A stretch of DNA of 64,000 nucleotides, taken from Methylobacter tundripaludum. Its GTDB lineage: Bacteria; Pseudomonadota; Gammaproteobacteria; Methylococcales; Methylomonadaceae. The notes under the pieces are model-generated. The model had not been told where the DNA came from. It searched no databases and worked only from the letters and a program-made list of their open reading frames with translations. The position numbers were made by a program, and so were the translations under genes. This document shows positions 1 through 64,000 of this stretch, one piece after another (the stretch's first letter is position 1; every line of letters begins with the position of its first letter). The DNA lies in NCBI RefSeq assembly GCF_002934365.1, contig NZ_PTIY01000007.1, positions 1-64,000 on the forward strand, in the 5' to 3' direction.

Positions 1-39
1 ATAAGCTCAACCATCGCCCTCGAAAAACACTCAATTTTA

Positions 40-66
40 AAACACCTCATGAGGTCTTTTTTCCTG
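40..66. terminator. Small palindrome with T tract, possible terminator
   Basis: The palindrome ACCTCATGAGGT (48-59 region) is preceded by an A-rich run and followed by a run of T. The stem is only four or five base pairs with a CATG loop, so it is a weak candidate for an intrinsic terminator of a gene lying left of the window. Confidence 0.3.
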
Positions 67-158
67 AACAAGAGAGGGATGCCGCATGATTACTAGAATT
101 GCACTTCGGAGTTGAATCCGCCATTCTTAGTGAATCCTGAATCCAGGAGGCGTTTCTC

Positions 159-437
159 ATGCATATTTCATTAACACCAGAACTCGAAGCCATCATCAAA
201 GAAAAAGTCACTTCCGGTTTATATAACAATGCTAGCGAAGTAATCCGTGAAGCACTGAGGTTTATGAAAACCAACGAAGAGCTGATCAATCAGATGAAGC
301 GGGATCACTTGCGGTCGAAGCTGGCGGAGGGCGAACGTGATCTTGTTGACGGTCAATATACTGAACTCAAACCGGAACAGCTAAGCGATCATTTTCAGCT
401 GATAAAGAATCGCGCAATCGACCGTATTAATCGATAA
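159..437 (+). CDS. Orphan ParD-family antitoxin
   Basis: A 92-residue protein of the ParD/CopG antitoxin family. The N-terminal part (ISLTPELEAIIKEKV, then SGLYNNASEVIREALRFM) is the ribbon-helix-helix DNA-binding segment that represses its own operon. The acidic C-terminal tail would normally wrap a ParE toxin. The start is well supported by AGGAGG seven to eight bases upstream of ATG. No ParE toxin follows: the next 206 bases hold no gene, and then comes the large SIR2 protein. It resembles the intact ParD at 36623-36883 in the same window, especially in the SGLY..ASEVIR.ALR stretch. It may be an unpaired remnant, or an antitoxin acting on a toxin encoded elsewhere. The family call is firm; the present function is unknown. 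Confidence 0.85.
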   Translation: MHISLTPELEAIIKEKVTSGLYNNASEVIREALRFMKTNEELINQMKRDHLRSKLAEGERDLVDGQYTELKPEQLSDHFQLIKNRAIDRINR

Positions 438-498
438 TCAAGCCGAAACGCATCAATCGAGAATAATGGACTTCTCTAGGCAACTAAACTCATAATCT

Positions 499-531
499 AG
501 TAAATATTTACTGACATATACTTGAGCTCAA
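499..531. promoter_or_regulatory. Two palindromes upstream of the SIR2 gene
   Basis: AGTAAATATTTACT (499-512) and TTGAGCTCAA (522-531) are perfect palindromes lying 113-145 bases before the SIR2 start codon, in an AT-rich gap. They could be operator half-sites, possibly for the neighbouring ribbon-helix-helix protein. This rests on symmetry only, and short palindromes are common in AT-rich DNA. Confidence 0.25.
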
Positions 532-643
532 AAATGCTTTTGCAACGACAATCGCTCACAATCTAAGGCTATGTGGAGCATCTCGGTGAATTCATATTAC
601 TGATTGCAATTGAAAATATTATTAGCGTGTAGGGGTAATTGAT

Positions 644-3600
644 ATGTCGAAGAAGGAAGAGTCATTATGCCAAAAAAGGCAGGAAATACTTGAGACCATT
701 CGTAAAGAGTCAAGTTATAGACCAATAGTGCCATTTCTTGGTGCTGGTATTTCGGTTTCTGCGGGTTTTCCTACGATTAGATTTGTTATCCAATATCTTG
801 CGAAAGTGGATTTTGCTATTCAATATGGCGTATTCAAAGATCGTTTCCCAAAGATCAAAGAAGATCATCAGTGGGCATTGGATAACTATAGCCGGCATCC
901 GAGTAAATATTTAGAAGATTTTGGCTGGCCTAATCTAGGACAGCTCAACGCTGATATTTGGGAATGGCTTGAACGACCGCTGAATGAAAAAAATCAAAGT
1001 GATGATATTAAGAAGCCTTACAAAAATGGAGTAGGGCGGAAAAAAATTTGGGAGGTTAGTAATGAAGCAGTACGGCTCGCCATAAGTGATTATAAGGAAC
1101 GCGAGCAACGTGGTGAAAATTTAGGTAACAAAAAAATACTCCTTGATCTTCTCGCTTATGACGTGGGTATAGATAAAAAAATTAAAAAAATATCTGAAGC
1201 AGTTCCGAATATCTTAGAAGGAACAAAACCTCTTATAAATAAATCACTTGCGTTACGCGATCATCAACAGGCAATAGTTCAATGGACTTTGCGCAAAGAG
1301 CTGACGGGACGCGAAAGTGGTGCGAATCAAGCCATGTTGAAAGAATGGTTGCAATGGAAATCTCATTATCACTATGGTAATGAGTCCTCTGATGAACTGG
1401 AACCAAGTCTTTTATATGGTGACTGGGAAATGCTTTTGGACAAACTTTGCGAAGGTAATTTTAATCTCATTGATGCACTTTTCACCTCGTTCGAAAATGG
1501 GCTTAATCCAACCCTATCACACCGTTACCTTGCGTTCCTTCAGCCAAAGTTAGGGATACCGCTTTTACTTACAACCAATTTCGATTCCTTGCTTGAGCGT
1601 GCTTTTTATCAGGAAGGTATTCCGCCGAAAGTGTTTGATGTACACAAAGATGCTGAACTCCCAAATCAAGCTTTGGTTCATCGGCAACTTTCACTGCTTA
1701 AGCTTCATGGCTCTGCCTACGGACTTAGATTAGGTGAGCGGCTAAAATATACGCTCGAAATTGATGCCCGTAATAATGCTTTAGGCTACATACCGAAAGA
1801 TGCGCTAATACTGGTCATGGGTTTTAACGGTTCTGAGCGACGAATTATGCAAATACTCCAAGCATTTGTTCAGGAAAGAGAGCGTGGATCAGATAAACCT
1901 CGACTTATCTGGATTCAGGGGCCAAGTGAACCAGGCCCACTATTTAATGAATTGATTGCCGATTCGGGCAACAGCGTGCAACGTCTTAACGTTAGACACA
2001 TAGACACCTTTCTCCAAGAGCTGTATTTACACATTACCTGCAATAGTTACCAATCTACCTCTAGGAGCTATTCAACTATTTCCAGTAGACCCTTGACGAC
2101 AGGGCTGAAAACTTACCTCGCGAATACAAAAAAAGAAAAAGAGGAGAAGCGCCGTCCAGTCCATCTTTGTATTGGCGAAATCGATAATGGCAAACCTTCT
2201 TCGAACTGGTCTTCCCTTGCTGGGATGGCTTTTGTCAATTCGCTTGATAATGGATACACGGTAATCTGGATTGATCTTGAAAATCATCACACAGTGGAAG
2301 GTATCATTGCGGAATTTTTCAATCGTGTTCGTCTAATTGATCCTCAAATTCCATCATGTGCGATTACCAATATGGATGTCAACCGTGAAGCTGCAATATC
2401 TAAGGCGATTGAGAGAATCCACGATGTATTTAAAAGGGGACGCTACGTTCTTGTCCTCGACATGGTGGAATCATTTGGTCGACCGCAGATGGTGCATCAT
2501 GGTATCCCTTCATCGTATGAAAAACGTCTTGAAGGTCGTTCAAAAGGTTTATGGCGTTTTCTCAAGGAGCTGCTACACATGGGAAAAAGGATGCCAGCCC
2601 CTAATTACTGGGATTCTTATATTATCGTGACCGCCGACAAGCCGCGCCTTAGACATCATTTGAGGTCAATCGATAACACAACTCTGTTGAAGTCATGCAA
2701 ATCATACAAATACGCTTACCTGCTGATAAAGTCACTCCAACGCATTGGTGAAGAACAAAAATTACAACATAAACATATTTGCCTCCACCACCAAAAGAAT
2801 GAAGAATACAAAGATCTCATTTCCGAAAAAAATTTAGTACCAGAACCTGACCCATCAACCAATCTATCCGCACATTGGCGATATAGTGAGGCAAATCTGC
2901 CTGATAATTCGTTGAAACGTGCCAAAAATGTCCTTTTTCTACTCAATGCGCTTAGGTCAGAAGACAATGCTGAAGAATCCAAGCTTAAAAAACTCAGTGA
3001 AAAAACTACTACAGAAGCGTTTATCTGTCTCCTCTCGATTTTCCGTCGCCCCCGTTCTCTGCCATTGCTGCGTTCAATCGTAGAACGCTGGGGATTGCGA
3101 AAAATTGGAGAGAACTTACTTGATGATGAAGTTTCTGCAAAAACCCATGCTGCAATAAATGAATTATTACAGTTAATTGTCACCATTGGTAGTCCTGTAG
3201 GTAGTGTCGTATCACAGAATCATGAAGGTGGAAGTGTTTGGCTTTTCAGAGAAGTTTACGAGGCTATATACGATGCACTTACCGAACAGCTACATCTTAA
3301 AGCCTGGATAGATGCTTGGAAACTTGAAATCCCCTGTAATAAACCATCAAGTTCGGCGGCGATTATGGATGGTGTTTTAAGTATAACTTGGCACCTGTTT
3401 GCCGCTCGCGCTTATTACGTTGATATATTCCTACCTACTCATGATATACGATCATTCTGGGAGTATTTGTATCACCGCGTTTCCGCTATCCGAATCATTA
3501 CTTTGCTCATCACTATCATTGAAAAAGACTTCGAAAAAGGCGATAAGACAACCATTTGGAACGATTTGAGCATACATTGCAAAGAACTTTCTTCAGTTTG

Positions 3601-5632
3601 TGAAACTTTTCCAGTTGGTGATTCCGAAAGATTCAAACCCGATGATGATAATCCCTTTGAATGGTATGTTTGGGTACTAGGCATTTTTGACCCAATTAAG
3701 AGAAACACAAAGAAAATTTCTAGTGCACAAGAATTAGTAGAAAATTTTAAACTTCTTCGCAAAAACTCCTTGGACACACTTTTGATGGCTCTCAAGAAAA
3801 ATAAACTACTCTTTCGTATCGAAGCAGCCCCTGATAGCATTCTGGCATGGTCGGATCAGTTTCTGGAGTTTGAGTTGACTAATATGAAAGGAATTAGCGG
3901 GCACACTAGCGAATGTCCAATAGAAATTAAAGAGACGCTTGACGAACTTAGTAAACTATTTGAGAAGTTAAAATATCAAGCACTGCTATCGAAAATGGAT
4001 TACAAGAGCATTTTGAGCAAATACGGATCAGAATCCAACTTTAAGAAAGAAAAGAACAACTTTAATAAAATTGTTAAGGAATTAATTAAACTAGAAAAAA
4101 ATTTAAAGGATAAGGGGGAAACAGCTACAAATAAAGATAATAAAAACTTTTCCGAAAAGTTTCAAGGAGCTAAGGAGCAGCTTAATAATTTGTTAAATAT
4201 TGCGCGATGCCTTGTTCATCCCGGCGATCATCGTGCCGAAGAGCATACTCAGTTTATTCTTGACAAGCTGGATGACATAAAAGGAAGAACAACAAATACA
4301 GATATTGAGAGTTGGGTAAAAAGGAAACAACTTGTGGCACATGAACTGCGTGGTCGATCTTGGTTTATAAAGTGGCCGTTTTGGCACCCCCTACTTGAAC
4401 GTAAAGATTCCGACTCACGAATAATGGACGACAAGCTAAGAAAGGCCGAAATAGATTCTGTCCTTTTTGAAGACCTACTTCGTGAAACCACTAAAACAAA
4501 TGATGAAGATACAAAGAATCGATCCAACGCACTTACCATCAGAGTACGAGCGTTGTATTTGCGGGGACATTTCCCGCAAGCTCATCATTTTCTCGATCTC
4601 GCATCAACGGGACTGTTTCCTGAGCGAATCGACCACTGGTCATTGATCAGTGTAGTGCATATTATACGAGCTGAGCTACTTGCAATTAGTGCACATGAAC
4701 ACTACTTCTCTCTATCTAAACGCGATCAGGTACGCGAAAAGCTGAAGCTTGATGGTACGAGTACGCAAGATCAGAATAAACAGTTTAAAAAGTTACCTCG
4801 AAAATTCGCTGAACTAGCCAAAGAGCTACACCCCATCGCTGCCTCATCGCTAAAAAAAATCGAGCGTGCCGAACAAGAACTCCGTCATGCCGAGAAGTTG
4901 CTCCGTAACATGGCGCACCAAAATATTTGGCTCATTCGTATGGAATTTGGTTGGGCACAGATAAAAGTTGAGCGAATGCTTTTTGAAATAGAGTTACTGT
5001 TTTTGTCTTGGCAGTCATTAACAGTAACAGAATATCTCAAGAAAAGCGGTGAGCTTGAACAGGCAATTCTCGATACCATGCAACGACTTCGGAATGTTTT
5101 AGATATCATTCCTTACCAATCGCAAAAATGGACTGAGATGAATAATAACGAAATGGAGCCAGGTCAGGTGATGTTTCAAATCGAGTGCAGTGTCTATAAA
5201 CTATGGAGGCAATTGTTTGTGGTCGGGGCTTGTTATTCAAGCTTGTTGAATTGCCTATATATAGGGACTGGAAGTTTACACTATGATGAAGAAACAAGTC
5301 CCTTCGATATTGCAGATTTATTTATTCAGTATCTTTCCAGACTCGCTGAAAAACGCGACAACGCGATGAAATATCGTGAACAGTGGAAACTATGGTGTAT
5401 AGCGATGCGTTTTGATAGCTTCAGTGAAGCAGAAAACATGAAAACATTTTTTAACTCTGTTAGTTTACAAACCGAGGAAACATTCGCGGAAGCATTAAAG
5501 TCTATTTCATTTCGTGCAGCAGTCATCAAAGCGATGCGCAATGAATGTACGGATGAAAAAATTGAAATTATGTGGAATATACGAAGAGATAGGAGAAAGA
5601 CTCACAGAGCGGATTTAAGCGAATCGGCTTGA
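644..5632 (+). CDS. Giant SIR2-domain protein with STAND-like middle, probable anti-phage defence
   Basis: A 1662-residue protein. Residues about 25-400 form a SIR2-like NADase domain: GAGIS at 33-37, TTNFDSLLE near 309, KLHG near 353, and a GFNGSERRI segment near 393. These carry the Asn and His used for NAD binding and hydrolysis in bacterial defence SIR2 domains. Around residue 507 a glycine-rich GEIDNGKPSS segment sits where a STAND NTPase would have its Walker A motif, but it is degenerate. YVLVLDMVE near 600 looks like Walker B. The remaining thousand or so residues are largely helical and charged, as in the sensor solenoids of Avs/DSR-type proteins. In known systems, phage recognition triggers NAD depletion and cell death or arrest. 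Base composition is clearly more AT-rich than the purine genes next door, which suggests transfer. A weak AGGGG lies before ATG. The SIR2 assignment is firm; the STAND and sensor parts are inferred. Confidence 0.8.
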   Translation: MSKKEESLCQKRQEILETIRKESSYRPIVPFLGAGISVSAGFPTIRFVIQYLAKVDFAIQYGVFKDRFPKIKEDHQWALDNYSRHPSKYLEDFGWPNLGQLNADIWEWLERPLNEKNQSDDIKKPYKNGVGRKKIWEVSNEAVRLAISDYKEREQRGENLGNKKILLDLLAYDVGIDKKIKKISEAVPNILEGTKPLINKSLALRDHQQAIVQWTLRKELTGRESGANQAMLKEWLQWKSHYHYGNESSDELEPSLLYGDWEMLLDKLCEGNFNLIDALFTSFENGLNPTLSHRYLAFLQPKLGIPLLLTTNFDSLLERAFYQEGIPPKVFDVHKDAELPNQALVHRQLSLLKLHGSAYGLRLGERLKYTLEIDARNNALGYIPKDALILVMGFNGSERRIMQILQAFVQERERGSDKPRLIWIQGPSEPGPLFNELIADSGNSVQRLNVRHIDTFLQELYLHITCNSYQSTSRSYSTISSRPLTTGLKTYLANTKKEKEEKRRPVHLCIGEIDNGKPSSNWSSLAGMAFVNSLDNGYTVIWIDLENHHTVEGIIAEFFNRVRLIDPQIPSCAITNMDVNREAAISKAIERIHDVFKRGRYVLVLDMVESFGRPQMVHHGIPSSYEKRLEGRSKGLWRFLKELLHMGKRMPAPNYWDSYIIVTADKPRLRHHLRSIDNTTLLKSCKSYKYAYLLIKSLQRIGEEQKLQHKHICLHHQKNEEYKDLISEKNLVPEPDPSTNLSAHWRYSEANLPDNSLKRAKNVLFLLNALRSEDNAEESKLKKLSEKTTTEAFICLLSIFRRPRSLPLLRSIVERWGLRKIGENLLDDEVSAKTHAAINELLQLIVTIGSPVGSVVSQNHEGGSVWLFREVYEAIYDALTEQLHLKAWIDAWKLEIPCNKPSSSAAIMDGVLSITWHLFAARAYYVDIFLPTHDIRSFWEYLYHRVSAIRIITLLITIIEKDFEKGDKTTIWNDLSIHCKELSSVCETFPVGDSERFKPDDDNPFEWYVWVLGIFDPIKRNTKKISSAQELVENFKLLRKNSLDTLLMALKKNKLLFRIEAAPDSILAWSDQFLEFELTNMKGISGHTSECPIEIKETLDELSKLFEKLKYQALLSKMDYKSILSKYGSESNFKKEKNNFNKIVKELIKLEKNLKDKGETATNKDNKNFSEKFQGAKEQLNNLLNIARCLVHPGDHRAEEHTQFILDKLDDIKGRTTNTDIESWVKRKQLVAHELRGRSWFIKWPFWHPLLERKDSDSRIMDDKLRKAEIDSVLFEDLLRETTKTNDEDTKNRSNALTIRVRALYLRGHFPQAHHFLDLASTGLFPERIDHWSLISVVHIIRAELLAISAHEHYFSLSKRDQVREKLKLDGTSTQDQNKQFKKLPRKFAELAKELHPIAASSLKKIERAEQELRHAEKLLRNMAHQNIWLIRMEFGWAQIKVERMLFEIELLFLSWQSLTVTEYLKKSGELEQAILDTMQRLRNVLDIIPYQSQKWTEMNNNEMEPGQVMFQIECSVYKLWRQLFVVGACYSSLLNCLYIGTGSLHYDEETSPFDIADLFIQYLSRLAEKRDNAMKYREQWKLWCIAMRFDSFSEAENMKTFFNSVSLQTEETFAEALKSISFRAAVIKAMRNECTDEKIEIMWNIRRDRRKTHRADLSESA

Positions 5633-5649
5633 ATCCCTAGAGGCTTACA

Positions 5650-5680
5650 AGCCGGACGGGGCAACATGCCCCGCCGGCTG
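5650..5680. terminator. GC-rich hairpin between convergent genes
   Basis: AGCCGG-A-CGGGGC pairs with GCCCCGCCGGCT around the loop AACAT, with a single bulged A. It sits between the convergent SIR2 gene and purK, the usual place for a bidirectional terminator. There is no clear T tract on either side, so the role is inferred from position and stem strength. Confidence 0.45.
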
Positions 5681-5700
5681 TAAAGTTATTCAAAAAACAT

Positions 5701-6795
5701 CTACGAATCATCAACTTGATCAGCCAGCGCGGCCAGTTTCTTGACCAATTCCGATAATTGTTCCCGGCTTTCCGCGCGCACCGTGGCATGCGCCACTTTC
5801 CGCCCTTTGCGCGGCGCTTTATCGTAAAGATGCAAATGCGCATGGGGAATTGCCAACAGTTCTTCAGTCTTAGGCAGTCCGCCGATAAAGTTGACCATGG
5901 CCGCGTTGCCTACCGGCGCTGTTGAGCCTAACGGCAGATCCAGGATCGCCCGCAGGTGATTTTCAAACTGGCTGGTTTCCGCGCCTTCGATCGTCCAGTG
6001 GCCGGAGTTATGCACCCGTGGCGCAAACTCGTTGGCAACCAGATGGCCGTCCATTTCAAACAGTTCCAAGGCCAGTACACCGACATAATCCAGCTCCTCC
6101 AACAAGCGGGAGACATAGCTTTCCGCCTGTTGTTGCATCGGATCGTCGGCACGGCATTCGGAAACGCGCAGTATGCCGCCGCGATGCAGGTTTTCCGATA
6201 ACGGATAGAAGACAATCTCCCCTGAAACACTGCGCACGGCGATGATCGACACTTCGCGGTTAAACGGCACGAAGGCTTCAACAACAGCCGGTACGCCTTG
6301 CAACAGCTCCCAGGCCGATTTTAAATCGTCGGCCGATTTGAGCAGCGACTGGCCTTTGCCGTCGTAGCCCTGGGTGCGGCTTTTCAAAATGGCGGGATAG
6401 CAGAGGGTGGTCATCGCCTGTTCCAGGCTTTCAAGGCTGTCCACCGCCGCATAAGCCGGAGTGGGGATGTCGATGTCGTGGAAAAAGGTTTTTTCAAGCA
6501 AGCGGTCCTGGGCAATGGCCAGGGCTTTCGGGGCCGGATGCACTTGGGTGTGGGAGGCCAGAAACTCCGCGACTTCAGCCGGAACATTCTCGAATTCGTA
6601 AGTGACCACATCGGCGCGTTCCGCCAGCTGCGCCAATAATTTCGGATCGTTGTAATCGCCGATCAAGGGCTCGCCCAGCTTGTTGGCGCAGGCATCGGCG
6701 GAGGGATCGAGAAAAATAAATTCCAATCCTAATGGCGTACCCGCCAGCGCTATCATTCTGGCCAGCTGGCCTGCGCCCAATATGCCCACTCTCAT
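5701..6795 (-). CDS. purK: N5-carboxyaminoimidazole ribonucleotide synthase PurK
   Basis: A 364-residue ATP-grasp enzyme that converts AIR, bicarbonate and ATP to N5-CAIR in de novo purine synthesis. The N terminus ([16 protein letters not shown]) is the PurK Rossmann-like start. The middle has the ATP-grasp lysine segment ([14 protein letters not shown]) and [16 protein letters not shown]. The C-terminal half has [29 protein letters not shown], the metal- and substrate-binding signature of the family. Length is typical. Its ATG overlaps the purE stop by four bases (ATGA), so purE and purK are translationally coupled and act on consecutive steps. Confidence 0.97.
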
Positions 6796-7292
6796 AACGC
6801 ATCCCCCGGTCTTGGATCGGAATGCGCAAGCACCGATTCGGTTTGCTCGCTTCTGAAATTGTTTAATGCGGGCTTATATTGAGCATGTTTGTTGCTGATG
6901 ATCGCGGCAGCCAGCAAGGCCGCGTTGATCGCGCCCGCTTTGCCTATCGCCAGTGTGCCGACCGGAATGCCGGCGGGCATTTGCACGATGGACAACAGGG
7001 AATCCATGCCGTTCAGCGCCTTCGACTGCACCGGCACGCCCAGCACCGGCACGGCTGTCTTCGCGGCCGTCATGCCCGGCAGATGCGCGGCTCCGCCCGC
7101 TCCGGCGATAATCACTTCCAGGCCTTTGCCCTCGGCCGTTTCGGCATAATCGAACAGTTTATCCGGGGTGCGGTGCGCCGAGACCACTTCGACCTCGTGC
7201 GGAATGCCGAGCCGTTCCAGCGTTTCCGCTGCAAAGCGCATGGTTTCCCAGTCGGACGTCGAGCCCATGATGATGCCAACCAGTGCGGTCAT
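6792..7292 (-). CDS. purE: N5-carboxyaminoimidazole ribonucleotide mutase PurE
   Basis: A 166-residue class I PurE that moves the carboxyl group of N5-CAIR to give CAIR, the step after PurK. Visible signatures are GSTSDWETM for phosphate binding, VSAHRTPD with the catalytic His, [11 protein letters not shown], and [20 protein letters not shown]. The start is supported by AAGGAG nine bases before ATG. It is the first gene of the two-gene purE-purK operon, transcribed leftward. The last residues after the conserved core are not diagnostic. The enzyme acts as a cytosolic octamer in known relatives. Confidence 0.97.
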
Positions 7293-7507
7293 GTGTTACT
7301 CCTTATTAAGCAGGTAATCATAAATGTCTAATAGTTATCACGAAGGGAAACGCCATTAAGTTAAGGATTTTTCCGTTCGCCCTAAGCCCTTCGGCTCACC
7401 ACGAACGGCTTAACCTCGCCACAAACGGCTTAACTGAATGACATTGCCTACATACATCAGAAAAATCAAAGCCGCGTAGTATCGCATAAACTCCGGTATG
7501 TTCATCT
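7293..7507. other. Non-coding gap between purE and the 7.5 kb repeat
   Basis: No convincing gene is seen here. Around 7381-7440 there are two near copies of the phrase ACGAACGGCTTAAC / ACAAACGGCTTAAC. The first is preceded by CCCTTCGGCTCACC, a variant of the small palindromic repeats seen again near 42 kb and inside the kinase gene at 14.1 kb. Confidence 0.4.
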
Positions 7508-7703
7508 TTATACACAAGTATTTTAAGAGTCGTCATTCCGGCATGGATTGCCGGAATCCAGGCCACAGGGATGTGAACGCTTGGTTTATCTAACACGCTC
7601 CTATTTTGCAAGAGTTATTGTTTGCTTCGGCATTGCCATCCATGACTTCTGGATCCCGGCAATCCCTGCCGGAACGACGCGGCTAATAAGCACTTATGTA
7701 TAA
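7508..7703. repeat. MITE-like nested inverted repeat, about 196 bp
   Basis: The left arm (7508-7565) and right arm (7638-7703) are imperfect inverted copies. The left arm runs TTATACACAAGT, then GTCATTCCGGC, ATTGCCGGAATCCAG. On the opposite strand the right arm runs TTATACATAAGT, then CGTCGTTCCGGC, ATTGCCGGGATCCAG. The core GTCxTTCCGGCAxGGATTGCCGG is the same one found in the element at 42277-42438, but the outer ends differ. No transposase is encoded, so it would depend on one encoded elsewhere or be a REP/BIME-type repeat. Confidence 0.75.
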
Positions 7704-7720
7704 GTTTTTACCTTGAATTT

Positions 7721-9043
7721 CTAACTTTCATCACTATCGAGCCCCGCCTGTTCGGTGATGCTTTTAGGAAAAGTCTTTTTGACTTTAACGCCCAGCTCGA
7801 CAAAGCTGCTGGCCTGACGGATCAGGTTGCCGTTGCCCTGAGTCAATTTGTTCATCACGCCGTCATAAGTGCTGTTGACGGTGCTTAATTGCTTGCCCAG
7901 TTTATCCAGGTCGTCGACGAAGCCCCGGATCTTGTCGTAAACCAGCCCGGCCTTATCGGCGATAGCACGGGCATTTTCGTTTTGGCGTTCATAGCGCCAG
8001 ATGTTTTCAATAGTGCGCAAAGTGGCTAATAATGTCGTCGGGGTGACCACGATGATTTTATGCTCGAAGGCGTCGGTAAACAGGCGCTCGTCGGCCTGGA
8101 ATGCGGCGATGAAGGCCGATTCGATCGGCATGAACAGCAACACGAAATCCAGCGACCTGAGGCCTTTCAGGCCGGAATAATCCTTGTTGCTCAAGCCCTT
8201 GATGTGCTCCCGCACCGCGTCGGTATGTTGCTTTAAGGCCAGCACCCGCTCCTGGTCATCCTCGGTTGAGCAATAGCGCTCATAAGCCAGCAACGACACC
8301 TTGGAATCGATCACCACATCCTTGCCCTCGGGCAAACGGACGATTACATCGGGCTTGAACAACCGATTATCCTCGTCCCGGAATGCGCCCTGGGTTTCGT
8401 ACTCGACGCCTTTGCGCAGCCCGGATTTTTCCAGCACTTTTTCCAGGATCATTTCGCCCCAGTTGCCCTGGGCTTTCTTGTCGCCTTTCAACGCGCGGGT
8501 CAGGTTCAGCGCTTCCTGGTTCATTTGCGCGGTATCGCGCCGCAACGAGACGATTTCCTCGCGCAGGGAAATGCGGTCCTTGTTCTCGTTGTCGTAAACC
8601 GTTTCGATGCGCTGCTTGAACTCGCCCAGCTGTTCCCGTAGCGGGGTGACGATATGATCGAGGCTGGTTCTATGGTGTTCGGTGAACTGCTTGCTGCGGT
8701 CGTCGAAAATTTTGCCTGCCAGGTTTTCAAACTGGGTGTTCAGGCGCAGTTCCGCATCCAGCAACAATTTTAATTTTTCCTCGGTATTTTTCGCCTGCTC
8801 GTCCATGCGGGCCTGCAACTGGGCATTCTCGGTTTTGGTTTCGATGAACAGCTGCTGCAATTGCTTGAATTCGGCTTCGCGGGTTTGGAACTGCTTTAGT
8901 TTTTCTTCGGCGACAGCGAGATCGGTCGAGAGTTGCCGGATCAGGGTTTTATCCTTGCCGCTCAACAAGCGCATGGTCAATGCGCCGAGCAACAGGCCTA
9001 TTAACGTCAATACCAGCGGAGGAATATTATTGATAAAATTCAT
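7721..9043 (-). CDS. rmuC: DNA recombination protein RmuC homologue
   Basis: A 440-residue RmuC-family protein. A single N-terminal membrane segment (PLVLTLIGLLLGALTMRLL) is followed by a long coiled coil to about residue 170. The conserved nuclease-like core then contains ALKGDKKAQGNWGEMILEKVLEKSGL, RLPEGKDVVIDSKVSLLAYERY, and FVLLFMPIESAFIAAF; the DxK of VIDSK is the restriction-endonuclease-fold signature. RmuC limits DNA inversions in Escherichia coli and has been linked to degradation of foreign or damaged DNA. It is a single gene transcribed leftward. The stop codon lies 17 bases right of the MITE-like repeat at 7508-7703. Confidence 0.95.
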   Translation of the reverse strand: MNFINNIPPLVLTLIGLLLGALTMRLLSGKDKTLIRQLSTDLAVAEEKLKQFQTREAEFKQLQQLFIETKTENAQLQARMDEQAKNTEEKLKLLLDAELRLNTQFENLAGKIFDDRSKQFTEHHRTSLDHIVTPLREQLGEFKQRIETVYDNENKDRISLREEIVSLRRDTAQMNQEALNLTRALKGDKKAQGNWGEMILEKVLEKSGLRKGVEYETQGAFRDEDNRLFKPDVIVRLPEGKDVVIDSKVSLLAYERYCSTEDDQERVLALKQHTDAVREHIKGLSNKDYSGLKGLRSLDFVLLFMPIESAFIAAFQADERLFTDAFEHKIIVVTPTTLLATLRTIENIWRYERQNENARAIADKAGLVYDKIRGFVDDLDKLGKQLSTVNSTYDGVMNKLTQGNGNLIRQASSFVELGVKVKKTFPKSITEQAGLDSDES

Positions 9044-9068
9044 GGGCTAGCTCAAGCAAGTCATTTGA

Positions 9069-9485
9069 TCAGCGATGCCCGTCATTTAATATCTTAAGAA
9101 ATCCGCGCATAGCATTTGTGAAAACCTTCGGCTCAATTACTTCTTTACGCCGCTGCTCCCGCAGTTCCATGATTTGCTCAAATTCCAACACATCTCGACG
9201 GGCAATGACCCCCATAGACCAACCCTCGAAGATTCGCTTGTCTGTAGGCGTGATGTAAACAATTTGGCAATTACTGTGTCTTTGATCGTCCAAAATCTTC
9301 ACATACGTGCGGAGCGTCGTTTGTTCAGGTCCTTCCAGAACCTGCATGAACATGCCGCCGCCGTGAACAAGAACGCCGGTGATGCCCAGGGCCGGATTAT
9401 GCCGCCGCGACGACTCCATGATGTTCTGCACTTGCTTGTCGGATATTACGTCCCTGGACTGGCTAAAATAGAGGAGTCGAATCAT
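9069..9485 (-). CDS. Short BLUF-domain blue-light sensor
   Basis: A 138-residue single-domain BLUF protein when started at the ATG giving MIRLLYFSQ; an earlier non-ATG start would add 18 residues with no family resemblance. BLUF proteins bind FAD, and blue light rewires a Tyr-Gln hydrogen-bond network. The required residues are visible: the early Tyr in RLLYFS, the Asn in HNPALGITG, the Gln in MFMQVLEG, and the Trp/Met pair in GWSMGVI. There is no attached output domain, so signalling would go through a partner, as in PixD or BlsA. The region after WSMGV carries a charged C-terminal helix. Neighbours rmuC and hemL give no clear partner, although the GGDEF protein at 14.7 kb is a plausible kind of output. 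Confidence 0.92.
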   Translation of the reverse strand: MIRLLYFSQSRDVISDKQVQNIMESSRRHNPALGITGVLVHGGGMFMQVLEGPEQTTLRTYVKILDDQRHSNCQIVYITPTDKRIFEGWSMGVIARRDVLEFEQIMELREQRRKEVIEPKVFTNAMRGFLKILNDGHR

Positions 9486-9578
9486 GGGTAATGTACCGTT
9501 TTGCTGAAGGCGCGCTCGAGCAACAGAAAGTCCTGTCATAATTATCTAAACGTTGCTGCCGGCGAACGTCATCTCCGC

Positions 9579-10865
9579 TTAAGCTTGCAAGCGCCTGAAG
9601 ACGGCTTCAGCAATATCCAGGGTTTTTTCCAGGTCTTCGTCGCTGTGCGCGGCCGAAACGAACCCGGCCTCAAACGCGGAAGGCGCCAAATAAACGCCCT
9701 CATCCAGCATCGCATGGAAAAAGCGTTTAAACAGGTCTTGGTCGCATTGCATGACTTGGGCGAAGCGGCTCACTTGCGTTTCAGTGCTGAAAAACAGCCC
9801 GAACATGCCGCCGACGCTGTTCGTGGTCATCGCGATACCGGCCTGAGCGGCGCGGGCTTTCAGGCCTGAAGTCAGTTTTTCGGTTTTTGCGGTCAACGCC
9901 TCGTAAAAGCCCGGCTGGTCAATCAATTCCAGTGTTTTCAAGCCGGCGGCCATTGCGACCGGATTGCCGGACAACGTGCCTGCCTGGTAAACAGGGCCGA
10001 GCGGCGCAAGATGTTCCATGATTTTTCGCAAGCCCCCGAAAGCCCCGACCGGCATGCCGCCGCCGATGATTTTGCCCAGCGTGGTTAAGTCGGGCTGTAT
10101 ATTATAGAGTCCCTGAGCACCGCTTAAGCCCACCCTGAACCCGGTCATCACTTCATCGAAAATCAATACGCTATTATATCGGTCGCATACCTCGCGCAAG
10201 CATTCCAGGAAACCGGGTTCAGGCGGGATGCAGTTCATGTTGCCTGCGACCGGCTCGACGATAATGCAGGCAATTTGCTCGCCCAGCTCGGCAAACAGTG
10301 CTTTGACAGCCTCGCTGTCGTTGTAAGTCAGGGTAATGGTGTTTTCGGCAACGGCAGCCGGTACGCCCGGAGAGCTGGGCACGCCGAATGTCAATGCGCC
10401 GGAACCGGCTTTGACCAATAACGCATCGGAATGGCCGTGATAACAACCTTCAAATTTAACGATTTTGTCGCGGCCGGTGTAGCCTCGGGCCAAGCGGATT
10501 GCGCTCATGGTCGCCTCGGTGCCGGAACTGACCATCCTGACCATATCGACCGACGGCACCAACTCGCAAACCCGTTGGGCCATCAGCGTTTCGATTTCGG
10601 TCGGCGCGCCGAAGCTCAGGCCTTTTTCCGCCGCCTGTTTGACCGCCTTGATAACGTCCGGGTGGGCATGCCCTAAAATCATCGGCCCCCAGGAACCGAC
10701 ATAATCGATATAGCGGTTGCCGACACTGTCGTAAATATAAGCGCCTTTGGCATGGTCGATAAAAACCGGTGTGCCGCCCACGCCGCTAAAAGAACGGACC
10801 GGCGAATTGACGCCGCCTGGAATTACAAGTTTTGCATCGGAAAATAAGGAGCTTGCTTCAGTCAT
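9579..10865 (-). CDS. hemL: Glutamate-1-semialdehyde 2,1-aminomutase
   Basis: A 428-residue PLP enzyme that turns glutamate-1-semialdehyde into 5-aminolevulinate, the C5-route precursor of heme and corrinoids. Signatures are [43 protein letters not shown] for the aspartate that contacts the PLP ring, and [17 protein letters not shown] with the Schiff-base lysine. The N terminus [21 protein letters not shown] is typical and length matches the family. It is a single gene divergent from the hybrid kinase at 11.1 kb. High heme demand would fit an organism rich in cytochromes. Confidence 0.98.
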
Positions 10866-11102
10866 GGTTGTTTTTTATCGCCAAGATGGTGTGTATACCG
10901 TAAGCCTGTAGGGAACGGTTGCGGACAAGGTTAAATTTAATGGCGTAAAGGATAGGATAACTTAGCGTTGATTGAAAGCTTATCGTTCCATATTCAACAA
11001 TTCTATTGAAAATTAACGGGTTTAAAGATACGCTCCAATTCGGGTTACGGCTTGGCGCTTTATTTAATAACAGACGCGGAATACGCCGCCCGATAAAACC
11101 GG

Positions 11103-11126
11103 TGAGCCCCTGACAAATCAGGCTCA
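11103..11126 (+). promoter_or_regulatory. Leader hairpin before the hybrid kinase
   Basis: TGAG-CC-CCTGA pairs with TCAGG-CTCA around a CAAA loop, ending 14 bases before the kinase ATG. No clear Shine-Dalgarno sequence is visible (TTGCAACATA precedes ATG), so this hairpin could influence translation. The rest of the hemL-kinase gap shows no recognisable motif. Confidence 0.3.
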
Positions 11127-11140
11127 TTCCTTGCAACATA

Positions 11141-14100
11141 ATGAAAAAACAGACAGCATCAAAAAAGCTCATGACAAGCCCATTGTCGCCAGACCCGAAA
11201 AATAACTCTCTCTGTTCGTTAGGGTGCATCATTGCAGCCGTCTCTGTTTCCGAAACATTGGTCATCTTGTTATTGGGAGCCATTCATCAACAGGGCATTG
11301 TATTGTCGCCGTTACAGGATGCGGTTTTGAACATAGCCCTGCTGACTGCGCTCAGCTCGGCATTGTTATGGTTTCTGACGGTGCGCCCGCTGACCTTGCA
11401 GATTGCCGAGGAGCGGACGGCCTCCAATAAGGAGCTGTTGGAGGCGCTGGAGAATCACGTCCTGCTCAGTATTGCCGATGTCCAGGGCCGCATCGTCTAT
11501 GCCAATGACATGTTCTGCAAAGTCTCCGGCTATGCCCGACATGAACTGATCGGTCAGGATCATCGTATCGTCAACTCCGGCTATCACGACCAGGATTATA
11601 TCCGCAACATGTGGCGCACTATCGCAGGCGGCCAGGTATGGAAGGGAGAGTTCTGCAACCGCCGCAAAGACGGGGGACTGTACTGGGTGGACAGCACTAT
11701 CGTGCCTTCGCTGGACAAGGCCGGCAAACCCAAGCAATACATTTCGATACGCCGGGACACGACCGCCCGGAAAGCGAACGAACTGAAGCTGACCGCGCTC
11801 AAACGCGCGCTGGACGCCAGCAGCGAGATGATACTGATCACCGATGCGGAAGGATTCATCCAATACGCCAATCCGGCGCTATGCCTGTTTACCGGCTGGA
11901 CGGAGGATGCGCTGATCGGGCAAAAACCCTATGTGCTGGACAGCCCTACCGCCTCCTGCACGGATGCAGGAGGCAGGGCAATGCAGGGAGCCATTGCCGA
12001 AATGCAAGACAGGCTTCATTGCAGCGAACCCTGGTCCGGCCGGTTGCGGGGCCGACGCCGAGGCAACGCTTCCGACCAGGATACGCTGGAATACTGGGCC
12101 AAGACCAATATTACGCCGATCCTGAGTGCAGACGGCGCATTGTCCGGTTATGTTCAGATTCAGCACGATGTCAGCAAACAAGTCGAGCAGGAAGCGGCCT
12201 TGCAAATCGAAACTGACGATACCGCCGCCCGGCTGTCTATATCGGAAGCACTGCATCAGCCGCTGACGCTGGAACAACGCTTTATTCAGATTCTTGCCAT
12301 TCTGTTCGGCCTTAAGGCATTGGATCGGCAACGCAAGGGCTGCATCTTTCTCCGGGCGCAGGATGAAAACTATCTGGAGAAGTTCGTAGAGCTCAATGAA
12401 CAAGACGCAGACCAATGTCTCGGCATCGAGCGGCGCATAGCGTTCGGCGACGGCCTGTGCGGACAAGTCGCGGTCTCCAGGAAACTGTCCGTTACCGCTC
12501 ATTGCAGTTGCGGCGGCCTACAGCCGCACGGCCACTACATCGTGCCTATTGCTTCCGGCGAGGATATTCTCGGCGTATTATTTACCGTTACCGATCCTTA
12601 CCCGGTGCATAGCGAATCCCGTATCGCCATGCTCACGGAAGTCGGCGAAATGATCGCGCTCGCGCTGCTCCAGCATCAAGCCAATACCTCGCTGGAAGCG
12701 GCGCGCGATGCAGCCTTGCAGGTCGCACAGGCCAAGACCGAGTTCCTGGCCAATATGAGCCATGAAATCCGCACGCCGATGAACGGCGTTTTGGGCATGC
12801 TCGATCTTTTGCAGGATACCCAACTGTCTCGCGAGCAATGGGACCTGATAGACATCGCGGCCAACTCGGCGGAATCTCTATTGACGATCATCAACGATAT
12901 TCTGGATTTTTCCAAGCTTGAGGCGGGCAAAATCGAGTTGGAGCAGATCGAGTTCAACCTGCCTGAATTGGTCGAAGAGGTCTGCACATTGCTGTCCAGC
13001 CGCGCCCACGGCAAGGGCCTGGAGTTAAACTGCTTCCTGCCGATGAACCTCCCGCTACGCTGGCACGGCGACCCCACGCGCATCCGTCAAGTGTTGACCA
13101 ACCTGATCGGCAACGCCGTTAAGTTTACCGAGCGGGGCGAAGTCTCGGTAAAAGTCGCCATGCCGGAAAATAACGGCTCCGTACTCTATCCCGGCAAACC
13201 GACGGCATTGCGATTTGAGATTACGGATACCGGCATCGGCATTAGCGCCGAAGCGCAAACGAGACTGTTCCAGGCTTTCTCGCAAGCCGACAGTTCCACC
13301 TCCCGGCGATACGGCGGCACGGGGCTGGGCTTATCCATCAGCAAAGATCTGGTTGTGCTTATGAACGGCCATATCGGCGTTGAAAGTACTGCCGGGCAGG
13401 GTTCAATCTTCTGGTTTACCCTGCCGTTGGAGCCGATGGCGAGCGATGTCCCGGTCCCGCAGGCTAACTTTGCCGACAAGCGCGCCTTGATAGTCGACGA
13501 TAACGCAACTAACCGGATGATTATGAATCATTACTTAAGCAACTGGGGGTTTACTTTAAGCGAAGCCGACAGCGCGCCCGCGGCACTGACCGAGCTCGAA
13601 GCCGCCGCTCTGCGAAACGAACCTTATGACTTGCTGCTGTCGGACATGCAAATGCCGGACATGGACGGCTTCGCCCTGGCGCGCGCGATCATCGCAAACC
13701 CCGCCATTGCCGACACCCCGCGTATTCTTTTATCCTCGGGCAGCATCGGCTCGCAAGCCGAAAGGATCGCATCGGGATTCGCGCAAAGCCTGTTAAAACC
13801 GGTACGACAAACGCAGCTTTTTGATGCTATTATCGACGCATTACAGCTTCCCGGCCGGAAAACCGCCGGCGTCGCCAAAGCCGCAGAGGTTTTGCCGGAT
13901 TACAGCGGCAACCGGGTGCTGGTCGTGGAAGACAACAAGGTCAACCAAAAAGTAATACTTTCCCAGCTGGCCAAGTTTCAAATTAGGCCCGACCTGGCCA
14001 ATAACGGGCAAGCGGCGCTGGAACGGCTGGAACGTCAAACCTACGATCTGGTGCTGATGGACTGCCAAATGCCGGTCATGGACGGTTACGAAGCGACGCG

Positions 14101-14746
14101 TACTTTACGCGAACGGGAAATAACCGGAGCTTGCCCCGAGCGTAGCCGAGGGGGCGGCAAGCCGCATACGCCGATCGCCGCGCTAACCGCTCACGCCTCG
14201 ACAGGCGAACGCGAAAAATGCTTGACCGCAGGCATGGACGATTATCTCAGCAAGCCTGTCAGCCGGGCCGACTTGGCAATCGTATTGGCCCGCTGGCTGG
14301 TTACGCCATCCCATCTTACAAGCGCATCAACGCCTGAAGATAATGGCGCTGAACAGGGCCTCCCTTTGGCGAAAGAGCAAGCCGAAAACAGCGGAATTTC
14401 AGCGGCCTGCTGGAATGAAACATCGGCGCTCGAACGGCTGGACGGCGACATTGACTTATTGATCGAGATGATAGACCTGTTTCTCGAAGAGGCGCCTGTC
14501 TCTGTCGCGGAATTGAGCACCGCCCTGGATAAAGCCGATCTTCCGGCATTGGCCGATGCAGCCCACGCCATTAAAGGCATGGCCGGACATTTTTGCGCCG
14601 ACCAAACCATCAGCCTTGCGGCGAATCTGGAACATGCCGCCCGTAGCGGCGCCGATACCGATTTTCAGGCAATGATCGACGACTTGACCCTGGCCACGGT
14701 GCGTTTAATCGAGAGTTTGCTGCAAAGAAAACGACAAAACCAATGA
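11141..14746 (+). CDS. Hybrid sensor histidine kinase: 2TM-PAS-PAS-GAF-HisKA-HATPase-REC-REC-Hpt
   Basis: A 1201-residue phosphorelay kinase of BarA-like layout. Two membrane helices (about 27-49 and 61-83) are followed by two PAS domains (about 105-215 and 222-345) and a GAF domain (about 375-515). The H box NMSHEIRTPMNG has the phospho-His at 541. An ATPase domain includes ITDTGIGIS and GGTGLGLSIS. Two receiver domains have phospho-Asp 835 (SDMQMPDMDG) and 974 (MDCQMPVMDG), and a C-terminal Hpt domain has His 1142 (AHAIKG). The phosphoryl group could thus pass His-Asp-His within one protein and then to a separate regulator. An in-frame palindromic repeat codes ACPERSRGG in the second receiver, near residues 997-1005. 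The stop overlaps the next gene's ATG (ATGA), so both are coupled. Confidence 0.95.
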   Translation: MKKQTASKKLMTSPLSPDPKNNSLCSLGCIIAAVSVSETLVILLLGAIHQQGIVLSPLQDAVLNIALLTALSSALLWFLTVRPLTLQIAEERTASNKELLEALENHVLLSIADVQGRIVYANDMFCKVSGYARHELIGQDHRIVNSGYHDQDYIRNMWRTIAGGQVWKGEFCNRRKDGGLYWVDSTIVPSLDKAGKPKQYISIRRDTTARKANELKLTALKRALDASSEMILITDAEGFIQYANPALCLFTGWTEDALIGQKPYVLDSPTASCTDAGGRAMQGAIAEMQDRLHCSEPWSGRLRGRRRGNASDQDTLEYWAKTNITPILSADGALSGYVQIQHDVSKQVEQEAALQIETDDTAARLSISEALHQPLTLEQRFIQILAILFGLKALDRQRKGCIFLRAQDENYLEKFVELNEQDADQCLGIERRIAFGDGLCGQVAVSRKLSVTAHCSCGGLQPHGHYIVPIASGEDILGVLFTVTDPYPVHSESRIAMLTEVGEMIALALLQHQANTSLEAARDAALQVAQAKTEFLANMSHEIRTPMNGVLGMLDLLQDTQLSREQWDLIDIAANSAESLLTIINDILDFSKLEAGKIELEQIEFNLPELVEEVCTLLSSRAHGKGLELNCFLPMNLPLRWHGDPTRIRQVLTNLIGNAVKFTERGEVSVKVAMPENNGSVLYPGKPTALRFEITDTGIGISAEAQTRLFQAFSQADSSTSRRYGGTGLGLSISKDLVVLMNGHIGVESTAGQGSIFWFTLPLEPMASDVPVPQANFADKRALIVDDNATNRMIMNHYLSNWGFTLSEADSAPAALTELEAAALRNEPYDLLLSDMQMPDMDGFALARAIIANPAIADTPRILLSSGSIGSQAERIASGFAQSLLKPVRQTQLFDAIIDALQLPGRKTAGVAKAAEVLPDYSGNRVLVVEDNKVNQKVILSQLAKFQIRPDLANNGQAALERLERQTYDLVLMDCQMPVMDGYEATRTLREREITGACPERSRGGGKPHTPIAALTAHASTGEREKCLTAGMDDYLSKPVSRADLAIVLARWLVTPSHLTSASTPEDNGAEQGLPLAKEQAENSGISAACWNETSALERLDGDIDLLIEMIDLFLEEAPVSVAELSTALDKADLPALADAAHAIKGMAGHFCADQTISLAANLEHAARSGADTDFQAMIDDLTLATVRLIESLLQRKRQNQ
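14127..14163 (+). repeat. Palindromic repeat inserted in frame in the kinase receiver domain
   Basis: GCTTGCCCCGAGCGTAGCCG and the following GAGGGGGCGGCAAGC form an inverted repeat with outer arms GCTTGCC/GGCAAGC. It is read in frame as the peptide ACPERSRGG. It falls in the loop of the second receiver, just before HTPIAALTAHA, where related kinases carry only a few residues. This matches the dispersed palindromic repeats that insert into surface loops of bacterial proteins. Confidence 0.75.
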
Positions 14747-16602
14747 ATACCAAATTCAATCTTAATGAGCTAAAAACCACAGACCGCCTGCCTTCGCCTT
14801 CGGGAACGGCGTTGGCCATCATGCAGCTGGTGCAACAAAGCGATACCACCGTGCAACAAGTGAGCCAGCTGGTTAAAGTCGACCCTGCGTTAAGCGGACG
14901 CATCTTGCGTTTTGCCAATTCGGCGGCCTTCGGGGCCAGACGTCCGATAGCCGACATTCAATTGGCCGTCATGATGATGGGTATGCAGGCGGTGCGCAAC
15001 TTCGCGCTAAGCCTTTCCCTGATCGGCAACAACAGCCAGGGACATTGCCGGGGTTTTGATTACGAAGCCTACTGGTCGCGTTCGCTGGCGGTGTCGGTGT
15101 CGCTTGCAGCAATCACGGCGCTGGAACCCACCGTCGTGCCGGAGGAATCGTTTACCCTGGGACTGCTTAGCGACATCGGCAGTCTCGCTCTGGCGACCGC
15201 TTGGCCGGAGGTCTACGGTGAATGTCTTGGCGCGGCGGAAGGCAAGCCCCTTCTCGCCCTGGAACGCGAACGTTTCGCCATCGATCATAACGACTTGAGT
15301 TTAATACTGCTGGCCGACTGGGGTTTTCCGGCGATATTTCTGGATGCCTTAAAACTGAGTTTCGACAGGAATGTAGCCGGGCTTAGCCGAACCGAACAGC
15401 TGGCCAGACAACTGATTCTCGCCCGGCTGATCGGGGACTACTGCATTGCCGATGAAGCCCATCGGGCCGAGTTGTTGCCGGACTTAATAACGGAAGCCAG
15501 TCTTCACGGCCTGGATGAACCGGCTTTGCTGACGTTTATCGATGAAACAATCGAGCTTTGGCACGAATGGGGCAAGTTAATCGAGGTAAAAACCGATATA
15601 TCCCAACCGTTGCTGAAACCCGCCGCCGCTCTGGAGCCGGTTTTATCCGGCTTGAACTTGCTGCTGGTCGATGACGACCCGATAATGCGGACGCGTCTCT
15701 CCAAACAGCTTGCGGCGGCGGGGCATCTGGTTGCGGTATGCCGCGACGGCGATTCCGCGCTGAAACATATCGTCGAGCACAACCCTCAATTGGTGATTAC
15801 CGATTGGCGCATGAAGCCGATGGATGGATTAACGCTGTGCAAGGCCTTACGCGCATCGGCTTTTAGCAAAAACATTTACCTGATTATGCTGACCTCGACC
15901 GAAGAAGAGGATGCCCTGGTTGAAGCTTTCGACGCCGGTATCGACGATTATGTGACCAAGCCGGTCAGCCTTCGCGTGCTGCTGGCGCGGCTCCGGGCCG
16001 GCCAGCGTATCATCACGCTGCAACATGAACTGGAAAAAGAGAGCCGGGACATCCAGCGCTATTCCGCGGAACTGGCGGTCGCCAACCGCCGTCTTAAGTC
16101 TATGGCGAATACCGATATTCTGACCGGCTTGCCCAATCGGCGCTATGCGCTGAACCGCCTGGAACAGGAATCGGCGGCCGCACGGCGCGCCAATCAGGCC
16201 TTAAGCGTTTTGATGCTGGATCTGGATCATTTCAAATCGGTCAATGACACCTTGGGCCATGATGTCGGCGATAAGGTGTTGGCTCATGCGGCGGGACTGA
16301 TGCGTAAAGCCGCCCGCACCAACGACATTGTCTGCCGCCTGGGCGGCGAAGAGTTTCTGATTATCGCCCCCAACACCGACGGCGCCACCGCCATGCTGCT
16401 GGCCGAACGCATCCGCAGTTCCATCGAAAAAAATCAACCCCACGGGCTCGTATTGCGCCACCCGGTTACCGTCAGTATTGGCGTGGCGGGCTCTACCGGG
16501 GCCAAGCCGGGCTGGAAAGAGCTGATGAAATCGGCCGATGACGCGTTGTACCGGGTCAAGCAAGCCGACCGCAACGGCATACGGCTTGCCTTGTCGCCCT
16601 AG
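14743..16602 (+). CDS. HDOD-REC-GGDEF signalling protein, probable diguanylate cyclase
   Basis: A 619-residue three-part protein. Residues about 10-215 are an HDOD domain (VDPALSGRILRFANSAAFG, then MMGMQAVRNFALSLSLI), which usually mediates protein interactions in signalling. Residues about 302-420 are a receiver domain with DDD in LLLVDDDP, phospho-Asp 354 (VITDWRM) and Lys in DYVTKP. Residues about 455-615 are a GGDEF domain with TGLPNRR, DLDHFKSVNDTLGHDVGD and GGEEF at 534-538. An RTND motif five residues before GGEEF fits the RxxD inhibitory c-di-GMP site. It should make c-di-GMP when phosphorylated. ATGA overlap with the hybrid kinase makes that kinase the likely phosphodonor, through its Hpt domain. 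Confidence 0.95.
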   Translation: MNTKFNLNELKTTDRLPSPSGTALAIMQLVQQSDTTVQQVSQLVKVDPALSGRILRFANSAAFGARRPIADIQLAVMMMGMQAVRNFALSLSLIGNNSQGHCRGFDYEAYWSRSLAVSVSLAAITALEPTVVPEESFTLGLLSDIGSLALATAWPEVYGECLGAAEGKPLLALERERFAIDHNDLSLILLADWGFPAIFLDALKLSFDRNVAGLSRTEQLARQLILARLIGDYCIADEAHRAELLPDLITEASLHGLDEPALLTFIDETIELWHEWGKLIEVKTDISQPLLKPAAALEPVLSGLNLLLVDDDPIMRTRLSKQLAAAGHLVAVCRDGDSALKHIVEHNPQLVITDWRMKPMDGLTLCKALRASAFSKNIYLIMLTSTEEEDALVEAFDAGIDDYVTKPVSLRVLLARLRAGQRIITLQHELEKESRDIQRYSAELAVANRRLKSMANTDILTGLPNRRYALNRLEQESAAARRANQALSVLMLDLDHFKSVNDTLGHDVGDKVLAHAAGLMRKAARTNDIVCRLGGEEFLIIAPNTDGATAMLLAERIRSSIEKNQPHGLVLRHPVTVSIGVAGSTGAKPGWKELMKSADDALYRVKQADRNGIRLALSP

Positions 16603-16605
16603 TCA

Positions 16606-16629
16606 GCCGCCTGCAACAGTTTAGGCGGC
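16606..16629 (+). terminator. Hairpin after the HDOD-GGDEF gene
   Basis: GCCGCCT (16606-16612) pairs with AGGCGGC (16623-16629) around a ten-base loop, directly after the stop codon. There is no T tract, so it may be a processing or weak termination hairpin between the signalling operon and the ParA-like gene. Confidence 0.4.
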
Positions 16630-16697
16630 CACCTTGCCAACAGCAGCGGTTATGTTATCGTGTTTCAACTTTCCCGTTATCAGTACGAGACACGATT

Positions 16698-17456
16698 ATG
16701 AATGTATTGGCTGTCTACAGCATCAAGGGCGGCGTCGGCAAAACCTCAAGCGCGGTTAACCTGGCGCACACGGCCGCCCGCAACGGTTTCCGCACCCTGG
16801 TTTGGGATCTCGATCCACAGGGCGCCAGCAGTTATTATTTCCGCATCAAGCCCAAGATCAAAGGCGGCGGCAAAGACTTAATCGCCGGAAAACGCGACCT
16901 GGACGGGCTGATTAAAGGCACCGACTTTGAAAACCTGGATTTATTGCCGGCCGACTTTTCGTTCAGAAACCTGGATTTGGTTCTTGACGCCAAGAAAAAG
17001 CCGACCCGGCAACTTAAAAAACTGCTGAAGCCTTTGGCCGAGGAATACGATTTTATTTTTCTGGATTGCCCACCGAACATCTCCTTATTATCGGAAGCCG
17101 TTTTTGAGGCCGCCGATATTTTGTTGTCGCCGATAATCCCCACGACATTGTCGCTAAGAACGCTTGAGCAGCTGGAACAGTTCATCGAAGATAATGAACT
17201 GAATCAGCTGGTGCTGATCCCGTTTTTTTCGATGGTCGACCGGCGTAAAAAAATGCACCGGGACATCATGGACAGCCTGGTTGCGAGTCATGCAGGGATT
17301 TTAACCGCCGCCATTCCTTACGCCAGCGACATTGAACGCATGGGCCTGGAGCGTATGCCGCTCGGAGGCTATATCAAAAAAAGCCTGTCTACGGTTGCTT
17401 ACGATGCCTTGTGGCTGGAAATTCTGGCCCGCATTAACCAAACGCACAGCGCTTAA
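16698..17456 (+). CDS. ParA/MinD-family partition-type ATPase
   Basis: A 252-residue deviant Walker ATPase. The N terminus has the signature KGGVGKTSSAVNLAHTAA with the extra signature lysine, WDLDPQGASS for Walker A', and DFIFLDCPPNIS for Walker B. Such proteins form ATP-dependent dimers that bind DNA or polar hubs and position a cargo (chromosome, plasmid, chemosensory array, carboxysome). No ParB or other cargo-linked gene is adjacent. The next gene is glycogen phosphorylase, 27 bases downstream. It is therefore an orphan ParA, and the cargo cannot be deduced. It is probably not the chromosomal ParA, which normally pairs with parB. Confidence 0.9.
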   Translation: MNVLAVYSIKGGVGKTSSAVNLAHTAARNGFRTLVWDLDPQGASSYYFRIKPKIKGGGKDLIAGKRDLDGLIKGTDFENLDLLPADFSFRNLDLVLDAKKKPTRQLKKLLKPLAEEYDFIFLDCPPNISLLSEAVFEAADILLSPIIPTTLSLRTLEQLEQFIEDNELNQLVLIPFFSMVDRRKKMHRDIMDSLVASHAGILTAAIPYASDIERMGLERMPLGGYIKKSLSTVAYDALWLEILARINQTHSA

Positions 17457-17483
17457 ACTTACATCAATCTCTTGGAGTAAATC

Positions 17484-19991
17484 ATGCCTAATAAACGATT
17501 TGTTACCAGCAAGCCTAAATCTTCAATTACCGATGTCCCTATATTGGGCGTAACCAAAGAGGATTTGATTGATGACTTCAAACAGTATTACGTTCATTTG
17601 CTGGGGCGCGACGAGAATTTCCGTTCGTCGCCGTTCTATGCCTGCGAGGCGTTGTCGCTGTCGATTCGCGACCGGCTGATGGAGCGTTGGAAAACCACCT
17701 ATCAAACCTATAACAAAATGGATAGCAGACAGGTATTTTACCTGTCCATGGAGTTTTTGATGGGCAGAACTCTGAGTAACGCAATGCTTAATCTTGGCGT
17801 GACGGATGCAGCCACCCAGGCCATGCACGATTTGGGCATTGAAATCGAGGAACTGGTTGACCGGGAGCTTGATGCAGGGCTAGGCAATGGCGGGCTGGGG
17901 CGCTTGGCCGCCTGTTTTATCGACAGTTGCGCGACACTGCAACTGCCGGTCATTGGTTACGGCTTGCGTTATGAATACGGCATGTTTACCCAAACCATCG
18001 TCAATGGCGAACAGGTCGAAAAGCCCGATCACTGGCTGCGGCACGGCAATATCTGGGAAATTGAGCGGTTGGAATATTCGTGGCGCATTAAGTTTGGCGG
18101 TCATACCGAAATACAGACCGATGAAAAAGGCAAACAGCGGGTATGTTGGATCAGCACTAATGATGTGCTGGCCGTTCCCTTTGACACACCGGTACCCGGA
18201 TATAAAAACAACACCGTCAACACCTTGCGCTTATGGAAAGCCGTGGCGACCGAGGAGTTTAATCTGGATGACTTTAACGCGGGCGATTATGCCGAATCGG
18301 TCGCCGCAAAAGTCACCGCGGAGCACATCACCATGGTGCTGTATCCGAATGACGCCAATGAAAACGGCAAGGAATTGAGGCTGCGCCAGCAGTATTTCCT
18401 GGCTTCCGCCAGCTTGCAGGACGTCCTTTCCCATTGGATCAGGCTGCATGGACACGAGTTCGCAAATTTCACCAGAAAACGCTGTTTTCAGCTAAACGAC
18501 ACCCATCCGAGTATCGCCGTTGCCGAACTGATGCGCCTGCTGATGGATGTTCACGGCCTGTCATGGGCGACAGCCTGGGGCATTACCCGGCAAACCATGG
18601 CTTATACCAATCACACCCTGCTGCCTGAAGCGCTGGAAAAATGGCCGGTCAGGCTGATGAAAAGATTGTTGCCGAGATTGATGGAGATTATCTTTGAAAT
18701 AAACGCCCATTTCTTAGCCGAAGTTGCCGCGCATTGGCCCGGCGACAAGGCCAGATTGGCCAGAATGTCGCTCATCGAGGAAGGCGACGAGCAGCAGGTG
18801 CGCATGGCCTATCTTGCAATAGTCGGCAGTTTTTCGGTCAACGGCGTCGCCCAATTGCATTCCCAGTTATTGCAACAGGGCCTGTTCCGCGACTTTTACG
18901 AACTATGGCCGCACAAATTTAACAACAAGACCAACGGCGTCACCCCACGCCGCTGGCTGGCCTCGTGCAATCCCGAACTGGCCGCGCTGATAACCGAAAC
19001 CATCGGCGACGGCTGGATAACTCATCTGGATGAGTTAAAAAAGCTGGAGCCTTTTGCCGAAGATGCCGAGTTCAGAAGTCGCTGGCGCGTGATCAAACAA
19101 CACGCCAAGCAGCGCCTGATGGAGCACAAAAAACAATACCTGGACATCCATTTGAACCCCGATGCGCTGTTCGACATACAGGTTAAGCGTATCCACGAAT
19201 ACAAGCGGCAGATTTTAAATGTGCTGCATGTAATTCATCTTTACGACCGCATCAAGCGCGGCGACACCCACAACTGGGTTGCGCGTTGCGTGTTGATCGG
19301 CGGCAAGGCTGCGCCGGGTTATGCGATGGCGAAACGGACCATTAAGCTGATTAATAATGTCGCCCATGTGATCAACTCGGATCCCGATGTCGGCGACAAA
19401 CTAACTCTGTTCTTCCTGCCCGATTACCGGGTTTCGGGCATGGAAATAATCTGCCCTGCGGCCGATCTTTCCGAACAGATCTCCACTGCGGGCAAAGAGG
19501 CGTCCGGCACCGGCAATATGAAGCTGATGATGAACGGCGCATTGACGATCGGCACGCTGGATGGCGCCAATATTGAAATAAGAGAGGAAGTCGGCGATGA
19601 AAACTTTTTCCTGTTCGGCCTGACCGAAGAGCAGATCGAAGCAAGGCGGGAACATTACGACCCTTATGCGATCATCGAGCAGGATGAAGACTTGCAGCGG
19701 GTCATGAATCTGCTGGAAAGCGGGCATTTCAACCAGTTTGAACCCGGAATTTTCGACGGCCTTATCGCATCGATTAAAAGCAAGTTCGATCCGTGGATGA
19801 CGATTGCGGATTTCAGGAGCTATATCGATGCGCAAAAACGGGTGGAAGCGGCCTATCAGGACAAGGACTACTGGACCCGGATGAGCATATTGAATTGCGC
19901 AAACAGCGGCAAATTTTCCACGGACAGGACCATCAATGATTATAATCGGGAGATCTGGAAGCTGGAGCCTGTGCCGGTGCAATATCCTTAA
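17484..19991 (+). CDS. glgP: Glycogen/maltodextrin phosphorylase
   Basis: An 835-residue GT35 phosphorylase that releases glucose-1-phosphate from alpha-1,4-glucans. Seen are YLSMEFLMGRTLSNAMLNLG near the N terminus, GLGNGGLGRLAACFIDS, HLNPDALFDIQVKRIHEYKRQ, and EASGTGNMKLMMNGA with the PLP Schiff-base lysine at 680. Length equals that of typical bacterial enzymes, and there are no gaps in the core motifs. TTGGAG lies eight bases before ATG. It follows the ParA-like gene by 27 bases and may be cotranscribed. Presence of GlgP implies glycogen storage, which is common in methanotrophs and many other bacteria. Confidence 0.98.
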   Translation: MPNKRFVTSKPKSSITDVPILGVTKEDLIDDFKQYYVHLLGRDENFRSSPFYACEALSLSIRDRLMERWKTTYQTYNKMDSRQVFYLSMEFLMGRTLSNAMLNLGVTDAATQAMHDLGIEIEELVDRELDAGLGNGGLGRLAACFIDSCATLQLPVIGYGLRYEYGMFTQTIVNGEQVEKPDHWLRHGNIWEIERLEYSWRIKFGGHTEIQTDEKGKQRVCWISTNDVLAVPFDTPVPGYKNNTVNTLRLWKAVATEEFNLDDFNAGDYAESVAAKVTAEHITMVLYPNDANENGKELRLRQQYFLASASLQDVLSHWIRLHGHEFANFTRKRCFQLNDTHPSIAVAELMRLLMDVHGLSWATAWGITRQTMAYTNHTLLPEALEKWPVRLMKRLLPRLMEIIFEINAHFLAEVAAHWPGDKARLARMSLIEEGDEQQVRMAYLAIVGSFSVNGVAQLHSQLLQQGLFRDFYELWPHKFNNKTNGVTPRRWLASCNPELAALITETIGDGWITHLDELKKLEPFAEDAEFRSRWRVIKQHAKQRLMEHKKQYLDIHLNPDALFDIQVKRIHEYKRQILNVLHVIHLYDRIKRGDTHNWVARCVLIGGKAAPGYAMAKRTIKLINNVAHVINSDPDVGDKLTLFFLPDYRVSGMEIICPAADLSEQISTAGKEASGTGNMKLMMNGALTIGTLDGANIEIREEVGDENFFLFGLTEEQIEARREHYDPYAIIEQDEDLQRVMNLLESGHFNQFEPGIFDGLIASIKSKFDPWMTIADFRSYIDAQKRVEAAYQDKDYWTRMSILNCANSGKFSTDRTINDYNREIWKLEPVPVQYP

Positions 19992-20003
19992 AGAATTTTG
20001 GGC

Positions 20004-20030
20004 GCAGGGCGGAAAGTGCATCCGCCCTGC
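20004..20030. terminator. Strong hairpin between convergent glgP and murI
   Basis: GCAGGGCGGA pairs perfectly with TCCGCCCTGC around an AAGTGCA loop, followed by AATTTAAAA. The position between converging genes supports a bidirectional terminator, although a clean T tract is lacking. Confidence 0.55.
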
Positions 20031-20055
20031 AATTTAAAACGCAGCTAAGGTAAAA

Positions 20056-20076
20056 ACTTCGTGTCTTCGCGGTTCT
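20056..20076. repeat. Partial copy of a CTTCGTGTCTTCG repeat
   Basis: AACTTCGTGTCTTCGCGGTT resembles the arms of the hairpin repeat at 30331-30380 (ACACGAAG / CTTCGT..CTTCGTGTC). It lies just downstream of murI and seems to be a decayed half-element. Confidence 0.4.
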
Positions 20077-20870
20077 TAATCCGGCAAAGGGCGAACCTCG
20101 ACATCCGCGTTCCATAATTGCGAGAACAGCGGCTTCGCCTTATCCAGCGCACCGCTGGTCCAGAAGCACTCCGTACCGGCATCGGCCGCATCCGCCAATA
20201 AACCGCCCACTTCAAGCCGGCGGCTCAGTTGCCGCGCAACGGCGGCGGCGGAATCGATGACGGCTACGCCCGGCCCCGCTATCTCCCGTATCAACGGCGC
20301 CAAAAAAGGATAATGCGTGCAGCCCAGCACTATCGTATCGGCTTTTTGCTCCAGCAGCGGCAGCACATATCGCTGAAGCAACAGCCGGGTTTTGTCTCCC
20401 GACAGATCCCCCGCCTCCACCTGCTCGACCAGTCCGGGACAGGCCTGTCCCAATATCTCGACATCCTCGCCATAGCGCGCAAACAAGCGCACAAAATTAT
20501 CGCCGGCCAATGTCCGGCTGGTAGCCAAAACGCCGATAACTCCTGATTTTGTTTGCTCCGACGCCGGTTTAACCGCGGGCTCCATCGCGATAATCGGCAT
20601 CATGAATCGTGAGCGCAACGTCGTCACCGCCGCGCCGGTCGCCGTATTGCAGGCAACGACAAGAGCCTTGGCGTTCCTGCTCACCAAGAATTCGCTGATC
20701 GCAATCGACCTGCTTTCGATGAATTGCTGCGATTTATCGCCATAAGGCGCATGGCCCGAATCCGCCACATACAGCAGGTCTTCACCCGGCAACGACCGGC
20801 GAATCTCATGCAGGACCGACAATCCGCCTACGCCTGAATCGAAAACGCCAATAGGATTTGCGGCATTCAT
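20076..20870 (-). CDS. murI: Glutamate racemase
   Basis: A 264-residue enzyme that makes D-glutamate for peptidoglycan. It starts with IGVFDSGVGGLSVL, the family's acidic catalytic segment. The two catalytic cysteines are visible in VVACNTATGAA (Cys74) and LGCTHYPFL (about 185), and LLYVADSGHAPYGDKS is a conserved substrate loop. The ATG at 20870 was preferred over a TTG three codons upstream because GGTAG is then correctly spaced. It is a single gene transcribed leftward. Length is normal. Confidence 0.96.
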   Translation of the reverse strand: MNAANPIGVFDSGVGGLSVLHEIRRSLPGEDLLYVADSGHAPYGDKSQQFIESRSIAISEFLVSRNAKALVVACNTATGAAVTTLRSRFMMPIIAMEPAVKPASEQTKSGVIGVLATSRTLAGDNFVRLFARYGEDVEILGQACPGLVEQVEAGDLSGDKTRLLLQRYVLPLLEQKADTIVLGCTHYPFLAPLIREIAGPGVAVIDSAAAVARQLSRRLEVGGLLADAADAGTECFWTSGALDKAKPLFSQLWNADVEVRPLPD

Positions 20871-20879
20871 GTTTCGCAA

Positions 20880-21185
20880 CTACCGGGCAGTAAGAAGGTG
20901 TATTTTTCGTTTTGAGCTTTTCATATCGCGCCATTATACAGTCATCAGCATAGATTTTCTTGTCCTTGCTGACGGTGCTACTTAGGTCGTTTATCTGTCA
21001 TGAACAAGATTTAAACGTCTTCTGGAATCATTATTTTCGTTAGAATGCGGCGCTCTTTCAGAATCACTTCGCATTGAAAGAAACTATCGCTTGCCAGCGT
21101 TTCACCCGAAAACATCATTCGGCCCGCAAACCGGCACCAACACAGTTGGATCATTACCTCTGCCGACCCACTCGGCAAAACGGAA
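20880..21185. other. Gap upstream of murI without a recognised gene
   Basis: No convincing reading frame is seen on either strand. The minus-strand open frame here (21011-21340) has no family resemblance and overlaps the multicopper oxidase remnant on the plus strand. An upstream part of that remnant may be hidden here but was not recognised. Confidence 0.35.
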
Positions 21186-21191
21186 ACTCTG

Positions 21192-21315
21192 TGGCGTGAT
21201 AGTCTTCTGGTGAAATACGGCGAGCCGCAAACCACCCTGAGCCGTATGAAGATTTCGACGGCACCATGGTACTCCATTGCCATCTGTTTCTCATGAGGAT
21301 ACGGGGATGATTTAG
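21192..21315 (+). pseudogene. Remnant of a multicopper oxidase C terminus
   Basis: Three frames in succession give pieces of the last cupredoxin domain of a multicopper oxidase. First comes LWRDSLLVKYGEPQTTL (21189-21240), like the usual WkDTVlVpPGe segment. Then PYEDFDGTMVLHCHL (21242-21286) has the HCH of the T1/T3 copper site. Then, after loss of one base near 21287-21289, SHEDTGMI and a stop (21289-21315) give the final HED..M. Together these rebuild HCHxxSHEDTGM. Only the last 40 or so residues survive and there are two frameshifts, so the gene is dead. Confidence 0.7.
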
Positions 21316-21381
21316 CATTGAACGTGGCTATTATTAGCATGGCACAAGTATTATTGTTAATATGGATTCTTTAGATCTATA

Positions 21382-21404
21382 GGTCATATCGAATTATAAT
21401 GACC
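21382..21404 (+). promoter_or_regulatory. Promoter -10 inside an inverted repeat before the AAA/subtilisin operon
   Basis: A perfect TATAAT (21395-21400) sits within the inverted repeat GGTCAT-N11-ATGACC (21382-21387 and 21399-21404), 32-54 bases before the first ATG. This is a plausible autoregulated promoter with operator. No good -35 hexamer is visible. Confidence 0.4.
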
Positions 21405-21435
21405 ACACTAGGAAACCTAATTTGACTCATTGCTT

Positions 21436-22428
21436 ATGGCTATCGCAAATCAAATAAAAGCTTTGTTAAAATCGCATGTTGATGGCGATGACGCTCTGTT
21501 TTTGTCTATTGCAATGCAGATGGCCGCTCAAGAGGCAAAGCAAGGGCATGGGAAATTCGCCAAAGAAATTCGGGATTTAATCGATGAGGCAAAATCTACT
21601 CGCCGGACGAATGATTTAACGCCAATACCTTTAGTCAAACCGAAAGGCGAACTTAGTAATTTACTGAATGTTTCATACCCCAAATTGCGTTTGGTTGACA
21701 TGGTGTTGTCTGCCAATATCGAAACCCGGCTACAAAGGCTGATTAAAGAACATAAACACGTTCAAAAATTGCGTTCTCATGGTTTAGCCCCACGTAAAAA
21801 ACTTTTGTTAATCGGTCCGCCAGGAACCGGAAAAACCTTGACGGCTTCTGTTTTAGCTGGCGAACTTGGCTTACCGCTGTTTATTGTCAGACTCGAAAGT
21901 CTAATGACAAAATACATGGGAGAGACAGCAGGCAAACTGCGTTTGATTTTTGACGCCATCCAGCAAACGCGTGGTGTTTATTTATTCGATGAGTTCGACA
22001 GCATTGGAGCTCAAAGAGGCAATACTAACGATGTTGGTGAAATACGACGGGTTCTCAATAGTTTCTTGCAGATGATCGAACAAGATACTTCCGATAGTCT
22101 GTTAATTGCAGCAACCAATCATTCAGAGATGCTTGATCACGCGTTGTTTCGACGCTTCGATGATCTGATCGAATATGATTTACCGGAAAAAAAAGAAATC
22201 GTCGCAGCCTTCAAGTCAAAACTGGCTGCATTTAAAACATCCAGAATTTTATGGACAAAAGTGACTGAAGCAGCGGATAAATTAAGTTATGGCGATATTA
22301 CTAGGGCTTGCGAAGATGCCATAAAAGACGCGATTATCCATAATAAAGAATTTGTCAGTCATTCAGACCTCATTCACTCAATAAAAGAGCGGTGTTTAAT
22401 CCGTCAGAAACAACAAGTAAACTCGTAA
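21436..22428 (+). CDS. ietA: AAA+ ATPase of an IetAS-type ATPase/protease pair
   Basis: A 330-residue AAA+ protein. A helical N-terminal part (1-90) is followed by the ATPase core: Walker A GPPGTGKT near 126-133, YMGETAGKLRLIF for pore-loop-like and helix elements, Walker B YLFDEFDSIG near 181, sensor 1 in LLIAATNHSEML, and the arginine pair in FRRFDDLIEYDLP. A small C-terminal helical lid follows. Its partner is a subtilisin that starts on the base after this stop codon. AAA plus subtilisin pairs of this layout are known as IetA/IetS, first described as a plasmid-exclusion and stability module and later reported as an anti-phage system. The ATG at 21436 is chosen over an upstream TTG. Symbol assigned by architecture, not by alignment. 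Confidence 0.85.
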   Translation: MAIANQIKALLKSHVDGDDALFLSIAMQMAAQEAKQGHGKFAKEIRDLIDEAKSTRRTNDLTPIPLVKPKGELSNLLNVSYPKLRLVDMVLSANIETRLQRLIKEHKHVQKLRSHGLAPRKKLLLIGPPGTGKTLTASVLAGELGLPLFIVRLESLMTKYMGETAGKLRLIFDAIQQTRGVYLFDEFDSIGAQRGNTNDVGEIRRVLNSFLQMIEQDTSDSLLIAATNHSEMLDHALFRRFDDLIEYDLPEKKEIVAAFKSKLAAFKTSRILWTKVTEAADKLSYGDITRACEDAIKDAIIHNKEFVSHSDLIHSIKERCLIRQKQQVNS

Positions 22429-24912
22429 ATGGCAGATAACAGCAAGGAACGCCTTCCTCATCTTTTAATAAAAAAGTTGGCCAGTACAGACACTTATACG
22501 AGGCCTCAAAAAGCTATTGTCCTACCTGGAATGCAACTCCCTCAAAGAGATCGGCAATTTCACGCCCAACAACTGCTTAATCAAATCGAACAAGTAAAAA
22601 CTCAACAAACTACCATTATTCAAGAACAAAAAGCGTTCGGTCTGGATGTCAATAATGGAATTTACCTAGCCTTTGAAAGCGAACCAGACTTCGAATTAAA
22701 GTTTAGCAGCCTGGAATTTCAGCCCAGCGGTATTGAGCTTTGTACAGTTAAAGGAGCAGATCACAAAACAATTGCCACCGTTTTTGTTCCAGAAGGAAAG
22801 CTCTCGCATTTTCTGAAGAAGATTTCACAATATCAGGAAGAAAACACACCCAAAAATAACCCCAAACACAAAGAGCTGGTAGAAAGTATTGCTGGTATTA
22901 AACTGGCTGCCTTGGATGCCCTCTGGACTGATGCTCCCGAATCATTGCCTAATATCGATGAATCGATCTGGTGGGAAGTTTGGTTACGTCATAGCGATAA
23001 CATCGACTACGAATCATTTCTTCGTGAACATGCCCCTCAACTAGAAATGAGGGTCGGCAAAGAATCAATACGATTTCTCGATAGAACTGTTGTTCTTGTT
23101 TATGGCACTAAGGAACAGATGAGCCGCTCTATTCACTTATTAGGCTCTATTGCTGAACTTAGAAAAGCTAAAGACACCGCCGATTTTTTTACCGGCATGG
23201 ATAGGCAAGATCAACATAATTGGATAAGCCAAACATTGAAGCAATTGACGCCCCCATCCAATGCATCCCCTTATATCTGTATCCTTGATACTGGGGTTAA
23301 TGAACAACACCCACTGTTAATACCAGTTGCTGACTCACCAGATATGCATACTTATACCCCGGTGTGGGGAACCGATGATCGCAATGGTCACGGTACTGCA
23401 ATGGCGGGATTATCCGCTTATGGCGACTTAACCGAAGTGTTGGCTTCCGCTTTACCCATACAGCTCACCCATCGTATTGAATCGGTAAAAATTACACCAT
23501 ATCCCGGCTTTCATGAAGATAAACGCTTATATGGTGCGATTACTCGTGAAAGTATCACACGAGTTGAAATCGAACCCAATCGGCAACGTATCTATTGCAT
23601 GGCGGTATCTGCCACTGATGATAGGGATAGGGGGCGACCTTCCTCTTGGTCGGCTGCTGTTGATGCGCTTGCATCGGGTTATGACGATGAACAACAGCGA
23701 TTGATTATTCTGTCTGCCGGCAACACGGCTCAAGCTTTTAGACACATGTATCCGAACAATAATCTGGCCGACGAGGTGCATGATCCGGGGCAATCATGGA
23801 ATGCATTAACAGTTGGAGGGTATACCGAAAAAGTCTGGCTTGATTCGGTAGAATATCCAGGTTGGTTGCCGATAGCTCCACTAGGAGATCTATCCCCATC
23901 CAGTTGCACTTCCATGGATTGGCAAAAAACCTGGCCCATAAAACCCGATATTGTTATGGAAGCAGGTAATATGGCTATCGATCCGATATACGGCAATGCC
24001 GACTATATTGATGATGCTCTACAATTATTGACTACAGGACATAAGTTTTTACTTGATAAACAACTGGTTTCATTCGGAGATACCAGCGCAGCAGCGGCAT
24101 TGGCTGCTCATTTGGCTGCGAAAGTACAAACCCACTATCCCGAGTACTGGCCGGAAACCATACGGGCATTAATGGTCCATTCTGCAAAATGGACAGATGC
24201 GATGAAAACAAGATTTGCCCCATTCAATACCAAAGACCAATACCGCCAATTACTGCGCTATTGTGGGTATGGCGTTCCCGATGAAGAAACGTTATTTTGG
24301 AGCAGTCGAAACGAATTGACACTAATTGCTCAGGATGCGTTACAGCCATATTTTAAAGATAAAAGCACAGTTAAAACCCGCGATATTAATTTACATAGCC
24401 TACCCTGGCCCACTGAAGTATTACGTGACTTACCAGCAAATACCCGCGTCGAAATGAAAGTAACCTTATCTTATTTTATCGAACCGAATCCCGGATCAAG
24501 AGGATGGGTAAACAAATACCGTTATGCATCCCACGGCTTACGTTTTGATGTGCGTCGATCACTTGAAAGCCTGGAACAATTTAAACAACGCATCAATCAA
24601 CTTGCGCGTGATGAAGAATATAACAGTCAAGCACAGCCCGAAAGTGGCGAATGGAAATTGGGCGAAAAATTGCGTAGCTTGGGTTCCATTCATTCAGATA
24701 CATGGCATGGTTCCGCGGCGGAACTTGCAGAACGTGGTTATATTGCCGTTTATCCTGTGTTGGGCTGGTGGAAAGAGCGAGCAAATCTGGATCGATGGGG
24801 CAAACAAGCTCGCTATACATTGATTGTCAGTATTAAGACACCGGGAGTTGAAACAGATATTTACACGCCAGTTGAAATTAAAAATCAATCAGTTATATCT
24901 TTGGCTGTGTGA
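22429..24912 (+). CDS. ietS: Subtilisin-like serine protease of an IetAS-type pair
   Basis: An 827-residue cytosolic S8 protease without a signal peptide. The catalytic triad is intact: Asp in CILDTGVNEQHPLL (about 287), His in DRNGHGTAMAGL (about 321), and Ser in GDTSAAAALAAHLAA (about 553). The N-terminal 270 residues are charged and helical and may bind the AAA partner or an inhibitor; the C-terminal 200 residues are rich in beta strands. The ATG follows the AAA stop directly (TAAATG), so the two are coupled. In IetAS systems the ATPase is thought to control a toxic protease. The pair is AT-richer than the trp genes next to it and is flanked by a dead oxidase gene, which fits horizontal gain. 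What triggers it is unknown. Confidence 0.88.
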   Translation: MADNSKERLPHLLIKKLASTDTYTRPQKAIVLPGMQLPQRDRQFHAQQLLNQIEQVKTQQTTIIQEQKAFGLDVNNGIYLAFESEPDFELKFSSLEFQPSGIELCTVKGADHKTIATVFVPEGKLSHFLKKISQYQEENTPKNNPKHKELVESIAGIKLAALDALWTDAPESLPNIDESIWWEVWLRHSDNIDYESFLREHAPQLEMRVGKESIRFLDRTVVLVYGTKEQMSRSIHLLGSIAELRKAKDTADFFTGMDRQDQHNWISQTLKQLTPPSNASPYICILDTGVNEQHPLLIPVADSPDMHTYTPVWGTDDRNGHGTAMAGLSAYGDLTEVLASALPIQLTHRIESVKITPYPGFHEDKRLYGAITRESITRVEIEPNRQRIYCMAVSATDDRDRGRPSSWSAAVDALASGYDDEQQRLIILSAGNTAQAFRHMYPNNNLADEVHDPGQSWNALTVGGYTEKVWLDSVEYPGWLPIAPLGDLSPSSCTSMDWQKTWPIKPDIVMEAGNMAIDPIYGNADYIDDALQLLTTGHKFLLDKQLVSFGDTSAAAALAAHLAAKVQTHYPEYWPETIRALMVHSAKWTDAMKTRFAPFNTKDQYRQLLRYCGYGVPDEETLFWSSRNELTLIAQDALQPYFKDKSTVKTRDINLHSLPWPTEVLRDLPANTRVEMKVTLSYFIEPNPGSRGWVNKYRYASHGLRFDVRRSLESLEQFKQRINQLARDEEYNSQAQPESGEWKLGEKLRSLGSIHSDTWHGSAAELAERGYIAVYPVLGWWKERANLDRWGKQARYTLIVSIKTPGVETDIYTPVEIKNQSVISLAV

Positions 24913-25103
24913 TAGTCACATGAATGAGGCGCACAGTTTCGTTGAAATTTCACCATAACCAAGCTAAAGCTAAAACAAAATACAAAAATCAGAGTAACTC
25001 CGCATTACACATGGAGTCACACTTTGATTATGCAAAACAAACGTCTTAAACCAAAAGAGGACCCCATCTAAGTATCCGCAATATGAAAAAAACGGGAATC
25101 TTT

Positions 25104-25904
25104 CTACAACCCAAACAACTCCCGCATCTTCTGCCCCGGACTTTCCGCCCGCATAAACGCTTCGCCGACCAGGAAGGTGTAGATGCCGTTATCCAGCATC
25201 AACTGTACGTCTTCATGGGTATGAATGCCGCTTTCGGTGATGATCAATCGATCCGCCGGAACATCGGCTTTTAAATCCAGAGTGGTCTGCAACGAGGTTT
25301 CAAACGTGCGCAGATTGCGGTTGTTGATGCCGATCAGTTTGGTGTCCAGCGTTAATGCCCGTTGCAGTTCTTCCGCATTATGCACTTCCACCAATACGTC
25401 CATGCCCAGTTTGGTTGCGGTATCCGACAGCTCATGCATTTGGCCGTCTTCCAACGCGGCGGCGATCAGCAATATGCAGTCTGCACCCAAGGCGCGGGCT
25501 TCATAGATTTGATAGGGGTCGATCATGAAGTCTTTTCTTAATACCGGCAGCGGGCAGCGTTCCCTGACCATTTGCAGGTAGACTTCCGAGCCTTGGAAAA
25601 ACTCCTTATCGGTTAATACCGACAGACAGGCCGCGCCGTTCATCGCGTAATCCTGGCCGATCGCGATCGGGTTAAAATCTTCCCTGATTACGCCTTTGCT
25701 GGGCGAGGCTTTTTTGATTTCCGCGATAATCGCCGGTTTTTTGGCCAAGACCTTGCTTTGCAGCGCGTTGTAAAATCCGCGCGGGCCTTCAACCCCACCG
25801 GCAATTTCTTCCAGATTGGCGATGGTCATGCCTGTTCTGCGTCGGGCTATCTCTTCGGCTTTTTTATCGAGAATTTTCTTTAAAATGTCTGGCGTATCGG
25901 TCAT
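25104..25904 (-). CDS. trpC: Indole-3-glycerol phosphate synthase
   Basis: A 266-residue TIM-barrel enzyme that closes the indole ring in tryptophan synthesis. Diagnostic segments are [13 protein letters not shown] near the start, [21 protein letters not shown] with the catalytic lysine, [34 protein letters not shown], and [13 protein letters not shown]. Length is normal for a monofunctional enzyme (no fused TrpF). It lies 12 bases after trpD in the same direction, forming a trpD-trpC unit without trpG or trpE nearby. Confidence 0.98.
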
Positions 25905-25916
25905 GGCTTTTAGTTT

Positions 25917-26933
25917 TTATAAGGTTTTTGAATAAGCGATCAACGCGTCGAATTTGGCTTTTGCCGCGCCGCCGGCGATAAGCTGTCCAGCTTTTTCTAT
26001 GCCTGCGCTTAAGGAATCGGTGATATTGGCCGCGTAAATCGCCGCCCCGGAATTGAGCGCCACGATGTCCCTGGCCGCTCCGGCTTTATTGTCCAGCACC
26101 GATTTTACCATCACCAGGCTGGAGGCTGCACCATCAATGGCCAATTCGGCCAGACTGGCTCGCTTAAAACCGAATTGTTCCGGCGTAATCGTATAGGTTG
26201 TGACGTTACCGTCTTTCAGTTCGGCAATGGTTGACGGCGCTGCAATGCTGATTTCATCGAGGCCGTCGTCGGCATTGACGACCAGCACATGCTTGCTGCC
26301 GAGTTTTTTCAGAACGTGCGCCAGCGGTTCCACCCATTCCTTGGCAAATACGCCGATCAACTGATTCGGCGCTCCGGCGGGATTGGATAACGGGCCCAAC
26401 AGGTTGAACAGGGTTCTTACGCCCATTTCTTTGCGGACATTACTGGTATATTTCATTGCGCCGTGATGTTTGGGCGCAAACAAGAAACCGACGCCGATTT
26501 CATTGACGCAATGCGCGACTTGTTCGGCGCTTAAATCCAGGTTGACCCCGGCGGCTTCCAGCAGGTCGGCGCTGCCGCAACTGCTCGATATGGAACGGTT
26601 GCCGTGTTTGGCGACCTGTCCGCCCGCTGCGGCCACGACAAAGGCGCAGGTGGTGGAGATGTTGAAGGTGTTCGCGCCGTCGCCGCCGGTGCCGCAAGTG
26701 TCTATGACATGGTCGCCTGTTACGGCTACTTTGCTTGCCAGTTCGCGCAATACTTCGGCGGCGGCGGCGATTTCGTCGATGGTTTCGCCTTTGCAGCGCA
26801 GGGCGATCAGGAAGCCGCCGATTTGCGCGTCGGTGGCTTTGCCGCTCATGATCTGATGCATCACGTCGCGCATTTGGTCGTAGCTAAGGTTTTGTTTGTT
26901 CAGCAGGGCTTGCAGGGCTTGTTGTATTTGCAT
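25917..26933 (-). CDS. trpD: Anthranilate phosphoribosyltransferase
   Basis: A 338-residue enzyme that attaches phosphoribosyl pyrophosphate to anthranilate. The glycine-rich motif [17 protein letters not shown] binds PRPP, and [22 protein letters not shown] and [35 protein letters not shown] are the anthranilate and metal-binding segments. It is upstream of trpC in one leftward transcript. The N terminus begins directly with the helical domain, so it is not fused to the glutamine amidotransferase TrpG. Confidence 0.98.
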
Positions 26934-26954
26934 TCGGATTTATATTAAACGTTA

Positions 26955-26978
26955 GGGACGGGGGAAATACCCCGTCCC
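26955..26978. repeat. Hairpin upstream of trpD
   Basis: GGGACGGGG pairs perfectly with CCCCGTCCC around GAAATA, 21 bases upstream of the trpD start. It is either a small mobile palindrome or a leader or terminator hairpin. No trp leader peptide was found next to it. Confidence 0.45.
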
Positions 26979-27002
26979 GGCTTGGAGAAATATCATTGAT
27001 TT

Positions 27003-27088
27003 TTTACCGTGAAGAGCATGAAGGAAATGAAGATAGCAGTATTGACTTCATGTGTATCCCTTCATTATCTTCATGCTCTTCATGGTAA
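27003..27088. repeat. Long imperfect inverted repeat between mpl and trpD
   Basis: The left arm (27003-27031) reads TTACCGTGAAGAGCATGAAG and beyond; the right arm (27061-27088) is its near-perfect reverse complement, ending CTCTTCATGGTAA. The arms differ at only a few positions and are separated by about 29 bases. This is typical of a dispersed hairpin repeat and may also end transcription of mpl. Confidence 0.6.
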
Positions 27089-27128
27089 TAAAAACAAGTT
27101 ATGAACAATCTGTAATCCATTATTAGAG

Positions 27129-28484
27129 TCAGCTTTTCAAAGCATCCTGCAAGCGCTGATAAATGCCGCCGAAGCCGCCGTTGCTCATCAACACGAAATG
27201 CCCGCCGTAACGCGCTTCGAATTTCAGCTTGGCGATGATGTCATCCAGCGATGAGCAGATTTCGATATTACCGGCGTACTTTTTCAGTTCGCCCAAGTCC
27301 CAGCCCATGCCTTCCGGCTGGTAGATGATCGCCAGATCGGCGTTGCCCAGCGATTCGGCCAGCGTTTTGGTATGCACACCCAGACGCATGGTGTTCGAGC
27401 GCGGCTCGACTATCGCGATGATACGATCCTGACCCACTTGTTTGCGCAGGCCGTCCAACGTCGTTTGTATCGCGGTCGGATGGTGGGCGAAGTCGTCGTA
27501 GAGTGTCACTCCCTTAATATTTGCTATCACTTCCATCCGGCGCTTGACGTTTTTAAATTGTCCCAGCGCAGCTATCGCATCCTTGGGCAGGATGCCGACA
27601 TGCTTTGCGGCGGCTATCGCAGACAGCGCATTGTAGACATTATGCTCGCCGGTCAGCGGCCACTCGACGCAGCCTTGCGCTTGGTTATCCATCAGTACGT
27701 TGAATTGGCTGCCGTCGCTGTTGATCAGCTGTGCGTTCCACTGTGCATCGGCGTTAATCGAAGTCTTCGCAACCGGCGTCCAGCAGCCCATCGTCAAAAC
27801 ATCATTGATATTGGCGTCGCATTCGGGGCTGATGATCAGGCCTTCGCCGGGTACTGTCCTGACCAGATGATGGAATTGTTTTTTGATCGCATCCAGGTCG
27901 GGGAAAATATCGGCATGGTCGTATTCAAGATTATTAAGAATCGTGGTGCGGGGCCGGTAATGGACAAACTTCGAGCGCTTGTCGAAAAACGCCGAATCGT
28001 ATTCGTCGGCCTCGATCACAAAAAAATCGGACTCGCCGAGCCGCGCCGAAATGCCGAAATTCAGCGGAATGCCGCCGATCAAAAAGCCCGGCTTAAATCC
28101 CTGATGCTCCAGTATCCAGCTCAACATGCTGGTCGTAGTGGTTTTGCCGTGGGTTCCGGCAACGCCCAGCACCCATTTATCCTGCAACACATGCTCCGCC
28201 AGCCATTGCGGGCCGGAGACATATCTCAGCCCCCGGTTAAGCACCGCCTCGACTTCGGGATTGCCGCGCGACAAGGCATTGCCGATAATCACCAGATCGG
28301 GTTTGCTGTCCAGGTTCTCGGCCCGATAGCCTTCCATCAACGTTATGCCTTGCTGCTCCAGCTGTGTGCTCATCGGCGGATAAACATTCTGGTCGGAACC
28401 GCTGACCTGATGCCCCAACTGCCGCGCAATGACGGCAAGCCCGCCCATAAATGTCCCGCAAATACCTAAGATGTGAATATGCAA
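27129..28484 (-). CDS. mpl: UDP-N-acetylmuramate:L-alanyl-gamma-D-glutamyl-meso-diaminopimelate ligase
   Basis: A 451-residue Mur ligase that recycles the murein tripeptide by joining it to UDP-MurNAc. The N terminus HIHILGICGTFMGGLAVIARQLGHQV is the family's Rossmann start; GTHGKTTTTSML binds ATP, and FVIEADEYDSAFFDKRSKF and YDDFAHHPTAI are the metal and substrate motifs. Translation starts with TTG: no in-frame ATG lies near the conserved N terminus, and AAGGA sits seven bases upstream of the TTG. Use of a weak start codon may set a low synthesis level. It follows the ankyrin gene by 24 bases. Confidence 0.96.
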   Translation of the reverse strand: MHIHILGICGTFMGGLAVIARQLGHQVSGSDQNVYPPMSTQLEQQGITLMEGYRAENLDSKPDLVIIGNALSRGNPEVEAVLNRGLRYVSGPQWLAEHVLQDKWVLGVAGTHGKTTTTSMLSWILEHQGFKPGFLIGGIPLNFGISARLGESDFFVIEADEYDSAFFDKRSKFVHYRPRTTILNNLEYDHADIFPDLDAIKKQFHHLVRTVPGEGLIISPECDANINDVLTMGCWTPVAKTSINADAQWNAQLINSDGSQFNVLMDNQAQGCVEWPLTGEHNVYNALSAIAAAKHVGILPKDAIAALGQFKNVKRRMEVIANIKGVTLYDDFAHHPTAIQTTLDGLRKQVGQDRIIAIVEPRSNTMRLGVHTKTLAESLGNADLAIIYQPEGMGWDLGELKKYAGNIEICSSLDDIIAKLKFEARYGGHFVLMSNGGFGGIYQRLQDALKS

Positions 28485-28508
28485 TGTTTTATCCTTACCG
28501 GTTTGTAA

Positions 28509-29018
28509 CTATTTCTTAGCCGGCGGTTTTCCGCCTGCGCCGTCTTTGCCTGTCGCCCCTTCTGGCACATCCTCCTCCTCTTTCGCCCCGGCTTTTTCCA
28601 GAATTTTAATGATTTTTTCATGGGCGGTTTTCTTGGCCCTGGTCAAGACCGTCACATTTTGTTTATCCACCGCATTGACATCGGCCCCGGCCGCAATCAG
28701 TAAATTAACGATGTCTTCATTGCCGAAAACCGATGCATCCATTAACGCTGTCGTTCCCAAATTATCGGCAATACTGACATCGGCCCCATACGCCAACAGG
28801 GTTTTAACAATCTTTACATTGCCGTTAAAACTTGCGGCCATCAGCGCAGTGCGGCCGCCCGCAGTTTTGCTGTTAACGTCTATCCCTTGCGCCAGCAAAG
28901 CCTCGGTTCTTTCAATCTTGCCCATCATCGCCGCCGCAAATAAATCTTGGCCGCCTTCCGCAAGGGTCGCTTGAGATACAGCCAATAACAGGATTAAAAA
29001 GCAGTCTTTGTATTTCAT
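28509..29018 (-). CDS. Secreted ankyrin-repeat protein
   Basis: A 169-residue protein with an N-terminal signal peptide (YKDCFLILLLAVSQATLAEG, cleavage likely after LAE or near it). Three to four ankyrin repeats then run from about 27 to 140, seen in GRTALMAASFNGNVKIVKTLLAYGADVSIADN and the following GTTALMDASVFGNEDIVNLLIAAGADVNAVD. The tail is rich in Lys, Glu and Gly and probably disordered. Periplasmic ankyrin proteins bind other proteins, for example catalases or inhibitors; the partner here is unknown. It is upstream of mpl, 24 bases apart, and probably cotranscribed. Confidence 0.9.
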   Translation of the reverse strand: MKYKDCFLILLLAVSQATLAEGGQDLFAAAMMGKIERTEALLAQGIDVNSKTAGGRTALMAASFNGNVKIVKTLLAYGADVSIADNLGTTALMDASVFGNEDIVNLLIAAGADVNAVDKQNVTVLTRAKKTAHEKIIKILEKAGAKEEEDVPEGATGKDGAGGKPPAKK

Positions 29019-29089
29019 ACCGAATAGTTGCTTGCGTTTAATGAAAAGTTACGATGAAATAATCAACATATAACCTATATGATCCAATA

Positions 29090-29467
29090 ATGAACGAAAA
29101 AAACAAAATATTAGTTGAAGCCACACCTCATTTCATAGAAGCGCAATCTTCTCCCGATGAGGATCGCTATGTCTTCGCCTACACCATCACCATCACCAAC
29201 GTCGGCGAAGTGCCGGCAAAGCTGCTCCAGCGCCATTGGCTGATTACCGATTCCAACGGCAAGGTCCAGGAAGTCAGGGGCGATGGCGTCATTGGCGAGC
29301 ATCCTTATCTTAAGCCCGGAGAGTCTTTTCGTTACACCAGCGGCGCAATGATAGCGACCCCGGTCGGTACGATGCAGGGCGACTATACGATGCATTCCGA
29401 CGACGGCGACCATTTCCGCGCAGATGTTCCCAGATTTACCCTGTCAATCCCAAGAACCCTGCACTAG
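29090..29467 (+). CDS. apaG: ApaG protein
   Basis: A 125-residue ApaG (CorD) family protein, a small fibronectin type III-like beta sandwich. Signature segments are DRYVFAYTITITNVGEVPAKLLQRHWLITDSNG, VRGDGVIGEHPYLKPGESFRYTSG and GTMQGDYTMHSDDGDHF. Its function is not settled; it accompanies apaH in many gammaproteobacteria and has been tied to metal or nucleotide signalling. The apaH start codon is the base after the stop, so the two are coupled. Divergent from the ankyrin gene with a 71-base gap. Confidence 0.96.
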   Translation: MNEKNKILVEATPHFIEAQSSPDEDRYVFAYTITITNVGEVPAKLLQRHWLITDSNGKVQEVRGDGVIGEHPYLKPGESFRYTSGAMIATPVGTMQGDYTMHSDDGDHFRADVPRFTLSIPRTLH

Positions 29468-30310
29468 ATGTCTATTTATGCTATCGGCGATATTCAAGGC
29501 TGTTTTGACGAATTATTAAGACTCCTCGATGCCATCTCTTTCAATGAACAGTCCGATCAACTGTGGTTTGCCGGCGATCTGGTCAACCGCGGCCCCAAAT
29601 CCTTAGAAACCCTGCGTTTTGTCAAATCGCTCGGCGATGCCGCGATCACCGTGCTGGGCAACCACGACCTGCATTTATTAGCCGCATCCTGCGCCCCCAA
29701 AATAGCCAATAAAAAAGACTCGCTGCTGCCAATACTTGAGGCGCCGGACAGGGATGAATTAATCGACTGGCTGAGGCATCGGCCGCTGTTTCATTTTAAC
29801 GATGATTTCTGTATGGTTCACGCCGGTCTTCCGCCGCAATGGGACTTTAAAAAGACCCAAAAAATGGCCTCGCTGGTTGAACAGGTCTTGCAAGGTCCCG
29901 ATTATCAGGCGTTTTTAAAGCAAATGTACGGCAACAAGCCCAACCTCTGGTCATCCAGCCTGAAAGGCGTCGCGAGGTTACGCTTCATCGTCAACTGCTT
30001 TACCCGAATGCGTTATTGCGATGTTAACGGCCGGCTGGATTTTATTCATAGCGGGCCTGTAGGCTCCCAACCCAAGGGCCTTGTTCCGTGGTTTGAAGCA
30101 CCCAAGCGTAAAAATACCGACATGCGCATTATCTTCGGCCACTGGTCCTCTTTGGGCTATTACGAAGGATCGAACTGTTATGCAATCGATACCGGCTGTC
30201 TTTGGGGCGGCCAGCTGACCGCGTTAAAACTGGGAGAACAAGTACAGCGTTTCAGTATCGATTGTCCTGAGGCTAAAAAACCCCGCAAAAATAATCTGGC
30301 GGCGGGTTAA
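29468..30310 (+). CDS. apaH: Symmetrical diadenosine tetraphosphatase ApaH
   Basis: A 280-residue PPP-family phosphatase that splits Ap4A to two ADP and can remove nucleoside-tetraphosphate caps from RNA. Metal-binding motifs are AIGDIQGCFDEL, WFAGDLVNRGP, VLGNHDLHLLA and MVHAGLPPQW, followed by IFGHWSSLG and AIDTGCLWGG. Length and order match the Escherichia coli enzyme. Translationally coupled to apaG directly upstream. Confidence 0.97.
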   Translation: MSIYAIGDIQGCFDELLRLLDAISFNEQSDQLWFAGDLVNRGPKSLETLRFVKSLGDAAITVLGNHDLHLLAASCAPKIANKKDSLLPILEAPDRDELIDWLRHRPLFHFNDDFCMVHAGLPPQWDFKKTQKMASLVEQVLQGPDYQAFLKQMYGNKPNLWSSSLKGVARLRFIVNCFTRMRYCDVNGRLDFIHSGPVGSQPKGLVPWFEAPKRKNTDMRIIFGHWSSLGYYEGSNCYAIDTGCLWGGQLTALKLGEQVQRFSIDCPEAKKPRKNNLAAG

Positions 30311-30330
30311 AGCTAAATCTTTTTTCACCA

Positions 30331-30380
30331 CGAAGACACGAAGGGCACGAAGAAATAAAACTTCGTACCCTTCGTGTCTC
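30331..30380. repeat. Hairpin repeat with CGAAGACACGAAGGG arms
   Basis: CGAAGACACGAAGGG..CGAAG (30331-30352) pairs with CTTCGT..CCTTCGTGTCTC (30361-30380) around AAATAAAA. It follows apaH and could end its transcript. A related half-copy is at 20056-20076. Confidence 0.6.
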
Positions 30381-30525
30381 GGCAACTGCTCCTGCGTCGC
30401 CTAAAGCGCCTACTTTTGGTGCTCTACCTCCTGCATAATCCACAGGGATGTGGTGAATGCAGATATTGCAGGAGCAAATATCTGTCCGTGCAGCCGTTCG
30501 TGGTGGTCTTTTACATGATTTTTAA

Positions 30526-31017
30526 TCAAAGTTTTCGTTTTTCCAGCTTCAAAAAACTGTAGCTGAATTCAACATCGGGATCATCCTGAATATCCTCCCG
30601 CTCCACCTCGATCCACTGATCCGCATCGATCTCGGGAAAAAAAGTATCGCCGGGAAACTCCCGGTGTATTTGCGTCAGGTACAGCGTATCGGCAACCGGC
30701 AGCATCGACTTGTAAAAATCCGAGCCGCCGATAACAAAAACTTCTTCCGCATCACCGCAACTTTCCAGCGCCTTGTCAATATCGTTAAAAACCAGGCAGC
30801 CCGGTTGGCTGTATGACGGATTCCTGCTAATGATGATATTGGTGCGCCCCGGCAACGGCCTGCCTATCGACTCGTAAGTTTTTCTGCCCATCAAAATGGG
30901 CGCGCCCATGGTTATTTTTTTGAATTTTTTAAGGTCAGCGGATAAATGCCAGGGCATCTGGTTATTCAGGCCGATGGCCCGGTTGCTCGCCATCGCGACG
31001 ATAAGTGATATTTTCAT
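30526..31017 (-). CDS. folA: Dihydrofolate reductase
   Basis: A 163-residue DHFR that regenerates tetrahydrofolate, needed after thymidylate synthase. Seen are ISLIVAMASNRAIGLNNQMPWHLSADLKKFK (substrate and NADPH binding, with the acidic Asp of the helix), GAPILMGRKTYESIGRPLPGRTNIIISRN, VFVIGGSDFYKSMLP and YLTQIHREFPGDTFFPEID. Length is typical of chromosomal FolA. Divergent from the asparaginase gene with a 49-base gap. thyA lies about 2 kb away, separated by the asparaginase and ppa genes. Confidence 0.97.
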   Translation of the reverse strand: MKISLIVAMASNRAIGLNNQMPWHLSADLKKFKKITMGAPILMGRKTYESIGRPLPGRTNIIISRNPSYSQPGCLVFNDIDKALESCGDAEEVFVIGGSDFYKSMLPVADTLYLTQIHREFPGDTFFPEIDADQWIEVEREDIQDDPDVEFSYSFLKLEKRKL

Positions 31018-31066
31018 TTTAATGCAGTATTCTTTTAGTCATTAATTTCTACCCCAGCATCATACT

Positions 31067-32083
31067 ATGAAAAATATACTGGTTGTATTTACCGGCGGTA
31101 CTATCGGCTCTGTTGCAACCGGCGGCACCATCAATACTTCCGATACCACATCGTTCAAACTGATACGGCTGTTTAAACAGCATTACGAAAACCACCGGCA
31201 AATCCGTTTCGACACCATCCAGCCTATACAAATTTTAAGCGAGAACCTTGCGCCCCGCGCCTGGAAAACCATCATCGAAGCGATAGAAGCCGCCCGGCCC
31301 GAGCAATACGACGGCGTCATCATTACTCACGGCACAGACACCCTGGCGTATACCGCTTGCGCATTGAGCTTTTATTTTAATGCGATCAAGATTCCGATAC
31401 TGCTGGTTTCCAGCGATTATCCGCTGGATCATCCTAAAGCCAACGGGCTGGAAAATTTCATCTGCGCGGTCGAATTTATCCTGCAAAAAATCGGCACCGG
31501 AGTTTTTGTACCTTATCGAAACCAGCAGCAAATTACCCAACTGCATCGAGGCACACATCTGGCCTGTTCCTTACAATTGGGCGGCGATTTTTTTAGTGTT
31601 CAGGGCAAGAGTTACATGCAATTTGAAAACCGCCGGTTTTCACTATTGAACCCGCCTACACAACAATCTACAACCAAAAATATCCCGGTAAAGGCTGATT
31701 TTTCCGAACGCATCCTAATGATAAAACCCTATCCAGGGCTCGATTACGACCGCTTCAACCTGGACCATGTCGATGCGGTTTTGCATGACCTGTATCACTC
31801 CGGCACCGCATGCGCCTCGCTGCAATGGGGCGAAAACCATTCATTAGTCGAATTCATCAAACGTTGCGAAAAACAAGGCGTCGCCGTTTACTTGGCTCCG
31901 GCGATTAAATCGCCCGACGCCTATCAAAGCACCCAAACCTTAATCGAACAAGGCGCTGAAATAATCTGGAATATGTCGGTCGAAGCCGCTTATGTCAAAC
32001 TGTTGTTGGCTTACGGCAATTTTGACGATAAGCGGAAAATAATGGATTTTATCAGCGAGGACATTACCGGTGAACACCTCTAG
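31067..32083 (+). CDS. Asparaginase-family protein
   Basis: A 338-residue protein of the L-asparaginase fold. The first catalytic motif is seen at the start (LVVFTGGTIGSVATGG, with the nucleophilic threonine of TGGTIGS) and the second in GVIITHGTDTLAYTA. No signal peptide is present, so it is cytosolic like type I asparaginases. Its C-terminal domain (GTACASLQWGENHSLVEFIKRC, then APAIKSPDAYQST) has the family's arrangement but with little resemblance to AnsA that I can recognise. Substrate is therefore uncertain: asparagine, glutamine or another amide. It is a single gene between folA and ppa. Confidence 0.85.
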   Translation: MKNILVVFTGGTIGSVATGGTINTSDTTSFKLIRLFKQHYENHRQIRFDTIQPIQILSENLAPRAWKTIIEAIEAARPEQYDGVIITHGTDTLAYTACALSFYFNAIKIPILLVSSDYPLDHPKANGLENFICAVEFILQKIGTGVFVPYRNQQQITQLHRGTHLACSLQLGGDFFSVQGKSYMQFENRRFSLLNPPTQQSTTKNIPVKADFSERILMIKPYPGLDYDRFNLDHVDAVLHDLYHSGTACASLQWGENHSLVEFIKRCEKQGVAVYLAPAIKSPDAYQSTQTLIEQGAEIIWNMSVEAAYVKLLLAYGNFDDKRKIMDFISEDITGEHL

Positions 32084-32134
32084 CCGCTGCCGGCAATGCA
32101 TAGCAGGGAGCAACGATTGCTTCTGCTTTGAGCC

Positions 32135-32749
32135 TTATTCAGCAATAAAACGGCTTTGATAATCGTCCATGGCTCGCCTGATCACTTCATGCGCTTCATC
32201 CCGCCCGTAAACATTGGTTATTTCGCAGGAGCTTTTTTCGCTCGGCAGCTGTTTGTAGGTCAAGAAGTAATGTTTCAAACGGTTGATATAAGATTCCGGG
32301 CAGTCCGATACGTCATTCCATTGCCGGTAAAACTCGTCGCCCCTCATGACGGCAATAATCTTGTCGTCGGCCTCGCCCCCATCCAGCAAGCGAAAACCAC
32401 CGATAGGTATCGCCTGCAACAGAATATCGCCATGCGTCACGCTACGTTCGCTCAAAACGCAAATATCCAGCGGATCGCCGTCGCCCTTGGCAACCTCTTG
32501 ACCGGACTTTAATTCGGCAAACTCGGCAACCCTTTCTCCGCAATAAGTTTGCGGGATAAAACCGTAAAGCGTAGGAATCGTGTTGGAATATTTTTGCGGC
32601 CGGTCGATTTTAAGATAGCCGGTTTCTTTGTCGATTTCGTATTTAACGGTATCCGACGGGACAATTTCAATAAAGGCCGTGACGACAGTCGGCGTATTGT
32701 CGCCCGGACTGATGCCGTGCCAAGGGTGCGCTTTGTATTGTATATTCAT
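32135..32749 (-). CDS. ppa: Inorganic pyrophosphatase
   Basis: A 204-residue family I pyrophosphatase. Signatures are VKYEIDKETGYLKIDRP, NTIPTLYGFIPQTYCGE, and GDGDPLDICVLSE, the metal-binding DxDPxD motif; DDKIIAV also belongs to the metal site. It is about 30 residues longer than the Escherichia coli enzyme, chiefly at both ends. It hydrolyses PPi from biosynthesis and drives such reactions. It runs leftward after thyA but is separated from it by a 133-base gap holding a palindromic repeat. Confidence 0.95.
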   Translation of the reverse strand: MNIQYKAHPWHGISPGDNTPTVVTAFIEIVPSDTVKYEIDKETGYLKIDRPQKYSNTIPTLYGFIPQTYCGERVAEFAELKSGQEVAKGDGDPLDICVLSERSVTHGDILLQAIPIGGFRLLDGGEADDKIIAVMRGDEFYRQWNDVSDCPESYINRLKHYFLTYKQLPSEKSSCEITNVYGRDEAHEVIRRAMDDYQSRFIAE

Positions 32750-32801
32750 ATGTGGTGGATAGTTTGCTTAAAAAGTAATCATTCGGAAATGACAAAAATA
32801 G

Positions 32802-32868
32802 AACACGGATTAACAAGTTCAAAAAATAAAATCCGTTTAAATCCGTCTAATCCGCGTCATCCGTGTTC
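32802..32868. repeat. Inverted repeat between thyA and ppa
   Basis: GAACACGGAT (32802-32811) and ATCCGTGTTC (32859-32868) are perfect inverted arms. Between them are tandem echoes of ATCCG (ATCCGTTTAA, ATCCGTCTAA, TCCGCGTC). This looks like a small dispersed repeat and carries no gene. Confidence 0.5.
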
Positions 32869-32882
32869 CATTAGAAAAACGG

Positions 32883-33716
32883 CTAAACCGAAATCGGCGC
32901 CTTGATATGCTCATGCGCCTGATAATCGATGACTTCAAAATCCTCATATTGATAATCGAATATCGATTCCGGCCTGCGCTTTATTTTTAATGTCGGCAAC
33001 GGATAGGGCTTGCGGCTTAGCTGCAAGTTAGCCTGCTGCCGGTGATTCAGGTACAGATGTACGTCGCCGCCGGTCCAGATAAAATCGCCGACAGCCAAAT
33101 CGCACTGCTGGGCGATCATATGCGTCAATAAGGCGTAACTGGCAATATTGAACGGCAAACCTAAAAACGTGTCGCAGCTGCGTTGATAGAGCTGGCAAGA
33201 CAGCTTGCCGTCAGCCACATAAAACTGAAAAAACGCATGGCAGGGCGCCAGGGCCATTTTACCCAGTGCGACATTCTGCTGCGGACTGATGCTTTCATCC
33301 GGCAAATCCGCGACATTCCAGGCGGAGACGATAATCCGGCGGCTGTTCGGGGTTGTCTTGAGCTGATCGATGACTTGCTGAATCTGGTCGATATGCCGAC
33401 CGTCGGGCGTCGGCCATGAGCGCCATTGATGGCCGTACACGGGGCCCAGCTCGCCGTTTTGATCCGCCCATTCGTTCCAAATATTGACGTTGTGCTGATG
33501 CAGAAAGCCCAAGTTAGTGTCGCCTTTTAAAAACCAAAGCAACTCATAGATGATTGATTTTAGATGTATTTTCTTGGTGGTAACCAGCGGAAAACCTTCC
33601 GCCAGCGGAAACCGCATCTGATGGCCGAAAATGGACAGCGTGCCGCTACCGGTTCTGTCGCCTTTCTGGCTGCCTTCGGTGTTGATTTTATCGAGTAATT
33701 CTAAATATTGCTTCAT
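32883..33716 (-). CDS. thyA: Thymidylate synthase
   Basis: A 277-residue enzyme that methylates dUMP with methylenetetrahydrofolate. The active-site cysteine is in [79 protein letters not shown] and [12 protein letters not shown] are the other conserved blocks. It forms a leftward group lgt - DUF6880-like gene - thyA - ppa. lgt and thyA are neighbours in many gammaproteobacteria, but here one gene separates them. Confidence 0.98.
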
Positions 33717-33804
33717 GCGGTTTTTTTCATAACTATTGGCTTTTTAGATAGGATTCTAAAATTTGACGAGGCGTTTATAGGGGCGAAACTCACCCCCTAT
33801 AAAA

Positions 33805-35277
33805 CTAGCGCCCCCCCACTCCATCCAGAAGTTTGATGAAATTCCGCTTAGGTTTGAAGCGGACGCGCAACTCGACCAAATAATCCCCGAACTCACGATT
33901 CCGGTTCTGGGCAATCATTATCCCACCAATCTTGCGGATGAGCTTAACGGCATCGGCATAAGCTGTATTGTTGGTTTGATTAACGATGTCTGGAATCACT
34001 TGCTTATAAAGTGCCAGCGCATCGTCCGCGCGCGTCGGTTCCAATTTATCGGCCAACGCTATCAGCAAGCCCTGATGGCAGATGCCTGCATGTGCCGCCG
34101 CCCAGGCTGCATCAAGGTCATCCTCCCATAAAGCGATTTCAACCCGCAATGAATAGTTGGGTATTGAAGGTTTCGGCCTCCAGCGGTTTGTAACCGCAGC
34201 TTCAGCGGCAATGACTTCGGCAACCCATGCCAAGGCGCGCTCACGCTGCTCCGGCCAAACGCCAAGTTGCTTGGCAACACCAGACAGTTTTTTGTATTGC
34301 TCCAGAAATGCCCGTTCCTCGAACTGCACCCAAGTCAATTGCAAGGCTTCATCGTTGCGCTTGCGTTGCAGATAGACCGCCACCAAAAAATCCCGCAACC
34401 GGTTGTCCGTCGCTTTGGGAAAAGCTTGCAGACCGCGTTCCGCCCAGTCCAGCGCCTTATCGTCCTGCCCTGCCTTGACCCATATTTCGGCAATTGTCAG
34501 ATAGTGGTAAGACATCGATAGATCGCGCGACTTGATCGCCACCAGCTCCTCCACATCGCCGCTCGCCTTGGCCAGCGATTCCATGATACTGGTGATATGG
34601 AAACGATGAGAATCGTAAACGTAAGCGTCACCGCTTTGCCGTGGCTTAATCTTGGCCCACTCGACTTCAGCCAATTCCCGATAACGCCGCAGCCCTTCCT
34701 CACCGAGCGCATCAAGGTAAGTGACTGCGCTAAAACTGCAAATCCCGAATGGCGATGTCGTCTCTAAACGGAACAAGCGTTCCGCCAGCGCTTGCGGATC
34801 GGGTTTCGCCAACTCGCAGGCGCTAAGATGCAAATCGCCAAGTGCTTGTACGATGCTGCCGACCTCGCCATTCGAATCGTCAATCTGTTCCAGAGCGCTT
34901 TCCACTCGCTCAATGCCGTATTCGGCCAATCCGATCAACATCCCAGCGCTATCGGGTGTAAGCAGTTCCGCCAGCGATTCCACAACCTGGTCGAGATTAG
35001 CCGCAAAGTTGCGGGACTGCCGCCAGTCAATAAAACCCTTGATACGCGTCGCTTGGTCTATCGCCCTGCGAAAGGCTTTGACGACATCGGTTCCGCCTGC
35101 AACACGCTGGGCCTTGAGCAATAAAGACTGATGCAACCGGTCATCGCGCTTGGCGGTATCCAGCAACAGCTCGATCAATACCTCGGGAGTTTGTGTGTTC
35201 AAATAATCCCGGATATCGCTCCACTGATCGCGGCGTTTCTTTTTTCCGGCTACTGCGCCGCCTGATTCTTTCTGCAT
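33805..35277 (-). CDS. DUF6880-like helical-repeat protein
   Basis: A protein of about 490 residues, nearly all helical, with TPR-like periodicity (ALDWAERGLQAFP, RRNDEALQLTWVQFEE, then AALA-type helices). The N terminus is basic and Lys/Arg-rich (VAGKKKRRDQWSDIRDYL). The block TPEVLIELLLDTAKRDDRLHQSLLLKAQR resembles the start of proteins described as DUF6880, which are also found attached to SWIM zinc-finger proteins. No catalytic motif is seen. The ATG at 35277 is preferred: it lies four bases after the lgt stop, whereas a TTG at 35313 would overlap lgt. It is inserted between lgt and thyA, which are often neighbours. Function unknown. Confidence 0.8.
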   Translation of the reverse strand: MQKESGGAVAGKKKRRDQWSDIRDYLNTQTPEVLIELLLDTAKRDDRLHQSLLLKAQRVAGGTDVVKAFRRAIDQATRIKGFIDWRQSRNFAANLDQVVESLAELLTPDSAGMLIGLAEYGIERVESALEQIDDSNGEVGSIVQALGDLHLSACELAKPDPQALAERLFRLETTSPFGICSFSAVTYLDALGEEGLRRYRELAEVEWAKIKPRQSGDAYVYDSHRFHITSIMESLAKASGDVEELVAIKSRDLSMSYHYLTIAEIWVKAGQDDKALDWAERGLQAFPKATDNRLRDFLVAVYLQRKRNDEALQLTWVQFEERAFLEQYKKLSGVAKQLGVWPEQRERALAWVAEVIAAEAAVTNRWRPKPSIPNYSLRVEIALWEDDLDAAWAAAHAGICHQGLLIALADKLEPTRADDALALYKQVIPDIVNQTNNTAYADAVKLIRKIGGIMIAQNRNREFGDYLVELRVRFKPKRNFIKLLDGVGGR

Positions 35278-35281
35278 CGGT

Positions 35282-36073
35282 TTACTTATTTGGAATAGTT
35301 TTTTTATGCGCAAAATAAAATAACGCCGCGCCGATCAAAATCATCGGCGTCGACAGTATCTGGCCCATAGTCACCCAGTCCAAAGCCAAATAGCCTAACT
35401 GCACATCCGGCATCCTGAAAAACTCGACAAAAAACCTGAAGCAGCCGTAAAAAAATAACGCCAATCCGGTAGTCGCCATAACCGGCCTCGGTTTGCTGGA
35501 ATATACCCAGAGGATAGCAAACAACACGACGCCCTCTAAAAAGGCCTCGTACAATTGCGAAGGATGGCGGGCTAACGGGCCGCCGTTTGGAAAAACCATC
35601 GCCCAAGGCACATCGGTGGGCCTGCCCCATAACTCCGAATTGATAAAATTGCCGATACGCCCCGCGCCCAAACCGATAGGCGCCAGCGGCGCGATAATAT
35701 CGGTCAATTGCAGCATGCTGCATTGCTGTTTTTTGGCGAACAGCCACATCGCGATAAATACGCCCAACATGCCGCCATGAAAGGACATACCGCCCTGCCA
35801 GATTTTAATCAGCACCAGCGGATTCTCCAGGAAACCGGCAAAATTATAAAACAGGATATAGCCGATCCTGCCGCCCAGGATGACGCCGAACGCGCCGTAG
35901 GTCACCAAATCTTCTATGGCTTCCGGTTTGATCGGCGACCAGGGCTGCTCTGCGCGTTTTTGCCCTATAAACCATACGGCGGCGAAACCGATCAGGTACA
36001 TCAGGCCGTACCAGTGAATTTTTAGCGGGCCTAAACTTACAGCGATGGGATCAATTTGGGGAAAATTCAGCAT
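35282..36073 (-). CDS. lgt: Prolipoprotein diacylglyceryl transferase
   Basis: A 263-residue inner-membrane enzyme that moves diacylglycerol onto the lipobox cysteine of prolipoproteins. Seven membrane helices are apparent. Signatures: IHWYGLMYLIGF, GGRIGYILFYNF, GGMSFHGGMLG, the Lgt hallmark GAGRIGNFINSELWGRPT, and HPSQLYEAFLEG. Length is normal. First gene of the leftward lgt - DUF6880-like - thyA group. Confidence 0.98.
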   Translation of the reverse strand: MLNFPQIDPIAVSLGPLKIHWYGLMYLIGFAAVWFIGQKRAEQPWSPIKPEAIEDLVTYGAFGVILGGRIGYILFYNFAGFLENPLVLIKIWQGGMSFHGGMLGVFIAMWLFAKKQQCSMLQLTDIIAPLAPIGLGAGRIGNFINSELWGRPTDVPWAMVFPNGGPLARHPSQLYEAFLEGVVLFAILWVYSSKPRPVMATTGLALFFYGCFRFFVEFFRMPDVQLGYLALDWVTMGQILSTPMILIGAALFYFAHKKTIPNK

Positions 36074-36121
36074 AATTGTCGAGTTAATGGTTTATTGAAG
36101 TGGTAGTTATCTTTATATCCA

Positions 36122-36208
36122 TCGCACATTAAAATGCGGTATCTGCGCTCCCTCTCCTGCTGGAGAGGGTTAGGGTGAGGAGATTTAATAACCGACAATG
36201 ATGTGCGA
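36122..36208. repeat. Nested palindromic repeat between parE and lgt
   Basis: An inner hairpin CCCTCTCC/GGAGAGGG (36150-36157 and 36162-36169, loop TGCT) is framed by outer arms TCGCACAT (36122-36129) and ATGTGCGA (36201-36208). The phrase after the hairpin, TTAGGGTGAGGAG, is common in dispersed bacterial hairpin repeats. Confidence 0.5.
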
Positions 36209-36269
36209 ACACTATATTTGTCGTAATTGTATCTTTAGCCGCATCTACCAGCCTAATAAGATTTACCGC

Positions 36270-36623
36270 TCAAGCAAATGCCGACCGGTTCGCTGGCTCT
36301 AACTTGACCTGCATAGCTGCCCATCCTGTCCTGCTAATGGAACAGTGTTTTAATGTCGCGGGAGCTGTGCAGAACCCTGACAATGTCGGCGCATCTTTAA
36401 GCGGAAGATAAAAAATCAGATAACTGCCGACCGGAAAACTCCGCAAATCTTGGGCCAGTTCATCGCGGCTTTCCCCTAAGCCCGGAAATTCGGCAATCAG
36501 GAAGCATTTTTCTTGGATGGAATCCATAAACTTATCGGCGTTATTGGGGCTGTCCTGTGCGATATGCCACCAAATCTCATCAAGATCGGTTTCAGCCTGG
36601 GGCTTTTTTAACAAACGCGGCAT
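36270..36623 (-). pseudogene. parE: ParE-family toxin with a C-terminal frameshift
   Basis: The first 75 or so residues are a clear ParE/RelE-fold toxin (KPQAETDLDEIWWHIAQDS, FPGLGESRDELAQDLRSFPVGSYLIFYLPLKD). The reading frame then turns into unrelated sequence. In the neighbouring frame the DNA gives ADIVRVLHSSRDIKTLFH followed by a stop at 36334-36336, exactly the expected ParE ending. One base is missing near 36389-36393. The toxin thus lacks its last beta strand and helix and carries a foreign tail of about 40 residues, which should abolish or weaken it, unless this is a sequencing error. Its start overlaps the parD stop by one base (TAATG). Confidence 0.85.
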
Positions 36624-36883
36624 TATTTTGTGTTTTCTTTGTCCACAAGCCGTTCACGCCCGCGTTTTTTGATGCTTTCCATGTCCAGTGGGGTCGATTC
36701 GCCGCTGTCCATCCCAAGCCTGATCTCTTTTTTCAGTTCCTCAAGGCGCAGGCCGCGAACCTGATCACGTTCCTCCATGAGGCGCAAGGCATCACGGATG
36801 ACCTCGCTTGCCGAATGGTAAAGGCCGCTGTCCAGCTTGTTTTTGACCAGCTCTTCAAAATGAGGGGTAAGGGAAATGTTCAT
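36623..36883 (-). CDS. parD: ParD-family antitoxin
   Basis: An 86-residue ribbon-helix-helix antitoxin. The first 45 residues (NISLTPHFEELVKNKL, then SGLYHSASEVIRDALRLMEERD) bind DNA as a dimer; the charged tail (KKEIRLGMDSGESTPLDME) normally covers ParE. Coupled to the frameshifted parE through TAATG. With its toxin damaged it may remain only as a repressor. It resembles the orphan ParD at 159-437, and cross-binding is conceivable but untested. Confidence 0.93.
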   Translation of the reverse strand: MNISLTPHFEELVKNKLDSGLYHSASEVIRDALRLMEERDQVRGLRLEELKKEIRLGMDSGESTPLDMESIKKRGRERLVDKENTK

Positions 36884-37165
36884 GGGTTTTGCTCCGCCGC
36901 TAAAATAACAACAAATAACAATTTATGTTATTTTTAACGGGAAGTCCACAATAAAGACCAAGCCTGTGAGTGTCGCTTTCTCTATATGCTGGGCAGTTAC
37001 GTTGTAGGGATTGCGCTATGAGTTGAATCTAAAGAATTAAAGTTAGCATCGAATTGTGTAGGATGCTGCCGACGCAAGGAGGCGCATCAATCATCGCGGA
37101 GATGCGCTTTATTTTGTCCTGCGCATCCCACCGAGCTAAAATCATATTAGCCGTTTAAATTTCGA
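36884..37165. other. Gap with a GCGCATC palindrome
   Basis: No gene is seen. GGCGCATC (37081-37088) and GATGCGC (37102-37108) are inverted, preceded by GGATGCTGCCGACGCAAGGA and followed by TGCGCATCC. This is another short repeat of dispersed type between the ParDE locus and the end of the large STAND-like gene. Confidence 0.4.
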
Positions 37166-40100
37166 TTATGAAAGTGAACGTAAGTACACAGCAAAACAGG
37201 TATCTTTCCTAATTGCTTCAGCTTGATCGGACGGTTCTATTCTATCAATGTTTAGGATGTTTATATCAGAGCGCTCCCCAGAATGAATAATAGCCGCTGC
37301 AACAACTTCAAGAGCAACGATAGTACGATGCCTGTTTAACCACTCACGGAGAAGTTCAAATATTTGGGCAACCTGTTCACCTTGCTTTAGATATTTATCA
37401 ATCAAATGCTCTATCCGCCAATAAGCGTCTGACTTTTGAATAATTACGTCTAATTTCTCGAAAAAATCTGTTTTATCAATCAGTGTTTCTTTTCGCCACC
37501 GTTCCTCAAGCCGAGAATCGAGATATGTACGTCGGAATTCAAACCAGCCACGATCATTACAGTGTTCCCAGATAAAATGAATATCCATGGAATTCAAATA
37601 ATCGAGATAAGGGATAAGAACCTCAAACTGGCGAATGTTATTAACACCTGGATGATCGAAAACCTTGATGCCTAGCTGAAAGTGTAGATGCTCCAGCAAC
37701 TTGCGAGGCTCTGGGCAACTAGAAATGGCCTCTTCTGCCAACTCAATCGAAGTCGGCGAAGCAATATAGAGTGCGTTTTGAACATACTTTCCGGTGAAAC
37801 GCAGATGCTTCCAATGTTTAATTAATAATTGTTCCGCCGTTGATGCATTTAGTGTCGGAAATAAACCAGCAATAATGAAATCAAGCTTATGTCCGCTGTA
37901 CCATTCCAATGGAACTTCAGCTCCCCGTTTCTGCAAAGCCACATCAAGCTCAACCGTCAATTCATCTGCCCAAATATGTTTCCCAAGTTGCCACCAATTA
38001 CCCCATTCATCGTCTTGGAGTTTTTCGATAAAAGCGGGAATTGCTGATTGGTCGCCTCGTTCTAATCTTGCCCTTAAAATTTTGTTAGCTAACGGCTCGT
38101 TAGTATCAATTGCATTCAGCAATTTTAAATCATCAGATTCCAATGTTGCCGCCCAAAGCTCGAAGGCCTGAATACGTAAATATTTATCGTTTTCTGTGCT
38201 AAGCCAAAGCTGTTGCAATTTTTGCCGCGAAGCAGAAGACATTCCTTTACCAGTGCCCCTTTGTTTACGTTTCCAGTTGCTCTTAGCATGTGAGAAAAAA
38301 GGAGAAAAGAAATCGGCTTCCTCTCGTATACGACTCAATGCTGCCAACTCTTGCGCTATAAATGCGACAGCATCGGGGTGATCAACGCCCCGCAACATAC
38401 AAGTGATAGGCCAACGTAAATCCTCACTGTTTGCCCTTTCGATAAAATAGTGTAAAGCCGTTTCTGGCAAAGCTTTATTAAATGCCCAAGAAATATTATC
38501 TGCTGCAAGATTATCCCTTGGTGAAAATGAATCATCCTCAACGCTATTAATGGGCAATTGAGCCCACACATCACAAACAGCTTCAAGCAGTTGTTTGTGA
38601 TTATCACCACAGCATTCAGCTGCCGCCCATAGATAATCAGCCAAATACTCAATCTTGTTTGAATCTATAGACCAGCAGATAGAAATGCTATTGCCTAATG
38701 ACGGATCGGCCAAATGACCGGCCAAACGAAGTGCACCGCAACGCATGCCTTTTGAAAGATCAGATTGTTTCAAAACTTCGTCGACTTTTTGGATTAAGCT
38801 ACTCCCAAACCGTAATTTTGCATGTTCAATTTGGTAGTCTTTCCATGGTGCATCAACTCCGGGTTCAACACAACAACATAGCTGAACACCTGCACTTACA
38901 TCACCATTGCGAAACCGCGCCATCATGGACGGGAAGGAATCGTCACGAAATTTTTTAGTAAGTTCGATGACATGCTGTGACTCAGTTTCAGATAAAACCT
39001 GCAAAGCAGCATATCGCAAGGCATTATTTGAACGATCAAATAGATTTGGAGAAGTTAGCCATTGGTTAATGGCTGTAAGTTTTGCTGTGCTTTGTTTGTG
39101 CGAAGTTAACCTGCAATTTTTTAGCGCATAGAACAATGCCAATGGATTTAATGCTTGTATTTTTAAGATGGCTTCACTTGGCACGTTTGTCTCGGTCAAA
39201 GCTGCACCTATTACATCCGCAAAAAATGGGTCTGAAAGGGCAGAGTCGTCCATACTTCCTATCTGCAATTGTTCAGCAATTGCATCAGTCAATAGCCATG
39301 CTCTAACTCGGTCATGCCGAAATGCTATTTGTTCTATTCCGCACTTGTCATTGAACTGGATAATTTCAGCACATTGAAAAACTTGACGAAATGCAGAAAG
39401 GTAATCCGACTGAGCATTTAACCAATTTTTAATTTCCGCCCAACTTGGCTCCATTCGTCGATTGCTTAACATTTCAAGGGCGACAGCGCGTATAGCTGTT
39501 CGATACTCGGATACTGTAAAGTTATCAGGCTTTTGGGCTAAACGCTGAAGACTACCATTGATGTAGTCCTTGATTACTTCTTGCGGCTCAGATTTTGCGT
39601 CGAAATCGTAAAGAGCTATAAGCAAAGGATCATTACCTAAGGCTAATGCAATCTTATCTGCATCCATTGTGGATAAGTTTTTCCCAAGCAGTAAAGCTTT
39701 TTGCTTTATAGCAGCACAAGCTTCTTGCTTTGAAAAAGAACCTGTCGAAATAGTCAATTTATCAATTCGCTTTTTGAGCTCCTCAGAAACCATTGTCAAC
39801 ATTCGAGGCCAGACAGGGCAAATCAAACGCCAACTCGGCGAAGTCACGTCACTATTTATATTAGAGCTTGGTATCCAACCGATAAGTTTCTCAAGTAACT
39901 GGGCGGGAGCGTTGGACTTATTTATATCTTCAACGACAATCATAAACGGGTCGTGCGACGAACAAAGCCCAAGTGCAATTCCTCCTATTCCGGCATCCAA
40001 GTTAGGTCTTAATCTTCTGAGTTCAGCATCAATCGCTTGCTCTAAAGTTCTTTGTGCTGCCACTATTTCATTAGTTAAAACCAAACCACAGCCACCGTTA

Positions 40101-40870
40101 TCGATATGGCTTTTTAAACGTTTGTAGCAAGTTACCGTTTTTCCGACACCAGACTCCCCAGCCAGAAAACCCATTGGAACTGGAAAGGACTCAATTAACG
40201 CTCTGTCAAGAGACCTATCAACAAGACTTTCATTTGAAACTTTTAACGGAAAGGCCTTGATGCTTTCTTCGGAAAGCGTTCGTAGCAGGGATTTCGACAA
40301 TCGTTGTTCGGCAATACCGAAAAACCGTTTACGAAGACATTCGCCTTCTGGGTCGTTATCGAGATAGTCGGCGATACGAGAACCAGACCAAATATCGATA
40401 GTAATTCCATAATCCGCAGCCGCTTTGTTGACATCGCGAATCAAGTCTTCCGGCGGCTCTCGGTTTGTTGTTAATGCTAAAGTAACCGATAGCTCAGGAT
40501 TACGCTGACGTTCATTTTTCACAATTTCCATTGTCTTTAAAACGTCTCCCGCTGGAGCTGTAGGTTTTGATCCCTGAGCCTTGACCTTCGAAGGATCGTG
40601 CAGCCATTTTTTGCGTAAACCAGCTGCTGGGCCTTTCCCATGATGAGCAGCAATCATGTGTGGTGGACTTTTACCAAAAACAAAAGCAATGCCGTCGACT
40701 GGTGACTTTACTGTACTCCCATCTGGATTCATTCCCGGATGAGCTAAATTGGCGTAAAGCAATGGGTTTGCTTTCCGTAAAACTGACGTTGCTAGGCGTT
40801 CGAAAGCACCCGCATCAGTAATTTGCTCAAGGGCGCGTGTTGTTTGGCTATGATCAAATTTTGCGGTCAT
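37166..40870 (-). CDS. Large nuclease-like/STAND NTPase protein, probable anti-phage sensor
   Basis: A protein of 1234 residues. The N-terminal 190 residues resemble a restriction-endonuclease fold: GAFERLATSVL with Glu24, PVDGIAFVF with Asp59, and HMIAAHHGKGP where His77-x-Lys79 stands in place of the usual Glu/Gln-x-Lys. A STAND-like NTPase follows, with Walker A GESGVGKT near 238-246 and Walker B FMIVVEDINKSN near 308. From about 450 to the end the protein is a helical solenoid, as expected of a sensor. This order (nuclease-like effector, STAND, solenoid) is that of Avs-type phage sensors that act when they recognise a conserved phage protein. The ATG at 40870 is preferred to an upstream TTG. 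It is AT-rich and sits between two toxin-antitoxin loci. The nuclease assignment is the weakest part. Confidence 0.75.
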   Translation of the reverse strand: MTAKFDHSQTTRALEQITDAGAFERLATSVLRKANPLLYANLAHPGMNPDGSTVKSPVDGIAFVFGKSPPHMIAAHHGKGPAAGLRKKWLHDPSKVKAQGSKPTAPAGDVLKTMEIVKNERQRNPELSVTLALTTNREPPEDLIRDVNKAAADYGITIDIWSGSRIADYLDNDPEGECLRKRFFGIAEQRLSKSLLRTLSEESIKAFPLKVSNESLVDRSLDRALIESFPVPMGFLAGESGVGKTVTCYKRLKSHIDNGGCGLVLTNEIVAAQRTLEQAIDAELRRLRPNLDAGIGGIALGLCSSHDPFMIVVEDINKSNAPAQLLEKLIGWIPSSNINSDVTSPSWRLICPVWPRMLTMVSEELKKRIDKLTISTGSFSKQEACAAIKQKALLLGKNLSTMDADKIALALGNDPLLIALYDFDAKSEPQEVIKDYINGSLQRLAQKPDNFTVSEYRTAIRAVALEMLSNRRMEPSWAEIKNWLNAQSDYLSAFRQVFQCAEIIQFNDKCGIEQIAFRHDRVRAWLLTDAIAEQLQIGSMDDSALSDPFFADVIGAALTETNVPSEAILKIQALNPLALFYALKNCRLTSHKQSTAKLTAINQWLTSPNLFDRSNNALRYAALQVLSETESQHVIELTKKFRDDSFPSMMARFRNGDVSAGVQLCCCVEPGVDAPWKDYQIEHAKLRFGSSLIQKVDEVLKQSDLSKGMRCGALRLAGHLADPSLGNSISICWSIDSNKIEYLADYLWAAAECCGDNHKQLLEAVCDVWAQLPINSVEDDSFSPRDNLAADNISWAFNKALPETALHYFIERANSEDLRWPITCMLRGVDHPDAVAFIAQELAALSRIREEADFFSPFFSHAKSNWKRKQRGTGKGMSSASRQKLQQLWLSTENDKYLRIQAFELWAATLESDDLKLLNAIDTNEPLANKILRARLERGDQSAIPAFIEKLQDDEWGNWWQLGKHIWADELTVELDVALQKRGAEVPLEWYSGHKLDFIIAGLFPTLNASTAEQLLIKHWKHLRFTGKYVQNALYIASPTSIELAEEAISSCPEPRKLLEHLHFQLGIKVFDHPGVNNIRQFEVLIPYLDYLNSMDIHFIWEHCNDRGWFEFRRTYLDSRLEERWRKETLIDKTDFFEKLDVIIQKSDAYWRIEHLIDKYLKQGEQVAQIFELLREWLNRHRTIVALEVVAAAIIHSGERSDINILNIDRIEPSDQAEAIRKDTCFAVYLRSLS

Positions 40871-40880
40871 AAGGGGCAGT

Positions 40881-41159
40881 ATGTTGGAAACTAATGGAAC
40901 CAATTCTTCGATTGATTTTGTAAAATTTATGACCGTCCGCCATTATTCATCAAAAAAACGTTTTCTGGATAAATTAAAGCAATCTCATTCAATCTATGAG
41001 GGTGATGTTCTCATTGACTTAACTATGTTAAGAAAATCAGATGCTATTCGGTGTGCAAACGAGGCTTTACAAATATGCCATAGTTCACCACGAGCCAACA
41101 TTTACCTTACTATCAATCAGCCTCAGCCAAAATCAATCGAATTGTTTCTATCGTCATGA
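40881..41159 (+). CDS. Possible small protein divergent from the STAND gene
   Basis: An open frame of 92 codons with AAGGGG four bases before ATG and a basic, partly helical product (SSKKRFLDKLKQSHSIYEGDVLIDLTMLRKSDAIRCANEAL). No family is recognised. Against it: its start is only 10 bases from that of the STAND gene on the other strand, it must contain that gene's promoter, and its end overlaps the TacT-like toxin by 47 bases. It may be spurious or a decayed gene. Confidence 0.25.
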   Translation: MLETNGTNSSIDFVKFMTVRHYSSKKRFLDKLKQSHSIYEGDVLIDLTMLRKSDAIRCANEALQICHSSPRANIYLTINQPQPKSIELFLSS

Positions 41160-41625
41160 ACAGAGTCATCGGTTGCAAAGGCGACTCCACGAAACCGCGT
41201 GAAAGGTAGAACTGCTTGGCTTGGTCGGAAAGCGCATGAACCAATAAGGCAAACACTCCGGCATCATCGGCGACGTTGACTACCCGTAGCATCGCATCGC
41301 GTAACAGTGCCTGCCCGATTCCCTGATTGTGGTAGCGCTTATCGACGGCGAGCCGACCCAGCAGCAGGACCGGCAACGGGTTGGGCATGTTGCGCGGCAT
41401 CGTCTTCGGTGCGCCCTCGTGGCTGATCGCTCCGGCCGACAGGCTGTAGTAAGCAATAACATCAGCACCGGTACACAACACGAAGCAGCGGGAAGCGCCG
41501 GAGGCATGATGCTTAAACGCGCGTTTTTTGAACCATTGGTTTAGGGATGATTCGCCGCTGTCGAAACCTGCCAACTCATGATTAGCCGTGATCGGCTCGG
41601 GCGGTGTGAAATCAAGCGCGCTCAT
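41113..41625 (-). CDS. GNAT acetyltransferase toxin, TacT type
   Basis: A 170-residue GNAT-fold enzyme of the TacT/AtaT group, toxins that acetylate the amino group of charged tRNAs and stop translation. Seen are FDSGESSLNQWFKKRAFKHHASGASRCFVL (group hallmark), VIAYYSLSAGAI, LLLGRLAVDKRYHNQGIGQALLRDAM with the acetyl-CoA pyrophosphate loop QGIGQA, and QAKQFYLSRGFVESP with the catalytic Tyr. The ATG at 41625 overlaps the antitoxin stop by four bases (ATGA), which is why it is preferred over a start three codons earlier. Antitoxin partner directly upstream. Confidence 0.93.
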   Translation of the reverse strand: MSALDFTPPEPITANHELAGFDSGESSLNQWFKKRAFKHHASGASRCFVLCTGADVIAYYSLSAGAISHEGAPKTMPRNMPNPLPVLLLGRLAVDKRYHNQGIGQALLRDAMLRVVNVADDAGVFALLVHALSDQAKQFYLSRGFVESPLQPMTLFMTIETIRLILAEAD

Positions 41626-41909
41626 TTCTCCCAAGGCGCTTTGGTCTTGAGCAGCCAGCGTAGTTTGTCAGTCGGCGGCAATGGCTGATCAAGCAGTGCC
41701 TGAAATTTAGCAAAGGCGCCTTCATCGACGGTAAAGAATGCTTGGCCGAGCAGCACGTCTTCCGCTTCACGGCAGGCGGCTTCAAGCATGAAGTCTGAGC
41801 GGCTGCGACCCAGGCGACTTGCGGCTTGGTCGATAAGATCGCGTTGTCTGGCCTTAGCGCGGATGTTGATGGAAACGGAAGCCGCTTCTTTGGCTTGTGC
41901 ATTTGGCAT
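41622..41909 (-). CDS. DUF1778 antitoxin, TacA type
   Basis: A 95-residue ribbon-helix-helix antitoxin. The DNA-binding part is SVSINIRAKARQRDLIDQAASRLGRSRSDFMLEAA. The C-terminal half (FFTVDEGAFAKFQALLDQPLPPTDKLRWLLKTKAPWE) is the GNAT-neutralising tail. GGAG lies eight to nine bases before ATG. First gene of the two-gene toxin-antitoxin operon; the complex is expected to repress its own promoter. The upstream gap contains two palindromic elements. Confidence 0.94.
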   Translation of the reverse strand: MPNAQAKEAASVSINIRAKARQRDLIDQAASRLGRSRSDFMLEAACREAEDVLLGQAFFTVDEGAFAKFQALLDQPLPPTDKLRWLLKTKAPWEK

Positions 41910-42017
41910 GGCGATACTCCTTTGTATGCAGCCTGAGCATATATTATTGTATAGAAGGTTACAACACAGGCAGCCCTATTTCCCACGCCCCGCTCTCATC
42001 GTTGTGAACAAGTGGGT

Positions 42018-42130
42018 GCCTCGAAAAACCTGTTCCGTTCATGCTTCGACAAGCTCAGCACGAACGGAACAGGTTGATTATCCTAGAGCCGTTCGCATTG
42101 AGCTTGTCGAAATGCGAGGTTTTTCGAGGC
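42018..42130. repeat. Palindromic element A, 113 bp
   Basis: Perfect 14-base terminal inverted repeats GCCTCGAAAAACCT (42018-42031) and AGGTTTTTCGAGGC (42117-42130) enclose a second perfect 12-base pair, CCTGTTCCGTTC / GAACGGAACAGG (42029-42040 and 42062-42073). Inside are TTCGACAAGCTCAGCACGAA and a divergent inverted relative with GAGCTTGTCGAA, a motif known from dispersed repeats of many bacteria. No gene inside. Confidence 0.75.
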
Positions 42131-42276
42131 TCCCAAGTATTTCAAAGCACGTCAGGTTATACTTCTGACGATCTTCGGGTTAATGCAAATCCATTCCGGC
42201 CAGATTTGTGCTGGAATGACGGTATAGCGCATTACTGTTTTTAGATAATATGTTCTAACTTAACTGGTAAAATTGA

Positions 42277-42438
42277 CCTGATTAGCAAGCTGCTTCAGCT
42301 AATTCCAAAACCGTCGTTCCGGCAGGGATTGCCGGAACCCAGATACCATGGATGGCAGGCTGAATCACATCCCTGTGTTCTGGATACCGGCAATCCCTGC
42401 CGGTATGACGACTTAGCTGAAGCATCTTGCTAATCAGG
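42277..42438. repeat. MITE-like element B, 162 bp, with nested inverted repeats
   Basis: Terminal 26-base inverted repeats (42277-42302, beginning CCTGATTAGCAAG, and 42413-42438) differ at one position. Inside lies a second inverted pair: CGTCGTTCCGGCAGGGATTG (42313 onwards) and CAATCCCTGCCGGTATGACG (42391 onwards), then GGAACCCAG / CTGGATACC. The inner core is the same as in the element at 7508-7703. No reading frame inside. The element ends 21 bases before the cytochrome gene and may carry its promoter. Confidence 0.8.
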
Positions 42439-42459
42439 TAGTTTTTTGGAGCCAAAACC

Positions 42460-43311
42460 ATGTCAGATAATTATCGCACTCGCCAAACACTTTCTCGACT
42501 CTGCGCTCTGCTGCTCTATTTCATCGGATTCTCATGTTATTCCTCTTCACTAACATTCGTTGACAATGGCCATATCGCCAAAACGATGGAGACCGATGAA
42601 CTGGTTCAAAGCGGTGGAATAAAGACGTTAACCGCAAACAACCCGACCGATTTGACAATCAAATCTTATCAAGGCGTTTCGTTAATCCCGCTGTTGGACG
42701 CCGTTTTTAATTCAGAGTGGAAAAACCGCGACGCGATTAAATTTACAGCATCGGACGGATACCAACCTATCATCCCCATTAGCGTCATCCTCAAGCACAA
42801 CGGGATCATCGCCATAGGCGAAAACGGTCAACACGGGTTTTCGCAGCTGCTTAGAAACAATCGGGAGACCGTCGATCCGGGGCCATTTTTTTTGGTGTGG
42901 GAAAATATCCAAGACATCGCCGCCAAAAATGAACCTTGGCTCAGTTGGCCGTGGCAATTAACGACCATCGAATTAACCTCATTCGAGCGGGAATATCCGC
43001 AATCAACGCCGCCCGCCGCCAGCCAGGAATCTGTTAAAAAGGGGTTTTTGGCATTTCGGCAACATTGCATAAAATGCCATGCCATTAATGGTGATGGCGG
43101 CAATATCGGACCGGAACTCAATTATCCCGTCAGCGTTACCGAATACTGGCAGCCTGAATGGCTGGTCAGATTTATCGCCGATCCGCAAAGCGTGCGGGCA
43201 AACAGTAAAATGATCCCGTTTTACCGTGATGTCGGTAACCGAGGGGAACTCATCGCTGATATTGTCGAATATCTGAAAGTGATGGCAAGCAGAAAACCGT
43301 TGAATCGTTAG
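42460..43311 (+). CDS. Periplasmic cytochrome c with a molybdopterin-domain-like N-terminal half
   Basis: A 283-residue exported protein. A signal sequence (LSRLCALLLYFIGFSCYSSSL) is followed, at about 40-170, by a segment with the pattern of the sulfite oxidase-type molybdopterin fold: SYQGVSLIPLLDAVF, AIKFTASDGYQPIIPISVIL, IIAIGENGQHG, DPGPFFLVW. The cofactor cysteine is not apparent, so this half may be a structural relative only. Residues about 195-275 are a class I cytochrome c with heme motif CIKCH at 203-207 and a likely axial Met in SKMIPF. Probable role is electron transfer with an unknown partner. The DUF2272 gene follows by 14 bases. Confidence 0.75.
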   Translation: MSDNYRTRQTLSRLCALLLYFIGFSCYSSSLTFVDNGHIAKTMETDELVQSGGIKTLTANNPTDLTIKSYQGVSLIPLLDAVFNSEWKNRDAIKFTASDGYQPIIPISVILKHNGIIAIGENGQHGFSQLLRNNRETVDPGPFFLVWENIQDIAAKNEPWLSWPWQLTTIELTSFEREYPQSTPPAASQESVKKGFLAFRQHCIKCHAINGDGGNIGPELNYPVSVTEYWQPEWLVRFIADPQSVRANSKMIPFYRDVGNRGELIADIVEYLKVMASRKPLNR

Positions 43312-43325
43312 AGGAGTCGATTGCC

Positions 43326-44063
43326 ATGCCTTATTTTCTACTCAGTATTGTTTTGCTTGTTAATGGCTGCGCTCTACTAAAGCAAGGTGAAATGCCTGCC
43401 ATTACCGCCGATGACAATGTCAGCCCATCGTTTGTTATTCCTAACGTTAGAGATCGGATGCTGTACCTTGCCCGCCAGGAATGGGAATTGTTCGGCCGTC
43501 CCGAAGTCAATTACGATATTGAGCCGCCTTCACTCACTTATCCAAGTGAAGCAAGCCATGGTCATGAAACTCTACCGCCTTTTTTCAGCCGGATTTTCAT
43601 GTATTGGTATGCTGTGACAGACCTACCGATAATCGGGCATGAAGGGGAGATTAGACCCTGGTCGGGCGCTTTTATTGTCTGGCTAGCCCGAAGCGCAGGC
43701 GTGCCTGAAAGCGATTTGCCTTCTACCGTTTTGCATTGGGATTATATTGAGCATGTGATGTCGGCCGGTTCCGAAGACAGGTTTGTAAGCCATGACATCA
43801 GCACTTATGCCCCTAAACCCGGAGACATTATTTGTACGCCACGGGGTGAAGCTTTTATCCAGTCAATTCGCAGCTATAACGATCTAAGACGCGGGGCTTA
43901 CCACTGTGATTTAGTGGTTGCACAACGGCCTGGAGAGCTTGACGTAATAGGCGGCAATGTCCTGGATGCGGTCACTTTAGCCCATATCAAACTGGACGGA
44001 GCGGGAAAGGTGCTGCCCACAAAAACCAGGCCATGGTCGTTGGCGATAGAACAGCGAAATTAA
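43326..44063 (+). CDS. DUF2272 domain lipoprotein
   Basis: A 245-residue protein with a short hydrophobic N terminus ending in VLLVNGCALL, a fair lipobox with Cys15. The rest matches DUF2272, a family related to cell-wall amidase-like folds: WSGAFIVWLARSAGVP, FVSHDISTYAPKPGDIICTPRG, and YHCDLVVAQRPGELDVIGGNVLDAV, where the Cys/His-containing blocks would form the active site if it is an enzyme. GAGGAG lies eight to nine bases before ATG. It shares a transcript with the cytochrome upstream. Substrate unknown. Confidence 0.82.
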   Translation: MPYFLLSIVLLVNGCALLKQGEMPAITADDNVSPSFVIPNVRDRMLYLARQEWELFGRPEVNYDIEPPSLTYPSEASHGHETLPPFFSRIFMYWYAVTDLPIIGHEGEIRPWSGAFIVWLARSAGVPESDLPSTVLHWDYIEHVMSAGSEDRFVSHDISTYAPKPGDIICTPRGEAFIQSIRSYNDLRRGAYHCDLVVAQRPGELDVIGGNVLDAVTLAHIKLDGAGKVLPTKTRPWSLAIEQRN

Positions 44064-44148
44064 AATACGAGTATCAGAATGGATGCATCAATCAACCAGG
44101 CAAACCATAAGGTCGGCCCGGTTGTTAAAGCGCCGTTAGATTTTTAAG

Positions 44149-44173
44149 CGTCAGTTAAACTGACGGAGTTTTT
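44149..44173 (+). terminator. Intrinsic terminator after the DUF2272 gene
   Basis: CGTCAGT pairs with ACTGACG around a three-base loop (44149-44165), followed by GGAGTTTTT. Correct orientation for the plus-strand cytochrome-DUF2272 unit, facing the gyrB 3' end. Confidence 0.65.
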
Positions 44174-44198
44174 CACCGACTCTGTGATTCGACCATGA

Positions 44199-47757
<3,559 letters not shown>

Positions 47758-47767
47758 TACTGCGCTA

Positions 47768-48868
47768 TTACAGTCTCATGGGCATAACGATAAATTTATA
47801 CCCGCAATCGCCAGGTTCATCTATAAAACAACTGCTGGCGTTGCTGGCAATCGTCAGAACCGCAAGCTCGGAATCCAGGTTTGAAACCGCATCCAATAAA
47901 TACTGCGCATTAAAAGCAATCGTTAAAGGTTCGCCCGTGTATTCAATAACCAATTCTTCCTCAGCTTCGTCATGCTCAGGATTATGCGTACTCATTTTCA
48001 GACTGCCGGGGCTGATGTCAAAAGTCACACCTTTGAATTTTTCATTCGCCAAGATAGCGACGCGAGTCAGCGCCTCTTTTAAAAACTGTTTTTGAATATG
48101 AATCTGGTTAAAAAATTCCTGCTGGAAAACTTTGCCGAAATCAGGATATTTTGAATCGACCAGTTTTGCCGAGAAAATCAGGTTCTTGATAAAAATTCTA
48201 ATGTTGTTGCTGGAAAACTCCACCTTCAATTCGGCTTCGGGATCGTCAAGCAACCGGCTCAATTCCAATACGCCTTTTCTGGGCAGAATAATTCTGGATT
48301 CAAAGCCGGTCGGCTGGTCCAGATTGTCCTCATAAATGGACAAACGGTGTCCGTCGGACGCAACCAGCTTCAACTTGCTGTTGGATACATTAAGCAGCAA
48401 GCCGTTCAAGTAGTAACGAACATCCTGATTAGCCATGCAGAATACGGTCTTATCCAGTGCTTTTTTAAATTTACCGGCATTGATAAATAAATGGTTCTCT
48501 AATTCGGACTCTGCAAATTCAGGATAATTATCCGCGGGTAAACAACTCAAAGAAAAACGGCTGCGGCTGGAAGCAATTTTTACTTTATCGTCCTGCAACT
48601 CGAATTTAATTTCAGCTCCGTTAGGTAACAATCTGCAAATATCCAGAAATTTTCTGGCCGGTACGGTGATCGAACCCGGATCGGCTGTTGCGATATTAAT
48701 TTTGGCGATGATCTGAATTTCAAGATCGGTACCCGTCAAGGTCAGTTGGTCGCCTTCGATAACCATCAAGACATTGGAAAGAATAGGCATGGTTTGCCTT
48801 TTTTCGATCACGCTGACTATTTGCTGCAAAGGAAGCAGGATTTCTTCTCTATTAATAATAAATTTCAT
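47768..48868 (-). CDS. dnaN: DNA polymerase III sliding clamp beta subunit
   Basis: A 366-residue beta clamp with the three-domain repeat of the family: MKFIINREEILLPLQQIVSVIEKRQTMPILSNVLM, TVPARKFLDICRLLP, FLSCLPADNYPEF-like block, ASDGHRLSIYE and a C terminus ending FIVMPMRL, the conserved hydrophobic-pocket end. It encircles DNA and tethers polymerase III. It lies 187 bases downstream of dnaA on the minus strand. Confidence 0.99.
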   Translation of the reverse strand: MKFIINREEILLPLQQIVSVIEKRQTMPILSNVLMVIEGDQLTLTGTDLEIQIIAKINIATADPGSITVPARKFLDICRLLPNGAEIKFELQDDKVKIASSRSRFSLSCLPADNYPEFAESELENHLFINAGKFKKALDKTVFCMANQDVRYYLNGLLLNVSNSKLKLVASDGHRLSIYEDNLDQPTGFESRIILPRKGVLELSRLLDDPEAELKVEFSSNNIRIFIKNLIFSAKLVDSKYPDFGKVFQQEFFNQIHIQKQFLKEALTRVAILANEKFKGVTFDISPGSLKMSTHNPEHDEAEEELVIEYTGEPLTIAFNAQYLLDAVSNLDSELAVLTIASNASSCFIDEPGDCGYKFIVMPMRL

Positions 48869-49034
48869 AAAAGAATATTTTTATATTATTACTACTAGCT
48901 TAAAAGGAAACTGTTGAAAACAGGTTTTTATCCTTAATAATCAATTAGCTGGGTTGTTATAAACAATGTGGTTAAAGGTGCATTTTAAAGTGTATCGCTT
49001 GTTGCTAAATAAGGGCCGTCAGAAAAAATACATT

Positions 49035-49043
49035 TTATCCACA
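49035..49043. promoter_or_regulatory. Single DnaA box between dnaA and dnaN
   Basis: TTATCCACA, a perfect DnaA box, lies 13-21 bases after the dnaA stop in an AT-rich 187-base gap. One box alone is more consistent with autoregulation or a remnant than with a full origin. Confidence 0.6.
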
Positions 49044-49055
49044 GGTTGCTCCCTG

Positions 49056-50372
49056 TTAATGCGACAGGGTTCTCAACAGGTTGGAATAATCTTCGGCAAT
49101 CTTGTTATCGGCTTCTTTTAATTCGGTAATCCGTTTGCAGGCATTCATTACCGTGGTGTGATCGCGGCCACCGAATGCGTCGCCAATTTCAGGAAAACTG
49201 TGTGATGTCAGTTCCCTAGCCAGCGACATAGCCATTTGCCTTGGCCTGGTAATGGATTGCTTTCTGTTTTTAGAAGATAAATCGGCAACACGAATTTTAA
49301 AATATTCGGCAACCGTTTTCTGGATATTGTCGATATTAACCAATTTATCCTGCAAAGAAATCAGATCATGCAGCGCTTCCTTGGTAAATTCGATGGTAAT
49401 TTCACGGCCGGTAAACTGGGCGTTGGCAATGACCCTCCGTAAAGCGCCTTCCAGGTCCCGGACATTGGAAGGAATCCGTTTAGCGATAAAGAAGGCCACA
49501 TCTTGAGCCAGTTCAATATTAACCAAAGCGGCTTTCTTCATTAAAATAGCGGCCCTGGTTTCCATGTCGGGCGGTTCGATCAAAACAGGAAGACCCCAGC
49601 CGAACCGGGACTTCAACCGGTCTTCAAGGCCTATGATTTCCTTAGGGTATTTATCGCAGGTTAAAATCACCTGATGCTTCTTCTCCAATAGCGTGTTGAA
49701 GGTGTGGAAAAATTCTTCCTGAGAGCGTTCCTTGCCGGCAAAGAATTGAATATCATCAATTAAAAGAACATCAACGCCGCGATAGAATTCCTTAAAGGCA
49801 TTGATCGCATTTTGCTGCAATGCTTTAACCATATCTTGGACGAACTTTTCGGAGTGAAGATAGACGACATTCGCGGAAGGATTTTTCTTTAAAACGGCGT
49901 TGCCTATCGCGTGCATCATATGGGTTTTGCCCAAACCCGAACTGCCGTAAATAAGTAATGGGTTATAAGCCTTGCCGATGTTCTCGGAAACCTGCATTGA
50001 CGCAGCCCTTGCCAACTGATTGGATTTACCCTCAACAAAGTTATCGAACGTAAACGCCTTATTGAGATAGTTTGGGCTGGCTTTTTGAGTTCCGGCAGGT
50101 TTCGCTATTTTTGTTGCGGCGGCAACGGACGATGTTTTGGAGCCAATTTCCAGGCTCAAATTTAATGTACCGTTGGAAAATTCGTGAATGGTTTCTTCAA
50201 TTTTTGCAAAATGATGCTCTTTAACCCAGTCCAACACAAAGCGGTTCGGAGCTAATAATTTTATTTGTCCATCGGTTTCAACCGCCTGAAGGGGCCGTAT
50301 CCATGTACTGAAGTCAGAACCTGAAATTTCGTTTTCAAGTTTAGAAAGACAGCTATTCCAAATTGAGCTCAT
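49056..50372 (-). CDS. dnaA: Chromosomal replication initiator DnaA
   Basis: A 438-residue DnaA. Domain I (1-75) has [12 protein letters not shown]; a short linker follows. The AAA+ domain III has [16 protein letters not shown], Walker [16 protein letters not shown], and Walker [25 protein letters not shown]. Domain IV binds the DnaA box with the helix-turn-helix [23 protein letters not shown]. It is slightly shorter than the Escherichia coli protein because of a short linker. It heads the leftward dnaA-dnaN-recF-gyrB group. Confidence 0.99.
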
Positions 50373-50456
50373 TATTAAATAGTAAAAAGTTGATTAATGT
50401 AATAAAGTTTGCTGCTTTGTTATCACTATACAGCAATAAAACATTGCGCTACAGAA

Positions 50457-50485
50457 TTGACAGGCCTAGTGGTTTATTTTATCAT
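50457..50485 (+). promoter_or_regulatory. Sigma70 promoter for rpmH-rnpA-yidD-yidC
   Basis: TTGACA (50457-50462) and TATCAT (50480-50485) are separated by exactly 17 bases, giving a perfect -35 and a near-perfect -10. It lies 57 bases upstream of the rpmH start. Confidence 0.75.
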
Positions 50486-50541
50486 CCGCTGTCTTTTTTA
50501 TCTGTTTTTGTTAACACTCATCCGATCAGGCCTTAAGTAAA

Positions 50542-50676
50542 ATGAAAAGAACATACCAACCAAGTAAAATCAAACGCGTAAGAACCCACGGTTTTCGTGC
50601 AAGAATGGCGACAGTAGGCGGCCGTAAAGTTCTCAATGCTCGCAGAGCGAAAGGTCGCGCCCAGTTAACCGTTTAG
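50542..50676 (+). CDS. rpmH: Ribosomal protein L34
   Basis: A 44-residue basic protein reading [18 protein letters not shown] and then [20 protein letters not shown], the standard L34 sequence of the large ribosomal subunit. It is too short for most gene lists but unmistakable. It starts the plus-strand rpmH-rnpA-yidD-yidC-mnmE group that faces dnaA. Confidence 0.99.
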
Positions 50677-50683
50677 TTGACGG

Positions 50684-51055
50684 TTGGTGGCTGAAGAAGT
50701 TTTTAGTTTCCCCCCGCAGTTACGGTTAAAGAAACCGGCTGAATATAAAAAAGTTTTTGCTAAGCCTGTAAAATCAAGCGACCAATATTTTACCCTGTTA
50801 GCCATAAAGAATGATTTCGGTCATCCGAGGCTGGGCTTGGCAATTGCTAAAAAAAATATAAGAAAGGCAGTGCAAAGGAATGTGATTAAACGAACTGTCC
50901 GGGAAAACTTTAGAATAAAACAACATGATTTGGGGAATATTGATATTGTTGTTTTGGCTCGTAGAGAAGCCGTAGATGCTCCACCGGATTTGTTAAGAAA
51001 ATCATTGGAAAGGCATTGGCTTAAGTTGGTATCCCGATGCGATTCATACTCATAG
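50684..51055 (+). CDS. rnpA: Ribonuclease P protein component
   Basis: A 123-residue basic protein that helps the RNase P RNA trim tRNA 5' ends. Seen are [50 protein letters not shown] with the RNR-type signature, and [10 protein letters not shown]. There is no ATG at the right position; translation begins at TTG 50684 or GTG 50687, seven or ten bases after rpmH ends. It overlaps yidD by 19 bases. Confidence 0.97.
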
Positions 51056-51270
51056 CAATTATAAAGTTTTATAAATACTTTATTAGTCCTCTGCTAGGCG
51101 ATAGATGTCGTTTCTATCCAAGTTGTTCAAGTTATTCTCTGGAAGCGCTTCAGCTCCACGGGGCCATTATCGGCTCTTATCTCTCCCTCAAAAGATTATT
51201 AAAATGCCACCCGTTCCATGAAGGTGGCATTGATCCCGTTCCAGAAAAATTTGGTAATAAGAATGGATAA
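51037..51270 (+). CDS. yidD: Membrane protein insertion efficiency factor YidD
   Basis: A 77-residue protein of the YidD family. The hallmark [19 protein letters not shown] with three cysteines and [18 protein letters not shown] are visible, along with the amphipathic N terminus [19 protein letters not shown] that attaches to the inner membrane. Overlaps rnpA (19 bases) and yidC (8 bases), so translation of all three is coupled. Confidence 0.96.
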
Positions 51271-52978
51271 CATAAGATTTGTACTGATCGTTACTTTTGC
51301 AATGCTTGTTTTTATGCTGCAACAAGCCTGGCAACTGGATTATGGCCCTAAACCCGAAGTTGCCGCTATTGCCGATACCGTAGCAGCCAATGCCAAAGAA
51401 GACTTACCTTCCGCCGCCGGCGTATCGGCCGAAGCAGAACCTGCAGAGCAAAGTACCGCAGCCGTGCCATTGGCGACAGTCTCATCCGCTAACGTCATTA
51501 CCGTTAAAACCGACGTACTTGCACTTCAAATCGACCTGAAAGGGGGCACAATCCAAAATCTGGATTTGCTGACTTATCCGGTAGAAAAATCCAATACCGT
51601 TGTAGATAAATTAAGGACTTTAGTCGGTTTATCCGTTGCCGAAAAAGATATCTCTCCGGTACGCTTATTTGACAGCAGCCAGGAAAAATTATTTGTCGCA
51701 CAAAGCGGTTTGATTGCCGACAGCGGTTTTTCGGCTGCGCCGAGCCATCACACCGTATTTAAAAACGAACAGACTAATTACGATCTGCAACCGGGACAAG
51801 ACAGTTTAACCGTACCCTTAACCTGGACGGATAATAACGGCCTGACCATTACCAAATCATTTACCTTCAAACGCGGAAGCTACGAGATAACGCTGGAACA
51901 AAAAGTCAAAAACGATTCAGGCAAGGCTTGGTCCGGCAGACAATACAGTCAATTGCTTAGAGCGCCGGATACGACTAGCAATTCTGGCGGGATGCTGACT
52001 GGCGGTATGAGAGCTTATGCCGGCGGAGTTATTTATACCGAAAAAGAAAAATATCAAAAAATCAGTTATGACGACATGACGGATGAGAATCTTGACGTAG
52101 CCACCAAAGGCGGCTGGACGGCGATGATTCAGCATTATTTTGCTTCTGCGTGGATTCCACCTGCCGATCAGGAGAATCACTTTTATACCAAAGCGCTGAA
52201 TGACGGCCATTACGTCATTGGAACCTATTCTGCACCGGTTACCGTTAATGCAAATTCCGATGCGCAGTTTGTCGCCAAATTATTCGCCGGTCCAAAAATC
52301 CAGCCGATGATGGAAAAGACAGCGCCGGGGCTTGAGCTTACCGTCGATTACAGTTTTTTAACCTTTATCGGCAAACCCATTTATTGGTTGTTGAACCAGA
52401 TCCACGATGCGGTTGGTAACTGGGGCGTAGCCATTATCGGCGTAACGCTGTGTATCAAATTGCTGTTCTTCCCATTGTCGCAATCCAGCTACAAATCAAT
52501 GGCCAAGATGCGCAAAATCCAGCCGCGCCTTAAAGAGCTGCAAGAGCGTTTTGCCGATGACAGACCGCGTTTCAATACCGAAATGATGGCGCTGTATAAA
52601 AAAGAAAAGGTCAATCCATTGGGCGGCTGCTTGCCGATCTTGGTGCAGATCCCGGTGTTTATGTGTTTGTACTGGGTATTGAGCGAAACCGTCGAGTTCC
52701 GTCAAGCGCCTTTCATGCTATGGATACAGGACTTGTCGATTCAAGATCCGTTTTATGTCTTGCCGGTCATCATGGGCATCACCATGAAAATTCAGCAAGG
52801 CTTAAACCCTGCGCCGATCGATCCGATTCAGGCTAAAGTCATGAAGATGTTCCCGATCGTCTTTACCATCTTCTTCCTGTTTTTCCCTGCCGGTCTGGTT
52901 TTATACTGGGTAGTCAACAACACCCTGTCTATCATTCAACAGTCGGTCATTACCAAGCAGATAGCCAAAACCGCATAA
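51263..52978 (+). CDS. yidC: Membrane protein insertase YidC
   Basis: A 571-residue Oxa1/YidC insertase. The N-terminal membrane helix ([20 protein letters not shown]) is followed by the large periplasmic beta-sandwich domain to about 350. The core of five helices has [46 protein letters not shown] with the key positively charged groove, [23 protein letters not shown], and [21 protein letters not shown]. Start ATG 51263 is used, with a GGTAAT stretch before it; a frame-open extension upstream lies inside yidD. Works alone or with SecYEG. Confidence 0.98.
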
Positions 52979-52989
52979 TTTAGGCTCAA

Positions 52990-54336
52990 GTGGACATTGC
53001 TTACCTAGATACCATTGCAGCCATTGCGACACCGCCAGGGAACGGCGGTGTCGGCATCATCCGCATTTCAGGCGCATTGGTTCCCGAAATCGCCAAATAC
53101 CTTGTTAACAAAAAATTAACTCCCCGATTAGCCCAGTATTCATCTTTTACCGATGACGACGGCTCGGTCATCGATTCCGGTATCAGCCTCTATTTCTCCG
53201 CTCCCGCCTCGTATACCGGCGAAGACATCCTTGAACTTCAGGGCCACGGCGGCTCGGTCGTATTGGACATGCTGTTGCGGCGGGTATTATCGCTGGGCGC
53301 ACGCCTGGCCAATCCAGGCGAATTTACCGAACGTGCATTCCTTAACAACAAACTCGACTTGGCCCAGGCCGAAGCCGTCGCCGACCTGATTGAAAGCAGC
53401 ACCGAACAATCGGTACGCTCTGCGCAAAAATCGATGCAGGGCGTTTTCTCAATACAAGTCAACGAACTGGTCGAAGAACTGACGGAACTCAGGACTTACG
53501 TCGAAGCGGCTATCGATTTTGTCGATGAAGAAATCGATTTCCTGACCGACGGCGTAGTCGAAAACCGGATAGTCAACATACTGCATCGCATCGGACAAAT
53601 CCAACAAACGGCGCAACAAGGCCGCCTGCTGCGCGACGGCATGACTGTCGTATTGGCCGGCAAACCCAACGCCGGAAAATCAAGCCTCTTAAATGCGCTG
53701 GCCGGACACGAAGCCGCGATAGTCACCGACATAGCCGGAACCACGCGCGACGTGTTAAAAGAGCGCATCCAGCTGGACGGCATGCCCTTGCATATCATCG
53801 ACACCGCGGGCCTGCGCGAAAGCGATAATGCGATAGAACAGGAAGGCATCCGCAGGGCGCACCAGGAAATCAAAAACGCAGATAAAATCTTGTTGCTGAT
53901 TGATGCACGGGAACCGGAAGTAGACTCGCTGTTAAAAACCCTGCCGCCCGGCGGTAACATCACCAAAATCTACAACAAAATAGACTTGCTGGGCCTAGAG
54001 CCGGAAATCAAACAAACCGAACTCGGCGCCGAAATCTATTTGTCGATAAAAACCGGCGACGGCATGGAACTGTTAACACAACACCTCAAACAGAGCGTCG
54101 GTTTTAACGAGGCTACCGATGATGTGTTCATAGCCAGAAGGCGGCATATCGAAGCCTTGAACAAAGGCCATCAGTTTGTTGACAGCGCCTTAAACCAGTT
54201 AAGAGGCAGCCAGGCCGGAGAGCTGGTCGCCGAAGATTTAAGACAGGCGCAAATGAGTCTTGCGGAAATTACCGGAAAATTCACCTCGGACGATTTGCTG
54301 GGGAAAATATTTTCCAGTTTTTGCATTGGCAAGTGA
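52990..54336 (+). CDS. mnmE: tRNA uridine-5-carboxymethylaminomethyl modification GTPase MnmE
   Basis: A 448-residue GTPase that, with MnmG, modifies the wobble uridine of several tRNAs. The N-terminal tetrahydrofolate-binding domain has DTIAAIATPPGNGGVGIIRISG. The G domain has VLAGKPNAGKSSLLNAL, DIAGTTRDVLKE, IIDTAGLRESD and NKIDL. The extreme C-terminal CIGK carries the catalytic cysteine. It starts with GTG, 11 bases after yidC. mnmG does not follow, unlike in genomes where mnmE-mnmG sit at the origin. Confidence 0.98.
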   Translation: MDIAYLDTIAAIATPPGNGGVGIIRISGALVPEIAKYLVNKKLTPRLAQYSSFTDDDGSVIDSGISLYFSAPASYTGEDILELQGHGGSVVLDMLLRRVLSLGARLANPGEFTERAFLNNKLDLAQAEAVADLIESSTEQSVRSAQKSMQGVFSIQVNELVEELTELRTYVEAAIDFVDEEIDFLTDGVVENRIVNILHRIGQIQQTAQQGRLLRDGMTVVLAGKPNAGKSSLLNALAGHEAAIVTDIAGTTRDVLKERIQLDGMPLHIIDTAGLRESDNAIEQEGIRRAHQEIKNADKILLLIDAREPEVDSLLKTLPPGGNITKIYNKIDLLGLEPEIKQTELGAEIYLSIKTGDGMELLTQHLKQSVGFNEATDDVFIARRRHIEALNKGHQFVDSALNQLRGSQAGELVAEDLRQAQMSLAEITGKFTSDDLLGKIFSSFCIGK

Positions 54337-54474
54337 TAGTTTGGCTTGAATTCTAAAGCCTGACGACAGCACACACATAAAGACATCGCTATTACGCTAC
54401 GGATACGCCTTGCTGCGTTTTGTCGCATAACATACGCATATTCTAACTACCCTGCTATTGCCACAGGACAAATA

Positions 54475-54685
54475 ATGACCATCACCCTTGCCGAACTACT
54501 CAGAGATTCAGCATACAATTAATTTTGCACAAATCCAAGCTCTGGAAACCAGTATAGTCGTTAAAAAACGCGAGGTAAAACCACGCCTTACGTTACTTGC
54601 TGAGTGCGCAATAAAGAAATCAAACTCACGCCAGAAGAAGCCGTGCGTCAGCTGTATTTAATGGTGCTAATTCAAAACCTCAATA
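54475..54685 (+). pseudogene. Remnant of a type I restriction gene N terminus
   Basis: Three short frames in order give pieces of one protein: MTITLAELLRDSAYN then stop (54475-54522); FAQIQALETSIVVKKREVKPRLTLLAECAI (about 54529-54610); and RNKEIKLTPEEAVRQLYLMVLIQNL (54604-54681). The last piece matches the LTPEEavRQ start of HsdR/HsdM N-terminal domains, and the first matches the LAELLRDSAY start seen in related genes. Frameshifts and the terminator that follows show it is dead. Confidence 0.65.
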
Positions 54686-54687
54686 AC

Positions 54688-54710
54688 GGGTGGATCAATT
54701 CCACCCTTTT
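54688..54710 (+). terminator. Intrinsic terminator
   Basis: GGGTGGA (54688-54694) pairs with TCCACCC (54700-54706) around TCAAT, followed by TTTT. It would end transcription from mnmE and upstream genes, or is a remnant of the decayed restriction gene. Confidence 0.65.
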
Positions 54711-54867
54711 AAAACAGGCAAGCATAAACGCCGTTAGACAAATTGTATTGTTATGTTATGCTGACGCAGTATCAGTAAATGATTACAAGTTGTTAGCTAC
54801 CTGAAGGATGTAATGAGCCGGTTTCCACTCCAAAAAATAAATTTACTTTTGATGGGTAAGAATTGAC

Positions 54868-57561
54868 GTGATATCCATTAAAAACCCACAGTCCGTCAGG
54901 CATCTGATTTTAGCGTTAATCAGCTCCATTTTTGTCGGCGAAACACTGGTCATGTTGTTTATTGAACTGTTGCCGCCTCTTTCGCAAAGGCGCGAAGTGC
55001 TGCTCGATGCGGCGCTGCTTTCGGTTTTGACCTTTCCCGCCGTCTATTTTCTGGCGTTTCGTCCACTTAAAATTCAATTAATCAAACAGGAACAAGCGGA
55101 AACAGCTCAGCAGGAAATACTGGATCGGCTCCGGAAAATCGCTGCTCAGGTACCCGGCATTGTTTACCAGTTTCAATTGCGCCCGGACGGCAGTTGTGGC
55201 ATGCCGTATGCCAATGAAAGTCTGCTGAAGATTTACCGGGTCAAGCCGGAGGATGTTCGTGAAGACGCATCCTATATATTTACTGTTGTACATCCTGACG
55301 ATTCAGAGAATCATCTGGCCTCCATTAAAGCCTCTGCAGAAAACTTAACACCTTGGGTTCAGGAGTACCGGTTGAAATTCGGCGATGAGCCGGACTGTTG
55401 GCTGCTCGGGAATGCGCTACCGCAAAGGCTTGCCGACGGCTCGACGCTCTGGCATGGTTTTATTACCGATATTACCGAACGGAAACAGGCAGAAAATGCA
55501 CTCCAAATCGCCGCTATCGCCTTCGAGTCCCAGGAAGGCATGGTCATCACCGACATCGACAATGTCATTATCAAAGTCAATCAGGCTTTTGTCAGGCTCA
55601 CCGGTTATTCAAGCGAGGAATTGATTAATCGTAAGATGAATATTTTAAAATCCGGTCGCCACGATGCGAAATTTTACGCCGACATGTGGGACAGCATTAG
55701 GCGTACCGGTACATGGCAGGGCGAAATCTGGAACCGGTTTAAAAATGGGGAGCTGCATCCTGAATTCGTCACTATTACTGCGGTGAAAAATAATAACGGC
55801 GAGGTTATTAATTACGTTGCGACCTATACCGATATTACCGAGCGCAAGGTTATAGAGGAGAAACTCAATAACCTCGCTTTCTACGACCCGCTTACTCATT
55901 TACCTAACCGGGTTTTATTGGCTGATAGGATGAATCAGACTTTAGCTCGCCGTCATCGGGAAATTGTCGCCGTCTGTATGCTTGATCTGGATGGTTTCAA
56001 ACAAGTCAACGATACGCTCGGCCATGCATCGGGCGACCAGCTGTTATGCGACGTGGCCCAGCGTTTACAAGAGTGCATACGGCGCGAAGACACCGCCGCC
56101 CGCTTCGGCGGCGATGAGTTTGCTCTGCTGTTGGGCGGCTTTACAGCAGTCGGGGAATGCGAACAGACGCTGGAGCGAATCATCGCTTCCATAGCGGCTC
56201 CGTACCGGATATTCGGGCAGACGGCGCATGTTTCGGCCAGTATCGGCGTCACCCTGTTCCCGGAAGACAGCGGCGACCCGGATTTATTGCTGCGCCATGC
56301 GGATCAAGCCATGTACGAGGTCAAGCAATCGAATAAAAACGGCTATAAGTTGTTTAACTCGGTATACGCAAAGCGTATGCAAACGACTCAGGCGTTTTTC
56401 AAGAAAATCGGCGAAGCATTGGATAAAGGGCAGTTTGAACTGTATTATCAACCCAAGGTTGATTGCCGCCAAGGCAAGGTGGTCGGAGCCGAGGCGATGG
56501 TGCGCTGGAACCACCCGATTCTCGGCATATTGTCGCCGTCCGAATTTATCCCCGTGATCGAAAACAGCGGACTGATTATCGCCCTGGGCGAATGGACCAT
56601 ACAGGAAGCCTTGCGGCAACTGAATGAATGGGCCGGGGCAGGGTTTAATATTCATATTAGCGTCAATATCTCTTCCCGCCAACTGCACAACCAGGAATTC
56701 TTGCAGCGTTTGCAAGAATTGTTTGCCCGATATGATGTTGAAATTATCCGGCGCCTGGAAATAGAAATTGTCGAAACGGCGGCATTGGAAGATATGCGTG
56801 TCAGCAGCGAAGCTATCCGAAAATGCCGCGATATGGGAGTGAGCGTTACGCTGGACGATTTCGGCACCGGGTTTTCATCGTTGACGCACTTGAAGCATCT
56901 TGCCGCCGATGCGTTGAAAATCGACATGAGCTTTGTTTCCGGCATGCTTATAAATCCGGGAGACAGGGCGATTGTAGAAGGTGTCATCGGTTTGGCTGCT
57001 TCCTTCCGGCTGCAAGTCATTGCCCAAGGCGTTGAGTTCATCGATCAGATATTGATGTTAATGGCGCTGGGATGCGACGTTATGCAAGGCTACGGAATCG
57101 CCCGGCCGATGCCCGGAAAAAAAATGGCGATATGGCTGGAGAAATTTAAGCCGGATCCGCTATGGAGTTTATCCTCCACCCATTTAACTTCGCGGGGTTA
57201 TTTCGAGTTGTTGAAGGCGGAAGCCAATCACCGCTACTGGATTGACCGGATTATCGCCAATCTTGACGAACCGAATGACCAGACTACGCCGGAATCCCTG
57301 CTCGATCACCGGCAATGCCGTTTTGGCCAATGGTATTACGACGAAGGCCGGCGCCGTTTTTGTAATATAAGCGAGTTTGATACGCTCGACGAAATACATC
57401 AAAGCATCCACCAAGCCGCCGCTCGCCTGTACGAACATCACAAGGCCGGTATGACGGTTAAAGCAGACGCCGATAAGGCCCAATTGCTGGCGCTACAGCA
57501 GAATATGAACAGTCTCCTGCACCGCTTGCGGGTTATACTCGCCGACCGATTACTCACATAG
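54868..57561 (+). CDS. 2TM-PAS-PAS-GGDEF-EAL-CZB signalling protein
   Basis: An 897-residue membrane protein that starts with GTG. Two membrane helices (about 13-35 and 47-67) resemble those of the kinase at 11.1 kb. Two PAS domains follow (about 88-205 and 215-335). The GGDEF domain has GGDEF at 414-418 and an RRED inhibitory site five residues before it. The EAL domain (about 510-770) has EAM at 542-544, DDFGTGFSS and Lys684, but the catalytic Glu of the AEGVE motif is Gln720 (VIAQGVE). The last 110 residues form a CZB zinc-binding domain (HRYWID, CRFGQWYY, IHQSIHQAA). The protein probably makes c-di-GMP and may bind it without cleaving it well. A bacteriohemerythrin gene follows by 21 bases. 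Confidence 0.93.
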   Translation: MISIKNPQSVRHLILALISSIFVGETLVMLFIELLPPLSQRREVLLDAALLSVLTFPAVYFLAFRPLKIQLIKQEQAETAQQEILDRLRKIAAQVPGIVYQFQLRPDGSCGMPYANESLLKIYRVKPEDVREDASYIFTVVHPDDSENHLASIKASAENLTPWVQEYRLKFGDEPDCWLLGNALPQRLADGSTLWHGFITDITERKQAENALQIAAIAFESQEGMVITDIDNVIIKVNQAFVRLTGYSSEELINRKMNILKSGRHDAKFYADMWDSIRRTGTWQGEIWNRFKNGELHPEFVTITAVKNNNGEVINYVATYTDITERKVIEEKLNNLAFYDPLTHLPNRVLLADRMNQTLARRHREIVAVCMLDLDGFKQVNDTLGHASGDQLLCDVAQRLQECIRREDTAARFGGDEFALLLGGFTAVGECEQTLERIIASIAAPYRIFGQTAHVSASIGVTLFPEDSGDPDLLLRHADQAMYEVKQSNKNGYKLFNSVYAKRMQTTQAFFKKIGEALDKGQFELYYQPKVDCRQGKVVGAEAMVRWNHPILGILSPSEFIPVIENSGLIIALGEWTIQEALRQLNEWAGAGFNIHISVNISSRQLHNQEFLQRLQELFARYDVEIIRRLEIEIVETAALEDMRVSSEAIRKCRDMGVSVTLDDFGTGFSSLTHLKHLAADALKIDMSFVSGMLINPGDRAIVEGVIGLAASFRLQVIAQGVEFIDQILMLMALGCDVMQGYGIARPMPGKKMAIWLEKFKPDPLWSLSSTHLTSRGYFELLKAEANHRYWIDRIIANLDEPNDQTTPESLLDHRQCRFGQWYYDEGRRRFCNISEFDTLDEIHQSIHQAAARLYEHHKAGMTVKADADKAQLLALQQNMNSLLHRLRVILADRLLT

Positions 57562-57582
57562 CAATACTCATAGAGAACACAT

Positions 57583-58032
57583 ATGGCCGATTATGATCTT
57601 ATCGTATGGAACGACGGGCTTGTCACCGGAATTGATAAAATTGACGAGCAACATCAAATCCTTATTAATCTTTTTAATGAGGCCAATACCAAGCTGACTG
57701 CAAATAATAATGCCGATTTTTTGGAGCAAATCACGCGTGATTTGCTCAGCTACGCCCTGTATCATTTTGAAACCGAAGAGGAATTAATGCAGAAATACGG
57801 CTACAGCGAGGAAAAAACCGGGGATATTGAGAGGCACATCCTGCAGCACCGCAGTTTTTCGGCTAAGGTGGTCGCCGTACATAATGATATTAAAGCCGGG
57901 ATTCTGATTTCGCGCGAAGATTTACTTGCTTTCCTCAACAGCTGGTTAATCAATCATATCCTGAACACCGACAAGCAGCTGGCTGCGTTTTTGTTGGCAT
58001 CGGAAAAATATCGTTCTGAAAACCCAACCTAA
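57583..58032 (+). CDS. Bacteriohemerythrin
   Basis: A 149-residue four-helix protein with a di-iron oxygen-binding site. Ligands are seen in order: His in DKIDEQHQILINLF, His and Glu in YHFETEEELMQKY, His and His in IERHILQHRSF, and His with Asp in INHILNTDKQL. Single-domain bacteriohemerythrins carry or sense O2; in methanotrophs one delivers O2 to methane monooxygenase membranes. Placement directly after the CZB-containing GGDEF protein suggests a link with its sensing. Length is typical. Confidence 0.95.
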   Translation: MADYDLIVWNDGLVTGIDKIDEQHQILINLFNEANTKLTANNNADFLEQITRDLLSYALYHFETEEELMQKYGYSEEKTGDIERHILQHRSFSAKVVAVHNDIKAGILISREDLLAFLNSWLINHILNTDKQLAAFLLASEKYRSENPT

Positions 58033-58136
58033 TAACCGGATCGACGTGGGATTTTAAAATAGCTTTTTGAATTCCGGCATAGCCATACAATTGGGCTATC
58101 CGGGGGGTTACAGGGAAAGCGGAAAGGGTCTTAACA

Positions 58137-58170
58137 CCATATCAGGAAACCGGATGGCATCCTGATATGG
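58137..58170. terminator. Hairpin after the first secreted helical protein gene
   Basis: CCATATCAGGA (58137-58147) pairs perfectly with TCCTGATATGG (58160-58170) around 12 bases, 12 bases beyond the stop of the minus-strand gene. No T tract on either side, so it may be a processing hairpin. Confidence 0.4.
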
Positions 58171-58181
58171 CCAGGTGAAGA

Positions 58182-58568
58182 TTAGATTAAGCTTTTCAAA
58201 GCTTCAAACTTTTTGGCTGCATCTTTTAATGCTTCTTCGGCTTCTTTTACCTTGGCTTCTTGAGCAAGTTTTCTGGCTGATTTCAGAACGTTATTGGCTT
58301 TTGAACGAGCTATATCAACTTTATCGTTAGCATTGATTTCTTTACTTGCATCGGATGCTTCTTTGATCAGATCGGCCAGTGCATCGCCTTCTGTGCCGTT
58401 AGCTATAGCGTCAAGGGCTGCCTTAATTTTTCCGGTTACCAAATCAATTGCATCAGCAGGAGCATATGTGATTCTGCCTTTATCTGTTTCAGCCAATACT
58501 GAAGTTGAAACAGCGCCCATAGAAGCTGCAATTAATAAAGACAGTAAGATTTTTTTTAAAATTTTCAT
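58182..58568 (-). CDS. Small secreted helical protein, paralogue 1
   Basis: A 128-residue protein with a signal peptide (KILKKILLSLLIAASMGAVS, cleavage after SVLA). The mature 100 residues are almost wholly helical and Ala/Lys/Glu-rich with heptad-like spacing (RSKANNVLKSARKLAQEAK, then EAEEALKDAAKKFEALKSLI). No cysteine or heme motif. It is clearly related to the next gene, sharing MKILKKI, the NG(T/S)..D.L..I.EA block and the KEAEE(A/T)LK ending. The pattern resembles small periplasmic four-helix proteins such as SmbP, but the His repeats of SmbP are missing. Function unknown. Confidence 0.85.
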   Translation of the reverse strand: MKILKKILLSLLIAASMGAVSTSVLAETDKGRITYAPADAIDLVTGKIKAALDAIANGTEGDALADLIKEASDASKEINANDKVDIARSKANNVLKSARKLAQEAKVKEAEEALKDAAKKFEALKSLI

Positions 58569-58733
58569 ATTGCACTCGACCTCAAGTCATTGTTATTTTT
58601 TGATTAAATTGGCTGTGTAACTATTAATGACAATAGCCCTACACCGGGAAAGATTTTAACACAGTTCGAAACTTATCAACCAGCTGTGGAGTGGTGAAAA
58701 GAGTGATTTTTAGCGAGTTTTATTTTGGAATTT

Positions 58734-58776
58734 AAAAAATCAGATTCAATCGCGGCGCTAAAATGATTGAATCTGA
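58734..58776 (-). terminator. Intrinsic terminator of paralogue 2
   Basis: On the minus strand, TCAGATTCAATC pairs with GATTGAATCTGA (58765-58776 and 58740-58751), 12 perfect base pairs, and is followed by a run of T (plus-strand A run 58734-58739). It lies 15 bases beyond the stop of the gene at 58792. Confidence 0.85.
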
Positions 58777-58791
58777 CTTAACGGCAGTTTG

Positions 58792-59187
58792 TTACTTATG
58801 TCCTGCGTCGTAAGTTACTTTCATTTCTTTGAATTGAGCTAAAGAAGCTTTTAATGTTTCTTCCGCTTCTTTGGTATTGCCCGCTTCAAAAGCTTCACGA
58901 GCCACTCTCAATTTATCGTTAGCTCTTTGACGAAGACGTTCGGTCAGTTCATAACGGAATTCTTTTTGCAGCTGGCGAGCTTCGGCAATGGCGGTCAGAG
59001 TGTCTTCTTTGCTGCCGTTTTTTTCGATTAAGCTGATTGCTTCTTCGATTTTAGCGATCGTGCCTTCAGCCGCTTCTCTAACTACCGCATTCGGATCTTT
59101 CTTTTCAGCAGCAAAAGCAGTCGATGAAATTGCAGCCACAGACATCGCCATAGCAAGTGAAATTACGATTTTTTTAAGTATTTTCAT
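58792..59187 (-). CDS. Small secreted helical protein, paralogue 2
   Basis: A 131-residue protein with a signal peptide (KILKKIVISLAMAMSVAAIS, cleavage after AFA). The mature part is helical and charged (AAEGTIAKIEEAISLIEKNG, EARQLQKEFRYELTERLRQR, KEAEETLKASLAQFKEMK). It is a tandem paralogue of the gene at 58182. The pair is separated by 223 bases that include a strong terminator, so each gene is transcribed alone. Its last residues (VTYDAGHK) carry the only histidine. Probably periplasmic; no known partner. Confidence 0.85.
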   Translation of the reverse strand: MKILKKIVISLAMAMSVAAISSTAFAAEKKDPNAVVREAAEGTIAKIEEAISLIEKNGSKEDTLTAIAEARQLQKEFRYELTERLRQRANDKLRVAREAFEAGNTKEAEETLKASLAQFKEMKVTYDAGHK

Positions 59188-59340
59188 TGATTATATAACC
59201 TGAATATTGTTGATATTTTGTGTCAGCATAACGATTAAAATGAGAGTTTATGCAAGAAAGCAAGAATTCAACATAATGAAAGGCTAATGCCGCAAGGCAT
59301 TCTAGCATAGAAAAATTAATTGTTCCTTTTTAAAAGCAAT

Positions 59341-59366
59341 AAAAACCCTTTTTAAATAAAGGGTTA
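59341..59366 (-). terminator. Intrinsic terminator of the DUF4124-SDR-CPXCG unit
   Basis: Read on the minus strand, AACCCTT pairs with AAGGGTT (59359-59365 and 59344-59350), followed by TTTTT (plus-strand A run 59341-59345). It lies about 50 bases beyond the stop of the CPXCG gene. Confidence 0.7.
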
Positions 59367-59417
59367 TCAAGGCTTACAAAAGCATCTGTTCTGCCATTCA
59401 GGTGAAAATAGGCGGAA

Positions 59418-59609
59418 TTATTCATCATCCCTTTTGATCTCTATCAACATTTCTCCCGCCTGATCTTCAGATACGATAAATAAAATCGGCGCGCAGCAAA
59501 CCGAACAGTCCTCGTAATATTGCTGCGGCCCGGAACTCGTATCTACCAACACATCTACGGATTCGCCGCAATAAGGGCAGGAGATCGTAATTTCATCAAG
59601 ATCGTGCAT
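59418..59609 (-). CDS. CPXCG-motif cysteine-rich protein
   Basis: A 63-residue acidic protein with two zinc-knuckle-like cysteine pairs: ISCPYCGESVDVLVD and YEDCSVCCAPILF. This is the small CPXCG family found widely in gammaproteobacteria; the cysteines probably bind one zinc. Function is unknown. It follows the SDR gene by two bases in one leftward transcript. Confidence 0.93.
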   Translation of the reverse strand: MHDLDEITISCPYCGESVDVLVDTSSGPQQYYEDCSVCCAPILFIVSEDQAGEMLIEIKRDDE

Positions 59610-59611
59610 TG

Positions 59612-60442
59612 TTAAACCCTTCTCACTAAGGCGTCCAACCAGGACATCGGCAGAATGCGTTTAAGAAAAGCAAACAAATAGGTCGGAAAAGTGACGTAAT
59701 AACGCATCTTTGGCCGTTTGGCTTCCAGCGCATGGATAACTTTTTCGGTCACGGCGGAAGCCGGTAAGGTAAAAGGAGCTGCCGGGCCTTCCTTTTGCAA
59801 ACGCGCTTCCATCGCTTTATAGGTTTCTTTATGGTAGCTGTGCGCCGGGTTTATATTTTTCTTGTACAGGGCAAAAGCGTTTTTCCTGAAGTCGCTCATA
59901 ATCGGCCCCGGTTCAATCAGCGAAATATGGATGCCGGCGCCGTAAAGCTCCAGGCGCAAGGTATCGGCCAAGCCTTCCAGCGCAAATTTGCTGGCGTTAT
60001 AAGCGCCCCGGTAAGTCATCGCGACGAGGCCTAATACAGAACTATTGTAGATAATCCGGCCATGCCCCTGTTCGCGCATCAACGGTATCACCAGGTTGGT
60101 CAGTTCATGAGTGCCGAACAGATTGGTTTCGAATTGAAATCGGAGCACATCGCGGCTTAAGTCTTCAACGGCGCCCGGTTGACCGAAAGCGCCGTTGTTA
60201 AACAACGCGTCGATTTTTCCGCCGCTTAGTTCAACCGCCAAGCCGACCGCATGTTGAATGCTGTTGCTGTCGGCCAAGTCCAGCTGTATTGCGGTAAAAC
60301 CTTCCTGTTGCAGCCGGGTCACATCTTCCGGTTTTCTGGCCGTAGCAATAACCTTATGTCCGCGTTTTTTTAATTCAACCGCAGTGGTGTGGCCGATGCC
60401 GGTAGAGCAGCCGGTGATTAATATTGTTTTCGATGAGTTCAT
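59612..60442 (-). CDS. Short-chain dehydrogenase/reductase
   Basis: A 276-residue classical SDR. The cofactor motif ITGCSTGIGHTTAVELKKRG (TGxxxGIG) suggests NADP or NAD; NNGAFG stands for the NNAG motif; the Ser-Tyr-Lys triad is seen as YNSSVLGLVAMTYRGAYNASKFALEG. The C-terminal 60 residues (VIHALEAKRPKMRYYVTFPTYLFAFLKRILP) contain a hydrophobic stretch, so it may touch the membrane. Substrate unknown. Its start overlaps the DUF4124 stop by four bases (ATGA). Confidence 0.93.
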   Translation of the reverse strand: MNSSKTILITGCSTGIGHTTAVELKKRGHKVIATARKPEDVTRLQQEGFTAIQLDLADSNSIQHAVGLAVELSGGKIDALFNNGAFGQPGAVEDLSRDVLRFQFETNLFGTHELTNLVIPLMREQGHGRIIYNSSVLGLVAMTYRGAYNASKFALEGLADTLRLELYGAGIHISLIEPGPIMSDFRKNAFALYKKNINPAHSYHKETYKAMEARLQKEGPAAPFTLPASAVTEKVIHALEAKRPKMRYYVTFPTYLFAFLKRILPMSWLDALVRRV

Positions 60443-61026
60443 TTAGGCGCTGACTGGGTTAATTCCTGCTCGGTAAAATGAAAGTTTTTTCCGCTGCTGC
60501 AATCGACTGAAAAAACCAATGCCTTTTTGCTGCTTGTTCCATGCAATTCGGATCCTTCAACACGATTGCACAGCCCTGAAGCCAACGCTTTTTCCGCCGC
60601 TTGTCTTCTTAAGCGTTCAATATCGGGAAGCCTGGCCTGGTAATTTTTGACCGGCTCGGGTAATTCGTCGAAATCATAAGGCGGAATAGAGAAAGCCGAG
60701 AATTTCTCGGGATTATTTTTAATGAGAAACCGGTTTTTTGCGCTTTCGCTCATCGCATCCTGTTTAAGCTGGTTCTGTTTTTTCAGCAATTGTTCTTGCT
60801 CCAGTTTTTCATCCTGCTGCTTTTGTTCTAAAACCTGTTTTTCCCGATCCGGTTCGTCGGGAGAATTAGCACTGCCTGTTTTGACATTAATTTCTACAGT
60901 CTTATGTTGCTGATCGCAGGATTTTGCTTGGTAATTTGTCTTGCCGGCAGCATCCGTGCATTTGTAAATCCCTGCAAAAGCACAGACGGAAAACAGGCTT
61001 CCTAAAATAAACAATGTAAATCGCAT
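60439..61026 (-). CDS. DUF4124 domain exported protein
   Basis: A 195-residue protein with a signal peptide (FTLFILGSLFSVCAFAG). DUF4124 follows directly (IYKCTDAAGKTNYQAKSCDQQ), a short beta domain common in envelope proteins of gammaproteobacteria. The middle (residues about 60-100) is a Glu/Lys/Gln-rich coiled coil, and the end carries two further cysteines. First gene of the DUF4124-SDR-CPXCG unit. Envelope role likely, exact function unknown. Confidence 0.9.
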   Translation of the reverse strand: MRFTLFILGSLFSVCAFAGIYKCTDAAGKTNYQAKSCDQQHKTVEINVKTGSANSPDEPDREKQVLEQKQQDEKLEQEQLLKKQNQLKQDAMSESAKNRFLIKNNPEKFSAFSIPPYDFDELPEPVKNYQARLPDIERLRRQAAEKALASGLCNRVEGSELHGTSSKKALVFSVDCSSGKNFHFTEQELTQSAPK

Positions 61027-61099
61027 GTTTTTCCTCGGTTGTTCTATCGATCGAAAGAGTATAAGAGATAAAGGCTATCGGGTAGATTTTTTGTGCAAG

Positions 61100-61311
61100 G
61101 TAATAACAATAAATTAAAAAATTTAACATCAACTATTATTATTAGCTAAGTGAAATCTTGTTGATAAGTCTTTTTCTATATTTAAAATCAACATGTTATT
61201 AGTGACGGTAAAATGCTGTTAAGGTTATCTGCATCCTGTGTGCAGATTGTGGATAACTACGCCGTTAATGTTATTCACAGGTTCATCCACAACTTATTAA
61301 GAATTTCTTAA
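61100..61311. other. AT-rich region with clustered DnaA boxes, candidate oriC
   Basis: TGTGGATAA (61248-61256) and TTATTCACA (61271-61279) are perfect DnaA boxes, and TCATCCACA (61283-61291) differs by one base. All lie within 44 bases. To the left is a very AT-rich stretch (about 61100-61200) that could unwind. To the right is the palindrome TTAAGAATTTCTTAA (61297-61311). The gap between the DUF4124 gene and moxR has no gene. This is a better origin candidate than either flank of dnaA, where only one box is found. Confidence 0.6.
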
Positions 61312-61470
61312 CAGAGTTGCTCTATGTTGCCCCAAGCCGGAACTGTATAAAATAAGCGCTTTTTCATTGAAAAATGATATTCAGGCAATATATCAAACCC
61401 GCTTGGTCCTTAATGTGTAAGGCTTTCGTACCGTGGATTTAAAAATAAACAACATCATGTCAGAACAACT

Positions 61471-62463
61471 ATGTTAGAAAACAACGGCAATACAAACACC
61501 GTCCAACCGGCATTGATACGGTTGAAAAACTATATTAACCAGGAGATCATCGGCCAGGATGTGCTGGTTGAACGGATGCTGATCGGATTGTTGGCTGACG
61601 GCCATATCCTGGTTGAAGGCGCTCCGGGACTTGCGAAGACCAGGGCTATCAGCGTGTTAAGCAAAGGTATACAAGGCGACTTTCACCGGGTGCAGTTCAC
61701 CCCCGATTTATTGCCGGCCGATTTAACCGGCACTGAAATTTACCGCCCGCAGCAAGGCACTTTTGAATTCCAGAAAGGGCCTTTGTTTCATAACCTGATC
61801 CTGGCCGATGAAATCAACCGGTCGCCGGCGAAAGTGCAGGCGGCGCTGCTGGAAGCGATGGCCGAGCGCCAAATAACCGTAGGCCAGGCGACTTATCCCC
61901 TGCCGAAATTGTTTATGGTGATGGCGACGCAAAATCCTATCGAGCAGGAAGGCACTTATCCGTTGCCGGAAGCGCAGCTGGATCGTTTTTTGCTGCATAT
62001 AAAAATCGATTATCCGAAAGCGGAACACGAAAAAAATATTTTGCATTTGGCCAGAACGGAAGCGCGTTCGGGCTCGGTAAAAAACAGCGGCCAGTTCGAG
62101 CCGATCGGGCAACAGACCTTGTTTGACGCACGCAATGAAGTGCTGGATCTGCACATGGCGGAAAGCCTTGAAAACTATTTGCTGCAAATTATTCTGGCGA
62201 CCCGCAATCCCGAAGCTTACGGGCAGGATTTGGCAATGTGGCTGCAATATGGCGCAAGCCCCAGAGCCAGCATCGCGCTGGACCGCTGTTCCAGGGCCAA
62301 AGCCTGGCTGGCGCAACGCGACTTCGTGACCCCGGAAGATATTCAGGACATGGCCTTTGACGTGTTGAGGCATCGCTTGATCCTGTCTTACGAAGCCGAG
62401 GCGGAGGGCATCACTACAGATCATTTTATTAAAGAACTTATCGCCAGAGTCGCCGTACCTTGA
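61471..62463 (+). CDS. MoxR-family AAA+ ATPase
   Basis: A 330-residue MoxR ATPase. Walker A is in ILVEGAPGLAKTRAISVLSKGI, followed by VQFTPDLLPADLTGTEIYRP; Walker B is in NLILADEINRSPAKVQAALLEAM; sensor 1 is in MATQNPIEQEGTYPLPEAQLDRF; the C-terminal lid has GASPRASIAL. MoxR proteins act as chaperones with VWA-domain partners to mature or insert metals into client enzymes. It heads an operon with DUF58, DUF4381 and a VWA gene (ATGA overlap with the next). Confidence 0.97.
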   Translation: MLENNGNTNTVQPALIRLKNYINQEIIGQDVLVERMLIGLLADGHILVEGAPGLAKTRAISVLSKGIQGDFHRVQFTPDLLPADLTGTEIYRPQQGTFEFQKGPLFHNLILADEINRSPAKVQAALLEAMAERQITVGQATYPLPKLFMVMATQNPIEQEGTYPLPEAQLDRFLLHIKIDYPKAEHEKNILHLARTEARSGSVKNSGQFEPIGQQTLFDARNEVLDLHMAESLENYLLQIILATRNPEAYGQDLAMWLQYGASPRASIALDRCSRAKAWLAQRDFVTPEDIQDMAFDVLRHRLILSYEAEAEGITTDHFIKELIARVAVP

Positions 62464-63434
62464 TGATTTTTGCTAAACAAGCTGGCCCGGCCAACGAATT
62501 GATTTCAGTGTCGTTAAAAACACTGGTCGATTTGGCGAGACCTGCGGCAGGCATAAAACTGAAACATTCGGCCATACGTTCCGGGCAAAGCGGCGGTTAT
62601 GTGTCCCGGTTCAAGGGGCGCGGCATGGAGTTTGAAGAGGCCCGTGTTTATCAGCCCGGCGACGACATACGCAGCATTGATTGGCGGGTTACCGCGCGTA
62701 CCGGCGAACCCCATACCAAAATGTTTCGCGAAGAACGGGAAAGGCCGGTGTTTATTTCCGTCGACGACCGTCCGGCGATGCACTTTGCCACGCGCGGCGT
62801 GTTTAAATCGGTGCTGGCCGCCAAACTTGCCGGTTTGCTGGCCTGGGCCGCCCAGCATCACGGCGACAGAATTGGCGGGCAGATATTTACCGGCAATGTA
62901 TGCCGTGAATTAAAGCCGCAAAACGGCAAACATGCGGTATTGCGGTTTTTAAATGCAATCAGCAGCAATCGCTTGGATCAAGTACAAGCGGAGACTAACG
63001 CCGCTTCCGCCATTACTTTGGAACAGGTGCTGGCAAGGCTTATCCAGCATGCGCGTCCCGGCAGTCTGGTTTATATCATCAGCGATTTTCGCGGCATCAA
63101 CGATCAGGCCGAAACCCATCTGGCAAAGCTGTCGCGGCATTGCGAGGTAGTGTTGATTTTTGTTTACGATCCGCTGGAGAGCCATTTGCCGGAAAAAGGC
63201 CGTTATCGTTTTATCGCCATGGATGGCGTGTATGCCGCAAGCCTGTCAGGAACAGGCGCGGCGACCGGCGACGAGCGGGATGTGGTTGTCGATACCCGCG
63301 ATAGGCAGCGGTTATTGAATTATCAGCAACATTTTACCCGGCGGCTGCATCAGCTGGAGCAGACAGCAAAAAAATTGGGCCTGGCGTTTATTCAATGCAG
63401 CACCACAGACGATCCGATACAACGTTTAAGATAA
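62460..63434 (+). CDS. DUF58 domain protein
   Basis: A 324-residue cytosolic protein. DUF58 is recognised by SGQSGGYVSRFKGRGMEFEEARVYQPGDDIRSIDWRVTARTGEPHTKMFREERERPVF; the C-terminal half has a degenerate von Willebrand A fold (LVYIISDFRG). Partner of MoxR in many gram-negative operons and perhaps an adaptor for its clients. Overlaps moxR by four bases; the next gene begins on the base after its stop. Confidence 0.95.
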   Translation: MMIFAKQAGPANELISVSLKTLVDLARPAAGIKLKHSAIRSGQSGGYVSRFKGRGMEFEEARVYQPGDDIRSIDWRVTARTGEPHTKMFREERERPVFISVDDRPAMHFATRGVFKSVLAAKLAGLLAWAAQHHGDRIGGQIFTGNVCRELKPQNGKHAVLRFLNAISSNRLDQVQAETNAASAITLEQVLARLIQHARPGSLVYIISDFRGINDQAETHLAKLSRHCEVVLIFVYDPLESHLPEKGRYRFIAMDGVYAASLSGTGAATGDERDVVVDTRDRQRLLNYQQHFTRRLHQLEQTAKKLGLAFIQCSTTDDPIQRLR

Positions 63435-63911
63435 ATGAACCCAACTCTCCTTAATTTGAAAGACATCCACGAACCCGAAGCCATAGGCTGGTGGCCTCCG
63501 GCTATCGGCTGGTGGATCTTGGCGGTGTCGATTCCGTTGCTGGTTATCTGCCTGATCTGGCTTTATAAAAAATTTACCCGCAAAACCGCGCTTAAAACCG
63601 CCGGCAAAATATTGTTGGAGATCAAACAGGATTCAGCCCGCGATAACTTGCAGAAATTATGCGATCTTTCCGTGCTGGTCAGGCGGGTAGCGATCAGCAT
63701 GTCGCCACGGGCAAAGGCCGCCGGATTAACCGGGCGGCAATGGCTGGCGTTTCTCGACAGTTCGGTCAAAGGCACGCCGTTCAGCGAAGGCATCGGCCAA
63801 TTGCTGGCCGATGCGCCCTATCGAAAAACGCCGCCCACGGAACTGGAAATTTCCCAATTAACCGACTTATGCGAAAGCTGGCTTAAATCCCAGGCTAAAT
63901 TAAAATCATGA
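63435..63911 (+). CDS. DUF4381 domain membrane protein
   Basis: A 158-residue protein of the DUF4381 family. Near the N terminus is DIHEPEAIGWWPPAIGWWILA with the family's WWPPA motif, leading into one membrane helix (LAVSIPLLVICLIWLY). The cytosolic part contains LCDLSVLVRRVAISMSPRAKAAGLTGRQWLAFLD. It is the third gene of the MoxR operon; its stop overlaps the next ATG by four bases. Confidence 0.95.
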   Translation: MNPTLLNLKDIHEPEAIGWWPPAIGWWILAVSIPLLVICLIWLYKKFTRKTALKTAGKILLEIKQDSARDNLQKLCDLSVLVRRVAISMSPRAKAAGLTGRQWLAFLDSSVKGTPFSEGIGQLLADAPYRKTPPTELEISQLTDLCESWLKSQAKLKS

Positions 63912-64000
63912 TTCACTTTGAATGGCCCTGGCTGTTGGCCGCTTTACCTTTGCCTTTGCTGATCCGCTGGCTGGTTTCAGCCGATATGCCTGCGGAACAG
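63908..64000 (+). CDS. VWA/BatA-like membrane protein, 5' part only
   Basis: Only the first 31 residues are in the window (IHFEWPWLLAALPLPLLIRW). This hydrophobic start with WPW..LALPLPLL is that of the BatA-type von Willebrand A membrane proteins that follow DUF4381 in MoxR operons. ATGA overlap with the previous gene supports the start. Call based on start and context. Confidence 0.8.
   Translation, partial: MIHFEWPWLLAALPLPLLIRWLVSADMPAEQ

Follow-up and report, generated by a model that had tools for sequence, protein, structure and literature searches.

A giant single-gene SIR2 protein of Methylobacter tundripaludum, a candidate immune receptor with a STAND-like region apparently devoid of a P-loop

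A single gene of Methylobacter tundripaludum encodes a very large, rare protein that resembles an alarm against viruses. The protein represents a new, narrow family in which a SIR2 domain is combined with a STAND-like part carrying a dead P-loop and with a putative TPR part, and on balance we favour its being a solo immune receptor of STAND architecture in methane-oxidising gammaproteobacteria, whose arm would sense, whose core would relay and whose SIR2 domain would cleave NAD+. In the window, i.e., the whole stretch of 64,000 nucleotides that was analysed, the gene forms one uninterrupted open reading frame of 1662 codons running from an ATG to position 5632, exactly as the first-pass annotation had read it. 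The frame is real: an independent copy in another genome (G650), 42% identical in protein sequence, is open over 1512 codons, and pN was lower than pS in all 20 comparisons when our gene was set segment by segment against the G650 and G537 copies, which together put the frame beyond chance. As pS is near saturation in most of these comparisons, they demonstrate constraint, not its strength. The GC content of the gene is 40.4%, versus 48.4% for the window. Its features are as follows.

644..5632, + strand: giant SIR2 gene, 1662 aa, a single gene with no conserved partner (the relatives in G650 and G537 have other neighbours)
644..2068, + strand: SIR2 NADase-type effector domain, residues 1-475 (Pfam SIR2_2; PDB profile matches; VIA-align)
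989..1243, + strand: variable insertion within the SIR2 domain, residues 116-200 (from the alignment; mostly absent from the G650 protein)
1577..1579, + strand: codon of Asn312 (in TTNFD), the predicted catalytic Asn; aligns with TTNFD of the SPARSA SIR2 and is equivalent by motif to N133 of DSR2
1706..1708, + strand: codon of His355 (in KLHG), the predicted catalytic His; aligns with HG of the SPARSA SIR2 and is equivalent by motif to H171 of DSR2
2159..2803, + strand: putative STAND/AAA+-type core without a P-loop, residues 506-720 (alpha-beta order in both low-confidence models; VIA-align at 511-720; hhalign negative)
2198..2224, + strand: S-x-x-W-[AS]-[ST]-L-[AT]-G, residues 519-527, occupying the Walker A position, with Trp522 in place of the lysine (3 of 3 copies)
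2444..2470, + strand: Walker B-like strand YVLVLDMVE, residues 601-609, with Asp606 conserved and [DE] at +3 (3 of 3 copies)
3011..3298, + strand: LSIFRRPR ... EGGxxWLFRE element, residues 790-885, putatively a winged-helix-like part (invariant stretches in three copies; no profile match)
4211..5266, + strand: TPR-like alpha-solenoid, the presumed sensor, residues 1190-1541 (VIA-align on a low-confidence model)

By its sequence, the N-terminal domain can be assigned with confidence to the SIR2 NADase type. The three motifs that had been called intact, GAGIS, TTNFD and KLHG, do stand at residues 33, 310 and 353, and Pfam SIR2_2 (PF13289), the only family above cut-off, matches residues 307 to 428 with an E value of 2.2e-9 (38 bits versus a curated cut-off of 24.5). 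PADLOC, run at E values up to 1, returned seven models, all inside residues 275 to 478, namely, models of PDC-S65, SIR2-Argonaute and ThsA; no NCBIfam model came near its cut-off over the whole protein, and PHROGs gave no match. Compared with solved structures, the N-terminal profile matched ThsA, the SPARSA SIR2 and FAM118B. VIA-align on the low-confidence model of residues 1 to 475 found SPARSA (Z 7.5), ThsA (7.1) and DSR2 (6.5), although Z values below 8 may reflect a common arrangement, and its other matches there were to NAD-binding or related folds (deoxyhypusine synthase, phosphoheptose isomerase, and DNPH1). Asn312 and His355 are invariant in all three copies that span the SIR2 core; the corresponding residues of DSR2, N133 and H171, are required there according to the available part of the DSR2 study (PMC11087589). 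The core is also the slowest part of the protein, with 83% identity to G537 and 60% to G650, versus 45 to 69% and 30 to 43%, respectively, for the last third, as expected for an effector compared with a sensor. The fastest segments include residues 1101 to 1260, residues 1501 to 1662, and the insertion at 116 to 200, a family-specific stretch between GAGIS and TTNFD that has 46% identity to G537, versus 83% for the SIR2 core.

For the region downstream, the first-pass annotation had proposed a STAND NTPase with a broken Walker A motif, GEIDNGKPSS, and of this the loss of the P-loop held up, while the choice of remnant did not. The canonical Walker A motif Gx4GK[ST] is absent at its expected place from all three copies covering this region. 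GEIDNGKPSS was rejected as a Walker A motif one residue off, its glycine and lysine being absent from the two other covering copies and the segment varying in length. What occupies the Walker A position in the alignment is SSNWSSLAG in our protein (W being Trp522) and SKSWATLTG and STSWASLAG in the other two; because this conserved S-x-x-W element aligns where GxxGxGK[ST]xLA belongs, a placement based on motif order and spacing and not on a profile match, the supposedly broken motif appears fully replaced throughout the family. The element is followed by a strand ending in IDLENH and then by YVLxLD, which resembles a Walker B motif and has an acid at +3. The Walker B motif that had been picked out, VLVLDMVE, is indeed present, at residue 602 (VLVLDMVES), within a strand that reads YVL[VAI]LD and ends in Asp in 3 of 3 copies. 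Trp522 and Asp606 lie 84 residues apart (95 and 85 for the same pair in the other two copies); by the same measurement, the distance from Lys to Asp is 67 to 84 residues in seven NACHT/NB-ARC proteins, and one nSTAND3 protein out of two had a distance of 49, while the other yielded no motif. We are confident, as far as sequences can tell, that the P-loop has been lost across the family, the phosphate-binding loop having apparently been replaced in full and not changed at a single residue.

The fold in which this element resides was approached by profiles and by structure prediction. For residues 480 to 1662, no match was obtained to any PADLOC model, to any PDB sequence, or, at E values up to 10, to any Pfam family above its cut-off. 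Pfam at E values up to 10 showed no similarity to NB-ARC, NACHT, nSTAND1, or nSTAND3, and no match came from hhalign when the core was compared with small custom STAND sets (18 of 21 nSTAND1 matches, three weak rows being omitted, plus 4 NACHT, 2 NB-ARC, and 2 nSTAND3); the core together with the following part reached an hhalign probability of 0.7 against NACHT, and the nSTAND3 search was dominated by ordinary ATPases. A profile search for STAND families, which had been suggested as a check, thus found none in Pfam, PADLOC, or hhalign. Two AlphaFold2 models were obtained, with mean pLDDT values of 45.9 (3 rows) and 41.8 (5 rows), so that the structural matches are weak. For query residues 1 to 818, VIA-align of the structures listed by Foldseek yielded mainly two groups of matches, namely, SIR2 or NAD-binding folds at 1 to 475 and cores of the ORC/NLR/Dark type at approximately 511 to 720. 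The latter comprised ORC2, Cdc6, Sr35, ZAR1, NRC4, Dark, TnsC, and MuB with Z values of 5.9 to 7.4 (again below 8) in a model with a pLDDT of 42 in which the winged helix was not seen, whereas two SAMD9 entries aligned across both parts, residues 10 to 719, with a Z value of 6.0 and an rmsd of 16 on the low-confidence model. Avs proteins were absent among the VIA-align matches listed, an absence that excludes nothing, and Foldseek alone found no match at E < 0.001 for residues 1 to 818. The STAND-like middle of the first-pass annotation therefore retains structural matches at 511 to 720 and lacks a profile match; signs of an NTPase-type core past residue 450 are present, albeit in low-confidence models. 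With moderate confidence at best, we regard residues 506 to 720 as a STAND-type core. The long helical remainder that had been described from the sequence reappears in the predicted secondary structure, which is, at low confidence, mostly helical from about residue 680 onward. For residues 480 to 1662, the matches from Foldseek alone were TPR or scaffold proteins, and those from VIA-align were mainly helical solenoids, TPRs among them, with residues 1190 to 1541 as their centre (TPR of LGN, Z 15.0; TPR of SAMD9, Z 12.8), although helical repeats reach high Z values easily.

The family is patchy. Among 311 genomes of the order, nine matched at E values of 0.001 or better, of which four share the SIR2 core only and five, our genome (G000) included, hold family members: G650 and G537 have N- and C-terminal parts, G664 has an N-terminal remnant, and G591 has 34 residues at a contig edge. 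The phylum-level search of 398 genomes returned six, namely, our own and five with the SIR2 core only. A profile of residues 480 to 1662 recovered our protein, G537, G650, and one chance match in the order; the search of 369 class genomes gave, besides our own, one weak match with stops and no credible relative. Two candidates were dismissed as chance matches: G829 (E 0.0045), which has internal stops, and G604 (E 0.001), by eye a chemotaxis-type coiled coil. When a two-row profile was run against contigs of 84,980 species, one locus was found, in a Methylococcaceae metagenome assembly (CAIYRS010000074.1), which matches residues 1 to 1651. Phage records and viral contigs gave no match, and the plasmid search gave one record, SIR2-only. 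In their assemblies, three of the five copies in the order are broken or partial. The G537 copy is split between the GPS and PGPLF motifs, and parts of a group II intron lie at both contig ends, antisense to the gene:

L027:10026-10141 and L028:66-139, strand opposite to the gene: group II intron inside the G537 copy (RF02003, RF00029)

A mere assembly error was rejected as the cause of the split in view of these antisense parts, so the copy is broken, and, since they lie on the opposite strand, splicing cannot rescue it.

Support for a role in defence comes, indirectly, from the location of the gene, whose flanks are as follows.

159..437, + strand: ParD-type antitoxin ORF, 92 aa, left of the SIR2 gene (Pfam PF03693, E 1.8e-8)
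5701..6795, - strand: purK-like gene, which we take to be purK, right border of the hotspot (together with the next gene, matched at DNA level in 21 of 23 genomes of the genus)

The ParD gene was rejected as a partner of the SIR2 gene, being absent beside it in G537 and G650; the left flank presumably also carries the end of an IS30-type transposase. On the right, the SIR2 gene stops 69 bases before the end of the purK-like gene. In the two remaining genus genomes, this gene and the next gave one short-repeat match only and nothing, respectively. Between the SIR2 gene and purK lies a GC-rich palindrome (window positions 5651 to 5681), a REP- or terminator-like element of which copies of about 28 bases are scattered through many genus genomes. 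Thirteen purK-side regions were collected from sister species, one of which is only 274 bases long, leaving 12 usable; in five of these, an antiporter-type gene (Proton_antipo_M, E 3.6e-58) stands on the far side, and other genes stand there in the remaining seven. The five antiporter-purK intervals contain the following.

L119: SIR2 plus HerA (PADLOC, E 1.4e-104 and 4.6e-144)
L120: one SIR2-NACHT gene of 1167 aa (Pfam SIR2_2, 3.6e-15; NACHT, 7.4e-8)
L121: Mrr/ResIII enzyme plus others (mREase_IV, 5.1e-54)
L122: PLD protein (PDC-S05, 7.8e-15)
L130: empty, about 0.3 kb

The interval is thus a defence hotspot of the genus, holding SIR2-HerA, SIR2-NACHT, restriction or PLD cargo or nothing. In our genome, 233 bases separate the end of the antiporter-gene match from the edge of another contig (C34), position 1 of the window lies at the edge of its own contig (C7), and the two edges share no 14-mer. 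The SIR2 gene most probably occupies this hotspot too, a placement that is half inferred because the left side of the hotspot lies on C34. The SIR2-NACHT gene of the sister species G019 (L120:6063-9563, - strand) has an intact GGGKT, and PADLOC matched it only partially, with ThsA and LmuA.

The proposal of a new SIR2 defence subtype stands insofar as the family is narrow and no orthologue was found to be assigned to a named system; the defence role is supported indirectly, known defence genes occupying the same hotspot. ThsA, SPARSA, and SIR2-HerA, which are multi-gene systems, share the SIR2 NADase fold and motifs with our protein and have other sensors. The SIR2-NACHT protein of G019 likewise joins SIR2 and STAND in one gene, occupies the same hotspot, and has a similar Walker B context, but it has an intact P-loop and a clear NACHT domain, and the similarity is confined to 55 SIR2 residues (E 0.015). 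The plan had been called closer to that of Avs5 (AVAST type 5, SIR2-nSTAND3), and in outline it is: according to the available sections of the Avs5 study (PMC12931631), Avs5 too is a single gene with an N-terminal SIR2 domain, followed by a central STAND-type part and C-terminal repeats, to which the putative core and the TPR-like solenoid of our protein would correspond. Yet Avs5 has nSTAND3 (PF20720) and a Walker A motif, GPAGSGKT in PaAvs5, where changing its Gly or Lys abolished defence (PMC12931631, same sections), whereas our protein, at 1662 aa, lacks both and has the SIR2 insertion; judged by sequence, it appears to share the Avs5 plan but is not an Avs5. The nearest logic, by analogy, may be that of the SAMD9 family of animals and some bacteria, for which the available text (PMC5445408) describes a SIR2-like domain, a STAND-like core without the Walker A lysine, and a TPR array. 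The low-confidence models agree with this likeness, one match spanning residues 10 to 719 and another lying in the TPRs, although what they show is a structural likeness only. Moreover, SAMD9 has GGT/S for GKT/S, with Lys changed to Gly and a possible stand-in residue proposed (PMC5445408, same text), while our protein has Trp at the lysine position, and SAMD9 has AlbA/tRNase and OB domains, families with no Pfam match in our protein at E values up to 1. In open-licence PMC text, we recognised no SIR2-STAND protein of bacterial defence without Walker A, except in the SAMD9 family paper (some bacteria).

By hotspot and domain content, the protein is most likely a solo abortive-infection sensor. 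In the resting state, the long arm of helices at the C terminus would, with the STAND-like core, keep the SIR2 domain inactive; binding of a phage component by the arm would cause the protein to rearrange or to oligomerise through the core, the SIR2 domain (Asn312/His355) would then cleave NAD+, and the infected cell would stop growing or die before phage release. The switch would be driven by binding and by protein-protein contacts, without exchange or hydrolysis of ATP. A binding-driven switch is probable because the P-loop is gone from the whole family, and one without ATP turnover would be expected from Avs5 as the SIR2-STAND precedent, where the P-loop is essential, together with SAMD9, which does without the Walker A lysine. 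More tentatively, and with some doubt, we suggest that the receptor has abandoned the nucleotide switch: S-x-x-W-[AS]-[ST]-L-[AT]-G would replace Walker A, the fold would serve purely as a scaffold, and binding of the target would by itself free the SIR2 NADase.

Other explanations read the middle of the protein differently. It might have no STAND ancestry, in which case the protein would be a sensor resembling DSR1 and DSR2, with SIR2 first, a purely structural middle, and a helical arm that binds a phage protein directly. The large helical remainder, with its predicted long helical C terminus, the same catalytic Asn and His, and the missing STAND profile match would all agree with this, and DSR2 works through SIR2, middle, and C-terminal domains, the word "NTPase" being absent from the available part of its description (PMC11087589). 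Unlike DSR1 and DSR2, our protein has a predicted alpha-beta core after SIR2 that includes a Walker B-like strand and whose matches at 511 to 720 are consistently of the ORC/NLR/Dark type, and there was no DSR model among the seven PADLOC matches at E values up to 1, which holds only for the DSR models in that library; we consider this explanation unlikely, though it carries real weight. Less probable still is a deviant nucleotide-binding STAND protein in which another residue replaces the Walker A lysine and ATP or ADP still gates the switch. Conservation of Asp606 and of the acid at +3 in 3 of 3 copies would fit such a site, as would the case of SAMD9, where Gly has taken the place of Lys and another residue may stand in for it (PMC5445408, available text), but here the glycines are lost as well, the loop differs in length between copies, and PaAvs5 did not tolerate changes to its Walker A Gly or Lys (PMC12931631, available sections).

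That the gene has nothing to do with defence, being a regulator of stress or cell death or decaying selfish cargo of the hotspot, appears very improbable. The broken or partial state of three of the five copies could be taken that way; against it stand two intact copies that are 42% identical with pN below pS throughout, the defence-like cargo of the hotspot in sister species, and the fact that gene turnover is usual for defence genes. We therefore retain the solo receptor with a STAND-like, P-loop-free core as the preferred reading. In plant, animal, and bacterial immunity alike, it is still debated whether a STAND receptor must exchange ATP before it can fire. A naturally occurring family of this architecture, its P-loop wholly replaced and a conserved residue at the lysine position, makes that question testable. 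Should the nucleotide-free receptor be borne out, it would be a bacterial parallel to the lysine-less SAMD9, of separate or common source. The analysis also adds the antiporter gene-purK hotspot of methane oxidisers, in which several SIR2 systems come and go.

Three further loci are recorded here. The second SIR2_2 protein of the genome (L134:5348-6211, - strand; 287 aa, E 2.6e-6), in which TTNFD and KLHG are absent by eye, is encoded directly next to genes resembling nifH and nifD. Near the G664 remnant, L029:54-1229 and 1440-2513 encode proteins that match DUF4062 (E 4.3e-29) and TIR-STALD (E 3.6e-8 and 5.4e-6); a recent study (PMC13174449, available part) presents DUF4062 as a TIR-like NADase belonging to a defence system. 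Finally, positions 21430 to 24912 of the window carry an IetAS anti-phage system, consisting of the AAA ATPase IetA (E 1.7e-79) and the subtilisin-like protease IetS (E 1.6e-46).

Follow-up and report, generated by a model that had tools for sequence, protein, structure and literature searches.

A nuclease-STAND protein with an NLR-like core at the gyrB–lgt insertion hotspot of Methylobacter, a probable antiphage sensor

In the window analyzed here (64,000 nucleotides of Methylobacter tundripaludum, contig NZ_PTIY01000007.1), the minus-strand gene at 37166..40870, stop codon included, encodes a protein of 1234 amino acids that is, on predicted folds, a large bacterial cousin of the animal NLR immune receptors. 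Most probably (about three chances in four), this nuclease-STAND protein is an NLR-like antiphage sensor encoded by a single gene, and its nuclease effector brings about the death or arrest of the cell upon infection. The open reading frame starts with an ATG at 40870 and runs uninterrupted over 1234 codons, as in the original prediction of a giant ORF, and it is not a chance ORF since full-length homologues occur in many phyla; two structure models span all its residues. The predicted layout is a restriction-fold N terminus (∼188 residues), an NLR-like core (∼190–687), and then an α-solenoid, so that, on fold predictions, the effector–STAND–repeat sensor arrangement of Avs1–Avs5 (AVAST) is found within one polypeptide. 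The GC content of the gene is 42.5% (vs. 51% for lgt and 50% for gyrB).

Residues 1–188 (40307..40870, minus strand) constitute the effector domain. The first 200 residues were modeled with 16 sequences (from the window and from fetched loci), with a pLDDT of 84 and a pTM of 0.81; residues ∼47–57, which adjoin the active site, are poorly modeled. In the Foldseek search, Avs4 (8dgf) comes first (E 3.6e-4), with the match at its nuclease end, and MspJI second (E 5.9e-4). With VIA-align, the Z score is 10.0 for Avs4 (rmsd 4.6 over 150 residues), 9.8 for AspBHI, 9.7 for the BspD6I nickase, 9.4 for MspJI, and 8.7 for FokI; the best 12 rows are all Avs4 or restriction enzymes (Z 10.0–8.2). Because the matches are to these proteins, the modeled domain is assigned the restriction fold, and the α–β core of the PD-(D/E)XK/restriction-endonuclease fold is present in it. 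The restriction-type fold that had been thought possible is thus recovered, and the prediction of a non-nuclease N-terminal domain, which would have spoken against it, did not come out of the modeling. A search of the N-terminal profile against the sequences of solved structures gave chance matches only. A sequence link to Mrr was considered and rejected, as the hhalign comparison of that profile with the Mrr domain of a protein from a sister genome (G010, see below) reached no significance.

The conservation of residues was followed in an alignment of 22 sequences from bacteria and archaea, in which the nuclease domain is the best-conserved domain (44% mean identity). In the N-terminal domain, E24, D59, K88, G108, D109, and K112 are invariant (22/22). 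On the minus strand, the putative metal-binding Asp59, in a PxD motif, is at 40694..40696; Lys88, a candidate for a relocated catalytic Lys in the helix 82–90 that follows the catalytic strand, is at 40607..40609; and D109-x-x-K112, in a GDxxK motif at the start of helix 109–123, is at 40535..40546. The usual Glu/Gln position corresponds to residue 76 in the predicted strand 71–78 (His76, 40643..40645), with H in 14 sequences, E in 3 (among archaeal and cyanobacterial relatives), Q in 1, and A in 4 (as in Acinetobacter). At position 78, where the catalytic Lys is expected, the family has T, G, or A. The signature D...(D/E/Q)xK is therefore absent, with an invariant D59 followed by [HEQA]-x-[TGA] at 76–78, in a register that derives from the alignment and the predicted strand and not from a superposition. 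The triad originally proposed, D59...H77-x-K79, had to be rejected on conservation: D59 is invariant, K79 is private to the 1234-residue protein (1/22; the remaining 21 have T, I, S, or V), and the E/Q column is 76. At the family level, the assignment of His77-x-Lys79 to the active site is wrong. With the canonical (E/Q)xK lysine missing, nuclease activity is uncertain. From the conserved residues, catalysis may occur through a relocated Lys (K88 or K112), which is the simplest reading that retains an enzyme; since the active site is atypical and without E/QxK, this is put forward as a proposal only. The rearranged site offers a clear test of the capacity of a PD-(D/E)XK site to change.

The STAND NTPase switch, the HD1, and the winged-helix regions cover residues 190–545 (39236..40303, minus strand) and form, with HD2, a predicted NLRC4-like fold. 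The Walker A motif GESGVGKT (residues 238–245; 40136..40159, minus strand) is conserved in the family, with G241, G243, and K244 invariant in the 22 sequences and either S or T at 240. In the Walker B motif VVEDIN, Asp315 (39926..39928, minus strand) and N317 are both present in 22/22. The intact P-loop and Walker B seen in the original prediction are thereby confirmed at the family level. A GxDP motif is also conserved in the switch, with N replacing G in three relatives of the same alignment. In place of the His/MHD motif of NLRs, there is an FRHD motif (residues 517–520; 39311..39322, minus strand), invariant in 22/22 and placed after the winged-helix hairpin, the strands of which are residues 315–328 of the model of residues 190–1234. 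In NLRs, the His after the winged-helix hairpin contacts the nucleotide, and the His of FRHD is expected, by analogy, to do likewise.

The switch and sensor were modeled together (residues 190–1234, 14 sequences, pLDDT 85.8). The core, residues 190 to ∼687 (1–494 of the model), matches residues 93–590 of NLRC4 with a Z of 13.7 and an rmsd of 5.1 over 388 residues, a Z that the helical parts may inflate. Other matches of the core are NLRP3, NLRP9, and NOD2 (Z 12–13.7 for the NACHT cores of NLRC4, NLRP3, and NOD2), and named NLR or NB-ARC proteins make up 24 of the best 25 rows for the NTPase core. For the Avs proteins, the Z scores are 10.0 (Avs4) and 9.5 and 9.2 (Avs5). The predicted core thus has the NBD–HD1–WHD–HD2 fold of NACHT proteins (bNACHT, NLR), and the conserved motifs and the fold match (Z up to 13.7) place it in the STAND NTPase superfamily, with weak profile matches. 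Among eight homologues, these are weak but consistent, with nSTAND3 in six and also nSTAND5, NACHT, and NB-ARC; the NACHT profile gives three weak matches, the best at E 3.7e-4. The Pfam NACHT profile does not match the 1234-residue protein at E up to 10. The Walker B signature of NACHT proteins is D[GAS]hDE, and the family reads [ED]D[hydrophobic]N instead.

Residues 546–1234 (37169..39235, minus strand) comprise an HD2-like region and the C-terminal α-solenoid sensor, with ∼43 predicted helices. The solenoid part resembles the HEAT-repeat karyopherin Kap121p (Z 9.9). In the 22-sequence alignment, the nuclease domain has 10.6 invariant columns per 100 and the solenoid 1.7, as a conserved effector joined to a variable sensor should show. 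A helical sensor of 800 residues had been anticipated; the C-terminal part is all-helical in the model, but the sensor proper is nearer 550–690 residues.

The M. tundripaludum genome contains one copy of the family, and the gene is absent from 60/60 related genomes searched. Profile searches of 397 other genomes, a sample of the phylum, identified two more carriers. With tblastn on plasmids, seven records were found (95%–100% coverage, 26%–37% identity), in Aliarcobacter (two), Sphingomonas, Acinetobacter, Pseudanabaena, and two haloarchaea. Another 19 loci came from scanning species genomes, with carriers that include Corallococcus, Tildeniella, Leptolyngbya, Xanthobacter, Marinomonas, Chlorobiaceae, Latescibacterota, Opitutia, and a Zetaproteobacteria MAG. 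Overall, the full-length relatives are 25%–44% identical and are spread over many phyla of bacteria as well as haloarchaea, with plasmids or the vicinity of defence genes as frequent locations. The sequence tree mixes phyla (cyanobacterial, myxobacterial, Klebsiella-MAG, and Latescibacterota sequences form one supported group) and, because of this intermixing, fits a horizontal spread of the family. In E. coli genomes, we did not observe any close counterpart of the homologue from the Klebsiella MAG. Phage encoding was considered and rejected, with no full-length match in phage records and none in IMG/VR; a weak match of residues 15–123 to a Curtobacterium phage protein annotated as hypothetical (E 0.02) was treated as chance.

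At the homologue loci, taken on their own, the neighbors include Shedu and Lit, AbiEii, and PADLOC-listed families. SEC-C proteins are present near the homologues in Aliarcobacter and Sphingomonas. In two Acinetobacter records, the homologue adjoins urea carboxylase genes (annotated in L006, with a matching ORF layout in L019), which suggests a recurrent place of insertion.

In M. tundripaludum, the gene lies in an insertion of 8.1 kb between lgt and gyrB (36078..44193, no strand), together with a ParE-type toxin gene (36270..36623, minus strand; PF05016, E 9e-15), a GNAT toxin + TacA antitoxin pair (41113..41909, minus strand; PF13508, E 3e-9 and PF08681, E 1e-19), a cytochrome-like gene, and a DUF2272 gene. 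Little or nothing is inserted at the site in 13 of 19 congeners, with an lgt–gyrB spacing of ∼5 bp in 12 and of ∼240 bp in one more (the empty site of G012 was confirmed by direct reading). The same slot in the sister genome G010 contains a 751-residue Mrr-nSTAND3 protein (PADLOC PDC-S73, E 9e-282) and a RhuM protein (PDC-S05), and shares the GNAT/TacA and cytochrome genes with the M. tundripaludum insertion. In G009, the ParE and GNAT/TacA genes flank a 527-residue protein with a SEC-C-like start; the GNAT/TacA pair is thus retained in both G010 and G009, with other cargo next to it. Type I restriction-modification genes occupy the site beside lgt in G002 and G019, and housekeeping-type genes adjoin lgt in G006 and G011. 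The gyrB–lgt junction is an insertion hotspot in the genus, swapping antiviral systems between related species, and its slot brings together, at one compact site, a natural series of exchanged defence cassettes.

Among known systems, Avs4 (AVAST type 4; PDB 8dgf) has a restriction-fold N-terminal effector (Z 10.0), a STAND NTPase (Z 10.0), and a helical-repeat C terminus, as here. However, Avs4 has >1530 residues, there is no detectable sequence similarity, the (E/Q)xK is missing in the 1234-residue protein, and the core of the latter scores higher with NLRs. The bNACHT proteins of clade 6 (bNACHT25, bNACHT32) combine a PD-(D/E)XK effector, an NLR-type NTPase core, and a C-terminal helical domain in a single gene (PMC12169576); by description, the present protein is set apart by the absence of a Pfam NACHT match, a Walker B of the form hhhEDhN, and a long solenoid. 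The Mrr-nSTAND3 protein of G010 is also a restriction-fold nuclease with a STAND NTPase, in the same chromosomal slot, but with a canonical QxK (LQCK) Mrr site and clear Pfam Mrr_cat and nSTAND3 matches, and without a significant profile match to the nuclease-STAND family. With the NACHT cores of NLRC4, NLRP3, and NOD2, the shared features are the NBD–HD1–WHD–HD2 arrangement and the invariant His after the winged-helix hairpin; unlike these receptors, the present protein has a restriction-fold effector, and its sensor is an α-solenoid and not LRR. An Avs4-like effector fold joined to an NLRC4-like core can help to trace the origin of NLR-type receptors.

Avs1–4 cleave DNA upon recognising phage proteins (PMC12931631), and bNACHT25, with its N-terminal PD-(D/E)XK DNase, requires the nuclease residue D48 for phage protection (PMC12169576). 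In a similar way, the C-terminal α-solenoid would bind a phage product or sense a host change caused by infection; the ADP-bound, closed NBD–HD1–WHD–HD2 switch would then be released, ATP would bind, and the protein would oligomerise, gathering the N-terminal restriction-fold domains into an active nuclease that would degrade DNA. Defence function, trigger, oligomerisation, and nuclease activity are all inferred here by analogy, as the best account of the fold, the motifs, the context, and the tested behavior of systems with the same layout. More tentatively, and with the odds somewhat against it, we propose a new family of STAND immune sensors of bacteria and haloarchaea, in which the restriction-fold effector has lost the (E/Q)xK lysine and cuts nucleic acid through a rebuilt site (E24, D59, and D109 with K88 or K112), under an NLRC4-like switch devoid of the NACHT signature. 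If active, it would represent an uncatalogued nuclease-STAND sensor, missed by defence finders, from plasmids of Acinetobacter and Aliarcobacter to haloarchaea.

The protein could be a true member of Avs1–Avs4 that has diverged past the current profile models, with its identical layout, an N-terminal fold closest to Avs4, and Avs4 also among the matches of the NTPase. This is improbable. No Avs model in PADLOC or NCBIfam (the latter with at least Avs2 and Avs5) matches the protein at E up to 1, phmmer against the Avs chains of the PDB gives nothing at E up to 10, and NLR proteins outscore Avs4 for the core. The low resemblance to named Avs families, pointed out originally, is in agreement with these searches, and neither NCBIfam nor PADLOC models class any homologue in a named Avs type, which would have spoken against the original claim. 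More generally, the family has no match above threshold to Avs, NACHT, or any other family in Pfam, NCBIfam, and PADLOC, and no sequence-level match to any proven defence protein was found. Since profile membership was tested and did not appear, the protein, which would work in the manner of Avs and bNACHT proteins, is filed as neither. Of the undescribed Avs subtype suggested at the outset, an undescribed nuclease-STAND protein of Avs-like build is well supported; the support does not extend to an Avs subtype, with the core closer to NLR/NACHT (Z 13.7) than to Avs4 (Z 10.0). The family is real, uncatalogued, and in a defence hotspot, and a separate STAND family with the Avs layout fits better.

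A somewhat less unlikely alternative concerns the effector. The restriction-fold domain might no longer be a nuclease and act as a DNA/RNA-binding or oligomerisation module, the protein sequestering nucleic acid or recruiting another effector; T, G, or A at the Lys position of (E/Q)xK and A at residue 76 in Acinetobacter would agree with such a loss. Yet this best-conserved domain keeps E24, D59, K88, D109, and K112 without exception, in proteobacteria through to haloarchaea, unlike a decaying enzyme, and we noticed no conserved partner gene fit to act as effector in the annotated homologue loci. The least probable alternative is that mobile elements maintain the gene as a STAND protein of stress, regulation, or addiction, without antiphage role. 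STAND proteins do include transcription regulators, such as MalT, and the same insertion carries two toxin-type loci. Its toxin–antitoxin genes could independently explain the persistence of the insertion. But no DNA-binding output domain was found in the protein, and the same slot in the sister species contains restriction systems and another nuclease-STAND.

Other genes are worth mentioning. Adjoining lgt, a DUF6880 protein (33805–35313, minus strand) is a PADLOC candidate (PDC-S62, E 5e-44), and this stretch is also present in G010. The 527-residue protein of G009 (L047:2546-4126, minus strand) has its SEC-C-like stretch at the N terminus and no PADLOC match. On the plus strand of the window, a 1662-residue protein (644–5632) contains a SIR2-like domain (PF13289, E 2e-9), with weak matches to the short-Argonaute-associated SIR2 and PDC-S65 models, and a 1201-residue protein (11141–14746) has a weak Shedu-type match (SduA, DUF4263) near the C terminus (residues 922–986). 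Also on the plus strand, IetA and IetS, a known two-gene defence system, form a pair at 21430–24912 (PADLOC, E 2e-79 and 2e-46).
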